Source: SAR202 cluster bacterium bin87 (lineage in GTDB: Bacteria > Chloroflexota > Dehalococcoidia > Lucifugimonadales > UBA3495). Taken from it: a stretch of DNA of 64,000 bases. The notes under the pieces are model-generated. The model saw only the letters and a program-made list of their open reading frames with translations. It had not been told where the DNA came from and made no database searches. How positions within the stretch are numbered: the first letter of the stretch is position 1; each line of letters begins with the position of its first letter. Positions 1 through 64,000 of the stretch are shown here, piece after piece. The translations under genes and the position numbers were made by a program. The stretch lies in contig MPNC01000009.1 of the NCBI GenBank assembly GCA_002238825.1, forward strand, positions 62,001 through 126,000, read 5' to 3'.

Positions 1-154
<154 letters not shown>

Positions 155-384
155 TTAAAGATAGCGTTAATGGTAGTAAAGGCGTGGATATGGTTGATAA
201 CCCTGCGTGATGGGCATGGTTTTTCCGTGGATAAGTCGTCGTTCCGAGTGGGAAAGCGCGTCGTTGAAACCCGAAAAGATGGACGGTGTTGTTGACAGGA
301 TAGGTTGGGCGGGAAGTAGGGAAGGCAGCATCAACGGAAGCGCTGAAGTTATTCGCGGAATATGCACGCCAAATAGGGCTGTCA

Positions 385-801
385 TCAACGATTTACCAAC
401 GAGTTATCAACGCTGCCCAGATAGTCGGCGAGAGCCAGGATGCGGATATTTCGGAAGTTCCCGAGAGCCAGCATCTGCCGGTCGCCGGTCACGATGACAT
501 CTGCGTTGGCCGCGACGGCGCACTCCAGGATCCGGTTGTCAGGCTCGTCCGCCAGGACATGGACGTTTTCCGTTGGAGCTACCAGGCGCCCGAATTGTTG
601 GATGAAGGCCCGTATTCCTTCCAGTTCAGCTTCCGTTCGCCCGAATTTGTCAGAGAGTACCCGGAGGAGTTCCTTGATGATAGGGTGAGAAATAAACATC
701 AGATCACGTTCTGACCTGATGTTCAGGAGAACCAGAGCGGCACGTCCGTTGGGGAATTCAAATGCCGATACCAGTACATTGGTATCGAAAACAACATTCA
801 T
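385..801 (-). CDS. PIN-domain toxin of a VapC-like toxin-antitoxin pair
   Basis: A 138-residue single-domain PIN protein, the usual length for the family. The first acidic residue is in VVFDTN (Asp6). Later acidic positions sit in ADEPDNRILE (about 84-93) and in VIVTGD (about 101-106), the order expected for the Mg-binding pocket of PIN ribonucleases. Its ATG overlaps the stop of the upstream antitoxin gene (ATGA at 798-801), so the two are translationally coupled. By family knowledge the toxin cleaves RNA when free of its antitoxin. The target is not predictable from sequence. Confidence 0.85.
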   Translation of the reverse strand: MNVVFDTNVLVSAFEFPNGRAALVLLNIRSERDLMFISHPIIKELLRVLSDKFGRTEAELEGIRAFIQQFGRLVAPTENVHVLADEPDNRILECAVAANADVIVTGDRQMLALGNFRNIRILALADYLGSVDNSLVNR

Positions 802-1046
802 GATTCCAAGTATCTGAAAATATCCTCTTCACTGAATAACCCAAGTCTCATCATACGAAGGTGCCAGCCTTCGTGAATGTTGGCCAGTTGCCTGTCGAAA
901 TCACCCTTACGAGCATCTCGCAGGGCTTTGGCAACGAAATCGTCCAGCGTCTGGCCATCCCGTTCCGCCATCCTCTCAACGGCATCGGCCAGATCAACCG
1001 GTAGGGAAATAGCAATGGTCTTTGCTGCATTCGCAGTAGCAGTCAT
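798..1046 (-). CDS. Ribbon-helix-helix antitoxin partner of the PIN toxin
   Basis: An 82-residue protein beginning MTATANAAKTIAISLPVDLA. The alternating beta strand KTIAISLPVDLA, followed by two helices (ADAVERMAERDGQ, LDDFVAKALRDA), is typical of MetJ/Arc/CopG-type DNA-binding antitoxins. The C-terminal tail, rich in charged and aromatic residues, is likely the toxin-binding part. The start at 1046 is chosen over an upstream in-frame ATG (1085) because AAAGGGG lies at the right distance. The stop overlaps the toxin ATG. It probably autoregulates the operon, as is usual for this family. Confidence 0.82.
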   Translation of the reverse strand: MTATANAAKTIAISLPVDLADAVERMAERDGQTLDDFVAKALRDARKGDFDRQLANIHEGWHLRMMRLGLFSEEDIFRYLES

Positions 1047-1119
1047 GGTGATGTCCCCTTTGGCTCTCAATCCCTGCTGATCCAATATAACTGTCAGTTT
1101 TCAGGGCGGCAAGGGTAGG

Positions 1120-1992
1120 CTACTTTGCGTGCACCTGCCCGTTGTACCAGTCCAGGATGCCGCTGCCGGTCCAGAAGGACACGCCATCCAGCTGCGTGAT
1201 GTATTCCACCAGCCGGTGGAAATGCCCGATGCGGTGAGCCGCGCCGGTGATGTACGGGTGCATCGAGATGGCCATGACCCGCGCGTTGTCCTCGCCCTCG
1301 GCCAGCATGATTTCCAGCGAGTCCTTGGCCCGGCGGAACAGTTCCGGCGCCGAGTGGTGCTGCACCAGGTAGATGGGGATGTCGTTCAGCTCCACCGTGT
1401 AGGGCAGCGCGACCAGCCGGCCCGACTTGACCTGCATCTCGTAGGGCTGGTCGTCATTGACCCAGTCGGCGACGTACTCGATGCCCTCCTCGGCCAGGAC
1501 GTCCGGCGTGTGGTGAGTCTCGGCCAGGCCCGGGCCCATCCAGCCCCGGGGCGCGCTGCCGCTGAACTCGCGGATCACCTCGATGGTCTTGCGGATGGTG
1601 GCGCGCTCGTCGGGCTCCTTGTGCAACACTTGCTGGATGTAGCCGTGGCCCAGCAGTTCCCAGTCCAGGTCCAGGCAGGACTGCACCAGCTGTGGGTAAG
1701 CCTCGCACACCGCGGCGTTGAGACTGATGGTGCAGGGCAGCTTGTGGGCGGCCAGCGCCCGCTGCATCCTCCAGAAGCCCACTCGCATCCCGTAGTCGTA
1801 CCAGGAGTAGTTGGGGATATCGGGCGATACGGCCGCGCCCTGCGGCGAGGGCAGCACCGTCCGCGCCATGGGCTGGTCGATATCCCACTCCTCGACGTTG
1901 ATGATGAACCAGACCGCGACCTTCGCACCGTCGGGCAGGGTCAGCTTGGGCCGGTCGAAGATGGGCGAGAACTCGGCGCGGGGGTTGGGCAT
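1120..1992 (-). CDS. Polysaccharide deacetylase (CE4, PuuE/allantoinase-like)
   Basis: A 290-residue NodB-fold protein of the PuuE-like branch. Recognisable segments are FIINVEEWDID near residue 30, NYSWYDYGMRVGFWR near 55-70, LLGHGYIQQ near 110, GWMGPGLAETHHTPDVL near 145 and ISMHPYITG near 245. The His/Asp metal set is less standard than in chitin deacetylases, so the substrate is open (N-acyl or amide hydrolysis). The start at 1992 is preceded by GGAGG. A longer frame exists but runs into a dispersed repeat. It is probably cytoplasmic because no signal peptide is visible. Confidence 0.82.
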   Translation of the reverse strand: MPNPRAEFSPIFDRPKLTLPDGAKVAVWFIINVEEWDIDQPMARTVLPSPQGAAVSPDIPNYSWYDYGMRVGFWRMQRALAAHKLPCTISLNAAVCEAYPQLVQSCLDLDWELLGHGYIQQVLHKEPDERATIRKTIEVIREFSGSAPRGWMGPGLAETHHTPDVLAEEGIEYVADWVNDDQPYEMQVKSGRLVALPYTVELNDIPIYLVQHHSAPELFRRAKDSLEIMLAEGEDNARVMAISMHPYITGAAHRIGHFHRLVEYITQLDGVSFWTGSGILDWYNGQVHAK

Positions 1993-2022
1993 GGGGACGG
2001 GCCTCCGAATGTACCTGGAATC

Positions 2023-2113
2023 GTCATTGCGAGCGAAGCGTGGCAATCCCGCAATGGCGTTGGTCGCTGTCACCGGCACGAGATTGCCGCGTCGCTCCGC
2101 TCCTCGCAATGAC
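2023..2113. repeat. 91-bp inverted-repeat element, copy 1
   Basis: The ends are GTCATTGCGAGCGAAGCG and its near reverse complement (CGCTCC..CGCAATGAC). Copies of exactly the same length lie at 22551, 23505 and 25291, and a longer one at 5529. The terminal inverted repeats, lack of coding sequence and intergenic positions suggest a non-autonomous MITE-like element. Confidence 0.75.
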
Positions 2114-2139
2114 AGACTTTGGGGGCAATCCTGGACGAA

Positions 2140-2559
2140 CTACAGCCCCAGCGCCTGCGCGCCCAGGCGGGCCAGGTCCTCGTCTTCCTGGGCGGAGAGG
2201 CCGCTGACGCCGATGGCGCCCAGCACGAGGTCGGTCTCGGGGTCGCGGACGACGACGGCGCCCTGCACGGCCACTAGTTGCGAATCGCCGAAGTCGGCGA
2301 TGTTGCGGCCCTCGTTCTTGAGGCGCTGGGCGTAGGCGTCGGAGTCGGAGCCGGACATGGCGGAGGTGTAGGCCTTGCTGACGGCCATGCGCTGGGGCAG
2401 GGCGCGGCAGTTGTCCATGCGGGCGTAGCTCAGCATCTTGGCGTCGGCGTCAACGATGGCGATGGCCAGCGGGCGGTCGGGTTCCTGCTGGGCCTTGTCC
2501 AGCATGGCGTTCATGGCGTTGCGGACCTGGCTCAGGCTCAGTGTGGGTCGGTTGTACAT
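2140..2559 (-). CDS. GlcG/HbpS-like (DUF336) small protein
   Basis: A 139-residue protein with the Haem_degrading/GlcG fold signature. LAIAIVDADAKMLSYARMD lies near residues 27-45, followed by KAYTSAMSG and a glycine-rich end (VVVRDPETDLVLGAIGVSGLS) around 100-125. The family includes haem-binding HbpS and the glycolate-locus protein GlcG; members often sit next to redox enzymes. The start at 2559 has a clean GGAGG. Most of the upstream open frame is intergenic repeat sequence. The length is normal for the family. The exact role is not known. Confidence 0.8.
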   Translation of the reverse strand: MYNRPTLSLSQVRNAMNAMLDKAQQEPDRPLAIAIVDADAKMLSYARMDNCRALPQRMAVSKAYTSAMSGSDSDAYAQRLKNEGRNIADFGDSQLVAVQGAVVVRDPETDLVLGAIGVSGLSAQEDEDLARLGAQALGL

Positions 2560-2751
2560 GGGAAGCCTCCGTGGAGTGCAATGCGACGATACGGTGGGGA
2601 AGGGTGACGCCGGCATTCTACACGGGGGCGATGATGGGCGGCAATTCGGAATGGGAACCGCCGGCTTTGCGTCAACCCCGCATCCAGTCAAAGGCTCATC
2701 CTTCGACAGCCTCAGGATGAGGGGAACGAGGCAGGATGAGCGGTTGTTCGA

Positions 2752-2779
2752 GTAGGGGCGAATGATCATTCGCCCCTAC
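2752..2779. repeat. 28-bp perfect palindrome, copy 1
   Basis: A perfect palindrome opening GTAGGGGCGAATGATC and reading the same on the other strand, centred on TGATCA. A second perfect copy is at 12513-12540 and a near-identical one at 6917-6944. All lie between genes and could form strong hairpins, as REP-type elements or transcript ends. Confidence 0.8.
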
Positions 2780-2930
2780 AATGGGAGACTGCTTGGCTCA
2801 CGGTCGGGATTACCTGCCGACCGGGCCGAGGCCGGCAACGCCAGGACGAACCGGACGATGGCGCCGGCCATGCCTGCGATGGGTGGCCAGGGTGATGAAG
2901 GTGGCTTGCGTGAACCCAGCCATTGCGGCT

Positions 2931-5330
2931 TTAACGGCAGAGCGCCGGGGCTCTTCTGGACCACATGCGCTCCTCCATGGGTTCGCCGTCGTTGTCGAGG
3001 GGACGCACCCTGTAGGTGTAATCGACGCCTGACCGGTGTGTGGTGTCGGTCCAGTCCCAGTATTCATCGTTGAAGGTTTGGAGCGCATCGGATTCCGCGC
3101 CCAGGAAATCGAAACGGGTGGTGATCCACGATCCGTTGCTGAGGTGCCTTCGTTCGACGCGCCATCCGTATGGCGGCGGATCGTCTTCGAATTTGATGGC
3201 GCTATGCCAGAAGATGAAAACCCCGTTTGGTTTGCACATCGGCTCGGATATTCCCGGCTTTTCTGTGTAGTCGGTGAGTTTACGCTCGGTGAGAGACACC
3301 ACCGCTTCGTTGATGGGCCCCTCGGAAACCCCGGCCGGTAGCATTGAGCCGAAAGACAGCTTCACGCTCTCGCCGTCGTCATCGATGGTATCGTGGGCGG
3401 CGGCGAAGGAGATGGTCTGGGTTGTTTCGCCCGTGTTGAACGTCACGCTCTGGGGCACGCCGGAGTAATCGGCGCCGGTGGCCCCGCCCTGGTCGGTGGC
3501 GGTGATGGGGATAACCACCGTCCGCTCGGGGTCGTCGCTCAGCGTGACGATGACGCCCTGGATGGTTCCCTCGGCCACCGTGTAGGCGTTCTGTCCGAAC
3601 TGCACCGTCACCGGCGAGCCGTCGTTGTCCCTGATGGTCACCACGTAGGGGTTGGGGCATTCATCGCCGCACGGTTCGCCTTCCGGATCGAGCAGTATGA
3701 CCTCTGAAGCAAGGCCCGGCGCCCGGCCGAGAGTAACGTGGAATTGTTCGTCACCCTCGTAGGTGTCGTCATCCAGGATCGTGATGGACACCGTTTTGCG
3801 TCCGACCAGCGAGCCGTTTTGATCCTGGAAGTCTGAAGGCGCAAACCGGAGAATGTCAGAAAGGGCTCGGTAGTCGGCGGCATCATCGTCGTTCCCGGAT
3901 GTAGCCTGCCCGGCCAGGGCCTGTACGGTCACGCTGAAGGCGCTGACCTGGGAAACGCTATGGTGCGCGTGAGCCACCAGCGTGATGTCCAGCGTGCCGG
4001 CGTCTTCGTCGACGGTATAGGCGGGATGCTCTATCGTCACCGTTACCGCGTGGTCGTTGTCCCTGATGGTCACCACGTAGGGGTTGGAGCACGTTGTGTC
4101 CCATCTGTCGCCTTTAGAGTCAAGACGTGCGATCTCCTCCGATGAACCCGGCGCCTCTCTCAGGTGAATGTGGAAATATTCATCGCCTTCGATCACGTCG
4201 TCGTCGAGGATCGTGAGTGACACCGTTTTGCGTCCGACCAGCGAACCCATTTCCTGCTGGAAGTCTGCCGGCCCGAACCGGAGCGACTCAGACAGGCCTC
4301 TGTAGTCGCCGGGATCATCGTTATTCATCGGTGTGGCTGTCACGGGTTGCGACAGTACTCTCACGTTAAACTCGCCGATCTGGGTGACACTTTCGTGCGC
4401 CCGGGCCACCAGCGTGATGTCCACCGTGCCGGCATCTTCATCGAATGTGTATTCGGAATGCTCAATCTGGACCGTAACCGCCGGCCCCTCCTGGGAGATA
4501 ACCCGTATCTGGGCTATGGCGCCGCTGGTGTCGTAGCCGGTTGCCGCGGCCACCGTTGCGGTCAGATCACCGCTGTGGGTCACGCTGGATGAAAAGCCTG
4601 AGGCGACAATGATGATAATGGTTTCCGCACCGCCGGCTGCGAAGGTGACCGTGTGTGCGGTATCAGTGAGCCAGGGTTGTTCCTGGGTGAATTTGACGGT
4701 CACGTCCAGGCTGTCGGCGGTGTCGCCCTCGCGCCTCAGGGTGAAGAACCCCTCGCTCAGGCCGGCGGTGTATTCGGCGGCGTCGGCCGAGATGGTGATG
4801 TCGGGCACCGCTGGATCGGCCGGGCGGGACAGGAAGAGGTGGTAGGTTTTGGTCGTCACCCCGTCTGAGGCCAGTACCCTCACTGAGGCGGTGGTTATAG
4901 CGCCTTCGGTAAGGTCAGCGAAGTCGGTCACCGTGGCCCCGGGAGGATCCAGGCTCGTCGTCTCATCTCCGACGCTGGTCTGGTCGATGCCGGCAGCGGG
5001 CTGGGTCACGGATGCGCCAAAGAAAACCCTTTCAGAGTTAACCGTCGCCGTGTAGTGCGTGGTGTCCGGATCAAATGGCGGGGCCAGCGTTACCGATTCG
5101 CCGTTCACCGTGACGTTGATATCGCTCAGGCTTGCGTCCTGCTCGGGCGCCACCTGCCCGGTTCCAGGGTCGCGTTGACGGAGCAGGTCGGGGCCGTTTT
5201 CGGGCGTTGGATTGGCTGACGCCCTGCCGACGGTGGAGGACAGGATGGCAAGGACCAGCAGGCAAGCAAGCAGTGTGATGAGTTTGATTGGTATGTGTCG
5301 CGTCCTCTGGAATGAATTATGCGGCCTCAT
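2931..5330 (-). CDS. Secreted multi-domain protein with Calx-beta repeats
   Basis: A 799-residue exported protein. An N-terminal signal anchor (IKLITLLACLLVLAILSSTV, about residues 17-36) is followed by a Cadherin-like beta-sandwich segment (about 65-170). Next come three Calx-beta-type units, recognised by Y(T)xDEDAGT, FGPADFQ, VSLTILDDD and GDEYFHI, spanning roughly 290-690. The C-terminal unit resembles fibronectin type III (VDYTYRVRPLDNDG). Acidic loops such as ILDDD and IRDND suggest Ca2+ binding. It is probably an extracellular or surface structural or adhesion protein. The start at 5330 has GAGGGAG upstream. Confidence 0.82.
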   Translation of the reverse strand: MRPHNSFQRTRHIPIKLITLLACLLVLAILSSTVGRASANPTPENGPDLLRQRDPGTGQVAPEQDASLSDINVTVNGESVTLAPPFDPDTTHYTATVNSERVFFGASVTQPAAGIDQTSVGDETTSLDPPGATVTDFADLTEGAITTASVRVLASDGVTTKTYHLFLSRPADPAVPDITISADAAEYTAGLSEGFFTLRREGDTADSLDVTVKFTQEQPWLTDTAHTVTFAAGGAETIIIIVASGFSSSVTHSGDLTATVAAATGYDTSGAIAQIRVISQEGPAVTVQIEHSEYTFDEDAGTVDITLVARAHESVTQIGEFNVRVLSQPVTATPMNNDDPGDYRGLSESLRFGPADFQQEMGSLVGRKTVSLTILDDDVIEGDEYFHIHLREAPGSSEEIARLDSKGDRWDTTCSNPYVVTIRDNDHAVTVTIEHPAYTVDEDAGTLDITLVAHAHHSVSQVSAFSVTVQALAGQATSGNDDDAADYRALSDILRFAPSDFQDQNGSLVGRKTVSITILDDDTYEGDEQFHVTLGRAPGLASEVILLDPEGEPCGDECPNPYVVTIRDNDGSPVTVQFGQNAYTVAEGTIQGVIVTLSDDPERTVVIPITATDQGGATGADYSGVPQSVTFNTGETTQTISFAAAHDTIDDDGESVKLSFGSMLPAGVSEGPINEAVVSLTERKLTDYTEKPGISEPMCKPNGVFIFWHSAIKFEDDPPPYGWRVERRHLSNGSWITTRFDFLGAESDALQTFNDEYWDWTDTTHRSGVDYTYRVRPLDNDGEPMEERMWSRRAPALCR

Positions 5331-5766
5331 GTTGTATCTCCCTCGCGTCTGGATCAAGTTATGGTGGATCGCCTACGCTATGGGCATGGAGGATGGCGTC
5401 GTTGGGTTCAGTTGTTGGATTAAGTGTCCTCCTGTAATGTGCATGTTGTTACCTATTGATACGAAATCATTTGCGGTGCAGATTGTCGCTGAAGGCATTG
5501 GTCTCAGCGTAGTCACTTCGCCTGAACGGTCATTGAGAGCGAAGCGCGGCAGTCTCGCTCTGGGAACAAGACCCATACAGGAAAGCCCTGTTGCGTCAGC
5601 GAGATCGCCACGTCGCTTCGCTCCTCGCGATGACAGAATGGGTACACATACAGAATGGGTACACATGAGGAGCATTGGGCGTGCGGAGTCCTCTCGGTTT
5701 GCCGCTCTCTACCCGGTACGCTATACTCGCTGCGATTTCCCCGACACCGCCCCGGAGGGCCTACTT
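5331..5766. other. Intergenic region with an expanded 91-bp-type repeat
   Basis: No convincing gene. Positions 5529-5634 hold a 106-bp relative of the 91-bp inverted-repeat element with the same ends (GTCATTGAGAGCGAAGCG and CTCCTCGCGATGAC). Duplicated words ATGGGTACACAT follow at 5638-5667. The acyl-CoA dehydrogenase ribosome-binding site (GGAGGG) is at 5755-5760. Confidence 0.6.
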
Positions 5767-6906
5767 ATGGATATGGGACTGAGCGAGATTCAGCAGATGC
5801 TGAAGAACTCGGCGCGCGAATTCCTGGCGCAGGAATGCCCGCTCACCTTGGTGCGCGAACTCGAAAACGACCCGCAGGGCTTCAGCGAAGACCTGTGGCG
5901 GCAGGTGTCCAACCTCGGCTGGACCGGCATACCGTTCCCCGAGCAATATGGCGGAACCGGTGGGTCCTTCCTGGACCTGGCCGTGCTGGTTGAGGAGATG
6001 GGCCGTGCCCTGCTGCCGGCTCCCTTCTTCGCCACCGTCGTGCTGGGCGGGCTCACCGTACTGGACGCCGGCAGCGATGACCAGAAGCGCGACATCCTCA
6101 CCGGCGTCTGCGCCGGGACCGTCCGCCTCACCCTGGCCCTCACCGAGCCGTCGGCCACCACCGAAGCCTGGGGCGTTGAGGCCCAGGCCAGCGCGTCCGG
6201 CGACGGCTACAGCATCAGCGGCACCAAGCTGTTTGTTCCCGACGCCCACGCCGCCGACACCATCATCGTCGCCGCCCGCACCATGCCCGCCGGCGACGAC
6301 CCCGAGCAGGGCATTAGCCTGTTCCTCGTCCCGTCCAATGCCGCCGGGTTGGAAGTTGAGCAAGTCAGCACCATCGGCAACGAGCGCCTCTGCGAGGTGC
6401 GCTTGAACAACGTGACCGTGGGTTCCGGCGCCGTGCTCGGATCCGTTGGCGAGGCCTGGCCGGTCATCGATCGCGCGCTGGCCCGGGCCACCGCGGCCCA
6501 CTGTGTGCAGATGGTGGGCGGCGCTGACGCCGTGGTCGACATGACCGTCGAGTACGTCAAGCAGCGCACCCAGTTCGGCCGGCCCGTGGGCAGCTTCCAG
6601 GCCGTGCAGCACCACTGCTCCAACATGGCCACCGACGTCGAGGGTGCGCGCCACGTGGCCTACCAGGCCGCCTGGGCCCTGGCCGAGGGTCAGTCCGGCC
6701 GGCGCGAGGTCGCCATCGCGAAGGCGTGGTGCAGCGGAGCTTACCAGCGGGTCTGCTCGCTGGGCCACCAGTGCCACGGCGCCATCGGCTTCACCCAGGA
6801 GCACAACCTGCAGCTCTACACCCGCCGCGCCAAGGTCCAGGAGCTCTCCTACGGCAGCGTGCATGACCACAAGGAAGTGGCGTTGCAGGAAATCGAGGCG
6901 AGTTAG
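5767..6906 (+). CDS. Acyl-CoA dehydrogenase family protein
   Basis: A 379-residue flavoprotein of the acyl-CoA dehydrogenase superfamily. The N-terminal helical domain carries GWTGIPFPEQYGGTGG (about 50-65). The middle beta domain has TLALTEPS and GYSISGTKLFVPDA (about 120-160). The C-terminal helical domain has VKQRTQFGRPVGSFQAVQH (about 260-280) and GAIGFTQEHNLQLYTRR (about 340-356). The overall pattern is closest to the FadE-like enzymes of steroid or branched-acid breakdown, but the substrate cannot be fixed. FAD and an ETF acceptor are expected. The start is set by GGAGGG at 5755. A longer upstream frame is repeat sequence. Confidence 0.9.
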   Translation: MDMGLSEIQQMLKNSAREFLAQECPLTLVRELENDPQGFSEDLWRQVSNLGWTGIPFPEQYGGTGGSFLDLAVLVEEMGRALLPAPFFATVVLGGLTVLDAGSDDQKRDILTGVCAGTVRLTLALTEPSATTEAWGVEAQASASGDGYSISGTKLFVPDAHAADTIIVAARTMPAGDDPEQGISLFLVPSNAAGLEVEQVSTIGNERLCEVRLNNVTVGSGAVLGSVGEAWPVIDRALARATAAHCVQMVGGADAVVDMTVEYVKQRTQFGRPVGSFQAVQHHCSNMATDVEGARHVAYQAAWALAEGQSGRREVAIAKAWCSGAYQRVCSLGHQCHGAIGFTQEHNLQLYTRRAKVQELSYGSVHDHKEVALQEIEAS

Positions 6907-6916
6907 GAAAGTTGCT

Positions 6917-6944
6917 GTAGGGGCGAATAATCATTCGCCCCTAC
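6917..6944. repeat. 28-bp palindrome, copy 2
   Basis: Same element as at 2752 with one central change (AATAATCATT instead of AATGATCATT), between the acyl-CoA dehydrogenase and HIT genes. Confidence 0.75.
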
Positions 6945-6984
6945 CTGTCCCTGGCGTTCCATATCCATTTGAGGAGTACCCCCG

Positions 6985-7341
6985 ATGACCATGACCCCCG
7001 CCCGCAGTTCGCCCTTCGCCGCCATGGCCCGCGACCCGCTGCATCCCGACGTGATCTACCGGGACGAGCGCTGCTTCGTGGTGCGCGACATCAACCCCAA
7101 GGCGCCCGTGCACCTTCTGATCATCCCCAACATGCCCATCAACGGGCTGGATTACATCAGCCCGGCCATGGAAGCCACCATGGGGCACCTGTTCGTGGTC
7201 GCCGCCGAGATGGCCCGCCGCGAGGGCGTAACCATCAGCGGCTACCGCCTGGTGGTCAACAATGGCGAGGACGCCGGCCAGACCATCGCCTGGCCTCACA
7301 TGCACCTGCTGGGCGGCCGAGGGTTGGGAGACATGGGCTGA
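6985..7341 (+). CDS. HIT-family nucleotide-binding protein (HINT-like)
   Basis: A 118-residue protein with the normal length and layout of HINT-type nucleotide hydrolases: VIYRDERCFVVRDINPKAPVHLLIIP near 20-45, GYRLVVNNGEDAGQTI near 83-98, and the end WPHMHLLGGRGLGDMG. Family members hydrolyse AMP-linked amides or dinucleotides through the H-x-H-x-H motif. Here the first His position is Trp (WPHMH), while the middle (nucleophile) and third His are kept. The start has GAGGAG upstream. The stop lies just before the next gene. Confidence 0.87.
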   Translation: MTMTPARSSPFAAMARDPLHPDVIYRDERCFVVRDINPKAPVHLLIIPNMPINGLDYISPAMEATMGHLFVVAAEMARREGVTISGYRLVVNNGEDAGQTIAWPHMHLLGGRGLGDMG

Positions 7342-7346
7342 CCTCA

Positions 7347-7748
7347 ATGGGCGACTTCATGGCCGAAATCCGCATCGGGAACATCACCGGGGGTGATACG
7401 CACCCGGTGACTGCTCTGGTGGACACCGGCGCCACCGAATCCGCGTTTCCGGCGGACCTGCTGGAGCATCTTTATATCCCGGCGACGGAACGGCCGATGG
7501 ACTACGTCCTGGCTGATGGGACCATCCTGAGGTTTCCGCGCGGGCTTGCTCGGATTTCCATAACGGTTCGGTCCGGCGAGACTTTCAGCAGCATCTGCCC
7601 GGTCGCTTTCTGGCCGGACGAGAGCGGTCAGTGCGTCGGAGCAACCACGCTGCAGATCCTGACGCTGGCGGTTGACCCCGTCAACGAGGAACTGGCGCCC
7701 GTTTCAGCGCTGAGAAGGGGCTGGGCCGGAGACATTCCGGTGCAGTGA
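7347..7748 (+). CDS. Retropepsin-like aspartyl protease family protein
   Basis: A 133-residue protein with the single-lobe clan AA pattern: TALVDTGATESAFP (about 26-39, catalytic DTGA) and a hydrophobic flap/second strand ending SICPVAFWPDESGQCVGATTLQIL. Such small proteins are common in Chloroflexota and Cyanobacteria and probably work as dimers; the substrate is unknown. The gene begins 5 bases after the HIT stop, so they may be co-transcribed. A second in-frame ATG at 7359 is a possible alternative start. Confidence 0.75.
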   Translation: MGDFMAEIRIGNITGGDTHPVTALVDTGATESAFPADLLEHLYIPATERPMDYVLADGTILRFPRGLARISITVRSGETFSSICPVAFWPDESGQCVGATTLQILTLAVDPVNEELAPVSALRRGWAGDIPVQ

Positions 7749-7784
7749 TGACTGTGCTCGGCATCAAGTGAGGGTGACTAGCCA

Positions 7785-8387
7785 ATGACCACCATCGAAA
7801 TCTCCGACCGCGTGGTCGACCGCATTCACCGCCGGATCCGCCGCCTCCCGCCCGGGCTCCAGGAACACTGCCAGCGGGTCGAGCAGATCGCCCGGGACTT
7901 GGCCGAGCGCCACGGGCAGGACGTGGAAGCCGTCGGCCTGACCGGCCTGGCCCACGACGCCACCAAGCACTTCTCTGGCCTGGAGAACCTCCTCCGCATG
8001 GAGGAATATGACCTCCCACCGGTCACCGAGTTCGAACGCCGTAACCCGGCCATACTCCACGGCATGGTGGGCGCCGAGCTGCTCAAGCGCGAGGATGGCC
8101 TGGGCCACCCGCAACTGTACAATGCGGTGTACTGGCACACCGTTGGGGATCCCGGCGGCGGCGACCCCATCGCCCACATCGTATTCCTCGCCGACAAGCT
8201 GGACCCGGTCAAGGTCAAGCGCTACCCCTGGCAGGGCGAGTTGAAGGAACTGGCAGAGAATGACCTGCCCGCCGCCATGACCATGTTCCTCACCCGGAAC
8301 GTTGTCCGCATGCTGGAGAAAGGGTCGGCGGTACACCCCGCGTCGATTGAAGCGCGCAACACCTTGCTGTTGTCGAAAACATCGTAG
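7785..8387 (+). CDS. yqeK: HD-domain phosphohydrolase, YqeK-like Ap4A hydrolase
   Basis: A 200-residue HD-superfamily protein. The metal ligands occur in YqeK order: His28 (LQEHCQ), His57-Asp58 (LAHDATKH), ILHGMVGAELL near 86-96, YWHTVG near 112 and FLADKLDP near 129-136. YqeK hydrolyses diadenosine tetraphosphate symmetrically. In many bacteria it belongs to the nadD-rsfS-obg neighbourhood, and obg is at the left edge of this window, though about 7 kb away. The length is normal. Confidence 0.82.
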   Translation: MTTIEISDRVVDRIHRRIRRLPPGLQEHCQRVEQIARDLAERHGQDVEAVGLTGLAHDATKHFSGLENLLRMEEYDLPPVTEFERRNPAILHGMVGAELLKREDGLGHPQLYNAVYWHTVGDPGGGDPIAHIVFLADKLDPVKVKRYPWQGELKELAENDLPAAMTMFLTRNVVRMLEKGSAVHPASIEARNTLLLSKTS

Positions 8388-8429
8388 CCCACGGTATAAT
8401 TGCTCTGGCTGCAAATTCAGAGGAGTACC

Positions 8430-8720
8430 ATGGAATACGATGTTGTAGTCTGGCTGGATGACTTGTCCGACGGCTCCAAGTGCTACGCCGCCGTTTGCCC
8501 GGCTATTGTCTACGCCCATGGACAGGGCGATACTGAGGAAGAAGCTTTGGCCGAAGCCGCAAACGCGATGGCTGGTTTTCTGGAACGAATGCCTGGCAGG
8601 GTGAAGACGGGCCACGCTGCTCAGGACGAGTTGTCGGAAAAACTCGCTGATTTGGCCTCGGAAGGCATCGACCATTGGGTGCGTAAGGTTGCACCTGCTG
8701 TTGCGCCGACGCTCGCATAA
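8430..8720 (+). CDS. HicB-like antitoxin, copy 1
   Basis: A 96-residue HicB-fold protein: MEYDVVVWLDDLSDGSKCYAAVCPAI then GQGDTEEEALAEAANAMAGFL, the partial RNase-H-like dimer typical of HicB. The start has AGGAG. Its partner toxin starts 3 bases after its stop. A diverged second pair follows directly (9043-9623). Confidence 0.78.
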   Translation: MEYDVVVWLDDLSDGSKCYAAVCPAIVYAHGQGDTEEEALAEAANAMAGFLERMPGRVKTGHAAQDELSEKLADLASEGIDHWVRKVAPAVAPTLA

Positions 8721-8722
8721 GG

Positions 8723-9025
8723 ATGGTCAGGATAGCCAATGTCAAGACCCGAGAATTACTCCGTTTGCTGCGGAGGATGAGGTTCGTTCAAGACAACCGT
8801 GACCACATTTATTTTTACCATGAATGGTTGATGACGAGCGAGGGTAGGTTGTGGACGCAAGTTTCTCATGGTGACAGGGAGATTGGCGCCGGACTGATGG
8901 GAGACATCGCCATCAAGCAAATGAAGATGAACAGCGCCGACGAGTTTCGCGCCGCTCTGCGTGGCGACATACCCCGTCGTTATCTCGAACCCGACACACC
9001 GTGGGACGGCCAGCCCCTGGACTAA
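8723..9025 (+). CDS. HicA-like mRNA interferase, copy 1
   Basis: A 100-residue protein beginning MVRIANVKTRELLRLLRRM. The order helix, strand with DHIYFYH, then SHGDREI matches HicA double-stranded RNA-binding toxins. In HicA the catalytic His sits in the GSHxxY loop; here the nearest matches are NRDHIYFYHEW and VSHGDRE. It is longer than typical HicA (about 60 residues) because of a conserved C-terminal extension (FRAALRGDIPRRYLEPD), also present in copy 2. Confidence 0.72.
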   Translation: MVRIANVKTRELLRLLRRMRFVQDNRDHIYFYHEWLMTSEGRLWTQVSHGDREIGAGLMGDIAIKQMKMNSADEFRAALRGDIPRRYLEPDTPWDGQPLD

Positions 9026-9042
9026 GTCAAAGGATCGCAAGA

Positions 9043-9333
9043 ATGGAATACGACGTTGTAGTTTGGCAGGGAACCTTGTCCGACGGGTCGATTTGCTACG
9101 CTGCAATCTGCCCCGCGGTTGCCCATGCTCACGGGCAGGGCGACACCGAGGATGAAGCCTTGGCTGACGTAGCAGACACCATGGCCGTGTTCGCAGAACA
9201 CATGCCTGGCAGGGTAAAATCCGGCCAAGCCGCGCAAGACGCATTGTCCGAGGAGATCGCGGAGCTGACGGCGGAGGGAGTGGTGGTTTGGATTCGGCAG
9301 GTGGAGCCTCGCCGAAATCCAGTGATCGTCTAG
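9043..9333 (+). CDS. HicB-like antitoxin, copy 2
   Basis: A 96-residue paralogue of the 8430 gene, with the same start MEYDVVVW, the same GQGDTE(D/E)EALA helix and the same MPGRVK(T/S)G linker. The C-terminal part has diverged, as expected if each antitoxin recognises its own toxin or operator. It is followed 3 bases later by the second toxin. Confidence 0.78.
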   Translation: MEYDVVVWQGTLSDGSICYAAICPAVAHAHGQGDTEDEALADVADTMAVFAEHMPGRVKSGQAAQDALSEEIAELTAEGVVVWIRQVEPRRNPVIV

Positions 9334-9335
9334 CG

Positions 9336-9623
9336 ATGCCCAGGATAGCCAATGTCAAAGCAAGAGACCTCATCAGATTGCTAATGAGGATGAGATTCGA
9401 ACGGTATGACCGCGATCACATATACTTCTACCATGAATGGTTGAACCTGTGGACCAAGATATCGCACGGGGATAAGGACATTGATGCTGCCCTCATGGGT
9501 CGCATTGCTATCAGGCAACTCAAGATGAACAGCGCCGAAGAATTTCGCGCCGCCCTCCGCGGCGACATACCCCGCCGCTACCTCGATCCCGACGCCCCGT
9601 GGGACGGCCAGCCCCTGGACTAG
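9336..9623 (+). CDS. HicA-like mRNA interferase, copy 2
   Basis: A 95-residue paralogue of the 8723 gene. The N-terminus (M-RIANVK-R-L-RLL-RMRF) and the C-terminal block (KMNSAEEFRAALRGDIPRRY) are nearly identical. The centre is five residues shorter. The two pairs form a tandem BABA array of about 1.2 kb. Confidence 0.72.
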   Translation: MPRIANVKARDLIRLLMRMRFERYDRDHIYFYHEWLNLWTKISHGDKDIDAALMGRIAIRQLKMNSAEEFRAALRGDIPRRYLDPDAPWDGQPLD

Positions 9624-9631
9624 TGAGCAAC

Positions 9632-9961
9632 ATGCCCGCCCAGCTTGAAATAACTCCCGAAGCCTCCCAGTTCATCCGTCAGAAGGGCGGCCAGGCCGTC
9701 GTCGACCTGATCTGCTGGAAGGGTTGAAGCGGCGAGTCCGTTGAGGTATCGGTCGATACCAACGTGCGCCGCCGCCGCAGCCTGGAGTCCTACGACCCCA
9801 CCAGCCAGGACGACATCACCCTGTACCTGGCCCCCGGCATCTCGGAATACGCCGTGCAGGTGGACGTTTCCATGAGCCGGTTTCTGCTCTTCCGGAACCT
9901 CAAGGCCACCATCGTGCTGCCCCACGGCGTCACGCTGGGCCGACGCGCCTCCCTCGTTTAG
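9632..9961 (+). CDS. Candidate selenoprotein with in-frame TGA (CC/Se-motif, HesB-like family)
   Basis: Reading from ATG 9632, the frame meets TGA at codon 32 (9725-9727) and then stays open to TAG at 9961, giving 109 residues if TGA is read as selenocysteine. The sequence before it (LEITPEASQFIRQKGGQAVV) and after it (SGESVEVSV ... DDITLYLAPG ... SRFLLFRNLKATIVL) matches, from memory, a small HesB/IscA-like family in which this position is Cys or Sec. Here the next residue is Ser, where the family often has Cys. A SECIS-like hairpin follows the TGA at 9739-9764. The alternative is an ordinary nonsense mutation. The frame after the stop is clearly coding and undecayed. Confidence 0.62.
9739..9764 (+). 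promoter_or_regulatory. SECIS-like hairpin downstream of the in-frame TGA
   Basis: CGTT pairs with AACG. A 2-base bulge (GA) follows, then six base pairs GGTATC/GATACC close a GGTC loop (9751-9754). The loop begins 23 bases after the TGA. The E. coli fdhF SECIS also presents GGUC in its apical loop, with a bulge in the stem, at a similar distance. No folding program was run. Confidence 0.55.
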
Positions 9962-10533
9962 CCGGACCGGGCCGGCAGCATATCCGCCACGGCGCAGGCG
10001 AAGCCGGGCAGGTAATCCCCGCCGTCCACCGAGTCGGCGTCGGCGAGTGTCAGCGGCGGCGCTCCTGCTGTATGCACCGTCAGCGTGCGCGCGTCGATGT
10101 CAATGACCCAGACGGCCTTTCCGCCGGCGTTCAGGTATTCGCGGATCTTCTGGGCAATTTCGCTTGCGGTGTTGCTCTCGGACAGAATTTCGACGGCCAG
10201 GTCCGGCGCGCCATCGTAGAGCATTCCGGATAAATCGGGTTGCGCGAGCCGGGCATTGGAAACGAACGAAACGTCGGGCATCCGCGACGTAGCCGGAGAA
10301 TCGGGTCCGGTGACATAGCCTCGGTTGCTAAGGTACACCCGGCCCAGACGATTCAACAGCACATGATTGCCGATCCTTATGACGACCAGCGATCCGGTAT
10401 GTTCGTGTTCTTCCGATGCTACCATCAGCTCGACTAGGGCTCCTTTCACCAGCTCGTAGCGCGGATGCTTGGGCAGCGCGGCATACTCTTCCAGTGAAAC
10501 CGGCGGCGCGGCGGCGATGTTCTGTGAAGTCAT
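9958..10533 (-). CDS. Uma2 family (DUF820) endonuclease-like protein
   Basis: A 191-residue protein of the Uma2/DUF820 group, a PD-(D/E)XK-fold family. RYELVKGALVEL (about 25-36) and MPDVSFVS (about 85), then PDLAVEILSES (about 110-120, the D...ExL core), and KIREYLNAGGKAVWVIDIDART (about 128-149) are all typical. These genes are abundant in Cyanobacteria and Chloroflexota; their biological target is unknown. GAGGAGG precedes the ATG. Its stop overlaps the end of the convergent candidate selenoprotein gene by four bases. Confidence 0.83.
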   Translation of the reverse strand: MTSQNIAAAPPVSLEEYAALPKHPRYELVKGALVELMVASEEHEHTGSLVVIRIGNHVLLNRLGRVYLSNRGYVTGPDSPATSRMPDVSFVSNARLAQPDLSGMLYDGAPDLAVEILSESNTASEIAQKIREYLNAGGKAVWVIDIDARTLTVHTAGAPPLTLADADSVDGGDYLPGFACAVADMLPARSG

Positions 10534-10566
10534 GGTGACACCTCCTCGCAGAGGAAGCAGTGGATA

Positions 10567-11976
10567 TTACCGGGCGTACCGGTAGCCGCCGGCCGGCGTC
10601 CGAGCGCAGTTCAGCCTGCGGTTCAGGTGCAAGCCTTCCAGCACGAACTCCACCGCCGACGCCACCACTTCGGGACGCTGGTCGTCGCCGATCAGCGCGG
10701 TGACGGCGGCGCGCAGCCCATCCACCTTGTCCAGCGCCGTGGCGTAAGCGGCGGCCGGCACGTCATTCCCGGTCTCCACCGCGTTGCCCAGGTCGAACGC
10801 CGTCACGATGTCGTCCAGCTCGTCCACGCTGCAGTACCGGCCGAATATGCCCAGCGTCGCCCGCTTGGTCAGGTCCTCAACCAGCCGGTCCTCCCGGCCC
10901 TCGCCGAAGGTCTCCAGCTCGATCTTTCCGCCCAGGGAGGCGACCAGAAATGGCAGGTCGCTGATGCGTGGGCAGGCGATACCCTCTCCGAGCCGGATGC
11001 TGCGCCGCAGCGCGTTGCTGATCAGTGTTTCATAGTTGGCGATGGAGACGCGCACGCTCACGCCGGAGCGCTGGTTGATCTCGTTGCTGGACCTCGCCCG
11101 CGCCGTCACCTCGGCCACGATGTCCGTCATGAACTCTGGGACAACCACCCGGTCCTCATCGGGGAAGCGGTTCCGCTCCTGCTCCATGATGGCGATCTCT
11201 TCTTCGAGCGCCTTGGGATAGTGGGTGTGAATCTGCGCGCCGTAGCGGTCCTTCAGCGGGGTGACGATACGGCCGCGGTTGGTGTAGTCCTCCGGGTTTG
11301 CCGTGGCCACCACGAACACGTCCAGCGGCATCCGGATGCGGTAGCCCTTGATCTGCACGTCCCGCTCTTCCATCAGGTTGAACAGGCCCACCTGGATCCG
11401 TTCGGCCAGGTCGGGCAGCTCGTTGATGCAGAAGATGCCCCGGTTGGTCCGAGGCACCAGCCCGTAGTGGATGGCGGTCTCGTCCGACAGGTGCCGGCCC
11501 TCGGCCACCTTGATGGGGTCGATCTCGCCGATCAGGTCCGCGATGGAGATGTCGGGCGTGGCCAGCTTTTCCGAGTAGCGCATGTCCCGCCCGATCCAGG
11601 CCACGGGCGTGTCGTCGCCCATGTCGGCCACCATCTGCTTGGCGTCGGGACTGAGCGGGCTGTACGGATCGTCGTTCAACTCGCTGCCGGCGATGACCGG
11701 GATTTGCTCGTCCAGCAGGTTGACCATCTCCCGGATCAGGCGGGTCTTGGCCTGCCCGCGTTCGCCCAGCAGGATGATGTCCTGCCCCGCCAGGATGGCG
11801 TTTTCCAGCTGCGGGATCACCGTCTGGTCAAAGCCGACGATGCCGGGAAACACCGGCTCCTCGGCGCGTATCTTGGCGATCAGGTTCCGCCGGATCTCCT
11901 CCCGCACCGATACCGATTGGTAGCCGCTATCGCGGAGTTCGCCGATGGTGGCGGGCAAAGCGTTATTCGTGGACAT
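10567..11976 (-). CDS. MoxR/ChlI-type AAA+ ATPase
   Basis: A 469-residue ATPase. Walker A is GERGQAKT (71-78), Walker B is IFCINELPDL near 210, and sensor-1 is VVATANPEDYTNRG near 240-253. The insertion resembles Mg-chelatase subunit I and MoxR proteins, which act as chaperone ATPases with a von Willebrand factor A partner. The gene immediately downstream is Uma2 rather than a VWA gene, so the usual partner is missing here. The start at 11976 follows AAAGGATGG. Confidence 0.82.
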   Translation of the reverse strand: MSTNNALPATIGELRDSGYQSVSVREEIRRNLIAKIRAEEPVFPGIVGFDQTVIPQLENAILAGQDIILLGERGQAKTRLIREMVNLLDEQIPVIAGSELNDDPYSPLSPDAKQMVADMGDDTPVAWIGRDMRYSEKLATPDISIADLIGEIDPIKVAEGRHLSDETAIHYGLVPRTNRGIFCINELPDLAERIQVGLFNLMEERDVQIKGYRIRMPLDVFVVATANPEDYTNRGRIVTPLKDRYGAQIHTHYPKALEEEIAIMEQERNRFPDEDRVVVPEFMTDIVAEVTARARSSNEINQRSGVSVRVSIANYETLISNALRRSIRLGEGIACPRISDLPFLVASLGGKIELETFGEGREDRLVEDLTKRATLGIFGRYCSVDELDDIVTAFDLGNAVETGNDVPAAAYATALDKVDGLRAAVTALIGDDQRPEVVASAVEFVLEGLHLNRRLNCARTPAGGYRYAR

Positions 11977-12092
11977 GGAAACGGTCCATCCTTTAGTCAG
12001 GGTTTGGGTCTGCCGGCAGTATAGCAAAACGCCTGCTTCCTCACCGTCGCGGCCTTCCATGTGCTAACATCGTAAAATACGGTGAACCGGCT

Positions 12093-12479
12093 ATGCTTCG
12101 CTTCCTCTGGCCCATCCTCATGATGTTCGGCCCCCAGTTGGGGCCGCGCATCGTCAAGTTCGTGCGCGCGCTGTACCGTCTGCATCGCGATTCCCGCGTC
12201 AACCTGCTGATCAAGCTGCTGATTCCACTGGCATTGGTCTACGCGGTTTTCCCAGTTGACCTGGTGCGCGACCGTATTCCCTACGGGCTGGGCCGCTACG
12301 ACGACCTGATTATCCTCGGGCTGGCCGTCTGGCTTTTCTGGAACCTGTGCCCACGGGCCGTCGTGCGCGAGCACATGGGCGACCCGCCGCCTCCCCGTCC
12401 GGAAGATGAGGACCCCGACAGCGTGGTCGACGGGCAGGCCCGTCCCACCGACGAATCGGACGACCAGCGCGGCAGTTGA
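12093..12479 (+). CDS. YkvA/DUF1232 family small membrane protein
   Basis: A 128-residue protein. Segment LYRLHRDSRVNLLIKLLIPLALVYAVFPVDLVRDRIP (about 28-64) carries the DUF1232 pattern of two short helices around a PxDLxxD motif. A second hydrophobic helix (DDLIILGLAVWLFWNL) follows, then a Pro/Asp-rich cytoplasmic tail. The function is unknown; proteins of this type are inner-membrane associated. It is divergent from the MoxR-like gene with a short shared promoter region. Confidence 0.72.
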   Translation: MLRFLWPILMMFGPQLGPRIVKFVRALYRLHRDSRVNLLIKLLIPLALVYAVFPVDLVRDRIPYGLGRYDDLIILGLAVWLFWNLCPRAVVREHMGDPPPPRPEDEDPDSVVDGQARPTDESDDQRGS

Positions 12480-12512
12480 CCGGTTGCAGGCTCGAATAGC
12501 ATTGACTCCAGG

Positions 12513-12540
12513 GTAGGGGCGAATGATCATTCGCCCCTAC
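12513..12540. repeat. 28-bp perfect palindrome, copy 3
   Basis: Identical to the copy at 2752. It lies between the DUF1232 gene and hemW and may act as the transcript end of the former. Confidence 0.8.
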
Positions 12541-12581
12541 GTTTTGGTCATTTCGTCTCAGCCCCGGGATCAGGATGCCTC

Positions 12582-13847
12582 ATGTCTCAAACCGCGAAAC
12601 TCCCCCACGGCTCCCAGTCCGCCCTGTCCGAAGGCGTGTCGCTGTACGTTCACGTGCCGTTCTGCCTGAGCAAGTGTCCGTACTGCGACTTCAACACCTA
12701 CCAGGGAATCGAGTCCCAGTTCGACGACTTTCTCACCGCCGTCATCCAGGAGATCACCGCCTGGTCCTCAGTTCTCGGCCGACCAACCGTGAACACCGTT
12801 TTCCTCGGAGGCGGCACGCCGTCCTACCTGCCCGACGGCGACGTGGCCCGCATCCTGGACGCCATCAACCGCAACTATCCCATCCGTGCCGACGCTGAGA
12901 TAACCGCCGAGTGCAACCCCAACGACCTGTCTCCCGAGAAGTGCGCCGAGATCCGCTCCGCCGGCATCAATCGGGTGAGCATCGGCGTGCAGAGCATGGA
13001 CAACGGCCTGCTGTCCATGTTAGGCCGCCGCCACGATGCCGATGAGGCCGCCCAGGCGTTGGAGCATTGCCGCCGCGCCGGCTTCGACAACGTGAACCTG
13101 GACCTGATGTACGGCCTGCCCCAGCAGTCGCTGGACCAGTGGCGGGATACCGCCGCGCGAGTCGTCGCGCTGGCGCCGGAGCACCTGTCCTTATACTCGC
13201 TGACGCTGGAAGAGGGCACTCCCCTGCGCCGCTGGGTACAGCAGGGCCGCCTACCGGAACCTGACCCCGACCTGGCCGCCGACATGTACGACCACGCCCG
13301 CGTTGCGCTAGCAGCCGGCGGCTACCACCACTACGAGATTAGCAACTGGACGCTGCCCGGCCTCGAATCGGAGCACAACCTGGCCTACTGGCGGAACCTG
13401 CAGTGGGTGGGTGTTGGCCCGGGCGCCCACTCCTCTCTGCGCGTTGGGGATGCCGGCTCGGCCTGCCGTTTCTGGACGGTGCGGTCGCCCCGGGAGTATG
13501 CGCGGCTGGCCCGGGAGTGGGAGGAGAGCGTAGCGAAGGCCGGCGCGTGGTCGGCGGTAACGGATTGTCTGATCGCAGAAGTTCCGACGGTGGACGGCTC
13601 GGAGGTATCCGATGAGGCGACCACCGCCGCCGAGACCATGTTCCTGGGCCTGCGCCTGCTGGATGGTATGGATGTGGCCGCCGCCTCAGCGCGCATCGGC
13701 ATCGACCTGCTGGCCCGCTACGAGCGGGAGCTGACCGAGCTGACAGCTGACGGGCTGCTGCAGTGGGACGGCGACAGCCGGCTGCGGCTGGCGGAGGAGG
13801 CATACCTGGTGGCCAACCAGGTGTTCACGCGATTTTTGGTAGATTAG
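12582..13847 (+). CDS. hemW: HemW-like radical SAM protein (haem chaperone)
   Basis: A 421-residue protein. SLYVHVPFC and the radical-SAM cluster motif C-x3-C-x2-C (Cys28, Cys32, Cys35; KCPYCDF) are followed by FLGGGTPSYL, VSIGVQSMDNGLLSMLGR and FDNVNLDLMYGLPQQ. The order and length match HemW, formerly annotated as oxygen-independent coproporphyrinogen III oxidase. HemW has Cys-x2-Cys-Asp-Phe rather than the HemN variant, and the N-terminal extension of HemN is missing. The likely role is haem delivery or binding. Confidence 0.88.
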   Translation: MSQTAKLPHGSQSALSEGVSLYVHVPFCLSKCPYCDFNTYQGIESQFDDFLTAVIQEITAWSSVLGRPTVNTVFLGGGTPSYLPDGDVARILDAINRNYPIRADAEITAECNPNDLSPEKCAEIRSAGINRVSIGVQSMDNGLLSMLGRRHDADEAAQALEHCRRAGFDNVNLDLMYGLPQQSLDQWRDTAARVVALAPEHLSLYSLTLEEGTPLRRWVQQGRLPEPDPDLAADMYDHARVALAAGGYHHYEISNWTLPGLESEHNLAYWRNLQWVGVGPGAHSSLRVGDAGSACRFWTVRSPREYARLAREWEESVAKAGAWSAVTDCLIAEVPTVDGSEVSDEATTAAETMFLGLRLLDGMDVAAASARIGIDLLARYERELTELTADGLLQWDGDSRLRLAEEAYLVANQVFTRFLVD

Positions 13848-13918
13848 TCAGCTATGTGGCCGTCGTCGAGCCGGTGGATTGGCGCAAATTCGATTGTTGG
13901 ATATCATTCCGTCCACCC

Positions 13919-14266
13919 ATGCCAGAGATATTATCGGAACTGGCCCCTGTCTTGGGGAAAAATCTGATACAGCATATCGCCGTACTCATAGCTATAGCTG
14001 TAGTCGGCGTACCCGTTTTTGCGGCGATACACCGGCCGTTGCCGCCTGAGTCGAACGAATCCGAAGTTTATCGCCGCCGGATGGGGGATGTTATTCAGAT
14101 TGGGTTGCTTATTTGTGTGTTTCTAGTTTTGGCAGCCATGGGGTACGTGCTGTTCAATTTGCTGGCTGGCCGTTACTCGTCGAATGAAGGCGCTTCCACA
14201 ACCGCTTACCGCTCACCCACAGAATATAAGCTGCTCCGCCAGCCCAGAGACCTGAAGCCACGATAA
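13919..14266 (+). CDS. Small membrane protein, unrecognised
   Basis: A 115-residue open frame with two hydrophobic helices: IQHIAVLIAIAVVGVPVFAAI (about 17-37) and VIQIGLLICVFLVLAAMGYVLF (about 63-84). The start is chosen at the ATG just before the first helix. No family is recognised. It converges with, and overlaps by about 110 bp, the minus-strand membrane protein gene at 14154-14477, so one of the two ends may be wrong. Confidence 0.42.
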   Translation: MPEILSELAPVLGKNLIQHIAVLIAIAVVGVPVFAAIHRPLPPESNESEVYRRRMGDVIQIGLLICVFLVLAAMGYVLFNLLAGRYSSNEGASTTAYRSPTEYKLLRQPRDLKPR

Positions 14267-14477
14267 ACACCCAGGAAACCATTACGGCAAGGTTCGAGAG
14301 GCCGGACCCGGTTGCGATAACTACCAGTAATGCAGCCAGTATCGCCACCCCTGCGACCAGTAGGGACAGAACGTACAGTCCGGTTGGCACGCCCGGCTGG
14401 TCTCCGGCGGAAGGGCGAGTTTCAGGCGGAGAACCGCCAGCCTCGATTGTGTCGCGCTGCGCATTGGTCGTAGCCAT
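14154..14477 (-). CDS. Small membrane protein, unrecognised
   Basis: A 107-residue protein. A polar N-terminus (about 30 residues) is followed by LYVLSLLVAGVAILAALLVVI and VMVSWVFIVASGLWAGGAAYI, two transmembrane helices, and a short basic tail. AGAGG lies before the ATG. No family is recognised. The end overlaps the convergent gene at 13919-14266. Confidence 0.5.
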   Translation of the reverse strand: MATTNAQRDTIEAGGSPPETRPSAGDQPGVPTGLYVLSLLVAGVAILAALLVVIATGSGLSNLAVMVSWVFIVASGLWAGGAAYILWVSGKRLWKRLHSTSNGQPAN

Positions 14478-14634
14478 GTTGGCCTCTTATCACCGTAAGA
14501 GCACTTGGCAAAACCGGCCAACAAACGCAGCGAGCCCGCCCGCCCCGACGCCCTATGCTAAACTGCCGGCCACGGTCGCCTGTGGCGGCAATCTCTACTG
14601 CATTCAACCCGAATTACCCCGCGGAGGTTCAACC

Positions 14635-15861
14635 ATGGCGGTACAGCCCTACACCATCAACGTGCCCGACGACGTGCTGGAAGACCTGCGGCACCGGCTG
14701 AACCACGTGCGCTGGCCCGACGAGATTCCCGGCGCCGAGTGGGACTACGGCTCCAATCTCGACTACATCAAGGAACTGGTGGCCTACTGGCGGGACGGAT
14801 TCGACTGGCGCAACGCCGAAGCCGGCCTCAACGCCTTCGCCAACTTCTACACCACCATCGAGGGCCAGGGCATTCACTTCATCCATGAGAAGGGCAAGGG
14901 TCCCAACCCCATGCCCATCATCGTCACCCACGGCTGGCCCGGCTCCATCTACGAGATGCACAAGATCATCCCGCTCCTGACCGATCCGGCCAGCCACGGC
15001 GGCGACCCGGCCGACTCCTTCGACGTCGTGGTCCCGTCCATGCCCGGCTACGGTTTCAGCGCCCAGACCCGCGACCGCGGCGTCAACACCCGCCGCATCG
15101 CCGAGTTGTGGGACAAGCTCATGGCCGACGAGCTGGGTTACCAGCGCTACGCTGCCCAGGGCGGCGACTGGGGCGCCGGCGTGACCGCCCGCCTGGGCTT
15201 CCACCACGCCGACCACGTCATGGGCATCCACACCACCTCCGTGACCCAGGCCATACCCTACCAGGGCGCCAGCCTCGAGGGCCTGAGCATGCGCGAGCGA
15301 CTGGAGCAGGTCATCGGCACGCCTCAGGGCGGCTACCGGCGCGACTTCGCCTCCTCCCTGTCCGACGACGAGCTGGCCATGATCGACCAGCGCGTATCGT
15401 GGCAGGCCGCCGAGGGCGGGTACGCCCACATCCAGGGCACCAAGCCCCAGACGCTGGCCTATGGCCTCAACGACTCCCCCGTCGGCCTCTGCGCCTGGAT
15501 CGTGGAGAAGTACCGCACCTGGAGCGACTGCAACGGCGACGTGGAAAGCGTTTACACCAAGGACGACCTGCTGACCACCGTGATGATCTACTGGGTCACT
15601 CAGACCATCAACTCCAGCACCCGCCTGTATTACGAGAACAGCCGCACGCCCTGGTACTTCGGCCCCGACGATCAGATCGGCGTGCCGTGTGCCATCGCGG
15701 TGTTCCCCAAGGAACTGTCCACGCCGCCGCGTTCCTGGGCAGAGCGCACCTACAACGTGCAGCGCTGGACCGAGATGGACAGCGGCGGCCACTTCGCCGC
15801 GCTGGAGAAGCCGGCCGAGCTGGTGAACGACATGCGCGAGTTCTTCCGGGGGCTGCGGTAA
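14635..15861 (+). CDS. Epoxide hydrolase, alpha/beta fold (EHN family)
   Basis: A 408-residue enzyme with the N-terminal epoxide-hydrolase domain (YTINVPDDVLEDLRHRLNHVRWPDE, residues 5-29 region) and the alpha/beta-hydrolase core. The oxyanion segment is HGWPGS near 99. The nucleophile elbow is QGGDWGAG with Asp near 178. A ring-opening Tyr is likely in the cap. The catalytic His is in SGGHFAALE near 385. These enzymes open epoxides to vicinal diols. GCGGAGG precedes ATG 14635. Confidence 0.88.
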   Translation: MAVQPYTINVPDDVLEDLRHRLNHVRWPDEIPGAEWDYGSNLDYIKELVAYWRDGFDWRNAEAGLNAFANFYTTIEGQGIHFIHEKGKGPNPMPIIVTHGWPGSIYEMHKIIPLLTDPASHGGDPADSFDVVVPSMPGYGFSAQTRDRGVNTRRIAELWDKLMADELGYQRYAAQGGDWGAGVTARLGFHHADHVMGIHTTSVTQAIPYQGASLEGLSMRERLEQVIGTPQGGYRRDFASSLSDDELAMIDQRVSWQAAEGGYAHIQGTKPQTLAYGLNDSPVGLCAWIVEKYRTWSDCNGDVESVYTKDDLLTTVMIYWVTQTINSSTRLYYENSRTPWYFGPDDQIGVPCAIAVFPKELSTPPRSWAERTYNVQRWTEMDSGGHFAALEKPAELVNDMREFFRGLR

Positions 15862-15880
15862 AGCGTGTCGTCGAATGACA

Positions 15881-15972
15881 GTCATTCCGGCGGGGCTGGA
15901 ATCCATGCCTCGCCTTGACTTGGTGCACAGTGGTTCGTGTTCGCTCAGATGCTCCATTCAGTAAGGAATGAC
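15881..15972. repeat. Inverted-repeat element, GTCATTCCGG type
   Basis: About 92 bp with GTCATTCCGGCGGGG at one end and GGAATGAC at the other. A related but shorter element is at 27109-27171. The remainder of the gap up to 16051 holds nothing recognisable. Confidence 0.5.
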
Positions 15973-16051
15973 GGAAAAGTGCGAATGACGACAACAACAC
16001 GCAGGCGGGCGGGCGAATTCGAAGCAGGGCATAAGCCGGAGCAGGATTTCA

Positions 16052-16279
16052 ATGGTTTCGACGGATTTGATGGTGGTTTGGATGGGTCTGGCCGTTATTT
16101 CGGGCGTCTCATTATCGGTCCTGTTTTTCGACTCGAACCTCGAGAGGTACTTGATCCGCAAGACCTCAAGGATGTTTGAAAGTATCAGGTATTGGTGTAG
16201 TCAGATAGGGACTGCAAAGACCGCGGATCCGAACCTATATCGGGAAGAGAACAATGATTGCAGAGCCGAGTCCGGCTGA
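16052..16279 (+). CDS. Small putative membrane protein
   Basis: A 75-residue frame with one hydrophobic helix at the N-terminus (MVVWMGLAVISGVSLSVLFF), then a basic stretch. GGAGCAGG lies upstream. No family is recognised. It lies in a 500-bp gap otherwise made of repeats, so the call rests only on the ribosome-binding site and the membrane helix. Confidence 0.35.
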   Translation: MVSTDLMVVWMGLAVISGVSLSVLFFDSNLERYLIRKTSRMFESIRYWCSQIGTAKTADPNLYREENNDCRAESG

Positions 16280-16368
16280 CATCCCTCCCAAAACCCGCTA
16301 CCATATTCGCTAACAAAGTTTGAACCCAGGCCGGTTCTCCGGTCCGCCACCAAGGAGGAACCCGTTAC

Positions 16369-17556
16369 ATGATTACCAAGTTTGGCAGCCTTTGGGCCGG
16401 CAACGTCGACATGGACAACCCCGGCTACCAGGGCACCCCCGCCAATGACCGCTGGCTCCCCGACGAGGAACTGGCCGGCGGCGCCATCGAGAAGGCCGAA
16501 CAGATCGCCGTCGCCATGGATCGCCTCGGCTACGACACCTTCTGGATCGCCGAGCACCATTTCCAGCGCGAGGGTTACGAGTGCATCCCCAACCTGATGA
16601 TGCTGTACGTGCACCTTGCTCACCTCACCGAGAAGCTGCGCTTCGGTTGCGGTTTCAACATCAACCCCATGTGGAACCCCCTGCGCCTGGCCGAAGACTA
16701 CGCCACCTCCGACTGGCTCACCGATGGACGCGTGCGCTTCGGCGTGGGCCGCGGCTACCACACCCGCGAGGTTGAGGTCTTCGGCTCGCCCATCATGGAC
16801 CAGAACGCCAACCGTGAGCTCTTCGAAGAGCAGGTTGAGGTCATGTGGAAGGCGTTCAACCAGCGCAGCTTCTCTCACCACGGCAAGCACTACGACATTC
16901 CGCCCAACGTGCCCTACCGCGGCTATGATCTCGAAGAGATCACGCTGGTTCCCCGGCCCAAGTACGATGTTGAGTGGTGGCAGCCGGTGGTGTCGGCCAG
17001 CGATCGCGCCATCAACTTCATGGCTCGCTGGGGCATCAAGGGCATCATCGGCGGCGGCGCGGCCACCGGCGGCGCCAGCGACGAGGTGATCCACCGCTGG
17101 CAGGCCATCCACGCCGAGCACGGCAAGGAATGGCAACTGGGCGAGGGCCTCGCCGTGGGCTACTCCGTGCAGATCGCCAACTCCGAGAAGGAAGCCATGG
17201 ACCAGGCGCGTCTGTGGATGGAAGAGCGGGTCAAGATGTTCGGCCCGTTGGGCTTCATTGCCGGACTGAGCGAGGAGCAACTGGGCGCCCTCAATGCTTT
17301 CGGCCGCCCGGTTCCCCAGGGTCTCAAGATGCCGACGATCGAGGAATCCGTTGCCGCCGGCCAGTATCTCGTCGGCCCGCCCGACCGCATCACCGAGCAG
17401 TTGATGGAAATCCAGGAGCGGTACCCCGGCCTGGAGGAGGTCAACATCGGCATCACCAACATGGGAATGCCCACCTCCGCGTCGATGGAGCAGCTGGAGT
17501 GGTTCGCCAGCGACGTGATGCCCCACTTCAACACCAAGCAGGGCGCGGACAACTAG
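16369..17556 (+). CDS. LLM-class (luciferase-like) flavin-dependent monooxygenase
   Basis: A 395-residue TIM-barrel flavoprotein. YDTFWIAEHHFQREGY (about 54-69), FGCGFNINPMWNPLRLAEDYA (about 88-108), DGRVRFGVGRGYHTREVEVFG (about 119-139) and the C-terminal VGPPDRITEQL follow the bacterial luciferase order. Such enzymes use FMNH2 and O2 on long-chain or cyclic substrates. CAAGGAGGAA sits at the right distance from the ATG. Together with the neighbouring epoxide hydrolase it suggests oxidative breakdown of organic compounds. Confidence 0.88.
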   Translation: MITKFGSLWAGNVDMDNPGYQGTPANDRWLPDEELAGGAIEKAEQIAVAMDRLGYDTFWIAEHHFQREGYECIPNLMMLYVHLAHLTEKLRFGCGFNINPMWNPLRLAEDYATSDWLTDGRVRFGVGRGYHTREVEVFGSPIMDQNANRELFEEQVEVMWKAFNQRSFSHHGKHYDIPPNVPYRGYDLEEITLVPRPKYDVEWWQPVVSASDRAINFMARWGIKGIIGGGAATGGASDEVIHRWQAIHAEHGKEWQLGEGLAVGYSVQIANSEKEAMDQARLWMEERVKMFGPLGFIAGLSEEQLGALNAFGRPVPQGLKMPTIEESVAAGQYLVGPPDRITEQLMEIQERYPGLEEVNIGITNMGMPTSASMEQLEWFASDVMPHFNTKQGADN

Positions 17557-17583
17557 ATCACGCAATGAAATTGCGATGATCGT

Positions 17584-17612
17584 GCAGGGGCGGCGGTTCA
17601 CGTCGCCCCTGC
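17584..17612. repeat. 29-bp inverted repeat, GC variant of the palindrome family
   Basis: Arms GCAGGGGCG and CGCCCCTGC around a central GGTTCACGT-type spacer. It resembles the 28-bp palindromes at 2752, 6917 and 12513 in arm sequence but has a different centre. It lies between the LLM and gpsA genes. Confidence 0.6.
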
Positions 17613-17639
17613 GAATGTAGGCCGCGCTGGAACGATCCT

Positions 17640-18656
17640 TTGACGTCCGATCAGCCGTTCCCAATCGCCGTCGTCGGCGCCACCACTTGGGGTACTACCC
17701 TCGCCGTCCTGGCGGCCCGCGCCGGCGCGCCGGTGCGTCTGCTCTGCCGCACTGCGGAAGAGGCGGAAACGCTGCGTCGAGCCGGCAACCACGCCCGACG
17801 CCTGCCCAATGTTCCGTTCCCGGAAACCCTGTCTCTCGAGCATGACCCCGGGGCAGCCCTGACCGGCGTGGCGCTGGTCATCGTCGTCGTCCCGTCCGAG
17901 CGTTTCCGGGAGAACCTGCAGCGCATCGGCCCGCACCTGCCCGCGGACGCCGTGGTCCTCAGCGCCACGAAGGGATTGGAGCTGCCCGCCGGCCGGCGCA
18001 TGAGCGAGGTATGGTCCGAGGAAATGCCCGGTCACCCGCCCGGGCGCTTTGCCGTCCTGTCCGGCCCCAACCTGGCCGGCGAAGTCATAGCCGGCAAACC
18101 CGCTGTGACCGTGGTGGCCGCTTCGGAAGAAGAATCCCGCAGTCTCGTCCAGGATGCCCTGATGTCGCCGGCGTTTCGCGTCTACACCAGCGACGACGTT
18201 GTCGGTGTGGAGATGGGCGGATCGCTGAAGAACATCATCGCGCTGGCCGCCGGCATCGCCGATGGCATGGACGTGGGTGACAACGCCAAGGCAGCCCTGG
18301 TCACCCGCGGCCTGAACGAGATCGGACGGCTGGGCATCGCGGCCGGCGCCCAGCTGATGACCTTTGCCGGACTGGCCGGCCTGGGCGACGTGATGGCGAC
18401 GTGCGCCAGCCCGCTGAGCCGCAACCGCCGCGTCGGTGAAGAACTGGCCCGGGGGCGTCAGCTGCCGGACATCCTGGCCGACATGGGCGCCGTGGCCGAG
18501 GGCATCAACACCACCGTGGCCGCGCTGGAAATCGCGGAGCGGCTGGACGTGGACATGCCCATCACCCGGCTCATGTCCCAGGTGTTGTTCGAGGGGCTCC
18601 CCGCCGCCGATTGCATTCCTGTCCTGATGGAACGCCCGCCCCGCTCGGAGTGGTAG
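17640..18656 (+). CDS. gpsA: Glycerol-3-phosphate dehydrogenase [NAD(P)+]
   Basis: A 338-residue protein. The Rossmann N-terminus is PIAVVGATTWGTTLAVLAARAG; SATKGLE and VLSGPNLAGEV follow, and the C-terminal domain carries EMGGSLKNIIALAAGIADG and GLAGLGDVMATCASPLSRNRR, all diagnostic. It makes sn-glycerol 3-phosphate for phospholipids. The start is a TTG at 17640; no ATG fits. The usual GxGxWG loop reads GATTWG, so its second glycine is Thr, an unusual change in the dinucleotide-binding turn. Confidence 0.88.
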   Translation: MTSDQPFPIAVVGATTWGTTLAVLAARAGAPVRLLCRTAEEAETLRRAGNHARRLPNVPFPETLSLEHDPGAALTGVALVIVVVPSERFRENLQRIGPHLPADAVVLSATKGLELPAGRRMSEVWSEEMPGHPPGRFAVLSGPNLAGEVIAGKPAVTVVAASEEESRSLVQDALMSPAFRVYTSDDVVGVEMGGSLKNIIALAAGIADGMDVGDNAKAALVTRGLNEIGRLGIAAGAQLMTFAGLAGLGDVMATCASPLSRNRRVGEELARGRQLPDILADMGAVAEGINTTVAALEIAERLDVDMPITRLMSQVLFEGLPAADCIPVLMERPPRSEW

Positions 18657-18714
18657 CTTCTCACGCCGCACATATTATCCGGCATCGGCGGACACCGAAC
18701 AACTTCGACGGCGC

Positions 18715-19818
18715 TCACGGGCTGACGGACTCTGCGGGGCGCTCGTCCACCTCAGCCAGCGACAGCGTATATGGGCCGGTGTTGCCTTCGCTTTCGAACG
18801 TGGTTCCGACCGCTACGTAGTAGGTGCCCGGTTGGTAGCGCAGTGCCACTGAGCTTACCGGTGGGGCCCAGGCGAGATACCACCTTGACCCGTCGTCTTC
18901 CCACACCGACCAGACGACCAGTTCATCGCGCTCGTCGCTCACCGAAAGGCGGTATGTGCCCTCCCTGGCGATCTCGAAACGGAACACGTCCTGGTCGTCC
19001 AGCGACTCGATCCCCCACAGCGGCTCTGAGAAGTCGCCCCAATCGAGCCAGTCCCACGGGTTCAGCCGCGGGTCGTCGGGAGATACGTCGGAGTCGATGG
19101 TCGCGGTGATGGTCTCGCCGGGCGTGATGGCGATCTCAGGGTTCGTCCGCCAGTCGTCGGCGTGGTCATCCCGTCGCACGGTTATGGTGTAGTGTCCGGT
19201 GCCCGACGGGTGGCTGTGCCCGCTGCCCACCGCGATGTAGTACACGCCATCTTCCTCCGGCGTGAAGAAGCCCCGCGCCCAGTTCGGATTGTAGCCACCC
19301 TGGTCCTGCTCTCCCATCACCGTCACGCCGGCTTGATTCACCACCTCCAGGATGCTCGGGTCCGCCAGGTAGCCCTCCACGTAGTGGACGTCCCCGTCGT
19401 CGTGGATGTCCATTCTGCATTCCACGTCGATGATGTAGCTTACGCCGGCCGTGGCGGCGAAGCTGAAGGCGTCCCTGCCACCGTCCTCTGCGGTGAGTTC
19501 GCCGTGCGCGAAGTTGAAGATGCCGTTCCCCAGCGAAGTGGCGTTCTCCATCCACCGGTGGGGCAGGAGGCCTGGGACCGGCACATCCTCGGTTGGCGTC
19601 GCGAGCGCCACCGCCTCGTGAGGTCTGATCGTGCGCCCGGGTTCGGAGGCGGTAACACCGGCCGCCGCGATCGCAGGGCCATCGGCAAGGAATACCGATG
19701 CGAGCAGGATGGGCAGCCCCAGGAATATCGTGAGGGCCGCCGGAATCCGGATATTTATCGTTCTGGCCATCCGCGCCCCCAGAATGCTGGAACCACGCCG
19801 TACCATTATCGTGAGCAT
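18715..19818 (-). CDS. Secreted protein with pre-peptidase C-terminal-like domains
   Basis: A 367-residue exported protein. Its signal peptide is about residues 20-50 (IPAALTIFLGLPILLASVFLA). Two beta-sandwich units follow. Unit 1 contains DAFSFAATAGVSYIIDVEC and GVYYIAVGSGHSHPSGTGHYTITV. Unit 2 contains DVFRFEIAREGTYRLSVSD and GTYYVAVGT, ending with GPYTLSLAEVDE. This is the pattern of PPC domains found in secreted bacterial proteins. No catalytic domain is attached. GGAGG precedes the ATG. Confidence 0.78.
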   Translation of the reverse strand: MLTIMVRRGSSILGARMARTINIRIPAALTIFLGLPILLASVFLADGPAIAAAGVTASEPGRTIRPHEAVALATPTEDVPVPGLLPHRWMENATSLGNGIFNFAHGELTAEDGGRDAFSFAATAGVSYIIDVECRMDIHDDGDVHYVEGYLADPSILEVVNQAGVTVMGEQDQGGYNPNWARGFFTPEEDGVYYIAVGSGHSHPSGTGHYTITVRRDDHADDWRTNPEIAITPGETITATIDSDVSPDDPRLNPWDWLDWGDFSEPLWGIESLDDQDVFRFEIAREGTYRLSVSDERDELVVWSVWEDDGSRWYLAWAPPVSSVALRYQPGTYYVAVGTTFESEGNTGPYTLSLAEVDERPAESVSP

Positions 19819-20429
19819 TTGACTATCCTCCGGTGGCCTCGGTTATTTCCGGCAGGTGACCTGCACCGGATGCCAGGGAAAACCGTCACCGTCGACCACG
19901 TAATCGTTTATACAAATATTGATTATCTATAGATATGATATCATGCGCATAAGCCAGCGCCGGCGTTGTCAATCGCGTACAGACTCTCAGACGTGCACGG
20001 TTTGCGGCAGCGAAACGTCAGGATCAGGATTTTGCAGATTTAGGGGGTCATCAGGATTGAAACCGTTCTGTGACGGAGATCTCCCAATCCTGACCAATCA
20101 TGAAATCCTGCAAATCCTGGTTCAGACGATCTGAGGAACTGGGTACGCATAAGCACCATGGCCGCCCCGGAGATCGCCGCGCAGGTGGCGCCTTACATGG
20201 CGCGCATCAGGGAGGCGTCAAACTCGATGCAAGGATCCGGAGGGAGCGGATAGGGAACAAACGCCTGGATCTGTGCCCCTTGTTAAACCGTGTTGTCGTA
20301 GCGTCCGGTCATGCCGCGCTGCATTTTGCTGCTGGCCTCCATTGCTTATTAAGCAAAAATGAATAAGGCGTTGCTCTATTCATTATTGAGCGTTAATTCT
20401 TAACAGCGTTAGCGCGGCCCCGTCAATCT
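19819..20429. other. Intergenic region: AT-rich leader, inverted repeat, no clear gene
   Basis: Positions 19,900-19,960 are unusually AT-rich and contain the palindrome ATGATATCAT; this is the likely promoter region of the minus-strand secreted protein. Positions about 20,017-20,133 carry an imperfect inverted repeat built from CAGGATTTTGCAGATT and AATCCTGCAAATCCTGG. A short frame at 20,157-20,250 (MAAPEIAAQVAPYMARIREA) may be a gene remnant. The rest is unremarkable. Confidence 0.5.
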
Positions 20430-22475
20430 CTACACCTCCGTCAGCCACCATCGCGCCATCCCCTCGCCGCCGGCCCGCACGTCAAACTCCATCCCCTCCA
20501 GCAGCCACGCCCCACTGATGCCCGTCGTTCCGGCACGCAGTCCCACCACATCCGACAGCCGGGCCTCCAACACGGCGCGGGCGTTGGATGCGGTGAAGAG
20601 CGGCAGCGATGCCTCGACGTGCGCGCGTCGCCGCGAGCGTTCGGCGAGGCGTGCCTCTGCACCCGCCTGCGCCGCTGCGTAGTTGTCAATGTAGCGGCAG
20701 CTAACCAGTGTGCCGGCTGCGGATGCTTCCGCAGCCCCGGCCCGGTGCGCGGTTGTCGACTCTGCCCGCCAGCAGTGATCGGCAGACAAACGCAGGCCTT
20801 GCACGTAGGCCCGCTCCGCTCCGTCGTTGCGGATTCGCAGCATCCGGCCCCGGCCGGCGATGCCAGATTCCGCCTCGGTCAGCAGTGTCACCGTGATATC
20901 GCCGGTCACATCCGTGCCGGTTCCGGCGGCATCATCGGTTGCCGTGTAATCGGTCTGCGCCGCGGGTGTTTGAACCCCGTCGATCGCCTCCCAGGCTTCC
21001 GATGCCGCCAGCGCCAGGCGTTCCTGGCCGGCGTCGATGGCCAGGGGCTCGTTGAGATTCCACACCTGCTGCGGGCCCTCGTCAACCAGCCTCCGGTAGC
21101 GGAACACCACCGCATCCTCCGTCGCCGGCGCTCCATCCTCCCACCGCAGGTGCGAGGCGTAGGGGGCAGCGCCGTCGGCGGTATCAACCACGGACGTCTG
21201 TGCCAGCGATGCCGGGTCGCCGTGCGCCCGGATGTCCGACCGCAGCGTCGCGCTTTCCAGCCGGACGCGACCGTGCCCGTCCGTGTAAATCAGCCCGTGT
21301 TCCTCGCGCTGCAAACGGCGCAGCGCCCGCGCGGCCGACACCTCCCAAACCGACCGCGCCCCGCCGGTGAGCAGTACCCGACCGGAGTCCAGGCGGTACT
21401 CGGCGGGAGCGAGCCCGGACCACGCCAGGATGGAGGCGGCCACGTCGCCGGAGCGCATCGGCCCACCCGGCAGAGCGCGGCGCAACCGCACCGACTCCAG
21501 CCGCTGCATCGCATCCCGGGCTTCGATCCGGCAGGTTTCGCCTGCGTAGTCCGGAGATATGGCGGTCACCCGCCCGCGAAACAGTCCACGACCCGCCCCA
21601 AAGTGGCGCCAGCGGTCCGCGGTGTTGCGGAAGCTGTGCCACAGCCCGTGACGGCCCGAGGCCGGCGGATCGACAATTCCGGTGGCCGCCAGCAGGGTGC
21701 GTCCAACTGGGTCGCCGCTTTCCAAGTTGATCGCGTGCACCCGCACGCTGTCCAGGGTCTGTTCGATCTCCAGGTCGTGCCACGCCTCCGGCGCCAACGG
21801 GCCCCCGGACGCCAGCCGCGTCACCGTCGCGCCGGCCACCCGCTCCAAAACGCTGGATACGTGGTCAAACCGCAGCCGCAGGCAATTGTTGGCGGCAACG
21901 CACCGCAGCACGAACCCGCCCTGGCCGTTGGTTGCCCTGCGGTAGCGCGTCGTGAGCGTTGCGGTAGCGTCTCCGGTTTCCAGCAGCGCCACCGCATCGG
22001 AGGGAGGAAACGAGCCCACCGTGCCCCGCGCTTCCCCGTCCAGGACCGAAAAGCCGTTCCCTGCCGTGGCGATCACCTCCCAGCGCCCGTCGCCGAAATC
22101 CGCCGGTCGCCGGTCCAGGTCCTCGGATCCTGCCCCCGAGGTGGTGAAGTCATCGCGCAGGCGGCTGACCCGCAACCTCGCTTCTCGTCCGGTCCGGACG
22201 TTCGGTCCCAGCGGGCCGACGACGTTTCCGGGGGTGTAGCGGTGGTCCGCATTGTTCAGCGTCAGCACCAGCGTGGCCGGCTCGGCAAACTCGGGTACTG
22301 GCAAGCCCCGTCGTCCCCAGCCCCAGCGCAGGTCCAGGACGTCGTCCGATATGTCCACCTCCTCCGCGCCCCAAATCCCGTCACCGGCCCAGTCGACCCA
22401 GACCTGCCACCGCAGAGCCGGCGTGGGTCGTGGCAATGTGTTCGACGGTGCGATTGCTTCGGCGTTCATAGTCAT
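20430..22475 (-). CDS. Phage tail-like structural protein
   Basis: A 681-residue protein without a signal peptide. The N-terminal segment WQVWVDWAGDGIWGAEEVDISDDVLDLRWGWGR (about 24-56) and LVLTLNNADHRYTPGN (about 68-83) are typical of phage tail or baseplate-hub-like proteins with a first tail-type domain. A lectin-like beta-sandwich seems to follow (about 110-300). I cannot name the exact component. The strand matches the other phage-structure genes at 25.8-27.3 kb, from which it is separated by non-phage genes. Confidence 0.6.
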   Translation of the reverse strand: MTMNAEAIAPSNTLPRPTPALRWQVWVDWAGDGIWGAEEVDISDDVLDLRWGWGRRGLPVPEFAEPATLVLTLNNADHRYTPGNVVGPLGPNVRTGREARLRVSRLRDDFTTSGAGSEDLDRRPADFGDGRWEVIATAGNGFSVLDGEARGTVGSFPPSDAVALLETGDATATLTTRYRRATNGQGGFVLRCVAANNCLRLRFDHVSSVLERVAGATVTRLASGGPLAPEAWHDLEIEQTLDSVRVHAINLESGDPVGRTLLAATGIVDPPASGRHGLWHSFRNTADRWRHFGAGRGLFRGRVTAISPDYAGETCRIEARDAMQRLESVRLRRALPGGPMRSGDVAASILAWSGLAPAEYRLDSGRVLLTGGARSVWEVSAARALRRLQREEHGLIYTDGHGRVRLESATLRSDIRAHGDPASLAQTSVVDTADGAAPYASHLRWEDGAPATEDAVVFRYRRLVDEGPQQVWNLNEPLAIDAGQERLALAASEAWEAIDGVQTPAAQTDYTATDDAAGTGTDVTGDITVTLLTEAESGIAGRGRMLRIRNDGAERAYVQGLRLSADHCWRAESTTAHRAGAAEASAAGTLVSCRYIDNYAAAQAGAEARLAERSRRRAHVEASLPLFTASNARAVLEARLSDVVGLRAGTTGISGAWLLEGMEFDVRAGGEGMARWWLTEV

Positions 22476-22550
22476 GCGAGTTTCGGACCTCCAAGAGAAC
22501 GGTCGGTCCTGTTGAATGCAGGGTGGTTTGGCTCACGCGTTCCAGTTTCC

Positions 22551-22641
22551 GTCATCGCGAGGAGCGAAGCGACGTGGCGATCTCGTTCCCGCGGCAGCGT
22601 TCCTTGCCCCAACGAGATTGCCGCGCTGCGCTCGCAATGAC
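22551..22641. repeat. 91-bp inverted-repeat element, copy 2
   Basis: Begins GTCATCGCGAGGAGCGAAG and ends CGCTCGCAATGAC. The same length and ends occur at 2023, 23505 and 25291. A shared 3' flank (TGAAACTGGGCACGCATG) shows that adjacent sequence was copied too. Confidence 0.8.
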
Positions 22642-22750
22642 GGTTCCAGTGAAACTGGGCACGCATGGGGGTGGTTTGGGTATCGCGTTGGGGGATTGGC
22701 GCAAATGCGCGAAAACGATTAGCATCAGGGTTGCGCAAGGAGCGAACGGT

Positions 22751-23408
22751 ATGGCCAGGCATTGGATCAGCTATAGCGTCGATCAGGATCCGCGCCGCAG
22801 GCGCCGGGGATGGCAGTGGCGATGGCCGTGGAATTGGGGCAGGGGCCCTCGCTACGGACGACCCCATGTCGTCCGCATCCAACCCGCCCGCCAGCGCGTT
22901 CGTTATAACGACGGCGACCGGCGCAGCATCTGGCCATGGCTGCTGCTCCTGTTGCTGCTTCTGCTGTTCCTGGGGCTCCTGGCATTGCTCCTCCTTGACG
23001 ATCCGGAGGAGTCCGGCAGCGCCGAGCAAACCAATGGCGGTAACCAGCCTGGCGCGACCGCGGACCTGGTTCCTGGCGGTGTCGTTCCGCCAATCGACTC
23101 GGCCCTGGCCCTGTCCCGCGCCGCCGACGGCAGCACCATGGTCTCCCTTCCGGACCGGCCCTCGTTCCGGCTCGACGGTGACGCGAAGGTCATGGATCTT
23201 GGCGACGCCTCCTGCCACGACCAGCGCTACGTTCTGATGACCGATGGCAAGGCCGTTCCCATCGACGACCTCGAACCCGGCCACGGTCGACGCCCTGGCC
23301 CAGTCCGACGTCCCCATCGATACTGTGGCCCTCAGCCCCAACGTCGACACCGGCGCCCTCCAGGCCATCGCCGCCCGCACCGGCGGCACCTTTACCAAAA
23401 TGGATTGA
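22751..23408 (+). pseudogene. Degenerate VWA-domain membrane protein (paralogue of 23676)
   Basis: The start is ATG 22751 with AAGGAGCG upstream. The N-terminus MARHWISYSVDQDPRRRRRG and the Leu-rich helix (LLLLLLLLLFLGLLALLLL) mirror the intact gene at 23676. The MIDAS segment (DNSGS) is deleted. The frame breaks near 23,275; the continuing VWA end (DVPIDTVALSPNVDTGALQ, then ARTGGTF) is in another frame up to 23408. This is clear decay of a duplicated gene. Confidence 0.7.
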
Positions 23409-23504
23409 ACCACCACGAGTTGAACTGCCAGCCCTGGTTTCAAAAGACATACCGTTCGGCATCCGTCGTAGCACCATTGCTGCTCCCTTATGCGTACCTA
23501 TTTT

Positions 23505-23595
23505 GTCATCGCGAGGAGCGAAGCGACGTGGCGATCTCGTTCCCGTAGTAGCGTTCCTTGCCCCAACGAGATTGCCGCGCTTCACTCGCAATGAC
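23505..23595. repeat. 91-bp inverted-repeat element, copy 3
   Basis: Nearly identical to the copy at 22551, including about 20 bp of 3' flank. It lies between the VWA pseudogene and its intact paralogue, so the duplicated unit seems to be repeat plus gene. Confidence 0.8.
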
Positions 23596-23675
23596 GGTTC
23601 CGGTGAAACTGGGCACGCATGAGCGCCGCTGCTCCTTGACAATGACACACTCCAGTCACCAGGTATGAGGTATCC

Positions 23676-24476
23676 ATGGCATATTCGTCACGTTGGTTGA
23701 GCTACGATCAGGACAACGGACGCCGGCGGCGCGGCGGGCGGCGCAAATGGCCGTGGTTTCTGCTGCTGCTGGTACTGTTGGCCGCGCTCCTTGTCGCGGG
23801 CTGGGCATGGTATGAAAACTCCGAAGGCGTCGACCTGGCGCAGCCGGTGGCAATCCAGACGGCTCTGCCCGTCCTGTTGACCGATGACGCCATGGTGGTC
23901 TACGTGGTTGATAACTCCGGCAGCATGGAGGACAAGCTGTTGCCGTTGCATCAGGCTCTGCACGAGGTGGCCGCCAAACCCACTGAGAACAGCGAAATTG
24001 CGGTGCTGATGTTCGGCTCGTCGCATCAGATGTTGTTTGACTTCGCCGAGCCTGACGTCGCACCCTGGGATACCGCCATTCCATCCTTCACCGCCGGCAG
24101 CGGGGGAACCGCGATGTTTTTGGCCCTTGAAGAGGCCATGGATATGCTTCCGGAACGCCAGGTCTGCGTCGAGGAAACCCAGTTTTTTGTTTTCAGCACC
24201 ACCACCTGCCGGCAGAACCGCATCGTGCTGATGTCGGATGGTATTGCGAACGACGCTTTTGTGATGTCCGGCACTCCCATGTCATCCAATCTGAGCGCTG
24301 AACAAGAAGCAGAGTTACTGCAAGAGCAAACATCGCTTGAAGCATCAATCGTAGAACGACTGGTCCGGTCCGGCACGCCCGTTGATACCATCGCCTTTGG
24401 GATCGACGCAGACGAAGCAGGGTTGAAGCTCATTTCCGATGTTACCGGCGGCACGTTCATTGAAGCCTACTACTGA
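23676..24476 (+). CDS. Membrane-anchored VWA-domain protein
   Basis: A 266-residue protein. A basic N-terminus (RRRRGGRRK) precedes one transmembrane helix (WPWFLLLLVLLAALLVAGWAW, about 25-45). The extracytoplasmic VWA domain follows, with MIDAS motif VDNSGSM near 78-84, SGGTAM near 146 and RIVLMSDGIAN near 187. Metal-dependent ligand binding is expected. In many bacteria such proteins partner with MoxR ATPases, and a MoxR-like gene is 12 kb to the left. RBS is not obvious. Confidence 0.78.
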   Translation: MAYSSRWLSYDQDNGRRRRGGRRKWPWFLLLLVLLAALLVAGWAWYENSEGVDLAQPVAIQTALPVLLTDDAMVVYVVDNSGSMEDKLLPLHQALHEVAAKPTENSEIAVLMFGSSHQMLFDFAEPDVAPWDTAIPSFTAGSGGTAMFLALEEAMDMLPERQVCVEETQFFVFSTTTCRQNRIVLMSDGIANDAFVMSGTPMSSNLSAEQEAELLQEQTSLEASIVERLVRSGTPVDTIAFGIDADEAGLKLISDVTGGTFIEAYY

Positions 24477-24535
24477 TCGTGCGACCCCCATCGACCTTCC
24501 TGAAATCCTCACCAAATATGTGACGGTGGCTATTC

Positions 24536-25261
24536 GTGACGCTCACTCAACATACCGCCCAGGCTGCCCAGGCTTTTTTCGACGCTGCCGACCAGCATTT
24601 CGAGGATGAGGAACCGCTGCTGGCCTACGACAATCTGTGGAATGCTGCGGCCCACGCCCTGACCGCCGTCGCGGAAGCGCGCGGCTGGCCGACGGGCGAA
24701 CCGCAAGACCTGAAAACTGCCTCCGACCGCCTGGCCAACGAGGCCAGTGACCACCACCTGCGCCACCAGTTTGCCGTGGCTCAGCAGTTCCGCGCCAGGT
24801 TCAACCACGGCTTCGTCGAACGCCACCAGTTGGCCGACTACTGCCGCCTGATGCGCGAGTTCGTCGACCGCATGCTCGCCCTGCTGGAGGCCTGCGGGCA
24901 GGACGATCCGCTGACACCCCGCGAGCACGTCGAGGCCGCACTGGTCGCGTCGCAGGCCGCCGAAGCGGAGTTCACGGCAGGAGACATCGCCGCCGGCTCG
25001 GCCAGTCTCTGGCAGGCCGCCGTCCACGCCGTGACCGCCGCGGCCCTCGAGCGCGGTTGGTCCGTGGATGGTCACCCGGAGGTGAAAGCCGCCGCCGACC
25101 GCCTCGCCGTCGGAGACGCCACAGTAATCGCGGGGTTCTTCGCCGCCCAGCAATTTCACGCCAACGCCACCCACGGCTTCATGGAGCCCGACGACGTCGC
25201 TCGGGGCCTCCCGCTGGCGCATGACTTCGTGCAACGGATGCTTGATCTGGTTGAAGACTGA
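24536..25261 (+). CDS. Tandem HEPN-like helical domain protein
   Basis: A 241-residue, all-helical protein with two similar halves (about 8-118 and 128-241). Each has A-x3-F-x-A-x-D-x3-G/E...LW-AA-HA-TA-A--RGW followed by KTASDRL or KAAADRL, then a motif region (FRARFNHGF; FHANATHGF). The first carries Arg-x4-His, as in HEPN domains of toxins or RNA-binding proteins. It is related to the single-domain gene at 28220. The start codon is GTG. The function is unknown. Confidence 0.6.
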   Translation: MTLTQHTAQAAQAFFDAADQHFEDEEPLLAYDNLWNAAAHALTAVAEARGWPTGEPQDLKTASDRLANEASDHHLRHQFAVAQQFRARFNHGFVERHQLADYCRLMREFVDRMLALLEACGQDDPLTPREHVEAALVASQAAEAEFTAGDIAAGSASLWQAAVHAVTAAALERGWSVDGHPEVKAAADRLAVGDATVIAGFFAAQQFHANATHGFMEPDDVARGLPLAHDFVQRMLDLVED

Positions 25262-25290
25262 TTTTGTGCCCGCTCACGCGTACCCATTTT

Positions 25291-25381
25291 GTCATCGAGA
25301 GGAGCGAAGGGACGTGGCGATCTCGTTCCTGCAGTAGCGTTCCGTGCCCCAACGAGATTGCCGCGCTTCGCTCGCAATGAC
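25291..25381. repeat. 91-bp inverted-repeat element, copy 4
   Basis: Same length and end sequences as the copies at 2023, 22551 and 23505, with several internal base changes and the same downstream GAAACTGGGTACGC flank. Confidence 0.8.
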
Positions 25382-25483
25382 GGTTCCTTTGAAACTGGGT
25401 ACGCGTGAGGTTGTGCCCGATATTGCTGGAACCGGGTGTTCATGCGATAATTGTTTGAGAGCTATCCATAAGCAATATTGATA

Positions 25484-25786
25484 ATGATTACCGCTGAACT
25501 CTACATCCTCTACGGCTTTCTGGCCTTCATGTCCCTCATGCTGGTGACCTTGGTTGGATTTCATATCCGCCAGGCGTTCACCATGGGTCGGATAGTGGGT
25601 GAACTTCGTACCCTCACTGCTCGCGTCGAGCGACTTGAAGAGCAGATGGGAACCGTGCGTGAACAGCTCGCCGAGGTTCGCGGGCTGTTGGTGGGGATGC
25701 ACGAGCGCATGGACCTGCTCATGCGCCACCACCATGACGACGCCGGCCGCGTCGTGATAACCCCCGAAGAAGTCGCCGCCGACTGA
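25484..25786 (+). CDS. Small membrane protein with coiled coil
   Basis: A 100-residue protein. The N-terminal transmembrane helix is LYILYGFLAFMSLMLVTLVGF (about 6-26). A leucine-heptad coiled coil follows (GELRTLTARVERLEEQMGTVREQLAEVR, split as GELRTLTARVERLEEQ and MGTVREQLAEVRG) and a His-rich end. No enzyme motif is present. ATG 25484 is preferred to the upstream TTG. No family is recognised. Confidence 0.6.
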   Translation: MITAELYILYGFLAFMSLMLVTLVGFHIRQAFTMGRIVGELRTLTARVERLEEQMGTVREQLAEVRGLLVGMHERMDLLMRHHHDDAGRVVITPEEVAAD

Positions 25787-25800
25787 TCCCATCCTGGCCG

Positions 25801-26232
25801 TCACCACGTCCCCAGCGTTGCCGGCCCGTCCTGCCGGAACCGCGCCTCGAACCGCACCGGATCACCGGCCGCGCTGCTGATCCGGTAGGACAGGCACACG
25901 AACCGGCCCGACACCCGCCGCCGGCCCGGCCCATTGCCCGCCGGCCCGTACTCCACGGAAACCGTCCGGCCGACGATCCCCGTCAGCACCACGTCCGGGC
26001 CGATGACCGGCGTGTCGTCCCACCGACCCGACAGGGTGAACTCCTGCGCCACCTCTGCACCCGCCGCCGTGCTGGGTGACGCGTCATTGACGCCGGCCGT
26101 GTCCCGCCCGCTCAGCTCCCGGCCCAGTGGCCCGGCCCGTTCTACCCAGGGCGACAGGTCCCGCATCACGCCGCCGGCGTCCTCCACGGCGACGTGGCTG
26201 CGACCGGCGCTGGAATATCCGGTCACGATCAC
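25801..26232 (-). CDS. Phage tail component-like protein
   Basis: A 143-residue beta-rich protein beginning with GTG (VIVTGYSSAGRSHVAVEDAG). The GTG overlaps the TGA of the connector gene (GTGA), so the two are coupled. Segments such as FTLSGRWDDTP and SVEYGPAGN resemble small tail-tube-type proteins of siphovirus-like phages. The identity is uncertain beyond a structural role implied by its neighbour. Confidence 0.5.
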   Translation of the reverse strand: MIVTGYSSAGRSHVAVEDAGGVMRDLSPWVERAGPLGRELSGRDTAGVNDASPSTAAGAEVAQEFTLSGRWDDTPVIGPDVVLTGIVGRTVSVEYGPAGNGPGRRRVSGRFVCLSYRISSAAGDPVRFEARFRQDGPATLGTW

Positions 26233-27083
26233 ACCCCCATTGCGGCAACGCGCCGACGGTAGGGTTTGAGCAGCGCCCGAACCGCCGGGGAGATGCCATC
26301 TACATCTCCTCGTCCATCGTCTTCCGGCAGCGAGAAAGGCGAGCCAACCCTCTCCCGCCACCAGATGGCGGCCTGCTGCAGGCACGCCTCGGTCACCGCC
26401 GATGGATAGCGGTACACCGATACGACCGATCCCACCGCGTGCGTCGCTGGCATCGTGCCGTTGACTCCCCGCTGTACGGTGAGCGTCGTTCCACCCTGCC
26501 CGTCGTCGGCCGCGCCAGTCACGTGCATCTGCTCGTCGCCGACCCTCACCGTGTGGCCCGCCGACAGCACGACGGATGGTCCACCGCCGCTGGAGGTCAC
26601 AGGAGCCTCAGCATCGCCAGCCGCAACCTCCGCGCCCGATACTTGCAGTCCCGTGTCCTCGCGCACGTCGCCGTAGCCCCAAGCGCCGGCGACGATCACG
26701 CCGCCCCGGCTCAGGGGGAACCGGCGGCCGCCGGCGGTCGCCACAATGCGGGTGTAGGGTCTCCCGTCGGGTTCCATGGGCGCGGCGTTCAGCGGGTAGG
26801 CCAGCCAGTCGCCGGAGTTCCAGCCGACCCAGCGGCTGGTGGAACCTTGGCGCACCCGCACCTCGGCGGCAGACGCCAGGTCGGTCACCGCCAGGGAAAC
26901 CTGTCCTGTCCCGTCGAACCTGCGCTCGCCTTCGCTGACAAAGAAGTGGCGGTCGCAGTACCCGTCAATCCACCGGGACGCCGTTTCCAGCATCCCCAGC
27001 AACCGTTCGTCGTGTCCGTCGTCCGGCGTGTTCAGAAACGCCGACGATTTCAGCGTGGTCAGGTCACCATAAGTGTTGGGCAT
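26229..27083 (-). CDS. Phage head-tail connector-like protein
   Basis: A 284-residue protein. The N-terminal 60 residues (YGDLTTLKSSAFLNTPDDGHDERLL then MLETASRWIDGYCDRHFF) follow the helical pattern of gp6/gp15-type connector proteins. A beta-rich insert of about 150 residues and a C-terminal helix pair (VTEACLQQAAIWWRERVGSPFS) complete it. It precedes a coupled tail-like gene. The capsid-like sequence upstream is cut at about 27,300, so this is a remnant prophage module rather than a full one. Confidence 0.6.
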   Translation of the reverse strand: MPNTYGDLTTLKSSAFLNTPDDGHDERLLGMLETASRWIDGYCDRHFFVSEGERRFDGTGQVSLAVTDLASAAEVRVRQGSTSRWVGWNSGDWLAYPLNAAPMEPDGRPYTRIVATAGGRRFPLSRGGVIVAGAWGYGDVREDTGLQVSGAEVAAGDAEAPVTSSGGGPSVVLSAGHTVRVGDEQMHVTGAADDGQGGTTLTVQRGVNGTMPATHAVGSVVSVYRYPSAVTEACLQQAAIWWRERVGSPFSLPEDDGRGDVDGISPAVRALLKPYRRRVAAMGV

Positions 27084-27108
27084 GATTTATCTCCGTATGC
27101 ATCCAGCC

Positions 27109-27171
27109 GTCATTCCGGCCTTGAGCCGGAATCCAGAAGGTGTCCTGGACTCCGGCGAAAGCCGGAGTGAC
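27109..27171. repeat. 63-bp inverted-repeat element, GTCATTCCGG type
   Basis: GTCATTCCGGCCTTGAGCCG at one end and GAAAGCCGGAGTGAC at the other. A relative lies at 15881. It separates the connector gene from the capsid-like fragment. Confidence 0.6.
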
Positions 27172-27189
27172 GACTTGGAGGGTAGTCCG

Positions 27190-27301
27190 CTACACCGTGA
27201 TGTTGTACTGCAGCGCCGTGTGGGTGGCCGTCGATCGCGCGCCGGTGCGTTCCATGAAGGCCAGGCGCATGCTCACCACCATACGTATCCCTAAAAGACA
27301 T
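27190..27301 (-). pseudogene. C-terminal fragment of a phage capsid-like protein at the island edge
   Basis: The minus-strand frame ending at 27190 reads MRLAFMERTGARSTATHTAL then QYNITV. This is a short C-terminus without a credible upstream body; to the right of about 27,300 the sequence changes to island genes. Position upstream of the connector gene suggests the end of a capsid-type gene. The identity is inference. Confidence 0.3.
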
Positions 27302-27844
27302 GTTTTCGAATCCCCCTTCGAAATCCCAACGTCAGAAGCGCCTCGACGCGGCCGCCCTCGAGCCAAGCGTCCCCAGCATACAAACGCTTCCGAGCAACAC
27401 GCCAGTCAACCCCAGAACCCCCAGCGCGAGACTAACGCCAATCCATCCGCTTCTCAGAAAACGGCCTACTACGCTAAACGCAGAAGCCTCGGGCTGTGCT
27501 GTAACTGCCCTAACCAAGTAGAAGGCGGCAAAAGATACTGCCCACCTTGCACGAAAAAGCGTGACGAACGCATTGCCCGGCTCCGAAGCGGGCGCAAAGC
27601 TCAAGGACTCTGCCAAGACTGCGGCGAAACAGCTATCTCCAGACTCACCCGTTGCTCAACCTGCGTCGACAGACGACGAGCGAATATGCGTCGATTGAGA
27701 GCCAAGCGAAACCTGCTGGGACTGTGCCAGAACTGCTCTAACGAAGCCATCCCCGAACAAAACCTGTGTGCGCCCTGCGCCGAAAAGCAAAGAGCTCGAA
27801 AACGCAGGAACAGGCAAACCATCAAAGACGCCAAGCACGGCTAA
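27269..27844 (+). CDS. Basic protein with three tandem CxxC zinc ribbons
   Basis: The C-terminal 115 residues contain three repeated units of the form GLC-x-C/N-C...C-x2-C (GLCCNCPNQVEGGKRYCPPC; GLCQDCGETAISRLTRCSTC; GLCQNCSNEAIPEQNLCAPC), each followed by a very basic helix (RRRANMRRLRAKR). This looks like a nucleic-acid-binding zinc protein of phage or mobile DNA. The N-terminus is uncertain because the open frame starts inside the capsid fragment; ATG 27269 is one option. The gene sits exactly at the left edge of the island. Confidence 0.55.
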   Translation: MLTTIRIPKRHVFESPFEIPTSEAPRRGRPRAKRPQHTNASEQHASQPQNPQRETNANPSASQKTAYYAKRRSLGLCCNCPNQVEGGKRYCPPCTKKRDERIARLRSGRKAQGLCQDCGETAISRLTRCSTCVDRRRANMRRLRAKRNLLGLCQNCSNEAIPEQNLCAPCAEKQRARKRRNRQTIKDAKHG

Positions 27845-27867
27845 TCTAAGGCCAGTGCCACAGGTGG

Positions 27868-27960
27868 GATTTGGAAACCAAGCTCACGGAAGCCGCTATC
27901 ACAGCGACCGAAGCGGTCCCGTCCGTGCAGCCGCAGATCAGCATCCAGTCACCCGAACAG
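27868..27960 (+). pseudogene. C-terminal remnant of the tandem-array protein family (left outlier)
   Basis: The frame reads DLETKLTEAAITATEAVPSV then QPQISIQSPEQW, matching the conserved C-terminal block (EAVPSVQPQISILSAEQW) of the seven array genes at 33-45 kb. No upstream body is present. It shows the array once reached, or spread, about 5.5 kb further left. The stretch 27,961-28,219 shows nothing. Confidence 0.72.
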
Positions 27961-28219
27961 TGGACACTCCGCAGTTTCTCTCCCACCATGATAAGCGGCG
28001 AGGCAACCAAATCTTCCACGGCGATTGATCCCACTCGATTGACGAACCTTCGTCCAACTCGTTCACGTTTGACGTCGTGAAAGCACTCACGCTGACAGAC
28101 GCCAAAGAAACGAGGAGATTTCGCTACTTGTACCCGAACCATCATGGGGCACCGCGTCCGCAGCATTGCCCAAGCAGGTTGAAGTTGCTAACCTGTAAAA
28201 CCAGCAGGAGGTCCCCAGG

Positions 28220-28579
28220 GTGACTACTGAGCAGTATCAACGGGCCAGCGAGCGTTTCCTGGCGCAGGCCAGACAGGAACTCGCCGCCGGCGACCTGCCA
28301 CAGGCATCTGAAAAGGGCTGGGGTGCTACCGCCCAAATCCTCAAGGCCGTCGCCGAACAGCGCGGCTGGGACCACAGCCGTCACCGACACCATCTGGTGA
28401 CCGTCAGCCGACTGAGGGCTGAGACCGGCGACGGCGATATACGCCGTTGGTTCAACACGGCCAGCGCCCTTCATGAGAACTTCTACGAGGACACGATGCA
28501 GGCTTTCGAAGTCGCGGAAAGCCTCCACGACGTAGAGGCACTACTGAACAAAATCCTACCCCTGCTGGACCAGACATAG
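28220..28579 (+). CDS. HEPN-like single-domain helical protein
   Basis: A 119-residue helical protein: YQRASERFLAQARQELAAGD, then ASEKGWGATAQILKAVAEQRGW and HHLVTVSRL. These positions match the halves of the 24536 protein (LW-AA----AVAE-RGW). The GTG start has AGGAGG at the right spacing. A 3' remnant of a second copy is at 50742-50845. Function unknown; HEPN-type proteins often act as RNases or their partners, but the Arg-x4-His motif is not clear here. Confidence 0.55.
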   Translation: MTTEQYQRASERFLAQARQELAAGDLPQASEKGWGATAQILKAVAEQRGWDHSRHRHHLVTVSRLRAETGDGDIRRWFNTASALHENFYEDTMQAFEVAESLHDVEALLNKILPLLDQT

Positions 28580-28635
28580 TCTCGGCTACCCTGACCCATC
28601 GAATAGCGAAATCGCCTGCAAAGAAACACGCCGCC

Positions 28636-29007
28636 ATGAACACCAGCAAGCGCTCCTACGTCTTGGAACATCTCCTCCAATGCCGACAGTGCGGAAGCCC
28701 CATGCTCGTCAGCATGGGCCAAGACCCCAACGTGGACGTTTACCGTTGTTCAAGATTCAACACGAGCCAAGATTACATCTGCGCCGCTCCGGACGTCCGC
28801 ACCTCCCGTTTCGAGACCTGGCTGATCCAAGGGCTGACCGACGTCATCACGACGCCCAGAAACGTCTGGTTCCTACAACAGACCCATGCAGCATCCAGCG
28901 GGGAAGCCCTGCGCCTCGACCCATCCACCAACGCTGATTTGGCGAGGAACCCACTTGCCTACAACGCCAAAGACGCCCTGCGCCTTGCCAAACGACCCCC
29001 GCCGTAA
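28636..29007 (+). CDS. Serine-recombinase zinc-ribbon segment, free-standing
   Basis: A 123-residue frame. SYVLEHLLQCRQCGSPMLVS then VYRCSRFN...YICAAPDVRTS are the zinc-ribbon of large serine recombinases (C-x2-C ... C ... C), which normally follows the recombinase domain in one polypeptide. Here it lies on the plus strand, while the catalytic and recombinase segments are on the minus strand further right. The C-terminal 40 residues look non-homologous. It may be a fragment or a real split subunit. Confidence 0.5.
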   Translation: MNTSKRSYVLEHLLQCRQCGSPMLVSMGQDPNVDVYRCSRFNTSQDYICAAPDVRTSRFETWLIQGLTDVITTPRNVWFLQQTHAASSGEALRLDPSTNADLARNPLAYNAKDALRLAKRPPP

Positions 29008-29042
29008 TCATCATCTGAAACACCCACCTCCTCCGAAACTGA

Positions 29043-29066
29043 ACGGGGGCGCTTACGCGCCCCCGT
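29043..29066. terminator. Perfect 10-bp hairpin, likely terminator
   Basis: ACGGGGGCGC, loop TTAC, GCGCCCCCGT. It lies between the plus-strand zinc-ribbon gene and the minus-strand small gene ending at 29182, so it could end either transcript. There is no strong T-run. Confidence 0.45.
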
Positions 29067-29181
29067 CGATTACTTCCCCATTTCATCAAATCGGTGCGGG
29101 TCAATTTCATAAATTGCCAACACCAGGCGGGCCAAGGTCGTCCGCTTCGCTGGTGGCAATCGTCTTTGTTTGCAATTCCTT

Positions 29182-29316
29182 CTATACGGAAATATCATCC
29201 TCCTCGACCGATGAGTTCCCAACCTCGTCCGGTCCCGGCGCTGCAGACGGGCGTTCAACCTCTCGCAGCGCCTCGGTTCGTCCGCTCAGCCAGTCACGGC
29301 CTCGCTCTTTCTTCAT
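29182..29316 (-). CDS. Short acidic-tailed protein, unrecognised
   Basis: A 44-residue frame, MKKERGRDWLSGRTEALREV then an acidic end (SSVEEDDISV). It has an excellent ribosome-binding site (GGGAGGAG, 7-8 bases before ATG) and follows the recombinase-domain gene by about 60 bases on the same strand. No homology is recognised. Confidence 0.42.
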   Translation of the reverse strand: MKKERGRDWLSGRTEALREVERPSAAPGPDEVGNSSVEEDDISV

Positions 29317-29376
29317 TTCTCACTCCTCCCAGTCGTGCGATGGACCTGCCGAAGAAATCTCGCCCAAGTGTTCCTG

Positions 29377-30042
29377 CTAACCACGGGATACCACATGCCG
29401 GCGACCAACCATCTTCAAGTCCATCTTTCGCTGTACCCGTTCGAAAACTTCCAAGTCAACCAGCGGCGGGGTGAGCCCTCTGATCTCGACCCACTCTGTC
29501 CGGGGCATACCTACCTTCACTGGGCCCGACTCTGGGTGCCAGACGGTCCGGGTTTTCCCGTAGTAGGCAATTCCCACGTACGATGTGTTCCTGAGAATGT
29601 TACGGATCATGGCGGCACTCCATTTCCCGCCACGCTTCGTCGGAATGCCGTCAGCTTCCAGACCTCGGGCAATCTTGGAGTTCGACAGGCCTCTGTCGAA
29701 CTCGTCGAAAATTCGCCGCACGACCGGCGCTTCCTCCGGATCGATCACACGCCGACCTTGCTCCGCGGCATTGCGGTATCCGTAGATTCCTAGACCGTTG
29801 CCAACCGGCATGATCCCTTGCCGAGCCATTTGCAACTTCGCGGCCCGGACACGGTCACTCAGCCGCTTGTTGTAAAAGTACGACTGCCCAGCCACGATTC
29901 GACGGACGGTATCACTTTTTGTGTCGCTATCCGATGGCGGCTCCAAATTCCGGGTGTCCTCCCCGTCGTACACAGGTTCAACACCCGACTCTCCCGACGG
30001 CGGCACTGCGCCGTCATTCCATTCGTTGTTTGACGTTTCCAC
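29377..30042 (-). CDS. Recombinase-domain part of a large serine recombinase, no catalytic domain
   Basis: A 221-residue protein starting at GTG 30042 behind GAAAGGAGG. The recombinase domain is intact: SDRVRAAKLQMARQGIMPVG, IYGYRN, IDPEEAPVVRRIFDEFDRGL, IARGLEADGIPTKRGGKWS and IRNILRNTSYVGIAYYGK. The N-terminal resolvase domain (with the nucleophile serine) is absent and replaced by about 60 residues rich in Asp, Ser and Gly; the zinc ribbon is missing too. The perfect ribosome-binding site argues for expression as a separate polypeptide. Alternatively it is a relic. Confidence 0.65.
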   Translation of the reverse strand: METSNNEWNDGAVPPSGESGVEPVYDGEDTRNLEPPSDSDTKSDTVRRIVAGQSYFYNKRLSDRVRAAKLQMARQGIMPVGNGLGIYGYRNAAEQGRRVIDPEEAPVVRRIFDEFDRGLSNSKIARGLEADGIPTKRGGKWSAAMIRNILRNTSYVGIAYYGKTRTVWHPESGPVKVGMPRTEWVEIRGLTPPLVDLEVFERVQRKMDLKMVGRRHVVSRG

Positions 30043-30325
30043 TGGAAAACCTCCTTTCAAATTTGTCGTTCATCTCTACTTTGACGAATGCGGCTTCCTA
30101 ACCACTCGCAGTCGCCTCGACGTAGAACGCAACGTCCGGCGTCGGTGCCCCGAGCGAGTCCTCGATCCCCCGTGGCACCGTTTCGTTGAATCCTGGCTCG
30201 ATGAAGCCCGCTGGTTTGTTCATCATCATGTTCTCGCCCGTTCAATGCGTGGATTTCCTGAGCTGGGGACCTGCCCGCCCGTGTACAACTTGTCCTCAAG
30301 GACCCGGTGGGGACGAAAGATCCCA

Positions 30326-30901
30326 TTACCCACCCCGTTCAGTCAGTGGTTCCCTCTCGCTCAGGTAAGCGGCGATGTCATCGGCGCTCCAACCATCACA
30401 GGCCAGCTCCAAGACCAAACGCATGGTGCCGGCCTGCCGCTCGTCAAGCGCCGTTGGCACCTCCGCCTTGTCGTGGGCATAGCCGGAGACTCCGGAGGCG
30501 ACCAAGCCGGACAAACGACTACGGCGGTGGTCGTCGAAGGAACCCTGCACAAAGCGGATTTCAACGCCGGCCGCAGCAAACTCCTCGTATAGGAGCACGC
30601 GGTGCTCGGGGACGCACGACAGGCGTTCCGACGAGGAGACGTACACCAGGCCTACCTCGCCCGCCTGCACGGCCTGCCGAAGATGGGTCAACCCCGGACG
30701 GTCGAGTCCGGAGCCGCTCTGGCGGTCCCGAAAGACGTAAGCAGCCACGACGGGTGGCACTACGTCTTCAACTGCTTGGCGAGCACAGGTTGAGACTTGT
30801 GCTTCCAGAGTAGACTTTTTCTGCTGGATAGCGGAGTCACGGGCGTAGACCGCCGTATGGCGACCCGCCTCGCTTGACAAATCGTGTTTCTTGGATTTCA
30901 T
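30326..30901 (-). CDS. Resolvase-type N-terminal part of a serine recombinase, frameshifted
   Basis: A 191-residue frame: VYARDSAIQQKKSTLEAQVS carries the Arg-x-Ser catalytic start of serine recombinases. VYVSSSERLSCVPEHRVLLYEEF and GVEIRFVQ follow as in the catalytic domain. The frame stops at LTERGG, inside the recombinase domain. Homology seems to continue in another frame (NGIFRPHRVLEDKLYTGG) to about 30,228, so a frameshift is likely. GGAGG precedes ATG 30901. Paired with the gene at 29377 it could also be a split enzyme. Confidence 0.6.
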   Translation of the reverse strand: MKSKKHDLSSEAGRHTAVYARDSAIQQKKSTLEAQVSTCARQAVEDVVPPVVAAYVFRDRQSGSGLDRPGLTHLRQAVQAGEVGLVYVSSSERLSCVPEHRVLLYEEFAAAGVEIRFVQGSFDDHRRSRLSGLVASGVSGYAHDKAEVPTALDERQAGTMRLVLELACDGWSADDIAAYLSEREPLTERGG

Positions 30902-30924
30902 GATTTCCTCCATGGGCGACGTTG

Positions 30925-31916
30925 TCGACGAATGCGCGAACCTCTAGTTCAGCGCCCTCACCAAGGTTCTACAGGCGGCATAGCGGGCTTGGCCCTTCTT
31001 CGCCGCGCTGCACCGGTAGTAACGCTAGCCGCGGGAATTTCCGGCTACTACCAAGCGCGACCCGCAGCCGTCACAATGCACGGCATCCAGTGGCATTCGT
31101 CGACGACCGCTGCCCTCGTCCGCCACGCTGGGCTTGCGGGCGCTTCTGCACCCTGTCAAAGTGGTGTTAGATATTCGCAATGGATGCCTCGTCACGTTCT
31201 ATCTTTGGTTTTGCCCGTCAAATTGCCGCGGTGCGTCAGCCATACGGCCTTGCACCGCGACAACCTAATCCCGATTCCTCACTGTGTGCGAGTTTTCGTG
31301 TCCAACCAGGGACAGCGCGAACTTGACCAAATTGTGTGCCGTCTGCCGGAGGCGGCTCATCGCCCGCCTTCGCATGCCGTGTCGATTGTTCACGAAATGC
31401 ACCGCCACGCCGTGCCCATCAAGCTCCTCCAGCGCTGCCAAGGATTCCGGCTGGCTTCGTGACAACCGGCTGGCGCGGTAGAAGATCACCGCATCCACAT
31501 CTCCGGCCGCCACCGAACGCCGCAGCTTTTCGAATTCCTCACGCATCAGCGTCACCTCCGCAAGTCTCCCGGTGAACGTCTGCTTCATCAACCTGACATC
31601 CACCGGATTTCGCCCACTTGACGCAGGGGGCGGTCTGCGCTTCGGGCGAAGCCATCGTTTCCTGGCCGGATGTACTCACCCTGACGTAGACCTCGGCGCC
31701 ACGTTTCGTTCTCAGCACGTGATGCTCTTCGCCGCTTGCGTGGTGCAACAGGCACGAGCCGTCCACCATATTGGTGTCCCGACACCGCGTTTCATTCCTT
31801 TCCTCGTCCTCAATGTTTCTGAAGAGCGATTCGGCCTTTTCGAGCGAGATGCTGCCTTCCGACAATAGGCGGACAATTCGCTCTACGTCGCAATTCTTTG
31901 TCTCACCTTCCGGCAT
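30925..31916 (-). pseudogene. Degenerate serine recombinase in three frames
   Basis: The start MPEGETKNCDVERIVRLLSE (31916, with AGGGAGGAC upstream) leads to AEVYVRVSTSGQETMASPEAQ, a catalytic-serine start. The frame shifts near 31,570 and continues as RLAEVTLMREEFEKLRRSVA and YRASRLSRSQPESL to 31,265. A zinc-ribbon in a third frame (HCDGCGSRLVVAGNS, RYYRCSAAKKGQ) extends to about 30,925 with an in-frame stop. All parts of one recombinase are visible but it cannot be translated as such. Confidence 0.65.
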
Positions 31917-31958
31917 GCCGTCCTCCCTTTTATCAATGTGACTCTTTTCCCGCCGCCG

Positions 31959-32147
31959 TCAGTGGGCATTAAAATCGCCCGACCACGACGACGGCCAACG
32001 AAAAACCGCAACCCCACCGGCCTCGCGGCCGGCGGACGTCGCGGAAATGTTCAAGGGGACTGACCTCGCCGTCGGCCCGACGCACATCACGCCGAACGGC
32101 AACTCTGCCCGGGCTCTGCACACCAAGCAGCATGCTAAAATCGACAT
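31959..32147 (-). CDS. Short Cys-containing frame with strong ribosome-binding site
   Basis: A 62-residue frame, MSILACCLVCRARAELPFGV onward, with AAGGAGG seven bases before the ATG. It lies just upstream of the broken recombinase (31916) on the same strand. No family is recognised; it may be a leader or a relic. The rest of the gap (32,148-32,308) shows nothing. Confidence 0.35.
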   Translation of the reverse strand: MSILACCLVCRARAELPFGVMCVGPTARSVPLNISATSAGREAGGVAVFRWPSSWSGDFNAH

Positions 32148-32308
32148 CCGTAGACCTCCTTCTTTCTCGAGAGGGCCCTACACCCGGCCGCGTCGGTCTC
32201 GACCTCCGCCGCGGCCATCTCTTTCATCTGTTGTGGCTTAAATCAGCACAGACCATACTACCCAAAAATCACTCACTGGACGACCATCCGGTGTCATCAT
32301 TTACCGAT

Positions 32309-32941
32309 TCAGGACAAATCATCCCCGACTTCCAGCCGACGCTCCCGCTCGTTCCGCTCCCTCACCAACTGGAGAATAAGCTCCCTATTTGGCGTCAAAT
32401 CGTCACCCACGTAGGTCAGCGTGCCGCGGTCCCGCTTCCACCCTTTTCCATAACGCACCAAGCCTCCGAGTGAGGACCTGATTGACGCAGCACTGCTGGC
32501 ACGGGTCTCGCCAGTACGGAAAATCGCGTCGGCCAACGACACCTCCCGCAATATCGGCCCGTAGGTCATGGCGGCCCCGAACGCCCTCTGCCGGTTGGTC
32601 CGCTTTCCGGCCACTGCCCTGGTGTCCAACACCGGCTCCCCGGTCTCTTCATCGCGATCAAAGGGAGCGAAAGGCGGACTAATCACACCCGGACCCAACA
32701 GGCGTTCAAGAACCCCACGCTGGTCATAGGCGGGTCGCTCCTCACTGGCACATTCGGCTGCCTCACCCTCCGGAAGATCGATGGTGCCGCCCGCCAGAGC
32801 TTTAAACTCGGTTATGATCTCGAGCAGCCGGGTCGACCACCGTACTTTTTCGGCAGCCCGCCGCTTTTCCTCCACCCCCTGCCGTTGTTCCTGCAGCACC
32901 ATCTTCTCGAGTTCTGCCAAACGCTCAAGAATTCCGTCCAT
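32309..32941 (-). CDS. Coiled-coil protein with C-terminal winged-helix-like segment
   Basis: A 210-residue protein. The N-terminal 55 residues are a charged coiled coil (MDGILERLAELEKMVLQEQR). The middle (about 60-130) has no recognisable motif. The C-terminus (REVSLADAIFRTGETRASSA, then IRSSLGGLVRYGKGW and GTLTYVG) looks like a winged helix. The start at 32941 follows GGGAGATAG. It is divergent from the first array gene; the 520-bp region between them contains two strong hairpins, so it could be a regulator of the array. That role is inference. Confidence 0.5.
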   Translation of the reverse strand: MDGILERLAELEKMVLQEQRQGVEEKRRAAEKVRWSTRLLEIITEFKALAGGTIDLPEGEAAECASEERPAYDQRGVLERLLGPGVISPPFAPFDRDEETGEPVLDTRAVAGKRTNRQRAFGAAMTYGPILREVSLADAIFRTGETRASSAASIRSSLGGLVRYGKGWKRDRGTLTYVGDDLTPNRELILQLVRERNERERRLEVGDDLS

Positions 32942-33214
32942 GTCTCTATCTCCCAGTGGATCCCCATCCACCACAGTACTATAACCCAAAAAGCGCATTT
33001 ACACATACCGGTTTTGGGTTTTTCGTGAACATGATGCCATCCTATGATGCGCCACGTCAACCATGGCATCGTGATAATTCGGCGTTAATTGGGGTAAAAG
33101 GCGTGGCCAGTGTGAGAAGCAAGCAGCCGATAACCTGATTTCGCCAAGGCACCGCAGTAGGGTCCGAAAACCGGACTTGTACCGTCTGAGCCTTCCCGCT
33201 GCACGGCGTCATGC

Positions 33215-33248
33215 CAACCACCTTCGGAACACCTTCCGAAGGTGGTTG
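33215..33248. repeat. Perfect 15-bp stem hairpin
   Basis: Arm CAACCACCTTCGGAA, loop CACC, arm TTCCGAAGGTGGTTG, without a mismatch. There is no T-run, so it is not a standard terminator. It lies in the divergent region between the coiled-coil/winged-helix gene and array copy 1 and could be a binding or recombination site. Confidence 0.7.
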
Positions 33249-33400
33249 CCACCTCCTGATGCGGAAATCGCCTGACACAGCATCCACCACGAGATCCCGA
33301 CCTGGCGATGGCCTATTGGCATCCAAGAAAGCGTACCGGCTTTGGCCCGGCAACAAGACGGCATAATCCTGCCGCCCCGACACAGGAAAGGCTTCAAACG

Positions 33401-33425
33401 AAAGCCGCCCCGACGGGCGGCTTTT
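33401..33425 (+). terminator. Intrinsic terminator in the leader of array copy 1
   Basis: AAAGCCGCCC, loop CGAC, GGGCGGCTTT followed by TCGTTT. It ends 40 bases before the copy 1 ATG. No intact plus-strand gene precedes it, so it is either the end of a lost array copy or a leader attenuator. A close match precedes copy 3. Confidence 0.7.
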
Positions 33426-33464
33426 CGTTTCCCGGCCGCCCCAACTCGCCTGAGGACACCAACC

Positions 33465-34982
33465 ATGCCAGCGACTGCCAGCAGCCCCCAAACTATCGTG
33501 ACACATGCCCTCGCGGTCTCTGCCGGCGAGGTTATCAACGCCGTCCGACACAACGTCCGCTACCCGTTCCTGCTGGACGCCAAGCTCGGCGACGCCAACA
33601 CCGCGCCGATGCCCGACACCACCATAGCGGACGTCTACGACACCGCCCTGAACTCCATCCACTTCAAGATGAGCCGCATCAGAACAGTCCTGATCAGCAT
33701 CGACCACCAGCATGGCAGCCCCCTGGCCCAAATCGCCGAGCGCGCCAACGACGCCATGGCCAGAGCCGCCATCATCAACCACCACAACCGCCGACCGCCG
33801 CTCTACTCCGAGAACACCATCAGCACCTTCATCAAACTCGGCTGCGCGAAACCGAACCACTCGCCCATCATCCGAGCCGCCGGACATGTCGTGCCGCCGC
33901 CAGTCACGAACCGCATCCGGAACGTCGACAACATCGCAGGCGACATCGCCGCCAACCTCGCGGCGTCTCCCGAACCGCAGACCGCCGAACAGATCCTGCA
34001 AGCCCTCAGGGACCGCCGGGAGGTCCTCGACCATTGGCCCAATCTAGACTTCGCGCTCGTCATCCGCAGGCTGACCGACATCTGGCCCGACCACCGTGGG
34101 CGCTACCACATTGACGAAAAATGGAGCAGGTTTCTGAGCGGGCAACGCCTGGTGACCAACACCGTCATCCGCATCCTGGACCGAGATCAGGAACCGCGCA
34201 CCACGGCTTTTCTCATTGACGAGACGGAACACCTGGTCCGACACCTGCTACCCGACGGGTACAACATCCCCAGCGCAGTCCGAACCTCGGTCTACACTTC
34301 CGACGAGATCTCTCGCCGCGACCTGGCGACGTTCGGACTCCGAATGTGGAATGACACGCCCGATGCGGAGAGCATGACCAGCCACTGGGGCTCGACCGAC
34401 GCTTTCATCCGCGCCTTCTTGACGGAAAACGGCCCCGCGACCGTGAATGACATCGTCCAACACATGCAGGAGACGTCAAACGCCAGAGACAACACCGTCC
34501 GAGACCTCGTCTACAGCAACAACTCCGGGCAATTCCTGCGCCTGCCAGACCGCCGAGTGGCAGTCAACCCTGTTCCACCGGCGCACAACCCCAGCACGCC
34601 GTCCATCAAGGTTGTGCCGGACGAGCACCGCCAGCGACCAGAGCCAGTGCTGCGCGAATCGGAGCTAGTGTGGCTCACGCACTACGTCCAAGCGCTGGAC
34701 GACCTGGAGCCGCCCCTGCCGGCAAGAGCCGTTTTGACGGGGCCACGAGCCACCGGCTCCACCATTGACGGATGCGTCGACCTCACGGTGGTCGCCGACG
34801 AACGTCATTGGCGCAGCCTGGAACCACGGTTGAAGCAACTCGCCGCCGCCACGTCGGAGCGGGTGCCGTCCGTGCCAATAATGATCAAAGTGGTCTCATC
34901 CGAAGCGTGGGAACGTCAGCAGGTAGGCAACGAGCCCCCATCACACTACAACATCTGGATGGCACCCTACGAAGCACCATAG
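33465..34982 (+). CDS. Tandem-array protein, copy 1 (unknown family)
   Basis: A 505-residue protein and the most diverged array member. It keeps FLLDAKLGDAN near 37-47, RRPPLYSENTISTFIKLG near 107-124, HSPIIRAAGHV, the first winged-helix-like segment ending RDLATFGLRMW, a second one (SDTV-like TVNDIVQHMQE then NTVRDLVYSNNS) and the C-terminal block TGPRATGSTID then VDLTVVADERH. In that block the NTase-like acidic pair is Asp-x-Thr. ATG 33465 has TGAGGAC upstream. The copy-1-type leader (hairpin plus ACACCAACCATG) recurs at copy 3. Confidence 0.78.
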   Translation: MPATASSPQTIVTHALAVSAGEVINAVRHNVRYPFLLDAKLGDANTAPMPDTTIADVYDTALNSIHFKMSRIRTVLISIDHQHGSPLAQIAERANDAMARAAIINHHNRRPPLYSENTISTFIKLGCAKPNHSPIIRAAGHVVPPPVTNRIRNVDNIAGDIAANLAASPEPQTAEQILQALRDRREVLDHWPNLDFALVIRRLTDIWPDHRGRYHIDEKWSRFLSGQRLVTNTVIRILDRDQEPRTTAFLIDETEHLVRHLLPDGYNIPSAVRTSVYTSDEISRRDLATFGLRMWNDTPDAESMTSHWGSTDAFIRAFLTENGPATVNDIVQHMQETSNARDNTVRDLVYSNNSGQFLRLPDRRVAVNPVPPAHNPSTPSIKVVPDEHRQRPEPVLRESELVWLTHYVQALDDLEPPLPARAVLTGPRATGSTIDGCVDLTVVADERHWRSLEPRLKQLAAATSERVPSVPIMIKVVSSEAWERQQVGNEPPSHYNIWMAPYEAP

Positions 34983-35052
34983 GCGGCTGGTTGTAATCAT
35001 CGACCATCCAACCACACCGACAGCTACTCAAAAAGATCAAAGAAGGTGAAGC

Positions 35053-35457
35053 ATGCCGCAAATGCCCGAGCGAATGTCAGCAGACAAGTCGCATCTGCTG
35101 GCCTACCTCAAACACACGCCCGGATTCGAGGGTCTCGTCCACTCCTTCTCAGACCTACCGGTCACCGAGATCGTGGCTCGCGTACGGGACGCCGACGAGA
35201 ACGCCTACCGAACCTGCATCGACCGCTTCGCCCAGCAGGGGATCAAACTTGAAGATTCCGCGCCGCTGCACTCAACGAGAGGAACAACCCCGAGTGACGA
35301 ACCGCCGCCCCCAGCCCGCGCTGTCCGGCAAAAACTGGCGTCGCTCGGCATCACGGAAACCGATGTGCTCGACGCCATTGCCTGGGCGAGATCGGACGTA
35401 GCTGAGGAGAACACCAGCCCATGTGCCCGACACCCAACACGCCAAGCCGCGTCGTGA
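35053..35457 (+). CDS. Small protein between array copies 1 and 2, unrecognised
   Basis: A 134-residue frame, the only non-array gene inside the array. The N-terminal half is mixed alpha/beta (LLAYLKHTPGFEGLVHSFSD, TEIVARVRDADENAYRTCID). The C-terminal RQKLASLGITETDVLDAIAWARS has the helical pattern seen at the end of small AbrB- or VapB-type antitoxins. AGAAGG lies upstream. It overlaps the start of copy 2 by 37 bases, so translation may be coupled. Function unknown. Confidence 0.55.
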   Translation: MPQMPERMSADKSHLLAYLKHTPGFEGLVHSFSDLPVTEIVARVRDADENAYRTCIDRFAQQGIKLEDSAPLHSTRGTTPSDEPPPPARAVRQKLASLGITETDVLDAIAWARSDVAEENTSPCARHPTRQAAS

Positions 35458-36992
35458 GCGACGACCTTCGAAACGCCGCCCAAGAGGTGGTCGCCGCCGT
35501 CCGCCGGAACACGCCCTACTCGTTCCTTCTGGACGCCAAGCTTGGCACCGCCGAGGTCGGACCCATGCTCGATGCCGACACAGTCGCACAGAATGACACG
35601 CCGCTGTACACCATCGCCATCAGGTGGAAGGACATCGCTCAAAACTTGATCGAGACCGACCGTCAGCACGGCAGCCCGCTCAACAAAATCGCCCAGCGCG
35701 CCAACGACATCATCACCCGCGCCGCCATCCTGAACCGCCACAACCGCCGGCCGCCGCTCTACGCCGAGAACACCATCAGCGAATTCATCAAGCTGGGCTT
35801 TTCGACACCGGAACACTCACCGCTCATCCGCGCCGCCGGATACGTGACGCCGCCGCCTGTCTTTCCGCTCAACTACGACCCTACTCCTGTTATGCGGGAC
35901 ATCGCAGCTTTCATGGCAAGGTCCGTCCAACCCCAGAGTACTGCCCAGATAATCGAGTCCCTCAAAGGACGGCAACATCTCCTCGACAAATGGCCCGACC
36001 TCGACCTGGCGCTCTTCATCCGACGAATGGCGGACATCCGCCCCGACGATCACGGGCTCTACCACCCGGACCAACCCTGGGGCAGATCTATCAGCGCCCG
36101 ACAGCTGGTCGCCAACACCATCTTTCGCATCTTCGCCCGCGACGGCGAACCCCGACAAGCGGCGTACCTCGTCAGCGAAACCGAGAGGCTGGTTGGCCAG
36201 TTTTTACCCGATGGGTACGACACCCGCAGCACCGTGCGGGCAACGATCTCAAAGTCCGACGACATCTCCTGGCACGGGCCGTCCACATTCGGCCTGCGGG
36301 AATGGAAAATCCTCCCAGAGCCAAGGGAAAGAACTGCCCGACGCAGCAACACCGGTGACCTGGTCCACGCCTTCCTCATCGACCACGGCCCAGCCGAAAT
36401 CGCGCACGTAACTGAACACTTCGTACAAACAACCGGCGCCAAGTGGAGAACAATCGAAGAATCCATCCACCACGACCGAAAAAACCGGTTCATTCAAATT
36501 TCCGACGGCAGGGTAGCCGCTAATCCCATTCCCCATGGGCACAACCGCGCCTCCCGTTCGCTGAAGGTGGTGTCGGACCTAAAGGAATGCGAACCGGTCA
36601 CCGTCCTACGGGACTCCGAACTCGCCTGGCTCACGCGCTACCTGAAGGGCCTGGCGGAGCTGGCGCCGCCTCTGCCCTGCCGTGCGGCCATCACGGGAGC
36701 GCGCGCCGCCGGTTTTGTCCACGAAGGCGACACTCTCGAGATCACGGTCGTGCTAGAACCCCGCGACAGGCCGGACCTGGAACCCAGGCTAGCGGAGTGC
36801 GCGTGCGCAGCCACCGAAGCGGTCCCATCCGTACAACCGAAGGTCAGGATCCTGCCAGCCGAGCAGTGGGCGCAGCAACAGGGCGAGGAATCGCCCGCCG
36901 CACACCACAACGTCTGGTTCCCTCCAGACGCCGCATCACGACGAGATGGTCCGTCGAACGGCTCCAAACCCCACGCACCAGAAAGGCTGTAG
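35421..36992 (+). CDS. Tandem-array protein, copy 2 (unknown family)
   Basis: A 523-residue protein, the longest copy because of a C-terminal tail. It has the full family layout: YSFLLDAKLGTAE, NRHNRRPPLYAENTI, EHSPLIRAAGYV, DLALFIRRMADIRPD, DQPWGRSISARQLVAN, a winged-helix-like end STFGLREW, and GDLVHAFLIDHGPAEI. The C-terminal block (AITGARAAGF, LEITVVLEPRDRPDLEPRL, VPSVQPKVRILPAEQW) is closest to copy 7, not to its neighbours, and that similarity extends at DNA level over 36,620-36,945. GAGGAG precedes the ATG. Confidence 0.8.
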   Translation: MCPTPNTPSRVVSDDLRNAAQEVVAAVRRNTPYSFLLDAKLGTAEVGPMLDADTVAQNDTPLYTIAIRWKDIAQNLIETDRQHGSPLNKIAQRANDIITRAAILNRHNRRPPLYAENTISEFIKLGFSTPEHSPLIRAAGYVTPPPVFPLNYDPTPVMRDIAAFMARSVQPQSTAQIIESLKGRQHLLDKWPDLDLALFIRRMADIRPDDHGLYHPDQPWGRSISARQLVANTIFRIFARDGEPRQAAYLVSETERLVGQFLPDGYDTRSTVRATISKSDDISWHGPSTFGLREWKILPEPRERTARRSNTGDLVHAFLIDHGPAEIAHVTEHFVQTTGAKWRTIEESIHHDRKNRFIQISDGRVAANPIPHGHNRASRSLKVVSDLKECEPVTVLRDSELAWLTRYLKGLAELAPPLPCRAAITGARAAGFVHEGDTLEITVVLEPRDRPDLEPRLAECACAATEAVPSVQPKVRILPAEQWAQQQGEESPAAHHNVWFPPDAASRRDGPSNGSKPHAPERL

Positions 36993-37060
36993 AACCGCCC
37001 CGGAGGCCGTTTCCGACACTCGTACGCAATACCGGAGCACGACAGGAAGGCTGCAATCGA

Positions 37061-37086
37061 GAGCCGCCCTCACGGGCGGCTTTTCG
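37061..37086 (+). terminator. Intrinsic terminator between array copies 2 and 3
   Basis: GCCGCCC (37063-37069), loop TCAC, GGGCGGC then TTTTCGGTTTT. The same hairpin type, with a similar upstream stretch (GACAGGAAGGCT), precedes copy 1. It ends about 36 bases before the copy 3 ATG. Confidence 0.72.
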
Positions 37087-37121
37087 GTTTTGAGCCGCGG
37101 CAATCCCCAAGGACACCAACC

Positions 37122-38648
37122 ATGTCAACGACCACCAACGGCACTCAAGCCATCGTGACCGATGACCTCGCGGCCAGCGCCTGCGAGGTCGTCAACTCCG
37201 TCCGACACAACACACGCCACCCGTTCCTCTTCGACGCCAAGCTCGGCGACGCCAACACCGGACCGATGCCCGACCCCGCCATCGCTGCCATCCTCGACGC
37301 GCCGAAAGGCACCATCGGCTACTGGTTGAACCCCATCATCAAAGCCCTCAAGGATGCAGACCAGCAGCTCGGCAGCCCGCTGCACCAAATCGCCCAGCGT
37401 ACCAACGACGTAATCGCCAAGGCCGCCATCATCAATCGGCAAAACCGCCGGCCACCTCTCTACGCCGAACCGACCATCCGCGTCCTCATCGAACTCGGCT
37501 TCGCAACCGCGAAGGACGCACCGCTCATCCGCGCCGCCGGGTACGTCAACCCGCCGTCCGTCGTCCCAGCCAGCCACGACATCGACGAGATCATGAAGGA
37601 CATCGCCGTCAATATGGCGCGGGCCCGCGACCCGCATAGCCCTGAAGACATCCTCCAGTCCTTGCGCCATCGCCAGGACGACCTCGCGAACTGGCCAGAG
37701 CTCGACCTTGAACTCTTCATCCGTCGGGTGGGCGGACTGCTCCCCGACGACCAGGGCCTCTACCAGCCAGACCAGCCCTGGGGCACGCTCATCAGACCCT
37801 CGCAGCTGGTCGCCAAAACGGTGCTTCACATCCTCAAACGCGACCAACGCCCCCGCAGCGCGCCGTACCTCATCGACGAGACCAGACGCCTGGTGGGTCT
37901 CCACCTGCCCGATGGATACAACCTCCCCAACGCCGTCCATCACTTCGCCTACCACTCCGATGAGGTCACGCTCCAAGGCCGTTCGACTTTCGGACTACGC
38001 AAATGGGGTACCACTCGAAACGTTCCCAACGCTCCAAACGTGAACGAGGTTCCCACCACCACCGGAGACCACATCTACGTCTTCCTGATGGAACACGGGC
38101 CCTCCAACATCAATGACGCCATCGAACACGCCCTGCGAACGGTCGGAACCGAGCGGAGAACCATCCAGGACGTCATCAACCACGATAACGCGCAGCGGTT
38201 CGTCAGGCTACCCGACCGCAGGCTGGCAGCCAATCCGTTCCACAAAGGCCTCAACCCCATTGCCACCACGCTGACGGTGGTCCCAGACGGACAGCAAAGC
38301 CGGCTTGGCCCCATCCTGCGCCAGTCGGAACTGCTGTGGATCACCCACTACGTCCAAGCTCTGAACAAACTGGCACCACCGCTGCCGACCCGAGCCGCGC
38401 TGACCGGCCCACGCGCCGCCGGTTTCGCGTTGGACGAACCCATCGAAATCGTGGTCGTGGTCGACGACCGCGACAGGCCCGACCTCGAGAGCCAGCTGGC
38501 GCGCGCCGCCGCTGTTGCGTCTGAGTCAGTGCCAAGCGTACAGCCGCAAATCAGCATCCTGTCTGTCGAGCAGTGGACCGAGCGAATGGACGGAGAACCT
38601 CCCACTGCTCACCACAACGTCTGGCTCGCCCCTGGCGCCACGCCATAG
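37122..38648 (+). CDS. Tandem-array protein, copy 3 (unknown family)
   Basis: A 508-residue protein, used here for residue positions: LFDAKLGD 36-43, RRPPLYAE about 107-114, DILQSL about 176, LELFIRRV about 195, DQPWG about 217, first winged-helix-like segment about 225-295 ending STFGLRKW, second about 312-385 (GDHIYVFLMEHGP, ERRTIQDVINHD), C-terminal NTase-like segment about 397-505 (SELLWITHYVQALN, TGPRAAGF, IEIVVVVDDRD, VPSVQPQISILSVEQW, AHHNVWLAP). No signal peptide or membrane helix. AAGGAC precedes the ATG. Confidence 0.8.
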   Translation: MSTTTNGTQAIVTDDLAASACEVVNSVRHNTRHPFLFDAKLGDANTGPMPDPAIAAILDAPKGTIGYWLNPIIKALKDADQQLGSPLHQIAQRTNDVIAKAAIINRQNRRPPLYAEPTIRVLIELGFATAKDAPLIRAAGYVNPPSVVPASHDIDEIMKDIAVNMARARDPHSPEDILQSLRHRQDDLANWPELDLELFIRRVGGLLPDDQGLYQPDQPWGTLIRPSQLVAKTVLHILKRDQRPRSAPYLIDETRRLVGLHLPDGYNLPNAVHHFAYHSDEVTLQGRSTFGLRKWGTTRNVPNAPNVNEVPTTTGDHIYVFLMEHGPSNINDAIEHALRTVGTERRTIQDVINHDNAQRFVRLPDRRLAANPFHKGLNPIATTLTVVPDGQQSRLGPILRQSELLWITHYVQALNKLAPPLPTRAALTGPRAAGFALDEPIEIVVVVDDRDRPDLESQLARAAAVASESVPSVQPQISILSVEQWTERMDGEPPTAHHNVWLAPGATP

Positions 38649-38674
38649 AAGCAAGCCACCCAGGTTACCAACCC

Positions 38675-40207
38675 ATGCAACAAGCAACAGACATGCTCCA
38701 ACCCGTCGTAACCGATGAACTCCGCGCATCCGCTCAGGAGGTCATCCAGACCGTCCATAGGAACGCACGCCACGCGTTCCTGCTGGACGCCAAGCTCGGC
38801 GACGCCGAAACGGGTCCCATGTTCGATGCCGACATAGCGACGTCTTACGACAAGCCTCTCTACAGCATCGGCACCAGGTGGAAAGACCTCACCCGCCAAA
38901 TCGCCCAAGCCGATGCTCAACACGGCAACCCTCTCAGCCAAATCGCCCACCGTGCCAACGACGTCATCGCCCGCGCCGCCATCCTGAACAGGCACAACCG
39001 CCGGCCACCGCTCTACGCCGAGTCCACCATCAACTCCTTCATCCAGCTGGATTACGCAAGACCGGAACACTCGCCGATCATCCGCGCAGCTGGGCACGTG
39101 GTACATCCTCCGGTCTTCCCGCTAAATCACGACCTCAACCTCATCATCCCCGACGTCGCGGCCCACATGGCGGCTTCCCACGAAAGGCAAAGCGCAGAAC
39201 AGATCCTCCGGTCCATTAAGGACCACCAGGGGCTCCTCGCAAAGTGGCCACACCTCGACTTGCCGCTTTTCATCCGACGCGCGATGGATATTCGACCCGA
39301 CAATCGCGGGTGCTACCACCCTGAACAGCCATGGGGGAGGTTCATCAGCGCCCAACGCTTGGTGGCCAGCACCATGCTCCGCATCTTTGCCCGTGACGGG
39401 GAACCCCACCACACTGCGTACCTGACTAACGAGGTGGAGCGCCTGGTGGGACAGTTCCTGCCCAAGGGGTACAACACCCTCGGCGCAGTACGCGCGACAC
39501 TCTCGAAATCGGATGACATCTCCTGGCAGGGACCGTCAACTTTCGGTCTCCGGAAATGGGAGACAGCCCTAGACCCACGGAGCATAGTCAGCAACCGCGG
39601 TACAACCGGAGACCTCATCTACGCCTTTCTGATACGGCACGGCCCCGCCGACACCGATGAAATCATCGGACACGTCCAGCGAAACTCCACGGCCAAGAAA
39701 CGCACCGTCCAAGCAGCAATCAACCACGACCCCGCGAACCGATTCATCCGGAGCGCCGACGGACGTGTGGCCATCAATCCCATCCCACAAAACCTCAACC
39801 CGGACGCCCCCGCCCTGAAGATCACCCCGGACGGGCATCGTCACCGACCAGCTCCCATACTACGCCAGTCGGAACTGCTGTGGCTAACCCACTACGTCCA
39901 AGCGCTGAACGACCTCGAACCGCCGCTGCCCCCTCGGGCCGCCATCACGGGCACGCGAGCAGCTGGCTTCGCGTCCGACGACCTCATGGAAATCACCGTG
40001 GTGGTCGACGACCGCGACAGAGCCAACCTCGAGAGTCGGCTGGCGCAAGCTGCCGAGGTTGCGTCTGAGGCAGTGCCAAGCGTACAGCCGCAGATCAGCA
40101 TCCTGTCTGCCGAGCAGTGGACCGAGCGCATGGACGGAGCAACACCCGAGGCTCATCACAACATCTGGCTGGCTCCGCACACCACTTCACGAAGGGGTGG
40201 CGCGTAG
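38675..40207 (+). CDS. Tandem-array protein, copy 4 (unknown family)
   Basis: A 510-residue protein, MQQATDMLQPVVTDELRASA onward. The first 45 codons and the 27-base spacer before the ATG are almost identical to those of copy 6. The segment from GDLIYAFLIRHGPA to KITPDGHRHRP (39,605-39,848) is almost identical to copy 5. The C-terminal block is TGTRAAGFASDDLMEITVVV. The family layout is complete. The Shine-Dalgarno is weak (CAGG), and the gene starts only 26 bases after copy 3, so it is probably co-transcribed. Confidence 0.8.
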   Translation: MQQATDMLQPVVTDELRASAQEVIQTVHRNARHAFLLDAKLGDAETGPMFDADIATSYDKPLYSIGTRWKDLTRQIAQADAQHGNPLSQIAHRANDVIARAAILNRHNRRPPLYAESTINSFIQLDYARPEHSPIIRAAGHVVHPPVFPLNHDLNLIIPDVAAHMAASHERQSAEQILRSIKDHQGLLAKWPHLDLPLFIRRAMDIRPDNRGCYHPEQPWGRFISAQRLVASTMLRIFARDGEPHHTAYLTNEVERLVGQFLPKGYNTLGAVRATLSKSDDISWQGPSTFGLRKWETALDPRSIVSNRGTTGDLIYAFLIRHGPADTDEIIGHVQRNSTAKKRTVQAAINHDPANRFIRSADGRVAINPIPQNLNPDAPALKITPDGHRHRPAPILRQSELLWLTHYVQALNDLEPPLPPRAAITGTRAAGFASDDLMEITVVVDDRDRANLESRLAQAAEVASEAVPSVQPQISILSAEQWTERMDGATPEAHHNIWLAPHTTSRRGGA

Positions 40208-40377
40208 AGTAGCTCCAAGCATTCCGAGGGCAACCCAAGTACCAGACAAGGCCGTAGGGCACACCCGGGGGCCGCATCCAGCCGAAACTGCGCTCCCCTC
40301 TACCACCATCGTCGCCGCTCAAATCAACGCAAGTGAGGGCGTCTAACGCCCCACATCAATCGTCTAGGTCAGGACTA

Positions 40378-41895
40378 ATGCCGAAAGTACCCGACACACT
40401 CGAACCCATCGCTACCAAAAACCTAGCCTCAGCCGCCCAGGCGGTGATCGAACACGTCCGCAGAGAATCCCTATACCCGTTCCTGCTTGACGCCAAACTC
40501 GGCGATGCCGAATGCCCGCCCAAGACCGACAGAGAGCTGGCGTCAGAGCACGACACTCCGCCCAGCACGATCAGCTACCGGTGGACCATCATCGCAGCCG
40601 CCATCACTCAGGCAGACCAAGAACACGGCAATCCCCTGCGACAGATTGCTCAACGGGCGAACGACGCCATGGCAGCCGCCGCAATCATAAACCGCCACCG
40701 GCGGCATCCTCCGGTCTGCTCGGACGACACCATCAGGATCTTCATGGAACTCGGCCTAGCGGCATCCCAGCACTCGCCGCTAATCCGTGCCTCCGGCCAT
40801 GTATTGCCACCGCCCACCGTCCCGACCGGCCACGGCATCGATTTCATCATTGCCGACATAGCCAGTCACATGGCGCGGTCCCACGAACCGCAAACTCCCC
40901 AGCAGATCCTCCAAGCCCTGCGGCACCGTCAGCAAGTACTCGACCAGTGGCCGAAGCTCGACATCGCACTCTTCATCCGCCGGGTGGCGGACATCCCAAT
41001 CGACCCCACGGGCCGCTACCACGCAGACCAGCCTTGGGGCGCCTTCCTCAGCACAGGCCAGTTGGTGGTCAACACGATGCTCCGCATTCTCGAACGGGAG
41101 CAGAGGCCGCTGGCCACGAAGTACCTCTCCAGCGAGGTGGAGCGCTTGGTAGGCAGGTTTCTGCCCGACGGCCACAACACTTCGAGGGCCATCCGCGCCG
41201 CGGCACGCGCTTCCGACGAAGTCTCATGGCAGGGCCTGTCCACATTCGGACTACGGGCATGGGAAACCGCCTTGCATCCACGGAGCATCACCACGCGCCG
41301 CAGCAAGACCGGAGACCTCATCTACGCCTTTCTGATACGGCACGGCCCCGCCGGCACCGATGAAATCATCGAACACGTGAAGCGACTCTCGACGGCCAAG
41401 AAACGCACCGTCCAAGCAGCAATCAACCACGACCCCGCGAACCGATTCATCCGGAGCGCCGACGGACGTGTGGCCATCAATCCCATCCCACAAAACCTCA
41501 ACCCGGACGCCCCCGCTCTGAAGATCACCCCGGACGGGCATCGTCACCGACCCACTCCTGTCCTGCACGAATCGGAAATGCTGTGGATCACACACTACGT
41601 CCAGGCTCTTGATGAACTGGCACCACCGTTGCCAGCCCAAGCAGCGCTGACCGGCTCACGCGCGGCCGGTTTCGCGTTGGACGACCGCATGGAAATCACC
41701 GTCGTAGTTGACGACCGCGACAGGCCCGACCTCGAGAGCCAGCTGGCGGAAGCCGCCGCTGTTGCATCTGAGTCAGTGCCAAGCGTACAGCCGCAGATCA
41801 GCATCCTGTCTGCCGAGCAGTGGGCCGAGCGAATGGACAGAGAACCTCCCACTGCTCACCACAACGTCTGGCTCGCCCCTGGCGCCACGCCATAG
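40378..41895 (+). CDS. Tandem-array protein, copy 5 (unknown family)
   Basis: A 505-residue protein starting MPKVPDTLEPIATKNLASAA. The first 170 residues are distinctive (REWSLYPF replaced by RESLYPFLLDAKLGDAECPP; RRHPPVCSDDTI). From about residue 300 it matches copy 4. Its last 60 residues and the following spacer match copy 3. It is a mosaic of its neighbours. TCAGGAC lies before the ATG. The 170-bp gap before it carries the conserved 3' module seen after copy 7. Confidence 0.8.
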   Translation: MPKVPDTLEPIATKNLASAAQAVIEHVRRESLYPFLLDAKLGDAECPPKTDRELASEHDTPPSTISYRWTIIAAAITQADQEHGNPLRQIAQRANDAMAAAAIINRHRRHPPVCSDDTIRIFMELGLAASQHSPLIRASGHVLPPPTVPTGHGIDFIIADIASHMARSHEPQTPQQILQALRHRQQVLDQWPKLDIALFIRRVADIPIDPTGRYHADQPWGAFLSTGQLVVNTMLRILEREQRPLATKYLSSEVERLVGRFLPDGHNTSRAIRAAARASDEVSWQGLSTFGLRAWETALHPRSITTRRSKTGDLIYAFLIRHGPAGTDEIIEHVKRLSTAKKRTVQAAINHDPANRFIRSADGRVAINPIPQNLNPDAPALKITPDGHRHRPTPVLHESEMLWITHYVQALDELAPPLPAQAALTGSRAAGFALDDRMEITVVVDDRDRPDLESQLAEAAAVASESVPSVQPQISILSAEQWAERMDREPPTAHHNVWLAPGATP

Positions 41896-41921
41896 AAGCA
41901 ATCCACCCAGGTTACCAACCC

Positions 41922-43457
41922 ATGCAACAAGCAACAGACACAACCCAACCCGTCGTAACCGATGAACTCCGCGCATCCGCTCAGGAGGTCATCCAGACCG
42001 TCCATAGGAACACCCGCCACGCGTTCCTGCTCGACGCGAAGCTCGGCGACGGCAGCACCGCACCGATGCGGGACACGCAAATCGCCCAGACTTACGACAC
42101 TCCCCGTGCCTCCATCAAGGACAAGATGTCGCGCATCATCGACACCCTCGTCAAGGCCGACCGAAATCACGGCAATCCGCTGCACCAGATCTCCCTGCTA
42201 GCCAACGACGCGATGGCGGCCTCCGCCATCATCAACCGACACGTCCGCCGGCCGCCTCTGTATTCCGAAGGCACCATCACCACGTTCATCAACATGGGCT
42301 TGGCAACTCCGGAGCACTCGCCACTGATTCGCGCCTCCGGTTACGTGCTCCCTCCCACAGTCGTCCTGGCGACCAACGACGCCGACTTCATGATCGCCGA
42401 CGTCGCCACCCACATGGCGCGGTCGAACGGACGACAAACACCCGAGCAAATCATCGAAGCCCTGCAACATCGTCGGGCAAACCTCGAACTGTGGCCACAA
42501 CTGGACATGACGCTTTTCATCGAACGCTTGGCAGGCATCCGTCCCGACTGCGAGGGACGCTACGACCCGAACCAGCCTTGGGGAAAGCTCGTGAGCCCGC
42601 AACGGCTGGTCGCCAGCACGATGATCCGCGTCCTTGAACGCGACCGGCAACCGCGGACCACGGCCTACCTCGATGAGGAGATCAGGAACCTGGTGGGATA
42701 CCTCCTGCCGCACGGATACAACACCATCAACGCCATCCGTAACGCTGCCTACCCGTCCGACGAGATCTCATGGCAGGGCACCTCGACGTTTGGCCTGACC
42801 GAACCGAACGCCACAACGGACCACCAGAAGAGCGGCCGCCGCGGTAGAACCGGCGACCGCATCCATGCCTTCCTGATGGAGCACGGCCCCGCCAACGTCG
42901 AGGACATCATCGAACACATCCAGCAGAACTCTAATGCCAAGCGGAGAACGGTTCAGGACGCCGTCAACCACGACCTCAAGGACCGGTTCATCCGGCTCTC
43001 CGACCGAAGGATTGCGGCAAACCCAATTCTCGAGGGACACGACCGCACCCCGCGCTCACCCATGGTGGTGCCGGACGAAAATAAAAACGAACCACGCCCA
43101 GTCCTGCGTGAATCGGAACTGGCGTGGCTCACACGCTACATCCAGGCACTCAACGACCTCACGCCACCACTGCCCCTACGAGTAGCGGTGACAGGTCCGA
43201 GGGCCACCGGTTTGGCACTCGAGGAGCCTTTAGTGATCACGGTCGTGCTCGACGCCGACCACAGGCCGAGCCTCGAACCCAGACTGGCGCAAATAGCTGA
43301 CGCCGTGTCCGAACGGGTACAGGCCGCGCGCCCGAAGGTGATGATCATGTCGCTCGAAGAATGGGACCAAGAACACGCAGACGGCAACCCCGACCAGCAC
43401 CACAACATCTGGATGGCACCAGACGAGGCGCCAGCGGCATCATTGTTGCCAAATTAA
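41922..43457 (+). CDS. Tandem-array protein, copy 6 (unknown family)
   Basis: A 511-residue protein. The N-terminus (QPVVTDELRASAQEVIQTVH) is shared with copy 4 at near-DNA identity, then it diverges (GDGSTAPMRDTQIAQTYDTP). It keeps NRHVRRPPLYSEGTI, LDMTLFIERLAGIRPD, DEISWQGTSTFGL and GDRIHAFLMEHGPANV. The C-terminal block TGPRATGLALEEPLVITVVL is closer to copy 1. The end QHHNIWMAPDE also resembles copy 1. No membrane segment. Confidence 0.8.
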   Translation: MQQATDTTQPVVTDELRASAQEVIQTVHRNTRHAFLLDAKLGDGSTAPMRDTQIAQTYDTPRASIKDKMSRIIDTLVKADRNHGNPLHQISLLANDAMAASAIINRHVRRPPLYSEGTITTFINMGLATPEHSPLIRASGYVLPPTVVLATNDADFMIADVATHMARSNGRQTPEQIIEALQHRRANLELWPQLDMTLFIERLAGIRPDCEGRYDPNQPWGKLVSPQRLVASTMIRVLERDRQPRTTAYLDEEIRNLVGYLLPHGYNTINAIRNAAYPSDEISWQGTSTFGLTEPNATTDHQKSGRRGRTGDRIHAFLMEHGPANVEDIIEHIQQNSNAKRRTVQDAVNHDLKDRFIRLSDRRIAANPILEGHDRTPRSPMVVPDENKNEPRPVLRESELAWLTRYIQALNDLTPPLPLRVAVTGPRATGLALEEPLVITVVLDADHRPSLEPRLAQIADAVSERVQAARPKVMIMSLEEWDQEHADGNPDQHHNIWMAPDEAPAASLLPN

Positions 43458-43477
43458 ACTCCACGAGGCCCTGCACC

Positions 43478-45004
43478 ATGACAGCCCATTTAGAACATCT
43501 CCATCCCACAGTGACCGCCAACCTTTTGGACGCCGCCCAAAAGGTCATCCAACGAACCAAGCAGGACACGCCCTACCCGTTTCTTCTCGACGCCAAACTC
43601 GGCGACGCCAACACCGGGCCGCTCACCGACGCCCAGTTGGCTGCGGCACACGACACTTCCCTGAGTACCCTCAACCGCAGGGTAGCCTATGCCACCAAGA
43701 CCTTGGTTCGGACCGACCAAGCGTCGGACAACCCCTTGGCAAAGGTCGCCCAACGAGTCAACGACTTCATGGCACGGGCCGCAGTCATCAACCGACACAA
43801 ACGGCGCCCTCCGCCCTACTCTGAGTCAACTATCAAGACGTTCATCGAACTCGGATACGCGAAACCGGAGCACGCACCTATCATACGGGCGGCGGGCCAT
43901 GTCGCCCCGCCGCCCATAGTCTCGACGGACCACGACATCGACTTCGTCATCTTCGACATCGCCGCCCACCTGTCGCGGTCCTACGAGCCACAATGCACCC
44001 AACAGATCCTGGATGCCCTGAGTCATCGCCAGGACGTGTTGGCCAAATGGCCACAGCTCGACCTGACGCTCTTCATACGTAGAGTCGCCGGTATCAACCC
44101 CAACAGCGAAGGACGCTTGGACCCGGACCAGCCTTGGGGGACATTCATGAGGCGGCAACAACTGGTCGCCAACACGATGACCCGCATCCTCTCCCGCGAT
44201 AATGAACCGCATTCCACGCAGTACCTCACCGACGAGATCAATCGTCTCGTGGGACATCTGCTGCCCAACGGGTACAACATCCTCAACGCCATCCGAAACG
44301 TCACTGTGACATCCAACGAGATCTCCTGGCAAGGCCTGGCCACCTTTGGTCTCACCCAATGGGAAACCAACATCGCCGCCCAGGACACCGGGCGCCGACA
44401 CAGCACCGGCGACCTGGTCTACGCCTTCCTGCTGAATGCCGGACCCGCCGGCATCGACGACGTAATACAGCATGTCCAGCGGACCACCAAGGCCAAAAAA
44501 CGCACCGTCGCGAACGCCATCAACCATGACCCCGAAAACCGGTTCATCCGCATGGACGACCGACGCATCGCCGCCAACCCAATCCCGGACCACCACAATC
44601 CAGGCGGCCCAGCTCTCACGGTCATCCCTGACGGGCGACGACAAGGTCCCGTCCTGCGGGAGTCCGAACTGGCGTGGCTCACGCGCTACCTACAGGGCCT
44701 GTCGGAGCTGGCGCCGCCTCTGCCTTGCCGTGTGGCGCTCACGGGACCTCGCGCCGCAGGCTTCGCTCATGAGGGCGACACTCTCGAGATCACAGTCGTC
44801 GCCGAACCCCGCGACAGGCCGGACCTGGAACCCAGGCTCGCGGAGTGTGCGAACGCAGCCACCGAAGCGGTACCGTCCGTAAAACCGAAGGTCAGAATCC
44901 TGCCAGCCGAGCAGTGGGCGCAGCGCCAGGGCGAGGAATCGCCCACCGCACACCACAACGTCTGGTTCCCTCCAGACACCGCTTCACGACGGGACGACGC
45001 GTAG
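43478..45004 (+). CDS. Tandem-array protein, copy 7 (unknown family)
   Basis: A 508-residue protein, MTAHLEHLHPTVTANLLDAA onward, with ACGAGG before the ATG and 20 bases after copy 6. The family layout is complete: YPFLLDAKLGDANTG, NRHKRRPPPYSESTI, LTLFIRRVAGINPN, DQPWGTFMRRQQLVAN, ISWQGLATFGLTQW, GDLVYAFLLNAGPAGI. The last 110 residues match copy 2. It is followed by a GC-rich inverted segment (AACGCGCCCGGGGGCGTTT) that may end the transcript, and by a module repeated at 46,277. Confidence 0.8.
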   Translation: MTAHLEHLHPTVTANLLDAAQKVIQRTKQDTPYPFLLDAKLGDANTGPLTDAQLAAAHDTSLSTLNRRVAYATKTLVRTDQASDNPLAKVAQRVNDFMARAAVINRHKRRPPPYSESTIKTFIELGYAKPEHAPIIRAAGHVAPPPIVSTDHDIDFVIFDIAAHLSRSYEPQCTQQILDALSHRQDVLAKWPQLDLTLFIRRVAGINPNSEGRLDPDQPWGTFMRRQQLVANTMTRILSRDNEPHSTQYLTDEINRLVGHLLPNGYNILNAIRNVTVTSNEISWQGLATFGLTQWETNIAAQDTGRRHSTGDLVYAFLLNAGPAGIDDVIQHVQRTTKAKKRTVANAINHDPENRFIRMDDRRIAANPIPDHHNPGGPALTVIPDGRRQGPVLRESELAWLTRYLQGLSELAPPLPCRVALTGPRAAGFAHEGDTLEITVVAEPRDRPDLEPRLAECANAATEAVPSVKPKVRILPAEQWAQRQGEESPTAHHNVWFPPDTASRRDDA

Positions 45005-45302
45005 AGCGGCTCCAAACGGCCCAAGGGCAACCAACTACCAGAAAGGCCGTAGAACGCGCCCGGGGGCGTTTCCGCCAAGAATCGGGCCATCCCACGGCAG
45101 CCAAGAGATTGCCTCCCCAGCTCATGCCGTCAATGGCGCCGCCGCCGGTTCACCACGTCCCGCACCAGCCCCAGCCTACGGTCGCCAGTGCGGCCATCGC
45201 GGCCCACGGTGCCGATGGGTGACAAATGGCCAAAGTAAGCGGGATGGACAGCTCCGACGAGCGCGTCAAAATCGGCGTTATTGACGTAGGGTTTCGAGGT
45301 TA

Positions 45303-45770
45303 TCACGGCACGTTTTCTTCGTCCTGCGCCGGTCCATCGTCATCTCGCGCTAAGGCTGCCTCCAGCCGTTCAGCCACAGCGTTGAGCGCATCCACGATTT
45401 GCGACGACGTTTTTTCCTGTCGCTCAGCGATGGCTTTCAGCATCTCGGTGATCTCGCGGTGGCGCCGCTCTGCGCCACGATCTTGGAGCCGAGACATCAA
45501 TACCCCCAAAATGGTCACGGTCAGGCCTCCAGACGCGGTGGCGACTCCTACTTTGAAAGCGGTTATGTCGCCGGAAGTTGCCCACTGGTATGTTAAGACC
45601 AAGAGGACGGAAGCGAACAAGGTCGCCACTGGCATGATCAAGCTATCGTGCCAAATCACGGCGGATACGGCTCCCCATAGGGAATTATTCGCTTCCAGCC
45701 TTGACGGGTGCCATTTCCTGACCCTCGGCGCTCGCCCGATGGCTGCCAAGTACAGCATCCACGCTTCCAT
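45303..45770 (-). CDS. Two-helix membrane protein with C-terminal coiled coil
   Basis: A 155-residue protein. LIMPVATLFASVLLVLTYQW (about 44-63) and GVATASGGLTVTILGVLMS (about 75-93) are transmembrane. Then a cytoplasmic coiled coil (REITEMLKAIAERQEKTSSQ, IVDALNAVAERLEAALARDD). The layout is like the gene at 46981, although the sequences are not clearly homologous. It converges on array copy 7. No family is recognised. Confidence 0.6.
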   Translation of the reverse strand: MEAWMLYLAAIGRAPRVRKWHPSRLEANNSLWGAVSAVIWHDSLIMPVATLFASVLLVLTYQWATSGDITAFKVGVATASGGLTVTILGVLMSRLQDRGAERRHREITEMLKAIAERQEKTSSQIVDALNAVAERLEAALARDDDGPAQDEENVP

Positions 45771-45989
45771 GGCGCGACGTTCACACCTCTACGTCTTCTG
45801 ATGCTTGTTGATGGGGACTGCCCCGCCCGGGCTCGGACGCGAGGCCGGGCGCGCTTTCGGCGACGGCGAATGGCCCGACATGCGGCGACGCCATCATTGT
45901 GCCGGCGGTGAACGCGTCCCCGCTACGGGTGTGCGTTCAAATTGGACGCAGTTACCGGGTTGTGTTGCCCCGGGCGTTGGTCGGGGAGC

Positions 45990-46288
45990 ATCTACGTCCA
46001 AGGCCCTGAACGACCTCGAACCGCCGCTGCCCTCTCGGGTCGCCATCACGGGCCCGCGAGCTGCTGGCCTCGCGTCCGACGACCCCATGGAAATCACCGT
46101 CGTGGTCGACGACCGCCACAGGGCCAGCCTCGAAAGCCGGCCGACGCAAGTCGCCGCCGTTGCGTCTGAACCGGTTCCGCCCGTGCAACACCAGATCAGC
46201 ATCCTGTCTGCCGAGCAGTGGGCCGAGCGAACGTACGGAGAAACACCCGAGGCTCATCACAACATCTAGCTGGCTCCCGACACCACTT
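45990..46288 (+). pseudogene. C-terminal remnant of the array family (right outlier)
   Basis: The frame LNDLEPPLPSRVAITGPRAA then SDDPMEITVVVDDRHRASLE and QISILSAEQWAERTYG matches array copies 4 and 5. An extra base near 46,002 breaks the upstream frame. The conserved Trp of HHNIWLAP is a TAG (46,267), a nonsense mutation. The following module (46,277-46,375) is about 95% the same as that after copy 7. Confidence 0.75.
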
Positions 46289-46375
46289 CACGACGGGATG
46301 GCGCTTAGAGCGGCTCCAAACGGCCCGAGGGCAACCCAACTACCAGAAAGGCCGTAGAACGCGCCCGGGGGCCAT
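46277..46375 (+). repeat. Repeated 3' module of array genes
   Basis: CACCACTTCACGACGGGATG onward, with AGAGCGGCTCCAAACGGCCC and AGAAAGGCCGTAGAACGCGC. It repeats 44,984-45,080, and partial versions follow copies 2 (36,930-37,010) and 4 (40,180-40,290). It marks the unit of array duplication. Confidence 0.65.
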
Positions 46376-46561
46376 ATACGACGAAACTGGGGCGCTCCGC
46401 AAAGCCGGAGCATCGCTAGATGTCGGCATACCTCGGCACTACTCTGGCGCACAGTTGAAAGCCGGACGTAGAATATTGAAGCCGAGAAAACTAATCATCA
46501 GCCGCAAGGGCTTTGATTCCAAGTCAGGAGGCTGTCCCAGCCCATCTTTCCTGATGGCACC

Positions 46562-46738
46562 ATGTTCTCGCTGCCCATCCCTTCCTACGACGAGGAAGCG
46601 TTCGAAGACCTCCAGCACGGCGACGTCGACATCACCAGTGTCGTTGCCGGAACCACCAACGGCCGCATGAGCGGGCTGGACCTTGTCCACCTGGACCCCG
46701 ACCTGAACTTCGGCGCGTACCGCTACCGGAAAGACTGA
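46562..46738 (+). CDS. Small acidic protein, unrecognised
   Basis: A 58-residue frame: MFSLPIPSYDEEAFEDLQHG, TSVVAGTTNGRMSGLDLVHL, then DPDLNFGAYRYRKD. The codon use looks coding and the residue mix is soluble. No Shine-Dalgarno is obvious. It lies alone between the array remnant and a minus-strand gene. Confidence 0.35.
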   Translation: MFSLPIPSYDEEAFEDLQHGDVDITSVVAGTTNGRMSGLDLVHLDPDLNFGAYRYRKD

Positions 46739-46870
46739 CCCGCCTGGCAACATTGGCGGGGAATGCTCGGACAAGCAGGCATCGCTCAGAGCCACCTGAA
46801 TAAGCAGGCCGTCGGCAGCGGCGACGTCTTCCTGTCTCCCCCGGATCCTTGTCCTCTGCTTGAAAAAGCA

Positions 46871-46893
46871 CAGGCCCCTACACGAGGGGCCTG
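46871..46893 (-). terminator. Intrinsic terminator of the 46981-47421 gene
   Basis: CAGGCCCC, loop, GGGGCCTG; on the minus strand it is followed by TGCTTTTTC, a T-run. It lies about 90 bases after the minus-strand stop. Confidence 0.7.
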
Positions 46894-46980
46894 TGGAAAC
46901 CAGCGAGGCGAACAGTCAACGACGGACGCTGGACACCGGCAGGCCGTCGCCGTAGACGAACCACCGGCCGCAGGACGACT

Positions 46981-47421
46981 TCAACCGTCAGAGCCACCCG
47001 AGGAATTGGGACCTCCCCCATCCCCGGACCGTGCTTCAAGCAGGTCACGAATGTTGCCGGACAGCTCCGACATCTGCTGCGTCATCTCTGACAGGGCAGC
47101 CACCACCTGGGCGTTGCCCACCTGCACGGCCGATACCACTTGGGTGTTACCTTCCTCGATGACCTTCTTCAGTTCCACCGTCGTCTCGTCAAAATGACCC
47201 TGACTTAGCGGCGGTGCAAACAGATTCGTTATCCGGTTGATGATCGTCACCATGACACCTGTGATTGCGAGGACTGCGCTGATTATAACAACCGGCGAGT
47301 CAAAGTCTGGCCGGACGTACCACAACAACAGCCCGTCCGCACAAAGGATCAGCAACATCGCCACCGGCAGGTTCCAAACCAAATACTGCTGGCGGCCGAG
47401 GATCTCATCCCCAGCGCCCAA
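46981..47421 (-). CDS. Two-helix membrane protein with coiled-coil tail
   Basis: A 146-residue protein: LVWNLPVAMLLILCADGLLL (about 14-33) and VVIISAVLAITGVMVTIINR (about 44-63) are membrane helices. A long coiled coil (about 78-130, TTVELKKVIEEGNTQVVSAV and MTQQMSELSGNIRDLLE) and a Gly/Ser tail follow. The start TTG at 47421 is uncertain because the upstream sequence is shared, on the other strand, with the zinc-ribbon gene. Same architecture as 45303-45770; the function is unknown. Confidence 0.55.
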   Translation of the reverse strand: MGAGDEILGRQQYLVWNLPVAMLLILCADGLLLWYVRPDFDSPVVIISAVLAITGVMVTIINRITNLFAPPLSQGHFDETTVELKKVIEEGNTQVVSAVQVGNAQVVAALSEMTQQMSELSGNIRDLLEARSGDGGGPNSSGGSDG

Positions 47422-47475
47422 GAACTCAAAGACCTATTCGAGCGGCTGGACGCCGAGGGCCACGCCCAATCAGCC

Positions 47476-48123
47476 TTGCAGACCATCGCCGACCGCCTGA
47501 GGTGCTTCGACCCGCCCGCACCAGCCCTGACGAAGGAGCTAATCAAAGCCACCGATGCCGGCATCACCCAAAGCCAGCGCAAGAACCGCCGTCTCAGCAT
47601 GAGCATCTTCGAGTTCATGGACCTCTTTGGCACCGTGCTTCTCACCGAACTGTTCATCGCCGCACACCGCTGGCCGGACGGCAAACCCAGGTGCCCCGAG
47701 TGCAGCTCTTCGAAAACACCCCTGTTCCAGTACGCGACGCCGGATGAGAATCCCGACCCAGCGGTCCTCCGCGCTGGGAGGCGCGGACCCATCATCGGCT
47801 GGGACTGCGACGACTGCGATGCCGGGTTCACCGCCACCGCCGGTACCATCTTCGCCCATCCCAACCTCCCTCCCGCCGACTGGCTGTATTTCGCCTACGA
47901 GCTGCTGGTCGACCGCAACGGAACCTACGAATTCGACCTGCCCCACACGGCCGTCCGCTTCCACGGTACGGTGGTCACGCAGGAGGAAGCCGAAACCATG
48001 CGGGACAAGATCCGTTCCGTGCTTCCCTTCGCCAAGCCCCGCACCAGGCAGACCGTCTCCTGCCTCGACGCCATGAAGATGCTGTCCGGCGCGCAAGCGG
48101 TTGCACACATCGCCGCGCCGTAG
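47476..48123 (+). CDS. IS1595-like transposase N-terminal zinc-ribbon protein without DDE domain
   Basis: A 215-residue frame (start TTG uncertain; the open frame continues left to about 47,340). PRCPECSSSKTPLFQY and GWDCDDCDAGFTATAGTIFA form the C-x2-C ... C-x2-C ribbon of IS1595-type transposases, and LPPADWLYFAYELLVDRNGT matches the segment that follows it. The catalytic DDE domain is missing; the protein ends soon after RDKIRSVLPF. It is a domesticated or truncated transposase. Neither inverted repeats nor a target duplication were seen. Confidence 0.6.
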   Translation: MQTIADRLRCFDPPAPALTKELIKATDAGITQSQRKNRRLSMSIFEFMDLFGTVLLTELFIAAHRWPDGKPRCPECSSSKTPLFQYATPDENPDPAVLRAGRRGPIIGWDCDDCDAGFTATAGTIFAHPNLPPADWLYFAYELLVDRNGTYEFDLPHTAVRFHGTVVTQEEAETMRDKIRSVLPFAKPRTRQTVSCLDAMKMLSGAQAVAHIAAP

Positions 48124-48420
48124 CACTGCATCCCCGGAGAGACCGCCTCCTGAAAGGCCGGAGCCGTCAAGCTCAGCCAAGTGCGCACCGCCCACCCGTG
48201 CAGAGGCGAGAAACCGGGTAGAATCCCACCGTCGTCTCAAGTCGAAGCAAGGTGCGCTAACCCCACCCACAACGTCCAAGATGAAACCGACGCGGCGCAG
48301 GAAAAGCAATGACCATGCCAAAGAGCGCCAAGGCTCACGCGTCTCCGGCGACGCCTCGGAAACGAAACCCCGATGCACTGAACCGACGGTGCAACCGTTC
48401 CACAGAAAGCAGGGAAGAGC

Positions 48421-49035
48421 ATGAACGTGAAGTTGCCCCAGTGCCCGCGCCTACCGGACACGCCAACCCTGGGACACCGTTACCTCCGGCCGTGTGTTCG
48501 CGCCTCATGGCAACGTACACTGCCGAAATGGATACCGGTGGTAGGAACCGTCCATGACGATGCCGAACACATCGGCGCCGATTTCCTGCACATCCACGTG
48601 GATTACCGGTTCCTGTGCCAGCGGGACCGACAACGCTCCCTGCTCCAAGCGCGCGTTGACGAACGCTACGGTGGCGTCAACCCCGTTTTCCTACTACCCA
48701 TCTCGAAGGTGGTTCCAGCCGACACCGGGGAACCCATCACCATCGAAGAAGCGATCAACAGCAATCACGCCACCGAAGAGTGGCTCAGCGTCCGGAAACG
48801 ACCATACCTGGGACCGTACCCGGAGTACCCGCAGGTCGAACGCACCGGTTGGCGCCCAGCGCTAACGGCCGCGTACGCGGACCGCCAACTTATCGACGGC
48901 CACATCTGCCCCCACCAGGGCACCGACCTATTGGGCATCGTGCCGGACGACGGCGGAGTCGTGACGTGTCCGCTCCACGGGCTGCGTTGGTGCATCGGCA
49001 CAGGCCGGATCGTCGCGACCACGGCGAAGACATGA
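48421..49035 (+). CDS. Rieske [2Fe-2S]-type protein of mobile DNA
   Basis: A 204-residue soluble protein. The N-terminal 120 residues (LPDTPTLGHRYLRP, ADFLHIHVDYRFL) are not a known enzyme domain. The C-terminus carries a Rieske pair, C-P-H (HICPHQGTDLLG, about 161-172) and C-P-L-H (VTCPLHGLRWCIGTG, about 179-193), 18 residues apart. No oxygenase catalytic domain and no neighbour reductase are present. Similar stand-alone Rieske proteins occur in phages, as I recall. GGGAAGAGC precedes the ATG. Confidence 0.65.
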   Translation: MNVKLPQCPRLPDTPTLGHRYLRPCVRASWQRTLPKWIPVVGTVHDDAEHIGADFLHIHVDYRFLCQRDRQRSLLQARVDERYGGVNPVFLLPISKVVPADTGEPITIEEAINSNHATEEWLSVRKRPYLGPYPEYPQVERTGWRPALTAAYADRQLIDGHICPHQGTDLLGIVPDDGGVVTCPLHGLRWCIGTGRIVATTAKT

Positions 49036-49058
49036 AACCCAAAACGAGCCGAAGCCGC

Positions 49059-49496
49059 CAGGTAAAAGGCGTCCGACAACGGACCCACCGGATCTCGCCA
49101 TGCTGTTTGTCATCGGATTGCTCGCGCTCGCTCTGGCGTTCCTGATTCCGCTAGCCGTCTCTCTGCGCAGCAGTGGCCGGTCCCGTCGACATTCCGACAG
49201 CTTGCTCGTCGGCACATTTGCGGGTTCGGCCTCCGTCGGCCTGGTCAGCGTCTGGATTGCCGCAATCGCGTTTTTCATCCCTGGAATATTGACGACCGGC
49301 GTAGGGTTGTTGGCCGCATTCAGCGTCGTCATGGCCGCACCGGCGGCCATGATTTGGCCCACACGTGGCTGGCTGCGTGGCTGACCGTCACAAGCGCCAC
49401 CATCCCCGGATGACTACTCAACTTGAGCGATGCGTACCGCGAAGTTCTCGATTTCGGGCGCCATCACGCGCGCCACGTCGACCACGGTCGCCAGTG
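49059..49496. repeat. 438-bp direct duplication, copy A
   Basis: Matches 50855-51292 at constant offset (1,796) with few base changes and no gaps. It contains the complete small membrane gene at 49100 and the last about 80 bases of the gene at 51210-52118 as a dead 3' fragment (minus strand, 49,417-49,496). Confidence 0.85.
49100..49384 (+). CDS. Small membrane protein, duplicated (copy A)
   Basis: A 94-residue protein with three hydrophobic helices: MLFVIGLLALALAFLIPLAV, SVGLVSVWIAAIAFFIPGIL and LLAAFSVVMAAPAAMIWP, with a basic loop (RSSGRSRRHSD). It differs from copy B at one residue (Leu/Ser). No family is recognised. Confidence 0.55.
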   Translation: MLFVIGLLALALAFLIPLAVSLRSSGRSRRHSDSLLVGTFAGSASVGLVSVWIAAIAFFIPGILTTGVGLLAAFSVVMAAPAAMIWPTRGWLRG

Positions 49497-49504
49497 CGGC
49501 GAAG

Positions 49505-49684
49505 CTAAGCACCAAGAACCGGAGCAGGGTTTCTCGGTTCCAACAAACTTGAACTCTCGTCGGTGCCGATCACTCTCGCCAACCGCCATCCCACCAATGG
49601 AGCTCCAAAGACTAGCGTGAACGCGATGAAGGGACCGACCGGCCACAGTTCGGCCAGCATCACGACATCAATGTCCCCAATCAT
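49505..49684 (-). CDS. Small hydrophobic protein, unrecognised
   Basis: A 59-residue frame, MIGDIDVVMLAELWPVGPFI then AFTLVFGAPLVGWRLARVIG, with one membrane helix. A longer frame begins at 49798. No clear ribosome-binding site. It lies in a 530-bp gap after the duplication that otherwise holds only the dead 3' fragment and an AT-rich stretch near 49,810. Confidence 0.32.
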   Translation of the reverse strand: MIGDIDVVMLAELWPVGPFIAFTLVFGAPLVGWRLARVIGTDESSSLLEPRNPAPVLGA

Positions 49685-49918
49685 GTGCTGTGACGGCACC
49701 ACGGTGCAAAGCCGAAAATGCCGACTGCTGCTACGATGGGGACACCACGCGAATGAAGGTGCCGAAATTTCCTCCAAAATCCTTGACAATTCGAGCATGA
49801 ACGCTTAATTTGTATATGGAGCCGGGCGGGACTCCCTGCGGGAGTCACATCTGGCTCACAGTCGTTAAGACGCGCACGGCTCCCGCGCTTCCTCGGCAGG
49901 TGTGCAACGCTGGAAGCC

Positions 49919-50659
49919 TTACCTTTCTCCGACCGCCATTCTAAAGAAACCTGGCCGGTCGTAGCCTTCGTGGCTCACCAAGTCATTGCGGGTCATCTGT
50001 TCGATAATACGATACCAGCGCCTGATGGACAAAAGATAAAGATCTCCAGGAGGCGGAGGATTTCGGAAAAGCTCTTCTGTTTCGTACTGACGTATGACCG
50101 ATGCGACCATATCAGCTATCTGAATACCGGCCGACGTTTCGGAATCAACGAAAGCTGGAGCATCTGTGATGCTAGTGTACGCCCTGCCTTCTTCGTGCCG
50201 GTAAAGAAAGCTGTTGAACTTCCATCCCAAACCGCCGTACAGATTGGGATGTCCATCGAACATGATAGTCGCCATTTCGTTGTTAGCTTCGGCGAGTAGC
50301 TCAATGCGTTGGATCAGGTAACGAAACCTGTCGGGAAGGTAACCGTCTTGATTTTCCGCAGAGAGGAATGGTGCTTCCATCACAACGGCGAACACAGTGA
50401 TGGGCAAGTTCAACAGGTTGCTGAAGAACTCTTCCAGAAATCCCACATAATCGCGTTTGACCCGATGGGTGCGGCGGTTTAGGAGATTAACTCCCTTCAA
50501 TTCTATCCGCTCGCTGTTCAGCAAATCTCGCTTTAGGGCATGGATTCGACCGCTAATCCGACGAGAGTCCTTCTCCGAGAAACACACTGCCACTACGACG
50601 GGACGTTTGGTTGGGTCGTTCGGATGAGGATGGCCGCTCTCGTCTATGAAAGCCAACAT
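49919..50659 (-). CDS. DUF3800 domain protein
   Basis: A 246-residue protein beginning MLAFIDESGHPHP, the first acidic motif (Asp-Glu-Ser-Gly) of DUF3800, an RNase-H-like fold. ELKGVNLLNR (about 57-66), ATIMFDGHPN (about 135-144) and AFVDSETSAGIQIADMVASV (about 178-197, the last acidic pair) follow in the normal order. Members are common in mobile islands and near defence genes and are predicted nucleases, but no activity is established. The start at 50659 follows GAGGGG. The length is normal. Confidence 0.82.
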   Translation of the reverse strand: MLAFIDESGHPHPNDPTKRPVVVAVCFSEKDSRRISGRIHALKRDLLNSERIELKGVNLLNRRTHRVKRDYVGFLEEFFSNLLNLPITVFAVVMEAPFLSAENQDGYLPDRFRYLIQRIELLAEANNEMATIMFDGHPNLYGGLGWKFNSFLYRHEEGRAYTSITDAPAFVDSETSAGIQIADMVASVIRQYETEELFRNPPPPGDLYLLSIRRWYRIIEQMTRNDLVSHEGYDRPGFFRMAVGER

Positions 50660-50741
50660 AATATACCCCTCGCCAAGGCTGCTGGACTGTAGCACACCTG
50701 ACCCATGACCTCAAGGCTCATCAACTTTGGCAGCTGACCAC

Positions 50742-50845
50742 GCGCCGAGACCGGCGACCTATACAAGAACACGATGCAGGCTTTCGAGATTGCAGAAAGC
50801 CTAGACGATGTGAAGGCACTGCTGGACAAGCTCCTTCGCATGAGT
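50742..50845 (+). pseudogene. 3' remnant of the HEPN-like gene (28220 type)
   Basis: The frame GDLYKNTMQAFEIAESLDDV then KALLDKLLRMS matches the last 35 residues of the 28220 protein (EDTMQAFEVAESLHDVEALL). It runs straight into duplication copy B. It links the left and right parts of the island. Confidence 0.6.
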
Positions 50846-50854
50846 CAAAGCCAC

Positions 50855-51292
50855 CAGGCAAAAGGCATCCGACAACGGACCCTCTGGATCTCGCCATGTT
50901 GTTTGTCATCGGATTGCTCGCGCTCGCTCTGGCGTTCCTGATTCCGCTAGCCGTCTCTCTGCGCAGCAGTGGCCGGTCCCGTCGACATTCCGACAGCTTG
51001 CTCGTCGGCACATTTGCGGGTTCGGCCTCCGTCGGCCTGGTCAGCGTCTGGATTGCCGCAATCGCGTTTTTCATCCCTGGAATATTGACGACCGGCGTAG
51101 GGTTGTCGGCCGCATTCAGCGTCGTCATGGCCGCACCGGCGGCCATGATTTGGCCCACACGTGGCTGGCTGCGTGGCTGACCGGCACAAGCGCCACCATC
51201 CCCGGATGACTACTCAACTTGAGCGATGCGTACCGCGAAGTTCTCGATTTCGGGCGCCATCACGCGCGCCACGTCGACCACGGTTGCCAGTG
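50855..51292. repeat. 438-bp direct duplication, copy B
   Basis: See 49059-49496. Here the right end is the intact 3' end of the minus-strand gene 51210-52118, so this copy is the donor or original. Confidence 0.85.
50896..51180 (+). CDS. Small membrane protein, duplicated (copy B)
   Basis: A 94-residue three-helix membrane protein identical to the gene at 49100 except for one residue (GVGLSAAFS instead of GVGLLAAFS). It ends 29 bases before the convergent gene's stop. Preservation of both copies suggests a recent duplication. Confidence 0.55.
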   Translation: MLFVIGLLALALAFLIPLAVSLRSSGRSRRHSDSLLVGTFAGSASVGLVSVWIAAIAFFIPGILTTGVGLSAAFSVVMAAPAAMIWPTRGWLRG

Positions 51293-52118
51293 TCCACCCC
51301 ACGGCGCTTGCAGTCCACTCCGGCAACACTACCGACACGCCGACGCCTGAAGGCTCCAGAGGAATGTCGGGACGAGGCGTACCAGCCGGCATCCTGACTT
51401 TGTGCGGTTCCGGTACAGACACAACGTCGCCAAATTCAAACGCGCCGGTATTCCGACGGCGGACGTTACTCGCCAACTCCACCGCGGAATGCCCACCGAG
51501 GAATCCCTCGTCAAAGCTGACCAGTGCCCTCGGTCCAGCCTGCTCGGTGGCGCCGAACCAACTGAGCCCAGAGGCGAGATGACCAGGGAAACGGCTGCGA
51601 GGACCGAGGCACGCACCGTAACACGTCACCTGAAAACCGGAAACCTCAGTGGCACCAATTCGTCGAAGCGCATCGTCGAAGCACTGGACCAGCGGCGGCA
51701 ACGCGGAAGACAGCCCCACAGTAGCCTCGCCGTACTCCGGAGGCATCCTGATCGTCGCCCAACCTGCGTAACCCGTCCTGTCGGGAACCCCCTCCGGAAT
51801 CACGACGTCGTCCACGGCATTCAAGTCGGTCGGGTTCGCCAGCCCGACGTAGACCCACCCAATCAGGGACGGGTCGGTGCCGTTAGCCGTCAACCCGGCC
51901 TCGCACATATCCCACAGGTTCCTCTGGGGAGGCGCAGGTGACGTGGTCGACCAACCCATCAGCTCAGCGCGCGCATCAAAGACCCTGTGCAGGAGACCCA
52001 CTACCGACACGCCGGTGGGCGGGCTTTCCCGCTCACGTCGCTCACGGTCCCTCTCAGTCTCTATCCATGCAGTGGGCGGAAGTTCTCCGAACGCCTCAAG
52101 GAGGAGTATTGGCGTCAT
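51210..52118 (-). CDS. Hypothetical soluble protein, unrecognised
   Basis: A 302-residue protein without signal or membrane helices, rich in Gly, Pro and Ala with beta propensity: LIGWVYVGLANPTDLNAVDD, AGWATIRMPPEYGEATVGLS, VSGFQVTCYGACLGPRSRFP. No catalytic motif is recognised. ATG 52118 is chosen; an in-frame ATG lies 54 bases upstream. A 3' fragment of the gene is present in duplication copy A. A short frame overlaps its start. Confidence 0.55.
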   Translation of the reverse strand: MTPILLLEAFGELPPTAWIETERDRERRERESPPTGVSVVGLLHRVFDARAELMGWSTTSPAPPQRNLWDMCEAGLTANGTDPSLIGWVYVGLANPTDLNAVDDVVIPEGVPDRTGYAGWATIRMPPEYGEATVGLSSALPPLVQCFDDALRRIGATEVSGFQVTCYGACLGPRSRFPGHLASGLSWFGATEQAGPRALVSFDEGFLGGHSAVELASNVRRRNTGAFEFGDVVSVPEPHKVRMPAGTPRPDIPLEPSGVGVSVVLPEWTASAVGWTLATVVDVARVMAPEIENFAVRIAQVE

Positions 52119-52224
52119 GACAGAGTGCTGCTCCGGCCTCGTGCTTGTTTTCGTGCTCAACCAGGCTTTCATCCAGCGACAGCCGGATGATCTCGGCCAA
52201 TCTTAACATGCCGAATTGAACCAT
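52096..52224 (-). CDS. Short protein overlapping the next gene start
   Basis: A 42-residue frame, MVQFGMLRLAEIIRLSLDES then LVEHENKHEAG. Its stop lies 22 bases inside the 51210-52118 gene, which is compatible with coupling. The frame could start further upstream (52347). No homology. Confidence 0.35.
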   Translation of the reverse strand: MVQFGMLRLAEIIRLSLDESLVEHENKHEAGAALCHDANTPP

Positions 52225-52345
52225 TGTCCGCTCAGCGAAATTCGCCCAAACCCGCATGCCCTGTCTGGGATTTTCAGGGTGCCGCCGCCTACGCTGAATG
52301 CCGTGATTGCCGCCAAAGCGTCCCACACCACGGCAGCGACGGCCC

Positions 52346-52597
52346 ATGAAACAGAGACAGCGACATACGATGAAACTGGTCAGGAGCTGGAGCCACTACC
52401 TGGACTTCGAGTGCAGCGACTGCGGGAAGAACACGCACGTGGACGCGGCACGATATTTTCCCGCTACGGTGACGTGCCATTCCAGCAAGTGCCGGACTTC
52501 CCCTGAAAAGCTCCGAGTGGTTGCAAACGGCAACCACTCCGTCCTGATTGGAATACCGGCGGGCTACCCTGGATGCCGGCAACCACGAACGTTGTAA
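52346..52597 (+). CDS. Small zinc-finger-like protein
   Basis: An 83-residue frame. FECSDCGKNTHVDAARYFPA then TVTCHSSKC gives C-x2-C and C-x4-C pairs. It starts in a basic stretch (MKQRQRHTMK). Position in the phage-like part of the island and size suggest a DNA-binding accessory protein. The following gap (52,598-52,949) shows nothing. Confidence 0.42.
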   Translation: MKQRQRHTMKLVRSWSHYLDFECSDCGKNTHVDAARYFPATVTCHSSKCRTSPEKLRVVANGNHSVLIGIPAGYPGCRQPRTL

Positions 52598-53235
52598 GCA
52601 CAGCAACAACCGGATGGTCGCCGCCCGGTGACGCCGTAAATCAGGGCGTGTGGACACAGAACGATTGCCCCAGGTACTGAACCCCCCGCGCCAATCGCGC
52701 GATTCAGGCTGCCGACCACCGACCCAGCCTGCATCGTCGCGGAACAGGACACGGACCATGGGGCCGGACGCAGGGGTGTAACCCAACTGGCGCGTAACCT
52801 TGCCCTGCTTGCAGCTGCCAGGCATCGTTGACGCGTTCAGATAAAGCTCCACAGTCAACGTGCTCCCGGGGTGATGCCCGCCCCGGCCATTACAATCCGA
52901 AATGTTGGAGATCTCTTCACGAAGAGGAACTCCACTCGTTTCGGAAACCATGGCCGACAATCCGCTAAATGCCGTCAACCGCGGCGTCTACATCTCCGAC
53001 AACCTGCCGTTCCTGCGCGGCCTGAACGACGGGTGCATTGACCTCGTCTGCATCGACCCGCCGTTCGCCAAGAACGAGACCTTCGGGCGCAAGAACGAAA
53101 AGTCGCCGGACCCGCTGAAGCCGGAGTTGACGCCGGAGGAGAGACGCATAGAGCGCGACCTGCGGCGGCGGTGGGGCATCCGAAATGCTGAAGATGCCAA
53201 GGCAACGGGCATCGACTGGCCGGAGACGCGCTACC

Positions 53236-53514
<279 letters not shown>

Positions 53515-53574
53515 CCTTCATTGAGCAGGGCACGATGGACGCGCCCTGCAGGCCAGGAAAGGCGGTGCTCCAGC

Positions 53575-53973
53575 ATGCTATTTTTTGAGGAGCCAAAGCG
53601 GGCACGCAAGAAGTGCCCAGAGCAAATGAAGCGTGAGCTGTACCAGGCTCAGGGCAGGAAGTGTATGTACTGTGGTCGAAAGTTGGGGATTGACCTGATG
53701 GACTGCGACCACAAGAATCCGAGGGCAAAAGGCGGCTCTGACCAGAAGCGAAACTTTCAGGTGCTCTGCCGCACGTGCAACACGCGCAAGGGCGCCACGA
53801 CTGACCGCCAGTTTCGCACCAAGTTCAAATCCATTGGCGTCCCGCAGACGCAGGTCCCGCCGGCGAAACCTATTCCGCAGAGCAAGTTTGATTCGGTCGC
53901 TAAGGCGGCTACGTCCAGAAAGGCCAAGCAGGCGCGAACCAGGCGACTTCGGGAAGAATATTGGTGGTTCTGA
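53575..53973 (+). CDS. HNH endonuclease
   Basis: A 132-residue HNH nuclease: GRKCMYCGRKL (C-x2-C), LMDCDHKNPRAKGGSDQKRN (catalytic His) and FQVLCRTCNTRKGA (second C-x2-C, then Asn/Lys). The tail is basic (KAKQARTRRLREE). It is the size of phage or mobile-element HNH proteins next to packaging genes. AGGAAAGG lies upstream of ATG 53575. It heads a run of seven closely spaced genes. Confidence 0.8.
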   Translation: MLFFEEPKRARKKCPEQMKRELYQAQGRKCMYCGRKLGIDLMDCDHKNPRAKGGSDQKRNFQVLCRTCNTRKGATTDRQFRTKFKSIGVPQTQVPPAKPIPQSKFDSVAKAATSRKAKQARTRRLREEYWWF

Positions 53974-53978
53974 CCAGT

Positions 53979-54203
53979 ATGCGTCGTCTTATGAACATGC
54001 TGCGCAGCAAGCTGCCCCGGCGGCAGCAGCCCCCAGGGCATGAGTCTCCGGGGCCGCTTGCTGCGGAAATTAACGCTGGGATAGTCCGGCTCTATGAGGC
54101 CGGTAGCAGTCAGCGCGAGATCGCGGCTGAGCTGGGCGTGTCCAAAGGGCGTATTTACCGCGTCCTGCAGGCTAGGAAAATGGCGGTCCGGCATGGTGAG
54201 TGA
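53979..54203 (+). CDS. Small helix-turn-helix protein
   Basis: A 74-residue protein. EINAGIVRLYEAGSSQREIA then AELGVSKGRIYRVLQARKMA is a typical resolvase/Hin-type HTH (about 33-68). A basic start (MRRLMNMLRSKLPRRQQ) precedes it. It begins 5 bases after the HNH stop and overlaps the next gene by 11 bases. Confidence 0.68.
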   Translation: MRRLMNMLRSKLPRRQQPPGHESPGPLAAEINAGIVRLYEAGSSQREIAAELGVSKGRIYRVLQARKMAVRHGE

Positions 54204-54378
54204 GACGGAGTACAGGTGCGAGGACTGCGACAAGGTTTTGCTGGATGACGACCTGCGCTTCGATGGCGAAGGCGTGCCGCTTTGCGCCTACCACTACGAA
54301 GTTTTGCTCGAGGATGAGGAACTTGACCGTTGGGACGCCGAGCAACAAGCCAAGCCACCGGAGGCCAGGGAGGTCTGA
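54193..54378 (+). CDS. Small CxxC protein
   Basis: A 61-residue acidic protein, MVSETEYRCEDCDKVLLDDD, with C-x2-C and a later PLCAYHYEVLLEDEEL (Cys, His). Probably a zinc-binding adapter. The ATG lies inside the HTH gene. Confidence 0.55.
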   Translation: MVSETEYRCEDCDKVLLDDDLRFDGEGVPLCAYHYEVLLEDEELDRWDAEQQAKPPEAREV

Positions 54379-54382
54379 CACC

Positions 54383-54793
54383 ATGATAGATAACCGCGAA
54401 CACGCCGACCTGGGGCGACTGATTGCCGACTACGAGGCTACCCACGAGCGGGTCCAGGAGCTCCGGGCCCGCATGGTTGATACGGCCAGCATCTGGATCA
54501 GCTTCGCCAGCATGCTGAGCCAGAACCCGTTGGCTGTACGAGGAGACGGCGATACCGTCTCCCTGGGCGACGAAAGCGTCATCGCCCGCGCCGACCTCGA
54601 CTTGGGGCAAGTGCTGCGCGAGGTGGCGCTGTTGCGGGAAGTCGAGGCGCACGAGCGGGATGTGGAGCATCGGCTGGACGAAGCCGGCAAGCACTACATC
54701 GTCGAGGGGCTCAAGAACCGGAGGGTGGACCGAGACGTTCCCGAGCAGCGCAACCCGCCCGAGCAGCGCGACCTGATGAGCCGGCGGGCGTGA
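54383..54793 (+). CDS. Helical protein, unrecognised
   Basis: A 136-residue, highly charged, mostly helical protein (ADLGRLIADYEATHERVQEL, VLREVALLREVEAHERDVEH). GGGAGG precedes the ATG. Its TGA overlaps the GTG of the next gene (GTGA), so it is coupled. No family is recognised. Confidence 0.55.
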   Translation: MIDNREHADLGRLIADYEATHERVQELRARMVDTASIWISFASMLSQNPLAVRGDGDTVSLGDESVIARADLDLGQVLREVALLREVEAHERDVEHRLDEAGKHYIVEGLKNRRVDRDVPEQRNPPEQRDLMSRRA

Positions 54794-55080
54794 TTTTTCT
54801 GCTCGTACCCTTGTCCGGTTTTGCCGCAGGGTGGCTCATCGCATTTTGCTACCTGGTGTTGCGGAACGCGCCCTACGGCCTCTATCCGGACCGGCGGTTC
54901 GTCATGTTGCTGGAGTTCCTCCACCGGGGAACCATGGTAGCGGCCATCATTGCATGCCTGATCCTGCAGGGGGCGTTTTTGTTGATGCAGCCGCCGGTTG
55001 TTGCCGCGGCGTCGCTGATTGCCGCCGCGGCCGGAGCTTTTGTCGTATATTGCTTCCGGCGGCTAATTGCCAGGCCGTGA
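54790..55080 (+). CDS. Three-helix membrane protein
   Basis: A 96-residue protein starting at GTG. LLVPLSGFAAGWLIAFCYLV, GTMVAAIIACLILQGAFLLM and AAASLIAAAAGAFVVYCF are membrane segments. It is small and lies in a phage-like operon, so a holin-like role is conceivable but not shown. Confidence 0.55.
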   Translation: MIFLLVPLSGFAAGWLIAFCYLVLRNAPYGLYPDRRFVMLLEFLHRGTMVAAIIACLILQGAFLLMQPPVVAAASLIAAAAGAFVVYCFRRLIARP

Positions 55081-55101
55081 GCCAGGAGACATGCTCGCAA
55101 G

Positions 55102-55281
55102 ATGGCGACGCTGATCTCCGTGGCGTTCGTGTCCACCGTCGTGGTCATGTGGGCCACCGCCCGCACGGCCGAAGGCAGGGACGTGTGGACGCCGGAAGAC
55201 TGCCGGAGCATCGTTCCGGCGGTAGCCCTTCTGGCATGGGTCTTGTTCCCTTTCAGATTGGCGACGCTGGCCTTCGCATGA
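55102..55281 (+). CDS. Two-helix small membrane protein
   Basis: A 59-residue frame: MATLISVAFVSTVVVMWATA, EGRDVWTPEDCRSIVP, AVALLAWVLFPFRLATLAF. Its TGA overlaps the next ATG (ATGA at 55278-55281). The overlap and coding bias support it despite its size. Confidence 0.5.
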   Translation: MATLISVAFVSTVVVMWATARTAEGRDVWTPEDCRSIVPAVALLAWVLFPFRLATLAFA

Positions 55282-55565
55282 CCTGCACCGCCTACGGGCT
55301 TGCCAGGAAGATCCGGTTACTGACGGCAAAGGGCTGGCCGGCGACCAGCTTGGTTGCTCGGGCGGAGGCCGGACTGGTGTGGTCGGCGTTCATTCGTCAG
55401 CTGACGGACACCAGCGGATGTTGCCTGTTCGTGCACGAGGTGTCTGCCCGGCGTTGCGACAACTGCGGCATCAGCGGGAGCGAGGAGCACCGACCTCGCA
55501 TCGGCATGATGTCCTTCTACGATGAGCGTGGCCTGCTGCATTTCTGCGATGCCTGCGCTGTGTGA
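55278..55565 (+). CDS. CxxC-ending small protein, paralogue of the next frame
   Basis: A 95-residue protein: YGLARKIRLLTAKGWPATSL, then VSARRCDNCGISG and LLHFCDACAV, a zinc-type pair of C-x2-C. It is translationally coupled to the gene before. A diverged second copy follows at 55650. Confidence 0.55.
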   Translation: MTCTAYGLARKIRLLTAKGWPATSLVARAEAGLVWSAFIRQLTDTSGCCLFVHEVSARRCDNCGISGSEEHRPRIGMMSFYDERGLLHFCDACAV

Positions 55566-55584
55566 CGCCCCCGTGATTGACCAC

Positions 55585-55871
55585 CCCCTTACGAACTCGC
55601 CAGCGAGATTCGACCACTGACGACAGCCGGCTGGCCGCTGCCGCACATCATGGCTCGGGCCAAGGCCATCTTGACGCTGACTGACTTCATCCGCGACCTG
55701 GATGACGGCTACAGCGAACGCCAGGCGTTCATCCACCCGGTAGCTGCCCGGCAATGCGACAACTGCGGTTACCGTTGCGATGACCCAGCCCGTATCCCAC
55801 GTCGACTGCTGGGCATGTGTCTGGACGACGCCAGGGAATCACCCTGTTGCTGCGACGTCTGCCCAACCTGA
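55585..55871 (+). pseudogene. Second CxxC paralogue, start lost
   Basis: YELASEIRPLTTAGWPLPHI, MARAKAILTLTDFIRDLDDG, VAARQCDNCGYRCDDPARIP and PCCCDVCPT line up with the 55278 protein, but the frame before the first ATG (55650) has a stop instead of a start. It may still be translated from 55650 (73 residues). The gap to 56,164 shows no gene. Confidence 0.42.
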
Positions 55872-56163
55872 CGGCACAGTTCCGGCCGAGACCGTCGCCG
55901 TAACACGCACGTTTCAGGCTACAGACGTGCATAGAGCACCCGAATTTCGGCACAGGAGTCACGGAGAGGCGCCTTACGGCCCGAAAGGCATCAGAAGGTC
56001 CAAGGACCGTTCAGGCCCTGAAATCGGCCCACGACGCAGAAACTGAGGCAACGAAGGGTACCAAGCCGAGGCGAGGGATAACCCTTCCCCAACGCGACCG
56101 CCGAAACGGTGGTGACCCGCCCACCGTCGCGCCACATGTTCGCGAACGCAGAAGAGGTCAACG

Positions 56164-57144
56164 ATGGCGAGAAATAACAACCGCTTCGGTCAGACCGCAT
56201 GCGGCCCACAGATCGACGTATTCGAAGGGAGTCCAGCAGGGTTAGGAGGCACCGTACATCTCTGGGCCTCCCCTGTCCAAGGAACCTATGAGAGGCTTTG
56301 CGACGGTATTCGTTGGGGAGACCACGTGGCGTGGTTCGACCACAAACCAGGTCACGGCGTTCTCGCCTGCCTGGAATGCTTTTGGGTATTCCATTTGGAT
56401 CATGAACGCAGCCAACCGCGGCTAAATGCGCCGGCGCGTTCACTGATATATTTGGAGTCCCCATGTCCGTCCTTGGGAGATACAGCCGAATCGGACACCC
56501 GCATGCTCATCATCCCGCTCAATGACCTTGCCAATTTCTACGCCACCGCCGATGAAAGGAAGGACCGTTTCATTGGTGAGTTCAAGGCCAGGAAACCAAG
56601 CGATGGCGGACACTACTACCAGCCCGTGCTCGGTCTGTTGCGTTCGAGCCACTGGAGGACGGGCGACCTGTCGATTCTGGAGAGCACCGTGCCGTCCTTT
56701 TTGGACCAGGAGCGCGCCAAGGATGCGGCAAACCCCAACCGCAGGGACCGCGCCGTGCAATATGCAACGGTGTTGGACTCCTACCAGGAATTTTGCGTCC
56801 AGCGACGAGTGTCGGGAACGTTCGCGGCATTCGCCCACACGGTCGTCCGTGTAACGGACGAAGTGGGCGTCCGCGTGAGGCCCACCGTTGGCCTGGTGAC
56901 CGACAGCGGACGACACGTCGTCATTGTTCGGATGAGCAAAGACCCGCCTAGCCGAGCATACCGGCAAGCGGTCAACTATTTCCTGGGCCTCGCGATTCGC
57001 CAGCATCCCGTATATTTGGAGGATCATGTAGGTCTTCTTGACGTGCGACAGAAAGACGTTCTCCCTATGCTGGCCGCCACTGCGGCGGAGGAGCAGAGCA
57101 TTCGGGATCATGCCGAGCTTTTTCGCCGGATGTCGCAGCGATAG
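56164..57144 (+). CDS. Hypothetical soluble protein, unrecognised
   Basis: A 326-residue protein without membrane helices. HWYYQ-like HYYQPVLGLLRSSHWRTGDL (about 150-170), ESTVPSFLDQERAKDAANPN and VRVRPTVGLVTDSGRHVVIV are the most ordered parts. No motif is recognised. GAGGTCAACG lies directly before the ATG, and the same leader (GAGGTTAACGATGGCGAGAAA) starts the next gene, so both may share expression signals. Confidence 0.55.
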   Translation: MARNNNRFGQTACGPQIDVFEGSPAGLGGTVHLWASPVQGTYERLCDGIRWGDHVAWFDHKPGHGVLACLECFWVFHLDHERSQPRLNAPARSLIYLESPCPSLGDTAESDTRMLIIPLNDLANFYATADERKDRFIGEFKARKPSDGGHYYQPVLGLLRSSHWRTGDLSILESTVPSFLDQERAKDAANPNRRDRAVQYATVLDSYQEFCVQRRVSGTFAAFAHTVVRVTDEVGVRVRPTVGLVTDSGRHVVIVRMSKDPPSRAYRQAVNYFLGLAIRQHPVYLEDHVGLLDVRQKDVLPMLAATAAEEQSIRDHAELFRRMSQR

Positions 57145-57419
57145 TCAGAGGCACCCGACGGACGCCATCCCCGCTGCGCCGATGCCGCACGATTGGCGAA
57201 GCAGTCGGCGTTACGCCTGTGGACCCCGCAGGTGACCAGGCGAAAGCCATCATCTGACTGCTCAGCCGGAGCAACAACCCGTTGCCGTTCGTGGCAATTG
57301 CCGGCCCCGCATGTGCCTGGTCTCAATCTTTCCGCCGCTGCCTCCAGCTGGTCTCCGCCAAAACGACGGGATCCCGCCCACTGGAGCTCCAAACATTCAC
57401 AGACGTAATGAGGTTAACG

Positions 57420-57797
57420 ATGGCGAGAAAGAACGCCCGAGACTCGGCACCCTTGCAGATGTCCATACCCGGTATGGAACCCCCACCGTCCGCAGTCGCC
57501 GCGTCACCTGAGCCAGTCGGCGCCGTAACGGCAACATGCTCCGGCGAGTGCCGGCGTTCGACACAGCACGCAGTGGAACGACTCCGGCAACCGGATGGCT
57601 CCTTGATCGTCCGACGAATATGCACCATGTGTGACGCCGCCGAACAAATCACCATCTCGAAAGTTGTCGCCGAACGCTTGCTGGCCGTTGAACCGCCGAA
57701 AGCGGGTTCGATAATGAAGGACACCGAAATGGCGGGCCCAGGGTTGCCAATTGACAGCGAATGCCGCGCTGCCGACAATGGGCCCACGAAGCCCTAA
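57420..57797 (+). CDS. Zinc-ribbon-like small protein
   Basis: A 125-residue protein, MARKNARDSAPLQMSIPGME, with TATCSGECRRSTQHAVERLR and IVRRICTMCDAAEQITISKV (C-x3-C, C-x2-C). It shares start sequence and ribosome-binding leader with the 56164 gene. The C-terminal 30 residues are low in structure. Confidence 0.5.
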   Translation: MARKNARDSAPLQMSIPGMEPPPSAVAASPEPVGAVTATCSGECRRSTQHAVERLRQPDGSLIVRRICTMCDAAEQITISKVVAERLLAVEPPKAGSIMKDTEMAGPGLPIDSECRAADNGPTKP

Positions 57798-57878
57798 CGC
57801 CGGAAGGTACACAGCCAACTGTCTCGGTTTCGGCACCCGCCGCGGAGCGTTGCCCTGGCGACCCACGCGCCCAGAACC

Positions 57879-58256
57879 TTGAACCAAACTCCCACCCGTT
57901 ACGACCTGCTGGCCTGCAACCTGGTGCTGGCCTCCATCGCCGCCCTGCTGATGGCCGCGGTGGGGAGCAGCATCAAGGTAGTGCAGATCCTCGAAGGCGT
58001 GAACATCGCCGGCTTCAACATAGACCTCGGGGTGGGAGCCGCCGTCAATCCCGGAGTCCTGATGGCGTCGCTGGTCATCTTCTGTTCCGTGACGGCAGCC
58101 CTGCTGTGCGTGATCCACAACCGGCTCCCTGACCGCACCTTCGGTCGCGCTCTGACGAGCGTCTGCAGTTGGCTGGTCACCATCGCGGCGTTCACGTTCT
58201 TCATCCTGACGCTGGCTCTCGTGCCGATTGCGTTGGCGGTCGAGGTTGGCTTGTGA
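57879..58256 (+). CDS. Three-to-four-helix membrane protein
   Basis: A 125-residue protein with TTG start. LLACNLVLASIAALLMAAVG, VLMASLVIFCSVTAALLCVI and SWLVTIAAFTFFILTLALVP are membrane segments; it ends IALAVEVGL. Two broken 3' copies of this gene end follow at 59,140 and about 59,970. No family is recognised. Confidence 0.5.
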   Translation: MNQTPTRYDLLACNLVLASIAALLMAAVGSSIKVVQILEGVNIAGFNIDLGVGAAVNPGVLMASLVIFCSVTAALLCVIHNRLPDRTFGRALTSVCSWLVTIAAFTFFILTLALVPIALAVEVGL

Positions 58257-58378
58257 CAGGGTGTTCGTCAAAGAGGTAGCCAACGATGCCTCGTCGCGTT
58301 CAAGAACGTGCGGTGCAACAACGGCAAACTGGTGCACGACGGCAGCAGCACCGTAACATTGACGCTGGAGAATGGTGA

Positions 58379-59128
58379 ATGGCCCAGCCTCATTGGTGGG
58401 CGCGGTTACTGTGGAGCCAGAAGGACCCCGTTTCGACCCCAAGCATGGGGCGAGCCGTAGGAGATAATCTCGTGGAATCCCAATTCGAGTACATCCATTT
58501 TCCGCTGGAAGATTTCAACTACGACGCCCAATTGGCGGCCATTCACGGTCTGCTGCACCGCCAAGAACGCGCTGACCAAGAGCTCGCAGAAAGGATTAAG
58601 AAAGCTGACGAAGTTGCGCGGCGGACTAAGGGCCGTGCCAATGATGACGCCGTTGACGTCTGGGTGGAACTGGCCGAGATGTCCTGCTATCAGGACGCGG
58701 CCCATAGCATGGCCGCAGTAGGCATGATTGCTCCCCTTCTCGAATCCGCCTTCCGGGCAGCCTTCCGCTCTATCGGAAACGAGTTGCCCCAAGGGGACCT
58801 CGTCAAGAACATAGTCCAGCGTGTGGACGAGGTGGGTATGAAGCAACACCTGCCGACAGACCTCGAGCCAACGCTGTCTGCCCTGTTTGCGTACAGAAAC
58901 AAAATGTTTCATGGCGGGTTCGAGTGGCCATCCGAAGAGTTGAAAAAGTTCGACAGGCTGCTGTGCGAAAAGCGCTGGCCCAATGATTGGTTTTCCAGGG
59001 CGACAACTGACGATGAACCATGGATTTTCTACATGACATCCTCCTTCATCGACCACTGCCTAGAAATGGCCAAGCAAGTTATCAGGGGAATAGTACAGTT
59101 CGGCTTGGAGAGGCATTTGGACGCATGA
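58379..59128 (+). CDS. HEPN-like protein with Arg-Asn-x3-His motif
   Basis: A 249-residue mainly helical protein. The region AHSMAAVGMIAPLLESAFRA (about 101-120) and LSALFAYRNKMFHGGFEWPS (about 162-181) resembles HEPN domains. The second carries Arg-x4-His (RNKMFH), the catalytic motif of HEPN ribonucleases. The N-terminal 60 residues are variable. HEPN RNases serve in toxin-antitoxin and defence systems; no nucleotidyltransferase antitoxin is adjacent. Confidence 0.58.
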   Translation: MAQPHWWARLLWSQKDPVSTPSMGRAVGDNLVESQFEYIHFPLEDFNYDAQLAAIHGLLHRQERADQELAERIKKADEVARRTKGRANDDAVDVWVELAEMSCYQDAAHSMAAVGMIAPLLESAFRAAFRSIGNELPQGDLVKNIVQRVDEVGMKQHLPTDLEPTLSALFAYRNKMFHGGFEWPSEELKKFDRLLCEKRWPNDWFSRATTDDEPWIFYMTSSFIDHCLEMAKQVIRGIVQFGLERHLDA

Positions 59129-59139
59129 CCAAGCTGTGT

Positions 59140-59204
59140 TCGTGTTCTTCATCCTGACGCTGGCGTTGGTGCCGATTCCCCTAGCGGTCGAGGTCAACTT
59201 GTAA
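59140..59204 (+). pseudogene. 3' remnant of the 57879-type membrane gene
   Basis: VFFILTLALVPIPLAVEVNL then stop, matching FFILTLALVPIALAVEVGL of the gene at 57879. A weaker third echo (TLALVPAEVAAEVGL) lies near 59,970-60,016. No other feature is seen between 59,205 and 59,647. Confidence 0.6.
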
Positions 59205-59647
59205 CCGGAGACCGCCGGCGTCTTCGACCAATGGCTGGACAAGTCCCCTGACGTTTCTCCACACTATCAATCCTGCCAACCAACGGCGATGCAAACGGTC
59301 CCACCGTTATTTGCAGCAGCTCCTGCTGCCAATGTGCTCCTGCATCGACTGCGAGCCGGACGTGCCATACCTTCCGGCTATCCAGTGAGGCAGCCGCCGC
59401 AACCACTACCGAGCTTGCGTAGCCCGCCGAACCTGAGCCATCCAACAGCCAAGCAACCCACGTCCTGAACTGAGCAGCCGCGTTTACACCGCACAAATGC
59501 CGCCTGAAACGCGGCAGCGAAACACCGCTGAACAGCCCCGGGACGAAGAAGTACCCAGGATGTTTTAGTCGCCCCGCATTATCATGCTCAACATCTATCG
59601 ACGGGACACTACCATCGCGAACGATTGGATATGGAGAAGACAGGACG

Positions 59648-59908
59648 ATGTTCGGTTCCGAGACAACGGAGATTGCGACGCGAGCAAACGTAGCGGCAGT
59701 GTGGTGGACCATCCTCGGGCTGGGGGCATTTACCTCCGCCTGGCTCGCGATACTACATTGGCAATTGCTACGCATAGCCCGACTACTGCGAAACATACAG
59801 CCGCAACAAAAAGCCATGTCGGTTCGATCTCCATCCCAAGATGCCACTTCTGATAACCACCAACCAGCGCGAACACGGCAGCAAACCCGAAGAAACCCAA
59901 GGGAATAA
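59648..59908 (+). CDS. Small single-helix membrane protein
   Basis: An 86-residue frame: TRANVAAVWWTILGLGAFTSAWL (about 12-33) is a membrane helix, followed by a polar basic tail. AGGACG precedes the ATG. It overlaps, on the opposite strand, the frame 59730-59930; only one may be real. Confidence 0.35.
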   Translation: MFGSETTEIATRANVAAVWWTILGLGAFTSAWLAILHWQLLRIARLLRNIQPQQKAMSVRSPSQDATSDNHQPARTRQQTRRNPRE

Positions 59909-59930
59909 GACCACGCCAGTCCCCGTCCAT
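59730..59930 (-). CDS. Small two-helix membrane protein
   Basis: A 66-residue frame: IPLGFFGFAAVFALVGGY and WLFVAAVCFAVVGLCVAIAN are membrane helices, with a basic end (RARRR). AAAGGAAG lies upstream. It is the stronger candidate of the two overlapping frames here. Confidence 0.42.
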   Translation of the reverse strand: MDGDWRGLIPLGFFGFAAVFALVGGYQKWHLGMEIEPTWLFVAAVCFAVVGLCVAIANVVSRARRR

Positions 59931-60175
59931 TAGAGCAACTTCCTTTGAAAGGAGAGCAACACGCCCAAAACGCTAGCCCTCGTGCCGGCCGAGGTGGCGG
60001 CCGAGGTCGGCTTGTGGCCAGAGGTTTCGGCAGTCTCCAGCCCATGGTTGGGCAAGTCCGCTGACGTTCCTACGAACGATCCCGCTGTCTGGTCGACAGG
60101 CAGGACGTTCTCAAAACAGCGAGACGCACCGGTCCCGAACTTGGGAACCTCCACACGGCAATTGTTTTGGCGCCA

Positions 60176-61572
60176 TCAAACCGCAGGCCGCAGCAGTCCC
60201 GCCGCCGTCACCGTCTCCCGGTTGATGGTGTCGGGCAGCTTGTAACGCGGCCACAGCGCAAAGCCCAGCAGCACCAGCGCTCCCGCCAGCAGCGGCGCCA
60301 GTCGTATCCCCAGGGGATGCTCCGCCGAATCTCCCAACTGCAGCACCAGGCTCAACAGCAGCGGCGGCAGCGCGTAGGTCACCTTCTCAAAGAAGTTCTG
60401 CGTCGCGTAGAACATTGCCTCACGACGTTCGCCAGTGACCAGGGCGTCGTAGTCGGCGATGTCGGCGGTCAGTCCCTTGGGCAGCAGGAACACCGCTGCC
60501 ATGGGCATGCCGGCGATGAACATGAACACCAGCCCCTGCGCCAGCAGGCCGCCGGGCAGCGCCATTCCAACCAGTCCCAACAGCGGGAACAGCAGGCCGC
60601 TCACCACCAGGCATACTCCGTAGATCCGCCGTTTGGTGACCCGTCCCGCCGCGAACAGCGCCCAGATGACGATGCCCGCCACCACCACGCCGGCGATGAC
60701 GCTCATCGACAGGAAACTCGACGCCGTGCCGTCCCGGTCCTGCAGCAGCACTCCCACCGCGAAGAACGGCACCCATCCCTGGAGCAGCCCGACACCGGTG
60801 GTGAACATCACGAAGGTCGGTAGAAACGCCACGAACTGCGAATTCCGCAGCGTGTCCTTCAGACCCTGCCAGAATGGAACCTGCGCCGGCGTGACGTCGC
60901 GCGGCGCGCGGTTCCACACCGCCCTCAGCGACAGGTAGCGGAAGACCAGCGCCAGCAGCGCAAAGAACGTCCCCGCCACTGGAAGCCGTAGGCATCCTTG
61001 ACAAAACCGCCCATCACCAGGCCCAGCCCGGCTCCGGTGACCGCGAACAGGAAGATCAGGCTCACCACGCTCATCCGGTCCTGCGGTGTCCTGGTCAGCT
61101 CCGGCACCAGCGCCTCCAGCGCGCCGCTGGACATCGTCGCCGCCGTGAAGAACAGTTCCAGCATCAGCACGAAGTACAGCGCGTTCCACCAACTGCCGCC
61201 TTCCGCGGGCAGAAACCATACCAGCGCTCCGAACGCGGCGTAAAACGGCGTGCTGAACAGGATGAAGGGGATCCGGCGTCCCCAACGGCTCCGCGTCCGG
61301 TCGCTCCACCAGCCAATCAGCGGGTCGGTGAAAGCGTCGACGAACCGACCAGCGAAGATCAAAACCCCGGCCACTACCCGTGCGTCAATATCAAACCCCA
61401 GCAGGGCCACATCGGGAACCCGGCTCACGCCTGCCATGGCCGGCGGCGCCAGAAAAAACAGCACCCACTGCTGCCGGAAGTAGGACATGGCCTGCAATCC
61501 GATGTGGTCAGCAGCGAACAGCAGCTTGTTGAGGAGCGGCAGGCGTACCGCCGATTGTCCCGTGTCGATCAT
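60176..61572 (-). pseudogene. GPH/MFS-type sugar-cation symporter, frameshifted
   Basis: The N-terminal half (61572 to about 60,985) reads LNKLLFAADHIGLQAMSYFR, FAGRFVDAFTDPLIGWWSDR (the family signature) and TRSRWGRRIPFILFS. A base is lost near 60,980 (YGFQ then VAGTFFALLALVF), and the rest of the 12-helix transporter (VPFWQGLKDTLRNSQFVAFL to the C-terminus at 60176) is in another frame. All expected helices are present, so it is a recent single frameshift or a sequence error. It marks the return to backbone genes right of the island. Confidence 0.72.
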
Positions 61573-61639
61573 CGCACTTCGGAGGCGGTCCCAATATCAC
61601 CGGCGCAATGTACCAGATTCGCACCGTGGCGTTTCGCCA

Positions 61640-61899
61640 AGGGCGACCGGCTAGCCGTCCAGAGCCTACCCCGTACTCGATACGGGGTCATGGCTCACAA
61701 TCTGAGCCGTTGGACAACGCGCATCGGTCTGGGCGAGCCGGTGGCCACCACCAGGACCCTCCGGCGGCGCTTCTTCTCTCTGGTCGGACGGCTCACCCGC
61801 AAGGGCCGCCTCACCCTGCACCTGCCCCGGGGCTGGCCCTGGCAGAACCAGTTCAGCCGGGCCCTGGCGAGGCTGCGCGCCCTGCCGCTCCCTTCCTGA
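61640..61899 (+). mobile_element. IS1380-type transposase, C-terminal remnant
   Basis: The frame VMAHNLSRWTTRIGLGEPVA, TLRRRFFSLVGRLTRKGRLT, LHLPRGWPWQNQFSRALARL is the end of an IS1380-family transposase. The catalytic DDE part is gone. About 290 bp of 3' flank (to about 62,190, GGTGGATTCGGGCTTAGG) resembles the right end of such elements. The remainder of the gap to 62,347 shows nothing. Confidence 0.72.
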
Positions 61900-62347
61900 C
61901 CGCGCCCACCGCGTCGGATGGTCCGGAAGCAGCATTCCTGACCGCCTGGCTGTCCCGCGTCAGGCTGGGCCACACGTGTTTCCTGATGCCATCTGCGCCT
62001 TGGTCTCGCCCATCGCCGGGGCTGTGGACGGTCAAAATCCCTTCTCTCCACTGAAACACGCAGCACCTGCCCCTATCCATCGGTATCAACGCCCTAACGA
62101 ATCTTCCCTCAACTTCCGTCTCCAGTCTGACTGCCACGGCTCCGTGCCATCGGTGGATTCGGGCTTAGGCCAGTGTCGTAGGTGGATCAAGTTATGCGCA
62201 GGTGCGGTTCGCGCGCTGCGTCGAAGATGCGTTTCCCGCGGGCACCGGTCCCAAGGGGCCTGCTTGCCAACTGGGTTCCAGATCAACGCCCCATAGCGCG
62301 GACGTCCTGACGGCGACAAAGATCTTGACAGGTGTTAAGGGTGCCGC

Positions 62348-63079
62348 CTACTGAACGACCTGCCTCAACAGGGGAAATCGCTCGTTCACGTAGGCACGCA
62401 CGAAACCCGAGAATGGTTTGTCCGGCAACAGAAACTCCAGCATCATATTGACTTGGGCGTGGAAGTCGTCAAGCTGATTGATCCGTTCGATTACCAACGC
62501 CCGTTGACCTAAACGCCGGTTCCAAAGGTGGGACTCGTCGTTTTCGCCCAATCCACTATCGTAGTCGTTCAGGTCAATGTCACGGATTGTCCTCAGTGCC
62601 ATGGACCAGTCCACGTTTTCTAGTTCGTCTGACGGGCTGATTTCGCCGGTTGCGGCATCGAAACTGAAAAATTGCTCCGCCGGTCGTTGCCCATCGCGTA
62701 CGTTCGGGCTGACGTACTCCGTAACGGCAACATACCGGCCGTCACCCGCGGAAAGTACTTGGTTGACCCAGCCGTCACCAAAGCTAGGCCAATTGTCACC
62801 TTTCACTTGATTGCAGCGGCGACAGGCGAACACCAGGTTCTCCCAATCAAGACAAAATGTGGGGAAATGGAGCCGTGGCCGAAAATGGTCTACGCTTTCC
62901 TCGTCTGGTCGTTGTTGCGTTGTCGGCCCGACACAAGGCTGCTGACAATACGCACATATTGTGCCGAAATCCTTCACCAGTTCGTCACGAATGAGCTGAC
63001 GTTCACTCCCATCGAGGTCTTCCCAACGTGTGTACTTGGAAAGAAACTCGGGCGCAGACGAGCGCGACACCGAACGCAT
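62348..63079 (-). CDS. HNH endonuclease of a Septu-like pair (PtuB-like)
   Basis: A 243-residue HNH protein of the TIGR02646 type. ICAYCQQPC (C-x2-C), ESVDHFRPRLHFP (catalytic His in DH), DWENLVFACRRCNQVKGDNW (second C-x2-C, Asn). The start ATG 63079 is one base after the ATPase stop, so the two are one operon. In Septu (PtuA ATPase plus PtuB HNH) and in retron-Septu systems this layout gives anti-phage defence. No reverse transcriptase is seen inside the window. Confidence 0.75.
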   Translation of the reverse strand: MRSVSRSSAPEFLSKYTRWEDLDGSERQLIRDELVKDFGTICAYCQQPCVGPTTQQRPDEESVDHFRPRLHFPTFCLDWENLVFACRRCNQVKGDNWPSFGDGWVNQVLSAGDGRYVAVTEYVSPNVRDGQRPAEQFFSFDAATGEISPSDELENVDWSMALRTIRDIDLNDYDSGLGENDESHLWNRRLGQRALVIERINQLDDFHAQVNMMLEFLLPDKPFSGFVRAYVNERFPLLRQVVQ

Positions 63080-63080
63080 A

Positions 63081-64000
63081 TTAGCCGTTCTCCTGCCCGA
63101 TTTCACGAGACTGCTGGTACTTCTCCAGAGCTTCAGCGAACTGTTTCTCAAATAATTCACGCTGAGCAGCAGCCGAGCCACCTGCTAGCAAGTCCCTGTC
63201 CACTGACCGCCTCAACTTGCGCATCCGCGCTTGACGCTTCTCTTCTTGGTCGGGAGAGGGACGCGGACCCTCACTTCGGAGTTGCCGAAGTTCAGCAGCA
63301 TGGCGTGCGGTCTCATCGTCCGTTGGGTATTCCACTCCCATCATCGTTCTGAGAATTTCATCTGCCGTCCAGCCCACGATGTCCTCGGGGTTGGGGTCGG
63401 CAGTTATGGCACCTCGCTCATCGCGATGGAGCAGGTGCACTTGGCCCGCTTTCAGTCCTGCAACCACGAAAGGTGAATGGCTGGTAGCGAAGATCTGCAA
63501 ACCAGGGAAATGCTCCCGTAGCGCAGGGATCACTCGACGCTGCCAAGTCGGATGCAAATGGTTTTCTATCTCGTCGATGAGAAGGATGGCTGGTTTATCT
63601 TGCCACCCGATTTCGAACTGGTAGTGATGTACCATTCGCAACGCCAAAAACCTTATCCAAAGGAGAGATGACTGAATCCCGGAACTCAGTCTGTCTAGGT
63701 CAACCTGACCGTCAAATCGTGTTTCGATAGATGCCGCAGGTCGTATTGACGATGGGCGTTCGTAGACGCCGGAGCGTCGGCTCGAAGAGATTGAATTGCC
63801 CACGCGATTGCCTGTCACCGTTTCCTCGCAAATCGCCTTGGCGCAATGATAGCTCTGGTCGACCGCGGTTTCGAGGTGAAACTCAGCAAGGCTCAGATTG
63901 CCGAAGCCTGCAACTCGGCGGAGCGCATCTAGGCCATCGAGTTGTCCTCCCTGTTCTGTTGCTTCGTCCATTACGAGCCGTAGCGCAAGGTCCACCAAAT
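63081..64000 (-). CDS. AAA ATPase of a Septu-like pair (PtuA-like), N-terminus outside window
   Basis: 306 C-terminal residues are visible. Walker B is AILLIDEIENHLHPTWQRR, the switch/H segment is FATSHSPFVVAGL, and ALRLVMDEATEQGGQLDGLD lies before. This is the OLD/AAA_21 type of ABC-like ATPase. The C-terminal region (GWTADEILRTMMGVEYPTDD, then a charged helix) is usual for ATPases paired with HNH nucleases. Walker A must lie beyond base 64,000. It is followed directly by the HNH gene. Confidence 0.75.
   Translation of the reverse strand, partial: LVDLALRLVMDEATEQGGQLDGLDALRRVAGFGNLSLAEFHLETAVDQSYHCAKAICEETVTGNRVGNSISSSRRSGVYERPSSIRPAASIETRFDGQVDLDRLSSGIQSSLLWIRFLALRMVHHYQFEIGWQDKPAILLIDEIENHLHPTWQRRVIPALREHFPGLQIFATSHSPFVVAGLKAGQVHLLHRDERGAITADPNPEDIVGWTADEILRTMMGVEYPTDDETARHAAELRQLRSEGPRPSPDQEEKRQARMRKLRRSVDRDLLAGGSAAAQRELFEKQFAEALEKYQQSREIGQENG

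Follow-up and report, generated by a model that had tools for sequence, protein, structure and literature searches.

Seven tandem paralogues with a predicted sigma-region-4-like helix-turn-helix and an MNT-type domain lacking the catalytic motif in a SAR202 cluster genome

In the window (the whole stretch of 64,000 nucleotides analysed), seven intact genes in tandem encode a previously undescribed family of proteins, in which the recognition helix of the N-terminal helix-turn-helix (HTH) motif is the fastest-evolving structured part. In the predicted architecture, an HTH resembling sigma region 4 is followed by three winged helices, and the C-terminus adopts a nucleotidyltransferase fold of the MNT-antitoxin type. 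We put at roughly 0.5 the probability that the seven proteins are DNA-binding regulators with a shared interaction domain and diversified DNA specificities, residing in a mobile-element setting.

The array and its distribution

The seven genes lie on the forward strand at 33465–45004, encode proteins of 505–523 residues with no internal stop codons, and share 46–64% trimmed pairwise identity, bearing out the first-pass annotation, which had described seven full-length same-strand paralogues of nearly equal length (Table 1). The spacers are 20–171 bp long, except after copy 1, where, as that annotation also described, a small open reading frame (ORF) fills the interval, overlapping copy 2 by 37 bp; each of the motifs that it had named is found in the copies. 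The comparison of synonymous and nonsynonymous change that it had proposed gives dN of about 0.26–0.47 and dS of 0.7–1.25 for every pair of copies, indicating long-separated genes under gene-wide purifying selection, not collapsed or duplicated assembly copies, and an assembly artefact is therefore rejected on the divergence between copies. Two decayed remnants of the family, missed earlier, flank the array, showing that it was formerly larger. No further copy was found elsewhere in the 4.96-Mb genome.

Table 1. Positions in the window of the array genes, of predicted domains of copy 4 and of neighbouring features
Feature	Positions	Strand	Basis
Further decayed copy, C-terminal part only, on the left side of the recombinase fragments	27857..27975	+	
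Fragments of at least 2 serine recombinases	29377..31916	-	
Divergent winged-helix-like gene (partner), 229 aa; conserved in its C-terminal part next to the G003 homologue	32309..32998	-	
Inverted repeat in the divergent intergenic region: 18-nt arms, 94% complementary, 4-nt loop; inner 14-nt arms perfect	33212..33251	.	
GC-rich hairpin with T-rich tail, copy 1 leader	33401..33424	+	
Copy 1, 505 aa	33465..34982	+	
134-aa ORF after copy 1 that runs into the beginning of copy 2; without a Pfam match	35053..35457	+	
Copy 2, 523 aa	35421..36992	+	
Copy 3, 508 aa	37122..38648	+	
Junction tract, copy 3 end to copy 4 codon 43; 91.4% identical to 41561-42051 (copy 5 end to copy 6 codon 43)	38314..38804	+	
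Copy 4, 510 aa; used for the AlphaFold model	38675..40207	+	
Predicted sigma-region-4-like HTH domain, copy 4 residues 14-101	38714..38977	+	AlphaFold, structure search
Predicted recognition helix, copy 4 residues 62-82; most variable structured element across copies	38858..38920	+	
Predicted winged helix 1, copy 4 residues 154-216	39134..39322	+	AlphaFold, structure search
Predicted winged helix 2, copy 4 residues 226-292, STFGLR.W at end	39350..39550	+	AlphaFold, structure search
Predicted winged helix 3, copy 4 residues 309-370	39599..39784	+	AlphaFold, structure search
Predicted MNT-type nucleotidyltransferase fold without catalytic motif, copy 4 residues 395-500	39857..40174	+	
Copy 5, 505 aa	40378..41895	+	
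Copy 6, 511 aa	41922..43457	+	
Copy 7, 508 aa	43478..45004	+	
Remnant of an eighth copy, C-terminal part, one stop	46000..46287	+	

The family is found in 2 of the 14 genomes of the genus and nowhere else among the sequences searched. The second genome (G003) carries a single copy with 33% identity. The family is not a single-copy housekeeping gene, a possibility that the first-pass annotation had raised. No family match was obtained by tblastn against phages and plasmids, in the viral contigs searched, or in 393 genomes of the class. Furthermore, the whole protein matches no characterised family in Pfam (only noise at E > 0.04 for any copy), PHROGs, NCBIfam, PADLOC (E up to 1, eight members tested) or the PDB sequences, and the predicted domain layout is absent from every library searched. 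The best PHROGs row (E 0.0074, a single member, tail assembly chaperone) was treated as noise, and whole-length Foldseek rows (proteasome lid, designed crystals), with TM-scores around 0.1–0.2, are spurious.

Predicted domains and their variability

The AlphaFold model of copy 4, built from an input of eight sequences, has a mean pLDDT of 76.6, with about 86–93 in the HTH region. For its N-terminal part, the top structure-search rows are sigma region 4, with Z-scores that, at 6–8, are middling: residues 13–147 match sigmaA region 4 chimeras (7kug_D, Z 8.0, 92 residues, 2.7 Å; 8d5v_B, Z 7.7), and residues 15–87 match sigmaE region 4 on DNA (2h27, Z 6.1), SigA region 4 (6ono, Z 6.0) and SigL region 4 (3hug, Z 5.8). 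Profile comparison by hhalign places the copies in the same register as sigma region 4, with weak E values of 0.03–0.075 for a single comparison. The first-pass annotation had missed this domain, and its other fold calls were largely right: the two winged-helix-like parts that it had proposed are recovered in the model at residues 226–292 and 309–370, and its C-terminal nucleotidyltransferase-like part at residues 383–502. Residues 308–369, the region of winged helix 3, give structure-search rows at Z 7–9, and RpoE delta (9a6y) aligns with winged helix 3 at a middling Z of 6.9.

The C-terminal part matches the MNT antitoxin 8xeo_B (Z 8.1, 98 residues, 3.2 Å), 2rff (Z 8.2) and HI0073 (1no5, Z 7.3), and hhalign aligns it with the MNT-like proteins of the genus at 94.9% probability (E 4.5e-8). 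Closest to it are MNT-like proteins of the genus that are encoded directly upstream of HEPN genes. In the alignment, the catalytic GS ... DxD motif is absent: all copies have G[PATS]RA[AT]G and no DxD pair (e.g. GPRAAGFALDEPIEIVVV), where an intact relative (L060) reads GSHARGISGLDVDF. The domain is a relative of the HEPN-paired MNT-like genes of the genus, with the catalytic motif lost.

Variation among the copies is focused on the predicted recognition helix. Specifically, under the codon model omega is 0.83 at residues 62–75 (p 0.0033), and 0.82 on a star tree (p 0.0067), compared with a gene-wide value of 0.175; the p value of 0.0033 becomes 0.04 when multiplied by the 13 regions of which this is one. 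An NG86 dN/dS of 1.9 in this helix is inflated by a low synonymous count. The first-pass proposal that diversity is selected holds insofar as nonsynonymous change is concentrated in this helix, but omega, at about 0.8, is not significantly above 1, so relaxed constraint could yield the same pattern; with only seven sequences, which recombine, the tree-based tests are approximate. Positions 62, 63, 66 and 67, equivalent to the sigma70 contacts, have a mean of 2.24 bits (all columns, 1.06; permutation p 0.0004), whereas no difference is seen at the neighbouring core positions (1.19 bits). A caveat is that in any protein the surface positions of a helix are more variable than its core. The nine most variable of 142 helical quartets all fall within helices 51–58 and 62–82, and, with the disordered C-terminal tail excluded, the top windows for nonsynonymous rate in a fixed-alpha beta scan are all at 61–83. 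The high entropy of the winged-helix-2 helix 268–278 disappears under the codon model (omega 0.09–0.11). The MNT part is conserved (omega 0.19) and its end is homogenised among the copies by gene conversion, in tracts that begin at residue 397–398.

Genomic setting

In both genomes, the family and the same winged-helix-like partner gene are divergently transcribed; conservation of the partner next to the G003 homologue is 33% over 129 residues, and serine recombinase genes lie nearby. One match to the partner gene, in G005, was set aside as lying in a ComEC-like gene region. The inverted repeat ahead of copy 1 has one site genome-wide and therefore defines no regulon, and no target site was found for any copy. 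Hairpins similar to that in the copy 1 leader precede copy 3 (37062–37081) and the G003 homologue (L011, 7935–7959). A Septu-like system lies about 17 kb downstream of the array. The genes on either side (GPD-like at 17.6 kb, MFS at 61 kb) do not lie next to each other in relatives, which leaves no definable empty insertion site. The first-pass annotation had suggested DNA-binding regulators or defence/conflict factors. DNA binding is the natural reading of the folds, but for defence there is neither a PADLOC match nor a toxin partner in the array, and the broken serine recombinases, the Septu-like system and the toxin-antitoxin kinship of the MNT domain are merely compatible with such a role.

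Possible roles and relation to known systems

We favour an array of seven sequence-specific regulators built on one plan. After duplication, the copies would have retained a common core and C-terminus, aided by gene conversion, while their N-terminal recognition helices diverged, so that the DNA site bound probably differs from copy to copy. The MNT domain would probably serve protein–protein contact, letting the copies dimerise or giving a HEPN-type partner a docking surface in trans. The divergently encoded partner may be produced together with the copies or act as their counterweight, and the array probably arrived with a recombinase-bearing element. Their purpose would most likely be control of the promoters of mobile elements or toxin-antitoxin-like modules. 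A more ambitious version, in which the recombining array is a repertoire of DNA readers, each joining a constant interaction domain of toxin-antitoxin kinship to a diversified recognition helix, that gives the cell or a mobile element several targets with one shared output, possibly HEPN-type effectors acting in trans, is speculative and in our view improbable.

Alternatively, the genes could be an unremarkable leftover of a mobile element, such as a regulator of replication, excision or immunity, that multiplied in place through unequal crossing-over; the copies would then have no separate roles, and the divergence of the HTH helix would reflect relaxed constraint. The adjoining recombinase genes in both genomes, the pseudogene remnants on both sides of the array, the recognition-helix omega and the junction tracts, typical of unequal exchange, would all fit, and yet seven intact copies with a gene-wide omega of about 0.17 despite a dS of about 1 point to long purifying selection, and redundant copies would have decayed as the two remnants did; we regard this explanation as rather doubtful. 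A role as DNA-bound antitoxins, in which the pseudo-MNT domain binds HEPN toxins encoded elsewhere and the HTH anchors the complex at specific promoters as a DNA-binding third component of MNT-HEPN systems, draws on the HEPN-linked kinship of the C-terminal domain, on an MNT-like/HEPN pair in the host genome (contig C53, 51652–52358), and on a related MNT that in G003 and G012 is fused to a 1076-residue protein, followed in G003 by a HEPN-like ORF. It is unlikely, however, given that no HEPN-like ORF was recognised either within the array and its surroundings or in the neighbourhood of the G003 homologue, the HEPN matches of the host genome lying on other contigs or >70 kb away on the same contig, and that, with the catalytic motif gone, AMPylation-type neutralisation is not expected.

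Far less probable is that the sigma-region-4-like domain binds −35 elements or core RNA polymerase and that the copies redirect transcription to different promoters, like specialised sigma-like activators. The best structural matches are indeed chimeras of sigmaA region 4 and the RNAP beta flap tip, and the variable positions coincide with sigma −35 contacts. Against this, neither the model, whose remainder is winged helices and the nucleotidyltransferase fold, nor Pfam, with no sigma domain in any copy, has a sigma region 2 or region 3, and the proteins' own helices 116–145 seem to be placed where the flap-tip part of the chimera aligns, so that the protein itself may fill its flap-binding surface.

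To our knowledge, it is unusual in bacteria to find so many long, intact paralogues of a regulator in tandem with their variation concentrated in the DNA-reading helix, and the array offers a small natural collection from which to learn how the recognition helix of a sigma4-type domain can be re-tuned. Makarova et al. 2009 (PMC2701414) raised the possibility that a DNA-binding component acts in trans in MNT-HEPN systems; an MNT-type fold joined to predicted DNA-binding domains, in a genus with matching MNT-like/HEPN pairs, makes that idea directly testable.

The MNT antitoxins of MNT-HEPN systems (8xeo, 8xeh, 7ae9, 1no5; PF01909) have their fold in common with residues 383–502, and the profile homology with the MNT-like proteins of the genus includes the pre-core helix 'E..WL..y...L'. 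Unlike MNT antitoxins, the array copies lack GS...DxD, an adjacent HEPN gene and any PF01909 match, are fused to predicted DNA-binding domains and stand in tandem. HARE-HTH proteins and RNAP delta (RpoE) share the winged-helix topology; with Pfam, no copy gives a HARE-HTH match, even when E values up to 10 are admitted, and the aromatic 'GL..W' end of winged helix 2, which resembles HARE-HTH proteins, is only a lead. Sigma-70 region 4 has its helix order and fold in common with residues 14–101, and the recognition helix of the copies aligns, without a shift in register, with the TRERIRQIEA helix that is conserved in the sigma factors of this genome. In contrast to sigma-70 region 4, the copies have no PF04545 match and a hypervariable recognition helix, and their HTH is fused to other domains. 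A sigma-type HTH joined to a conflict-system domain has a precedent in the DUF4145 group of the HEPN superfamily (PMC3710099), in which the fused domain is HEPN, whereas in the array proteins it is an MNT-type fold together with three winged helices.

Architecture of the array proteins

The first-pass annotation had described seven consecutive, full-length paralogous genes, and their coordinates are borne out: all seven ORFs are open on the + strand and encode proteins of 505–523 aa. The copies align end to end with hardly any gaps, at pairwise identities of 46–64%, and most are separated by spacers of 20–171 bp. dN is ~0.26–0.47 and dS ~0.7–1.25 across all copy pairs, and the gene-wide omega is 0.175 in a codon model, indicating genes of old origin, each maintained separately. 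Apart from two decayed pieces (see table), no further copy of the family was found elsewhere in the 4.96-Mb home genome.

None of the family libraries searched recognises the array proteins. We refer to a model of copy 4 that AlphaFold built from eight sequences (mean pLDDT 76.6, pTM 0.46), in which the domains are good and their mutual arrangement is uncertain; residues 1–296 were also modelled alone, and structure comparisons were run on both models. The comparisons suggest a sigma-region-4-like helix-turn-helix (HTH), three winged helices and a nucleotidyltransferase (NTase) fold of the minimal-nucleotidyltransferase (MNT) antitoxin type, with Z values of 6–8, middling by the scale of the tool itself. 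The sigma-region-4 assignment, for which sequence similarity is not significant, draws on consistent structural matches and on a register shared with the home-genome sigma factors. In the two top matches for the N-terminal part, sigmaA region 4 is linked to the beta flap tip of RNAP, and their alignment spans model residues 13–147; judging from these aligned ranges, the protein's own helices 116–145 seem to occupy the flap-tip position.

Among 50 genomes sampled at family rank (14 of the genus), a full-length homologue is present in one other genome only, G003, as a single gene with 33% identity. A scan of ~85,000 species, which relies on short conserved peptides so that distant relatives may escape it, returned the same homologue (JAPPMU010000024.1, Chloroflexota bacterium isolate RHO3_bin_54). 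When 393 genomes of the class were searched with a profile, only the home genome matched, and searches of viral contigs, phages and plasmids gave no match.

Features of the array, its proteins and its surroundings (window positions unless a locus is named; residues as in the copy 4 model)
Feature	Location	Strand	Remark
Start codons, copies 1–7	33465, 35421, 37122, 38675, 40378, 41922, 43478	+	ORF reading
134-aa ORF	between copies 1 and 2		overlaps copy 2 start; ORF reading
Decayed family piece	46000–46287		outside array
Decayed family piece	27857–27975		outside array
Predicted sigma-region-4-like HTH	residues 14–101		best structural matches nearly all sigma region 4
Three predicted winged helices	residues 154–216, 226–292, 309–370		structure comparison
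Predicted NTase fold, MNT-antitoxin type	residues 383–502		structure comparison
Inverted repeat	33212–33251		18-nt arms, inner 14 nt perfect; within 467-bp divergent intergenic region
GC-rich hairpin, T-rich tail	33401–33424		copy 1 leader, shortly before start codon
GC-rich hairpin, T-rich tail	37062–37081		copy 3 leader, shortly before start codon
GC-rich hairpin, T-rich tail	L011 (G003 locus) 7935–7959		homologue leader, shortly before start codon
MNT-like relative	C53 (home-genome contig) 51652–51984		adjoins HEPN gene

Variation and gene conversion among the copies

Among structural elements compared in pairwise counts, the outlier is the recognition helix in the N-terminal HTH. The top 21-codon window covers residues 64–84 and lies above position-shuffled controls (p 0.015); windows faster than the recognition helix occur in the disordered C-terminal tail only. 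In the codon model, helix 62–75 has an omega of 0.83, versus 0.175 for the whole gene (p 0.0033, which corrects to ~0.04 for the 13 regions tested), and a star tree, chosen because the array copies recombine, yields 0.82 (p 0.0067); an omega above 1 is not supported (p ~0.65). Specifically, the nonsynonymous rate is 0.72–0.85 at the outward positions 62, 63, 66, 67, 70, 71 and 74 and 0.14–0.18 at the inward positions; the outward set by itself holds too few positions for a significant departure from the average of the gene (p 0.10–0.17). Positions 62, 63, 66 and 67, which by the register of the home-genome sigma comparison we take to be the equivalents of the −35 element contacts R584, E585, R588 and Q589 of sigma70, average 2.24 bits, versus 1.06 overall (p 0.0004). 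The nine most variable of 142 helical quartets all fall within helices 51–58 and 62–82.

High-identity tracts are common to copies in varying combinations: from residue 397–398 to the end in copies 3/5, 2/7 and 3/4, residues 282–503 in copies 4/5, and residues 1–44 in copies 4/6. Furthermore, the stretch from the end of copy 3 to codon 43 of copy 4 matches that from the end of copy 5 to codon 43 of copy 6 without gaps (491 bp, 91.4%). The homogenised parts therefore flank the variable helix and end short of it, a pattern to be expected where the core and C-terminus have to remain similar and the reading helix can diverge freely.

MNT-like relatives of the C-terminal domain

The family profile also matches small proteins in five genomes of the genus (G003, G004, G006, G012 and G013), and profile–profile comparison of the array family with these proteins gives a clear match (94.9%, E 4.5e-8). 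One small MNT-like protein has a near-threshold match to NTP_transf_2, and a small-protein query found relatives in 11 of the 14 genomes of the genus, the home genome (C53) among them; this count includes matches to the array itself and one doubtful match in G008. Among the loci read out, the small MNT-like genes of G004, G006 and G013 are immediately followed by Pfam HEPN genes. G003 and G012 carry a fusion of a 1076-aa protein with an MNT relative whose GS...DxD motif is intact; in G003 a HEPN-like ORF comes after it. By alignment, this motif is lost in the array proteins, so their C-terminal domain is an MNT relative that is most likely incapable of nucleotide transfer. NTase-type domains without catalysis are often retained as interaction modules, and on such general grounds the array domain may serve as one.

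The 1076-aa protein (L060 1738–5372 in G003; L061 3376–6606 in G012) is methyltransferase-like with a C-terminal MNT domain, and looks like a restriction/toxin-antitoxin hybrid. Degenerate MNT-like genes stand directly upstream of HEPN genes in G004, G006, G013 and home contig C53 (L016, L017, L019, L047), and also at L020 of G003; most lack the DxD pair, though the operon is kept.

Neighbourhood and proposed role

A partner gene is divergent from the first family gene in both genomes (229 aa, 32309–32998, − strand, in the window; L011 7036–7866), and its C-terminal part is conserved between them (33% over 129 aa, E 3e-15). This linkage is shown computationally, as are the anatomy, the variation pattern and the gene conversion. 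In further relatives the search for the partner gave a single match, which was rejected. In both genomes the partner is followed by serine recombinase genes, with an intact one in L011 (534 aa) and fragments of at least two in the window. The inverted repeat is a single site in the home genome and is thus a candidate local operator, while the leader hairpins could, conjecturally, form an attenuator.

PADLOC detects a Septu-like pair ~17 kb downstream of the array (62348–63998, − strand), comprising a PtuB-type HNH protein and a PtuA-type ATPase of which the window contains the C-terminal part, the rest running past its edge. The proximity of this pair and of the recombinase genes is a weak hint that the surroundings of the array are mobile or rich in defence genes. 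Shortly after the end of the array, two small membrane/coiled-coil-like proteins are encoded on the opposite strand (45303–45770 and 46981–47421, both −), with no significant match in Pfam. Two near-identical ORFs of 144/145 aa, 'MGQIMAAGAAMTTLNAA.NPTPVVNIPGMKNAIAAIQTL' (48928–49362 and 50721–51158, both −), lie ~1.8 kb apart with a DUF3800 gene between them, possibly as a duplicated or mobile segment. In L011, putative CRISPR-like repeat arrays (13400–17400), read from repetitive 'SIPARAGEP/GLSPRVRGN' frames, lie ~4–8 kb from the G003 homologue.

From the predicted folds and the variation pattern, we propose that the array encodes seven putative DNA-binding proteins that would have one interaction domain in common and would read different sites. 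Among testable versions of this proposal, the most interesting is a link in trans to HEPN proteins, given the toxin-antitoxin kinship of the C-terminal domain. The open-licence papers searched contain no description of an MNT fold joined to a sigma4-like HTH and three winged helices, or of such genes in tandem array. For MNT-HEPN systems, the possibility of a DNA-binding component that works in trans has been raised (Makarova et al. 2009, PMC2701414), and a fusion of a sigma-HTH with HEPN is on record (PMC3710099). The domains are of known kinds, and their combination and the array are new.
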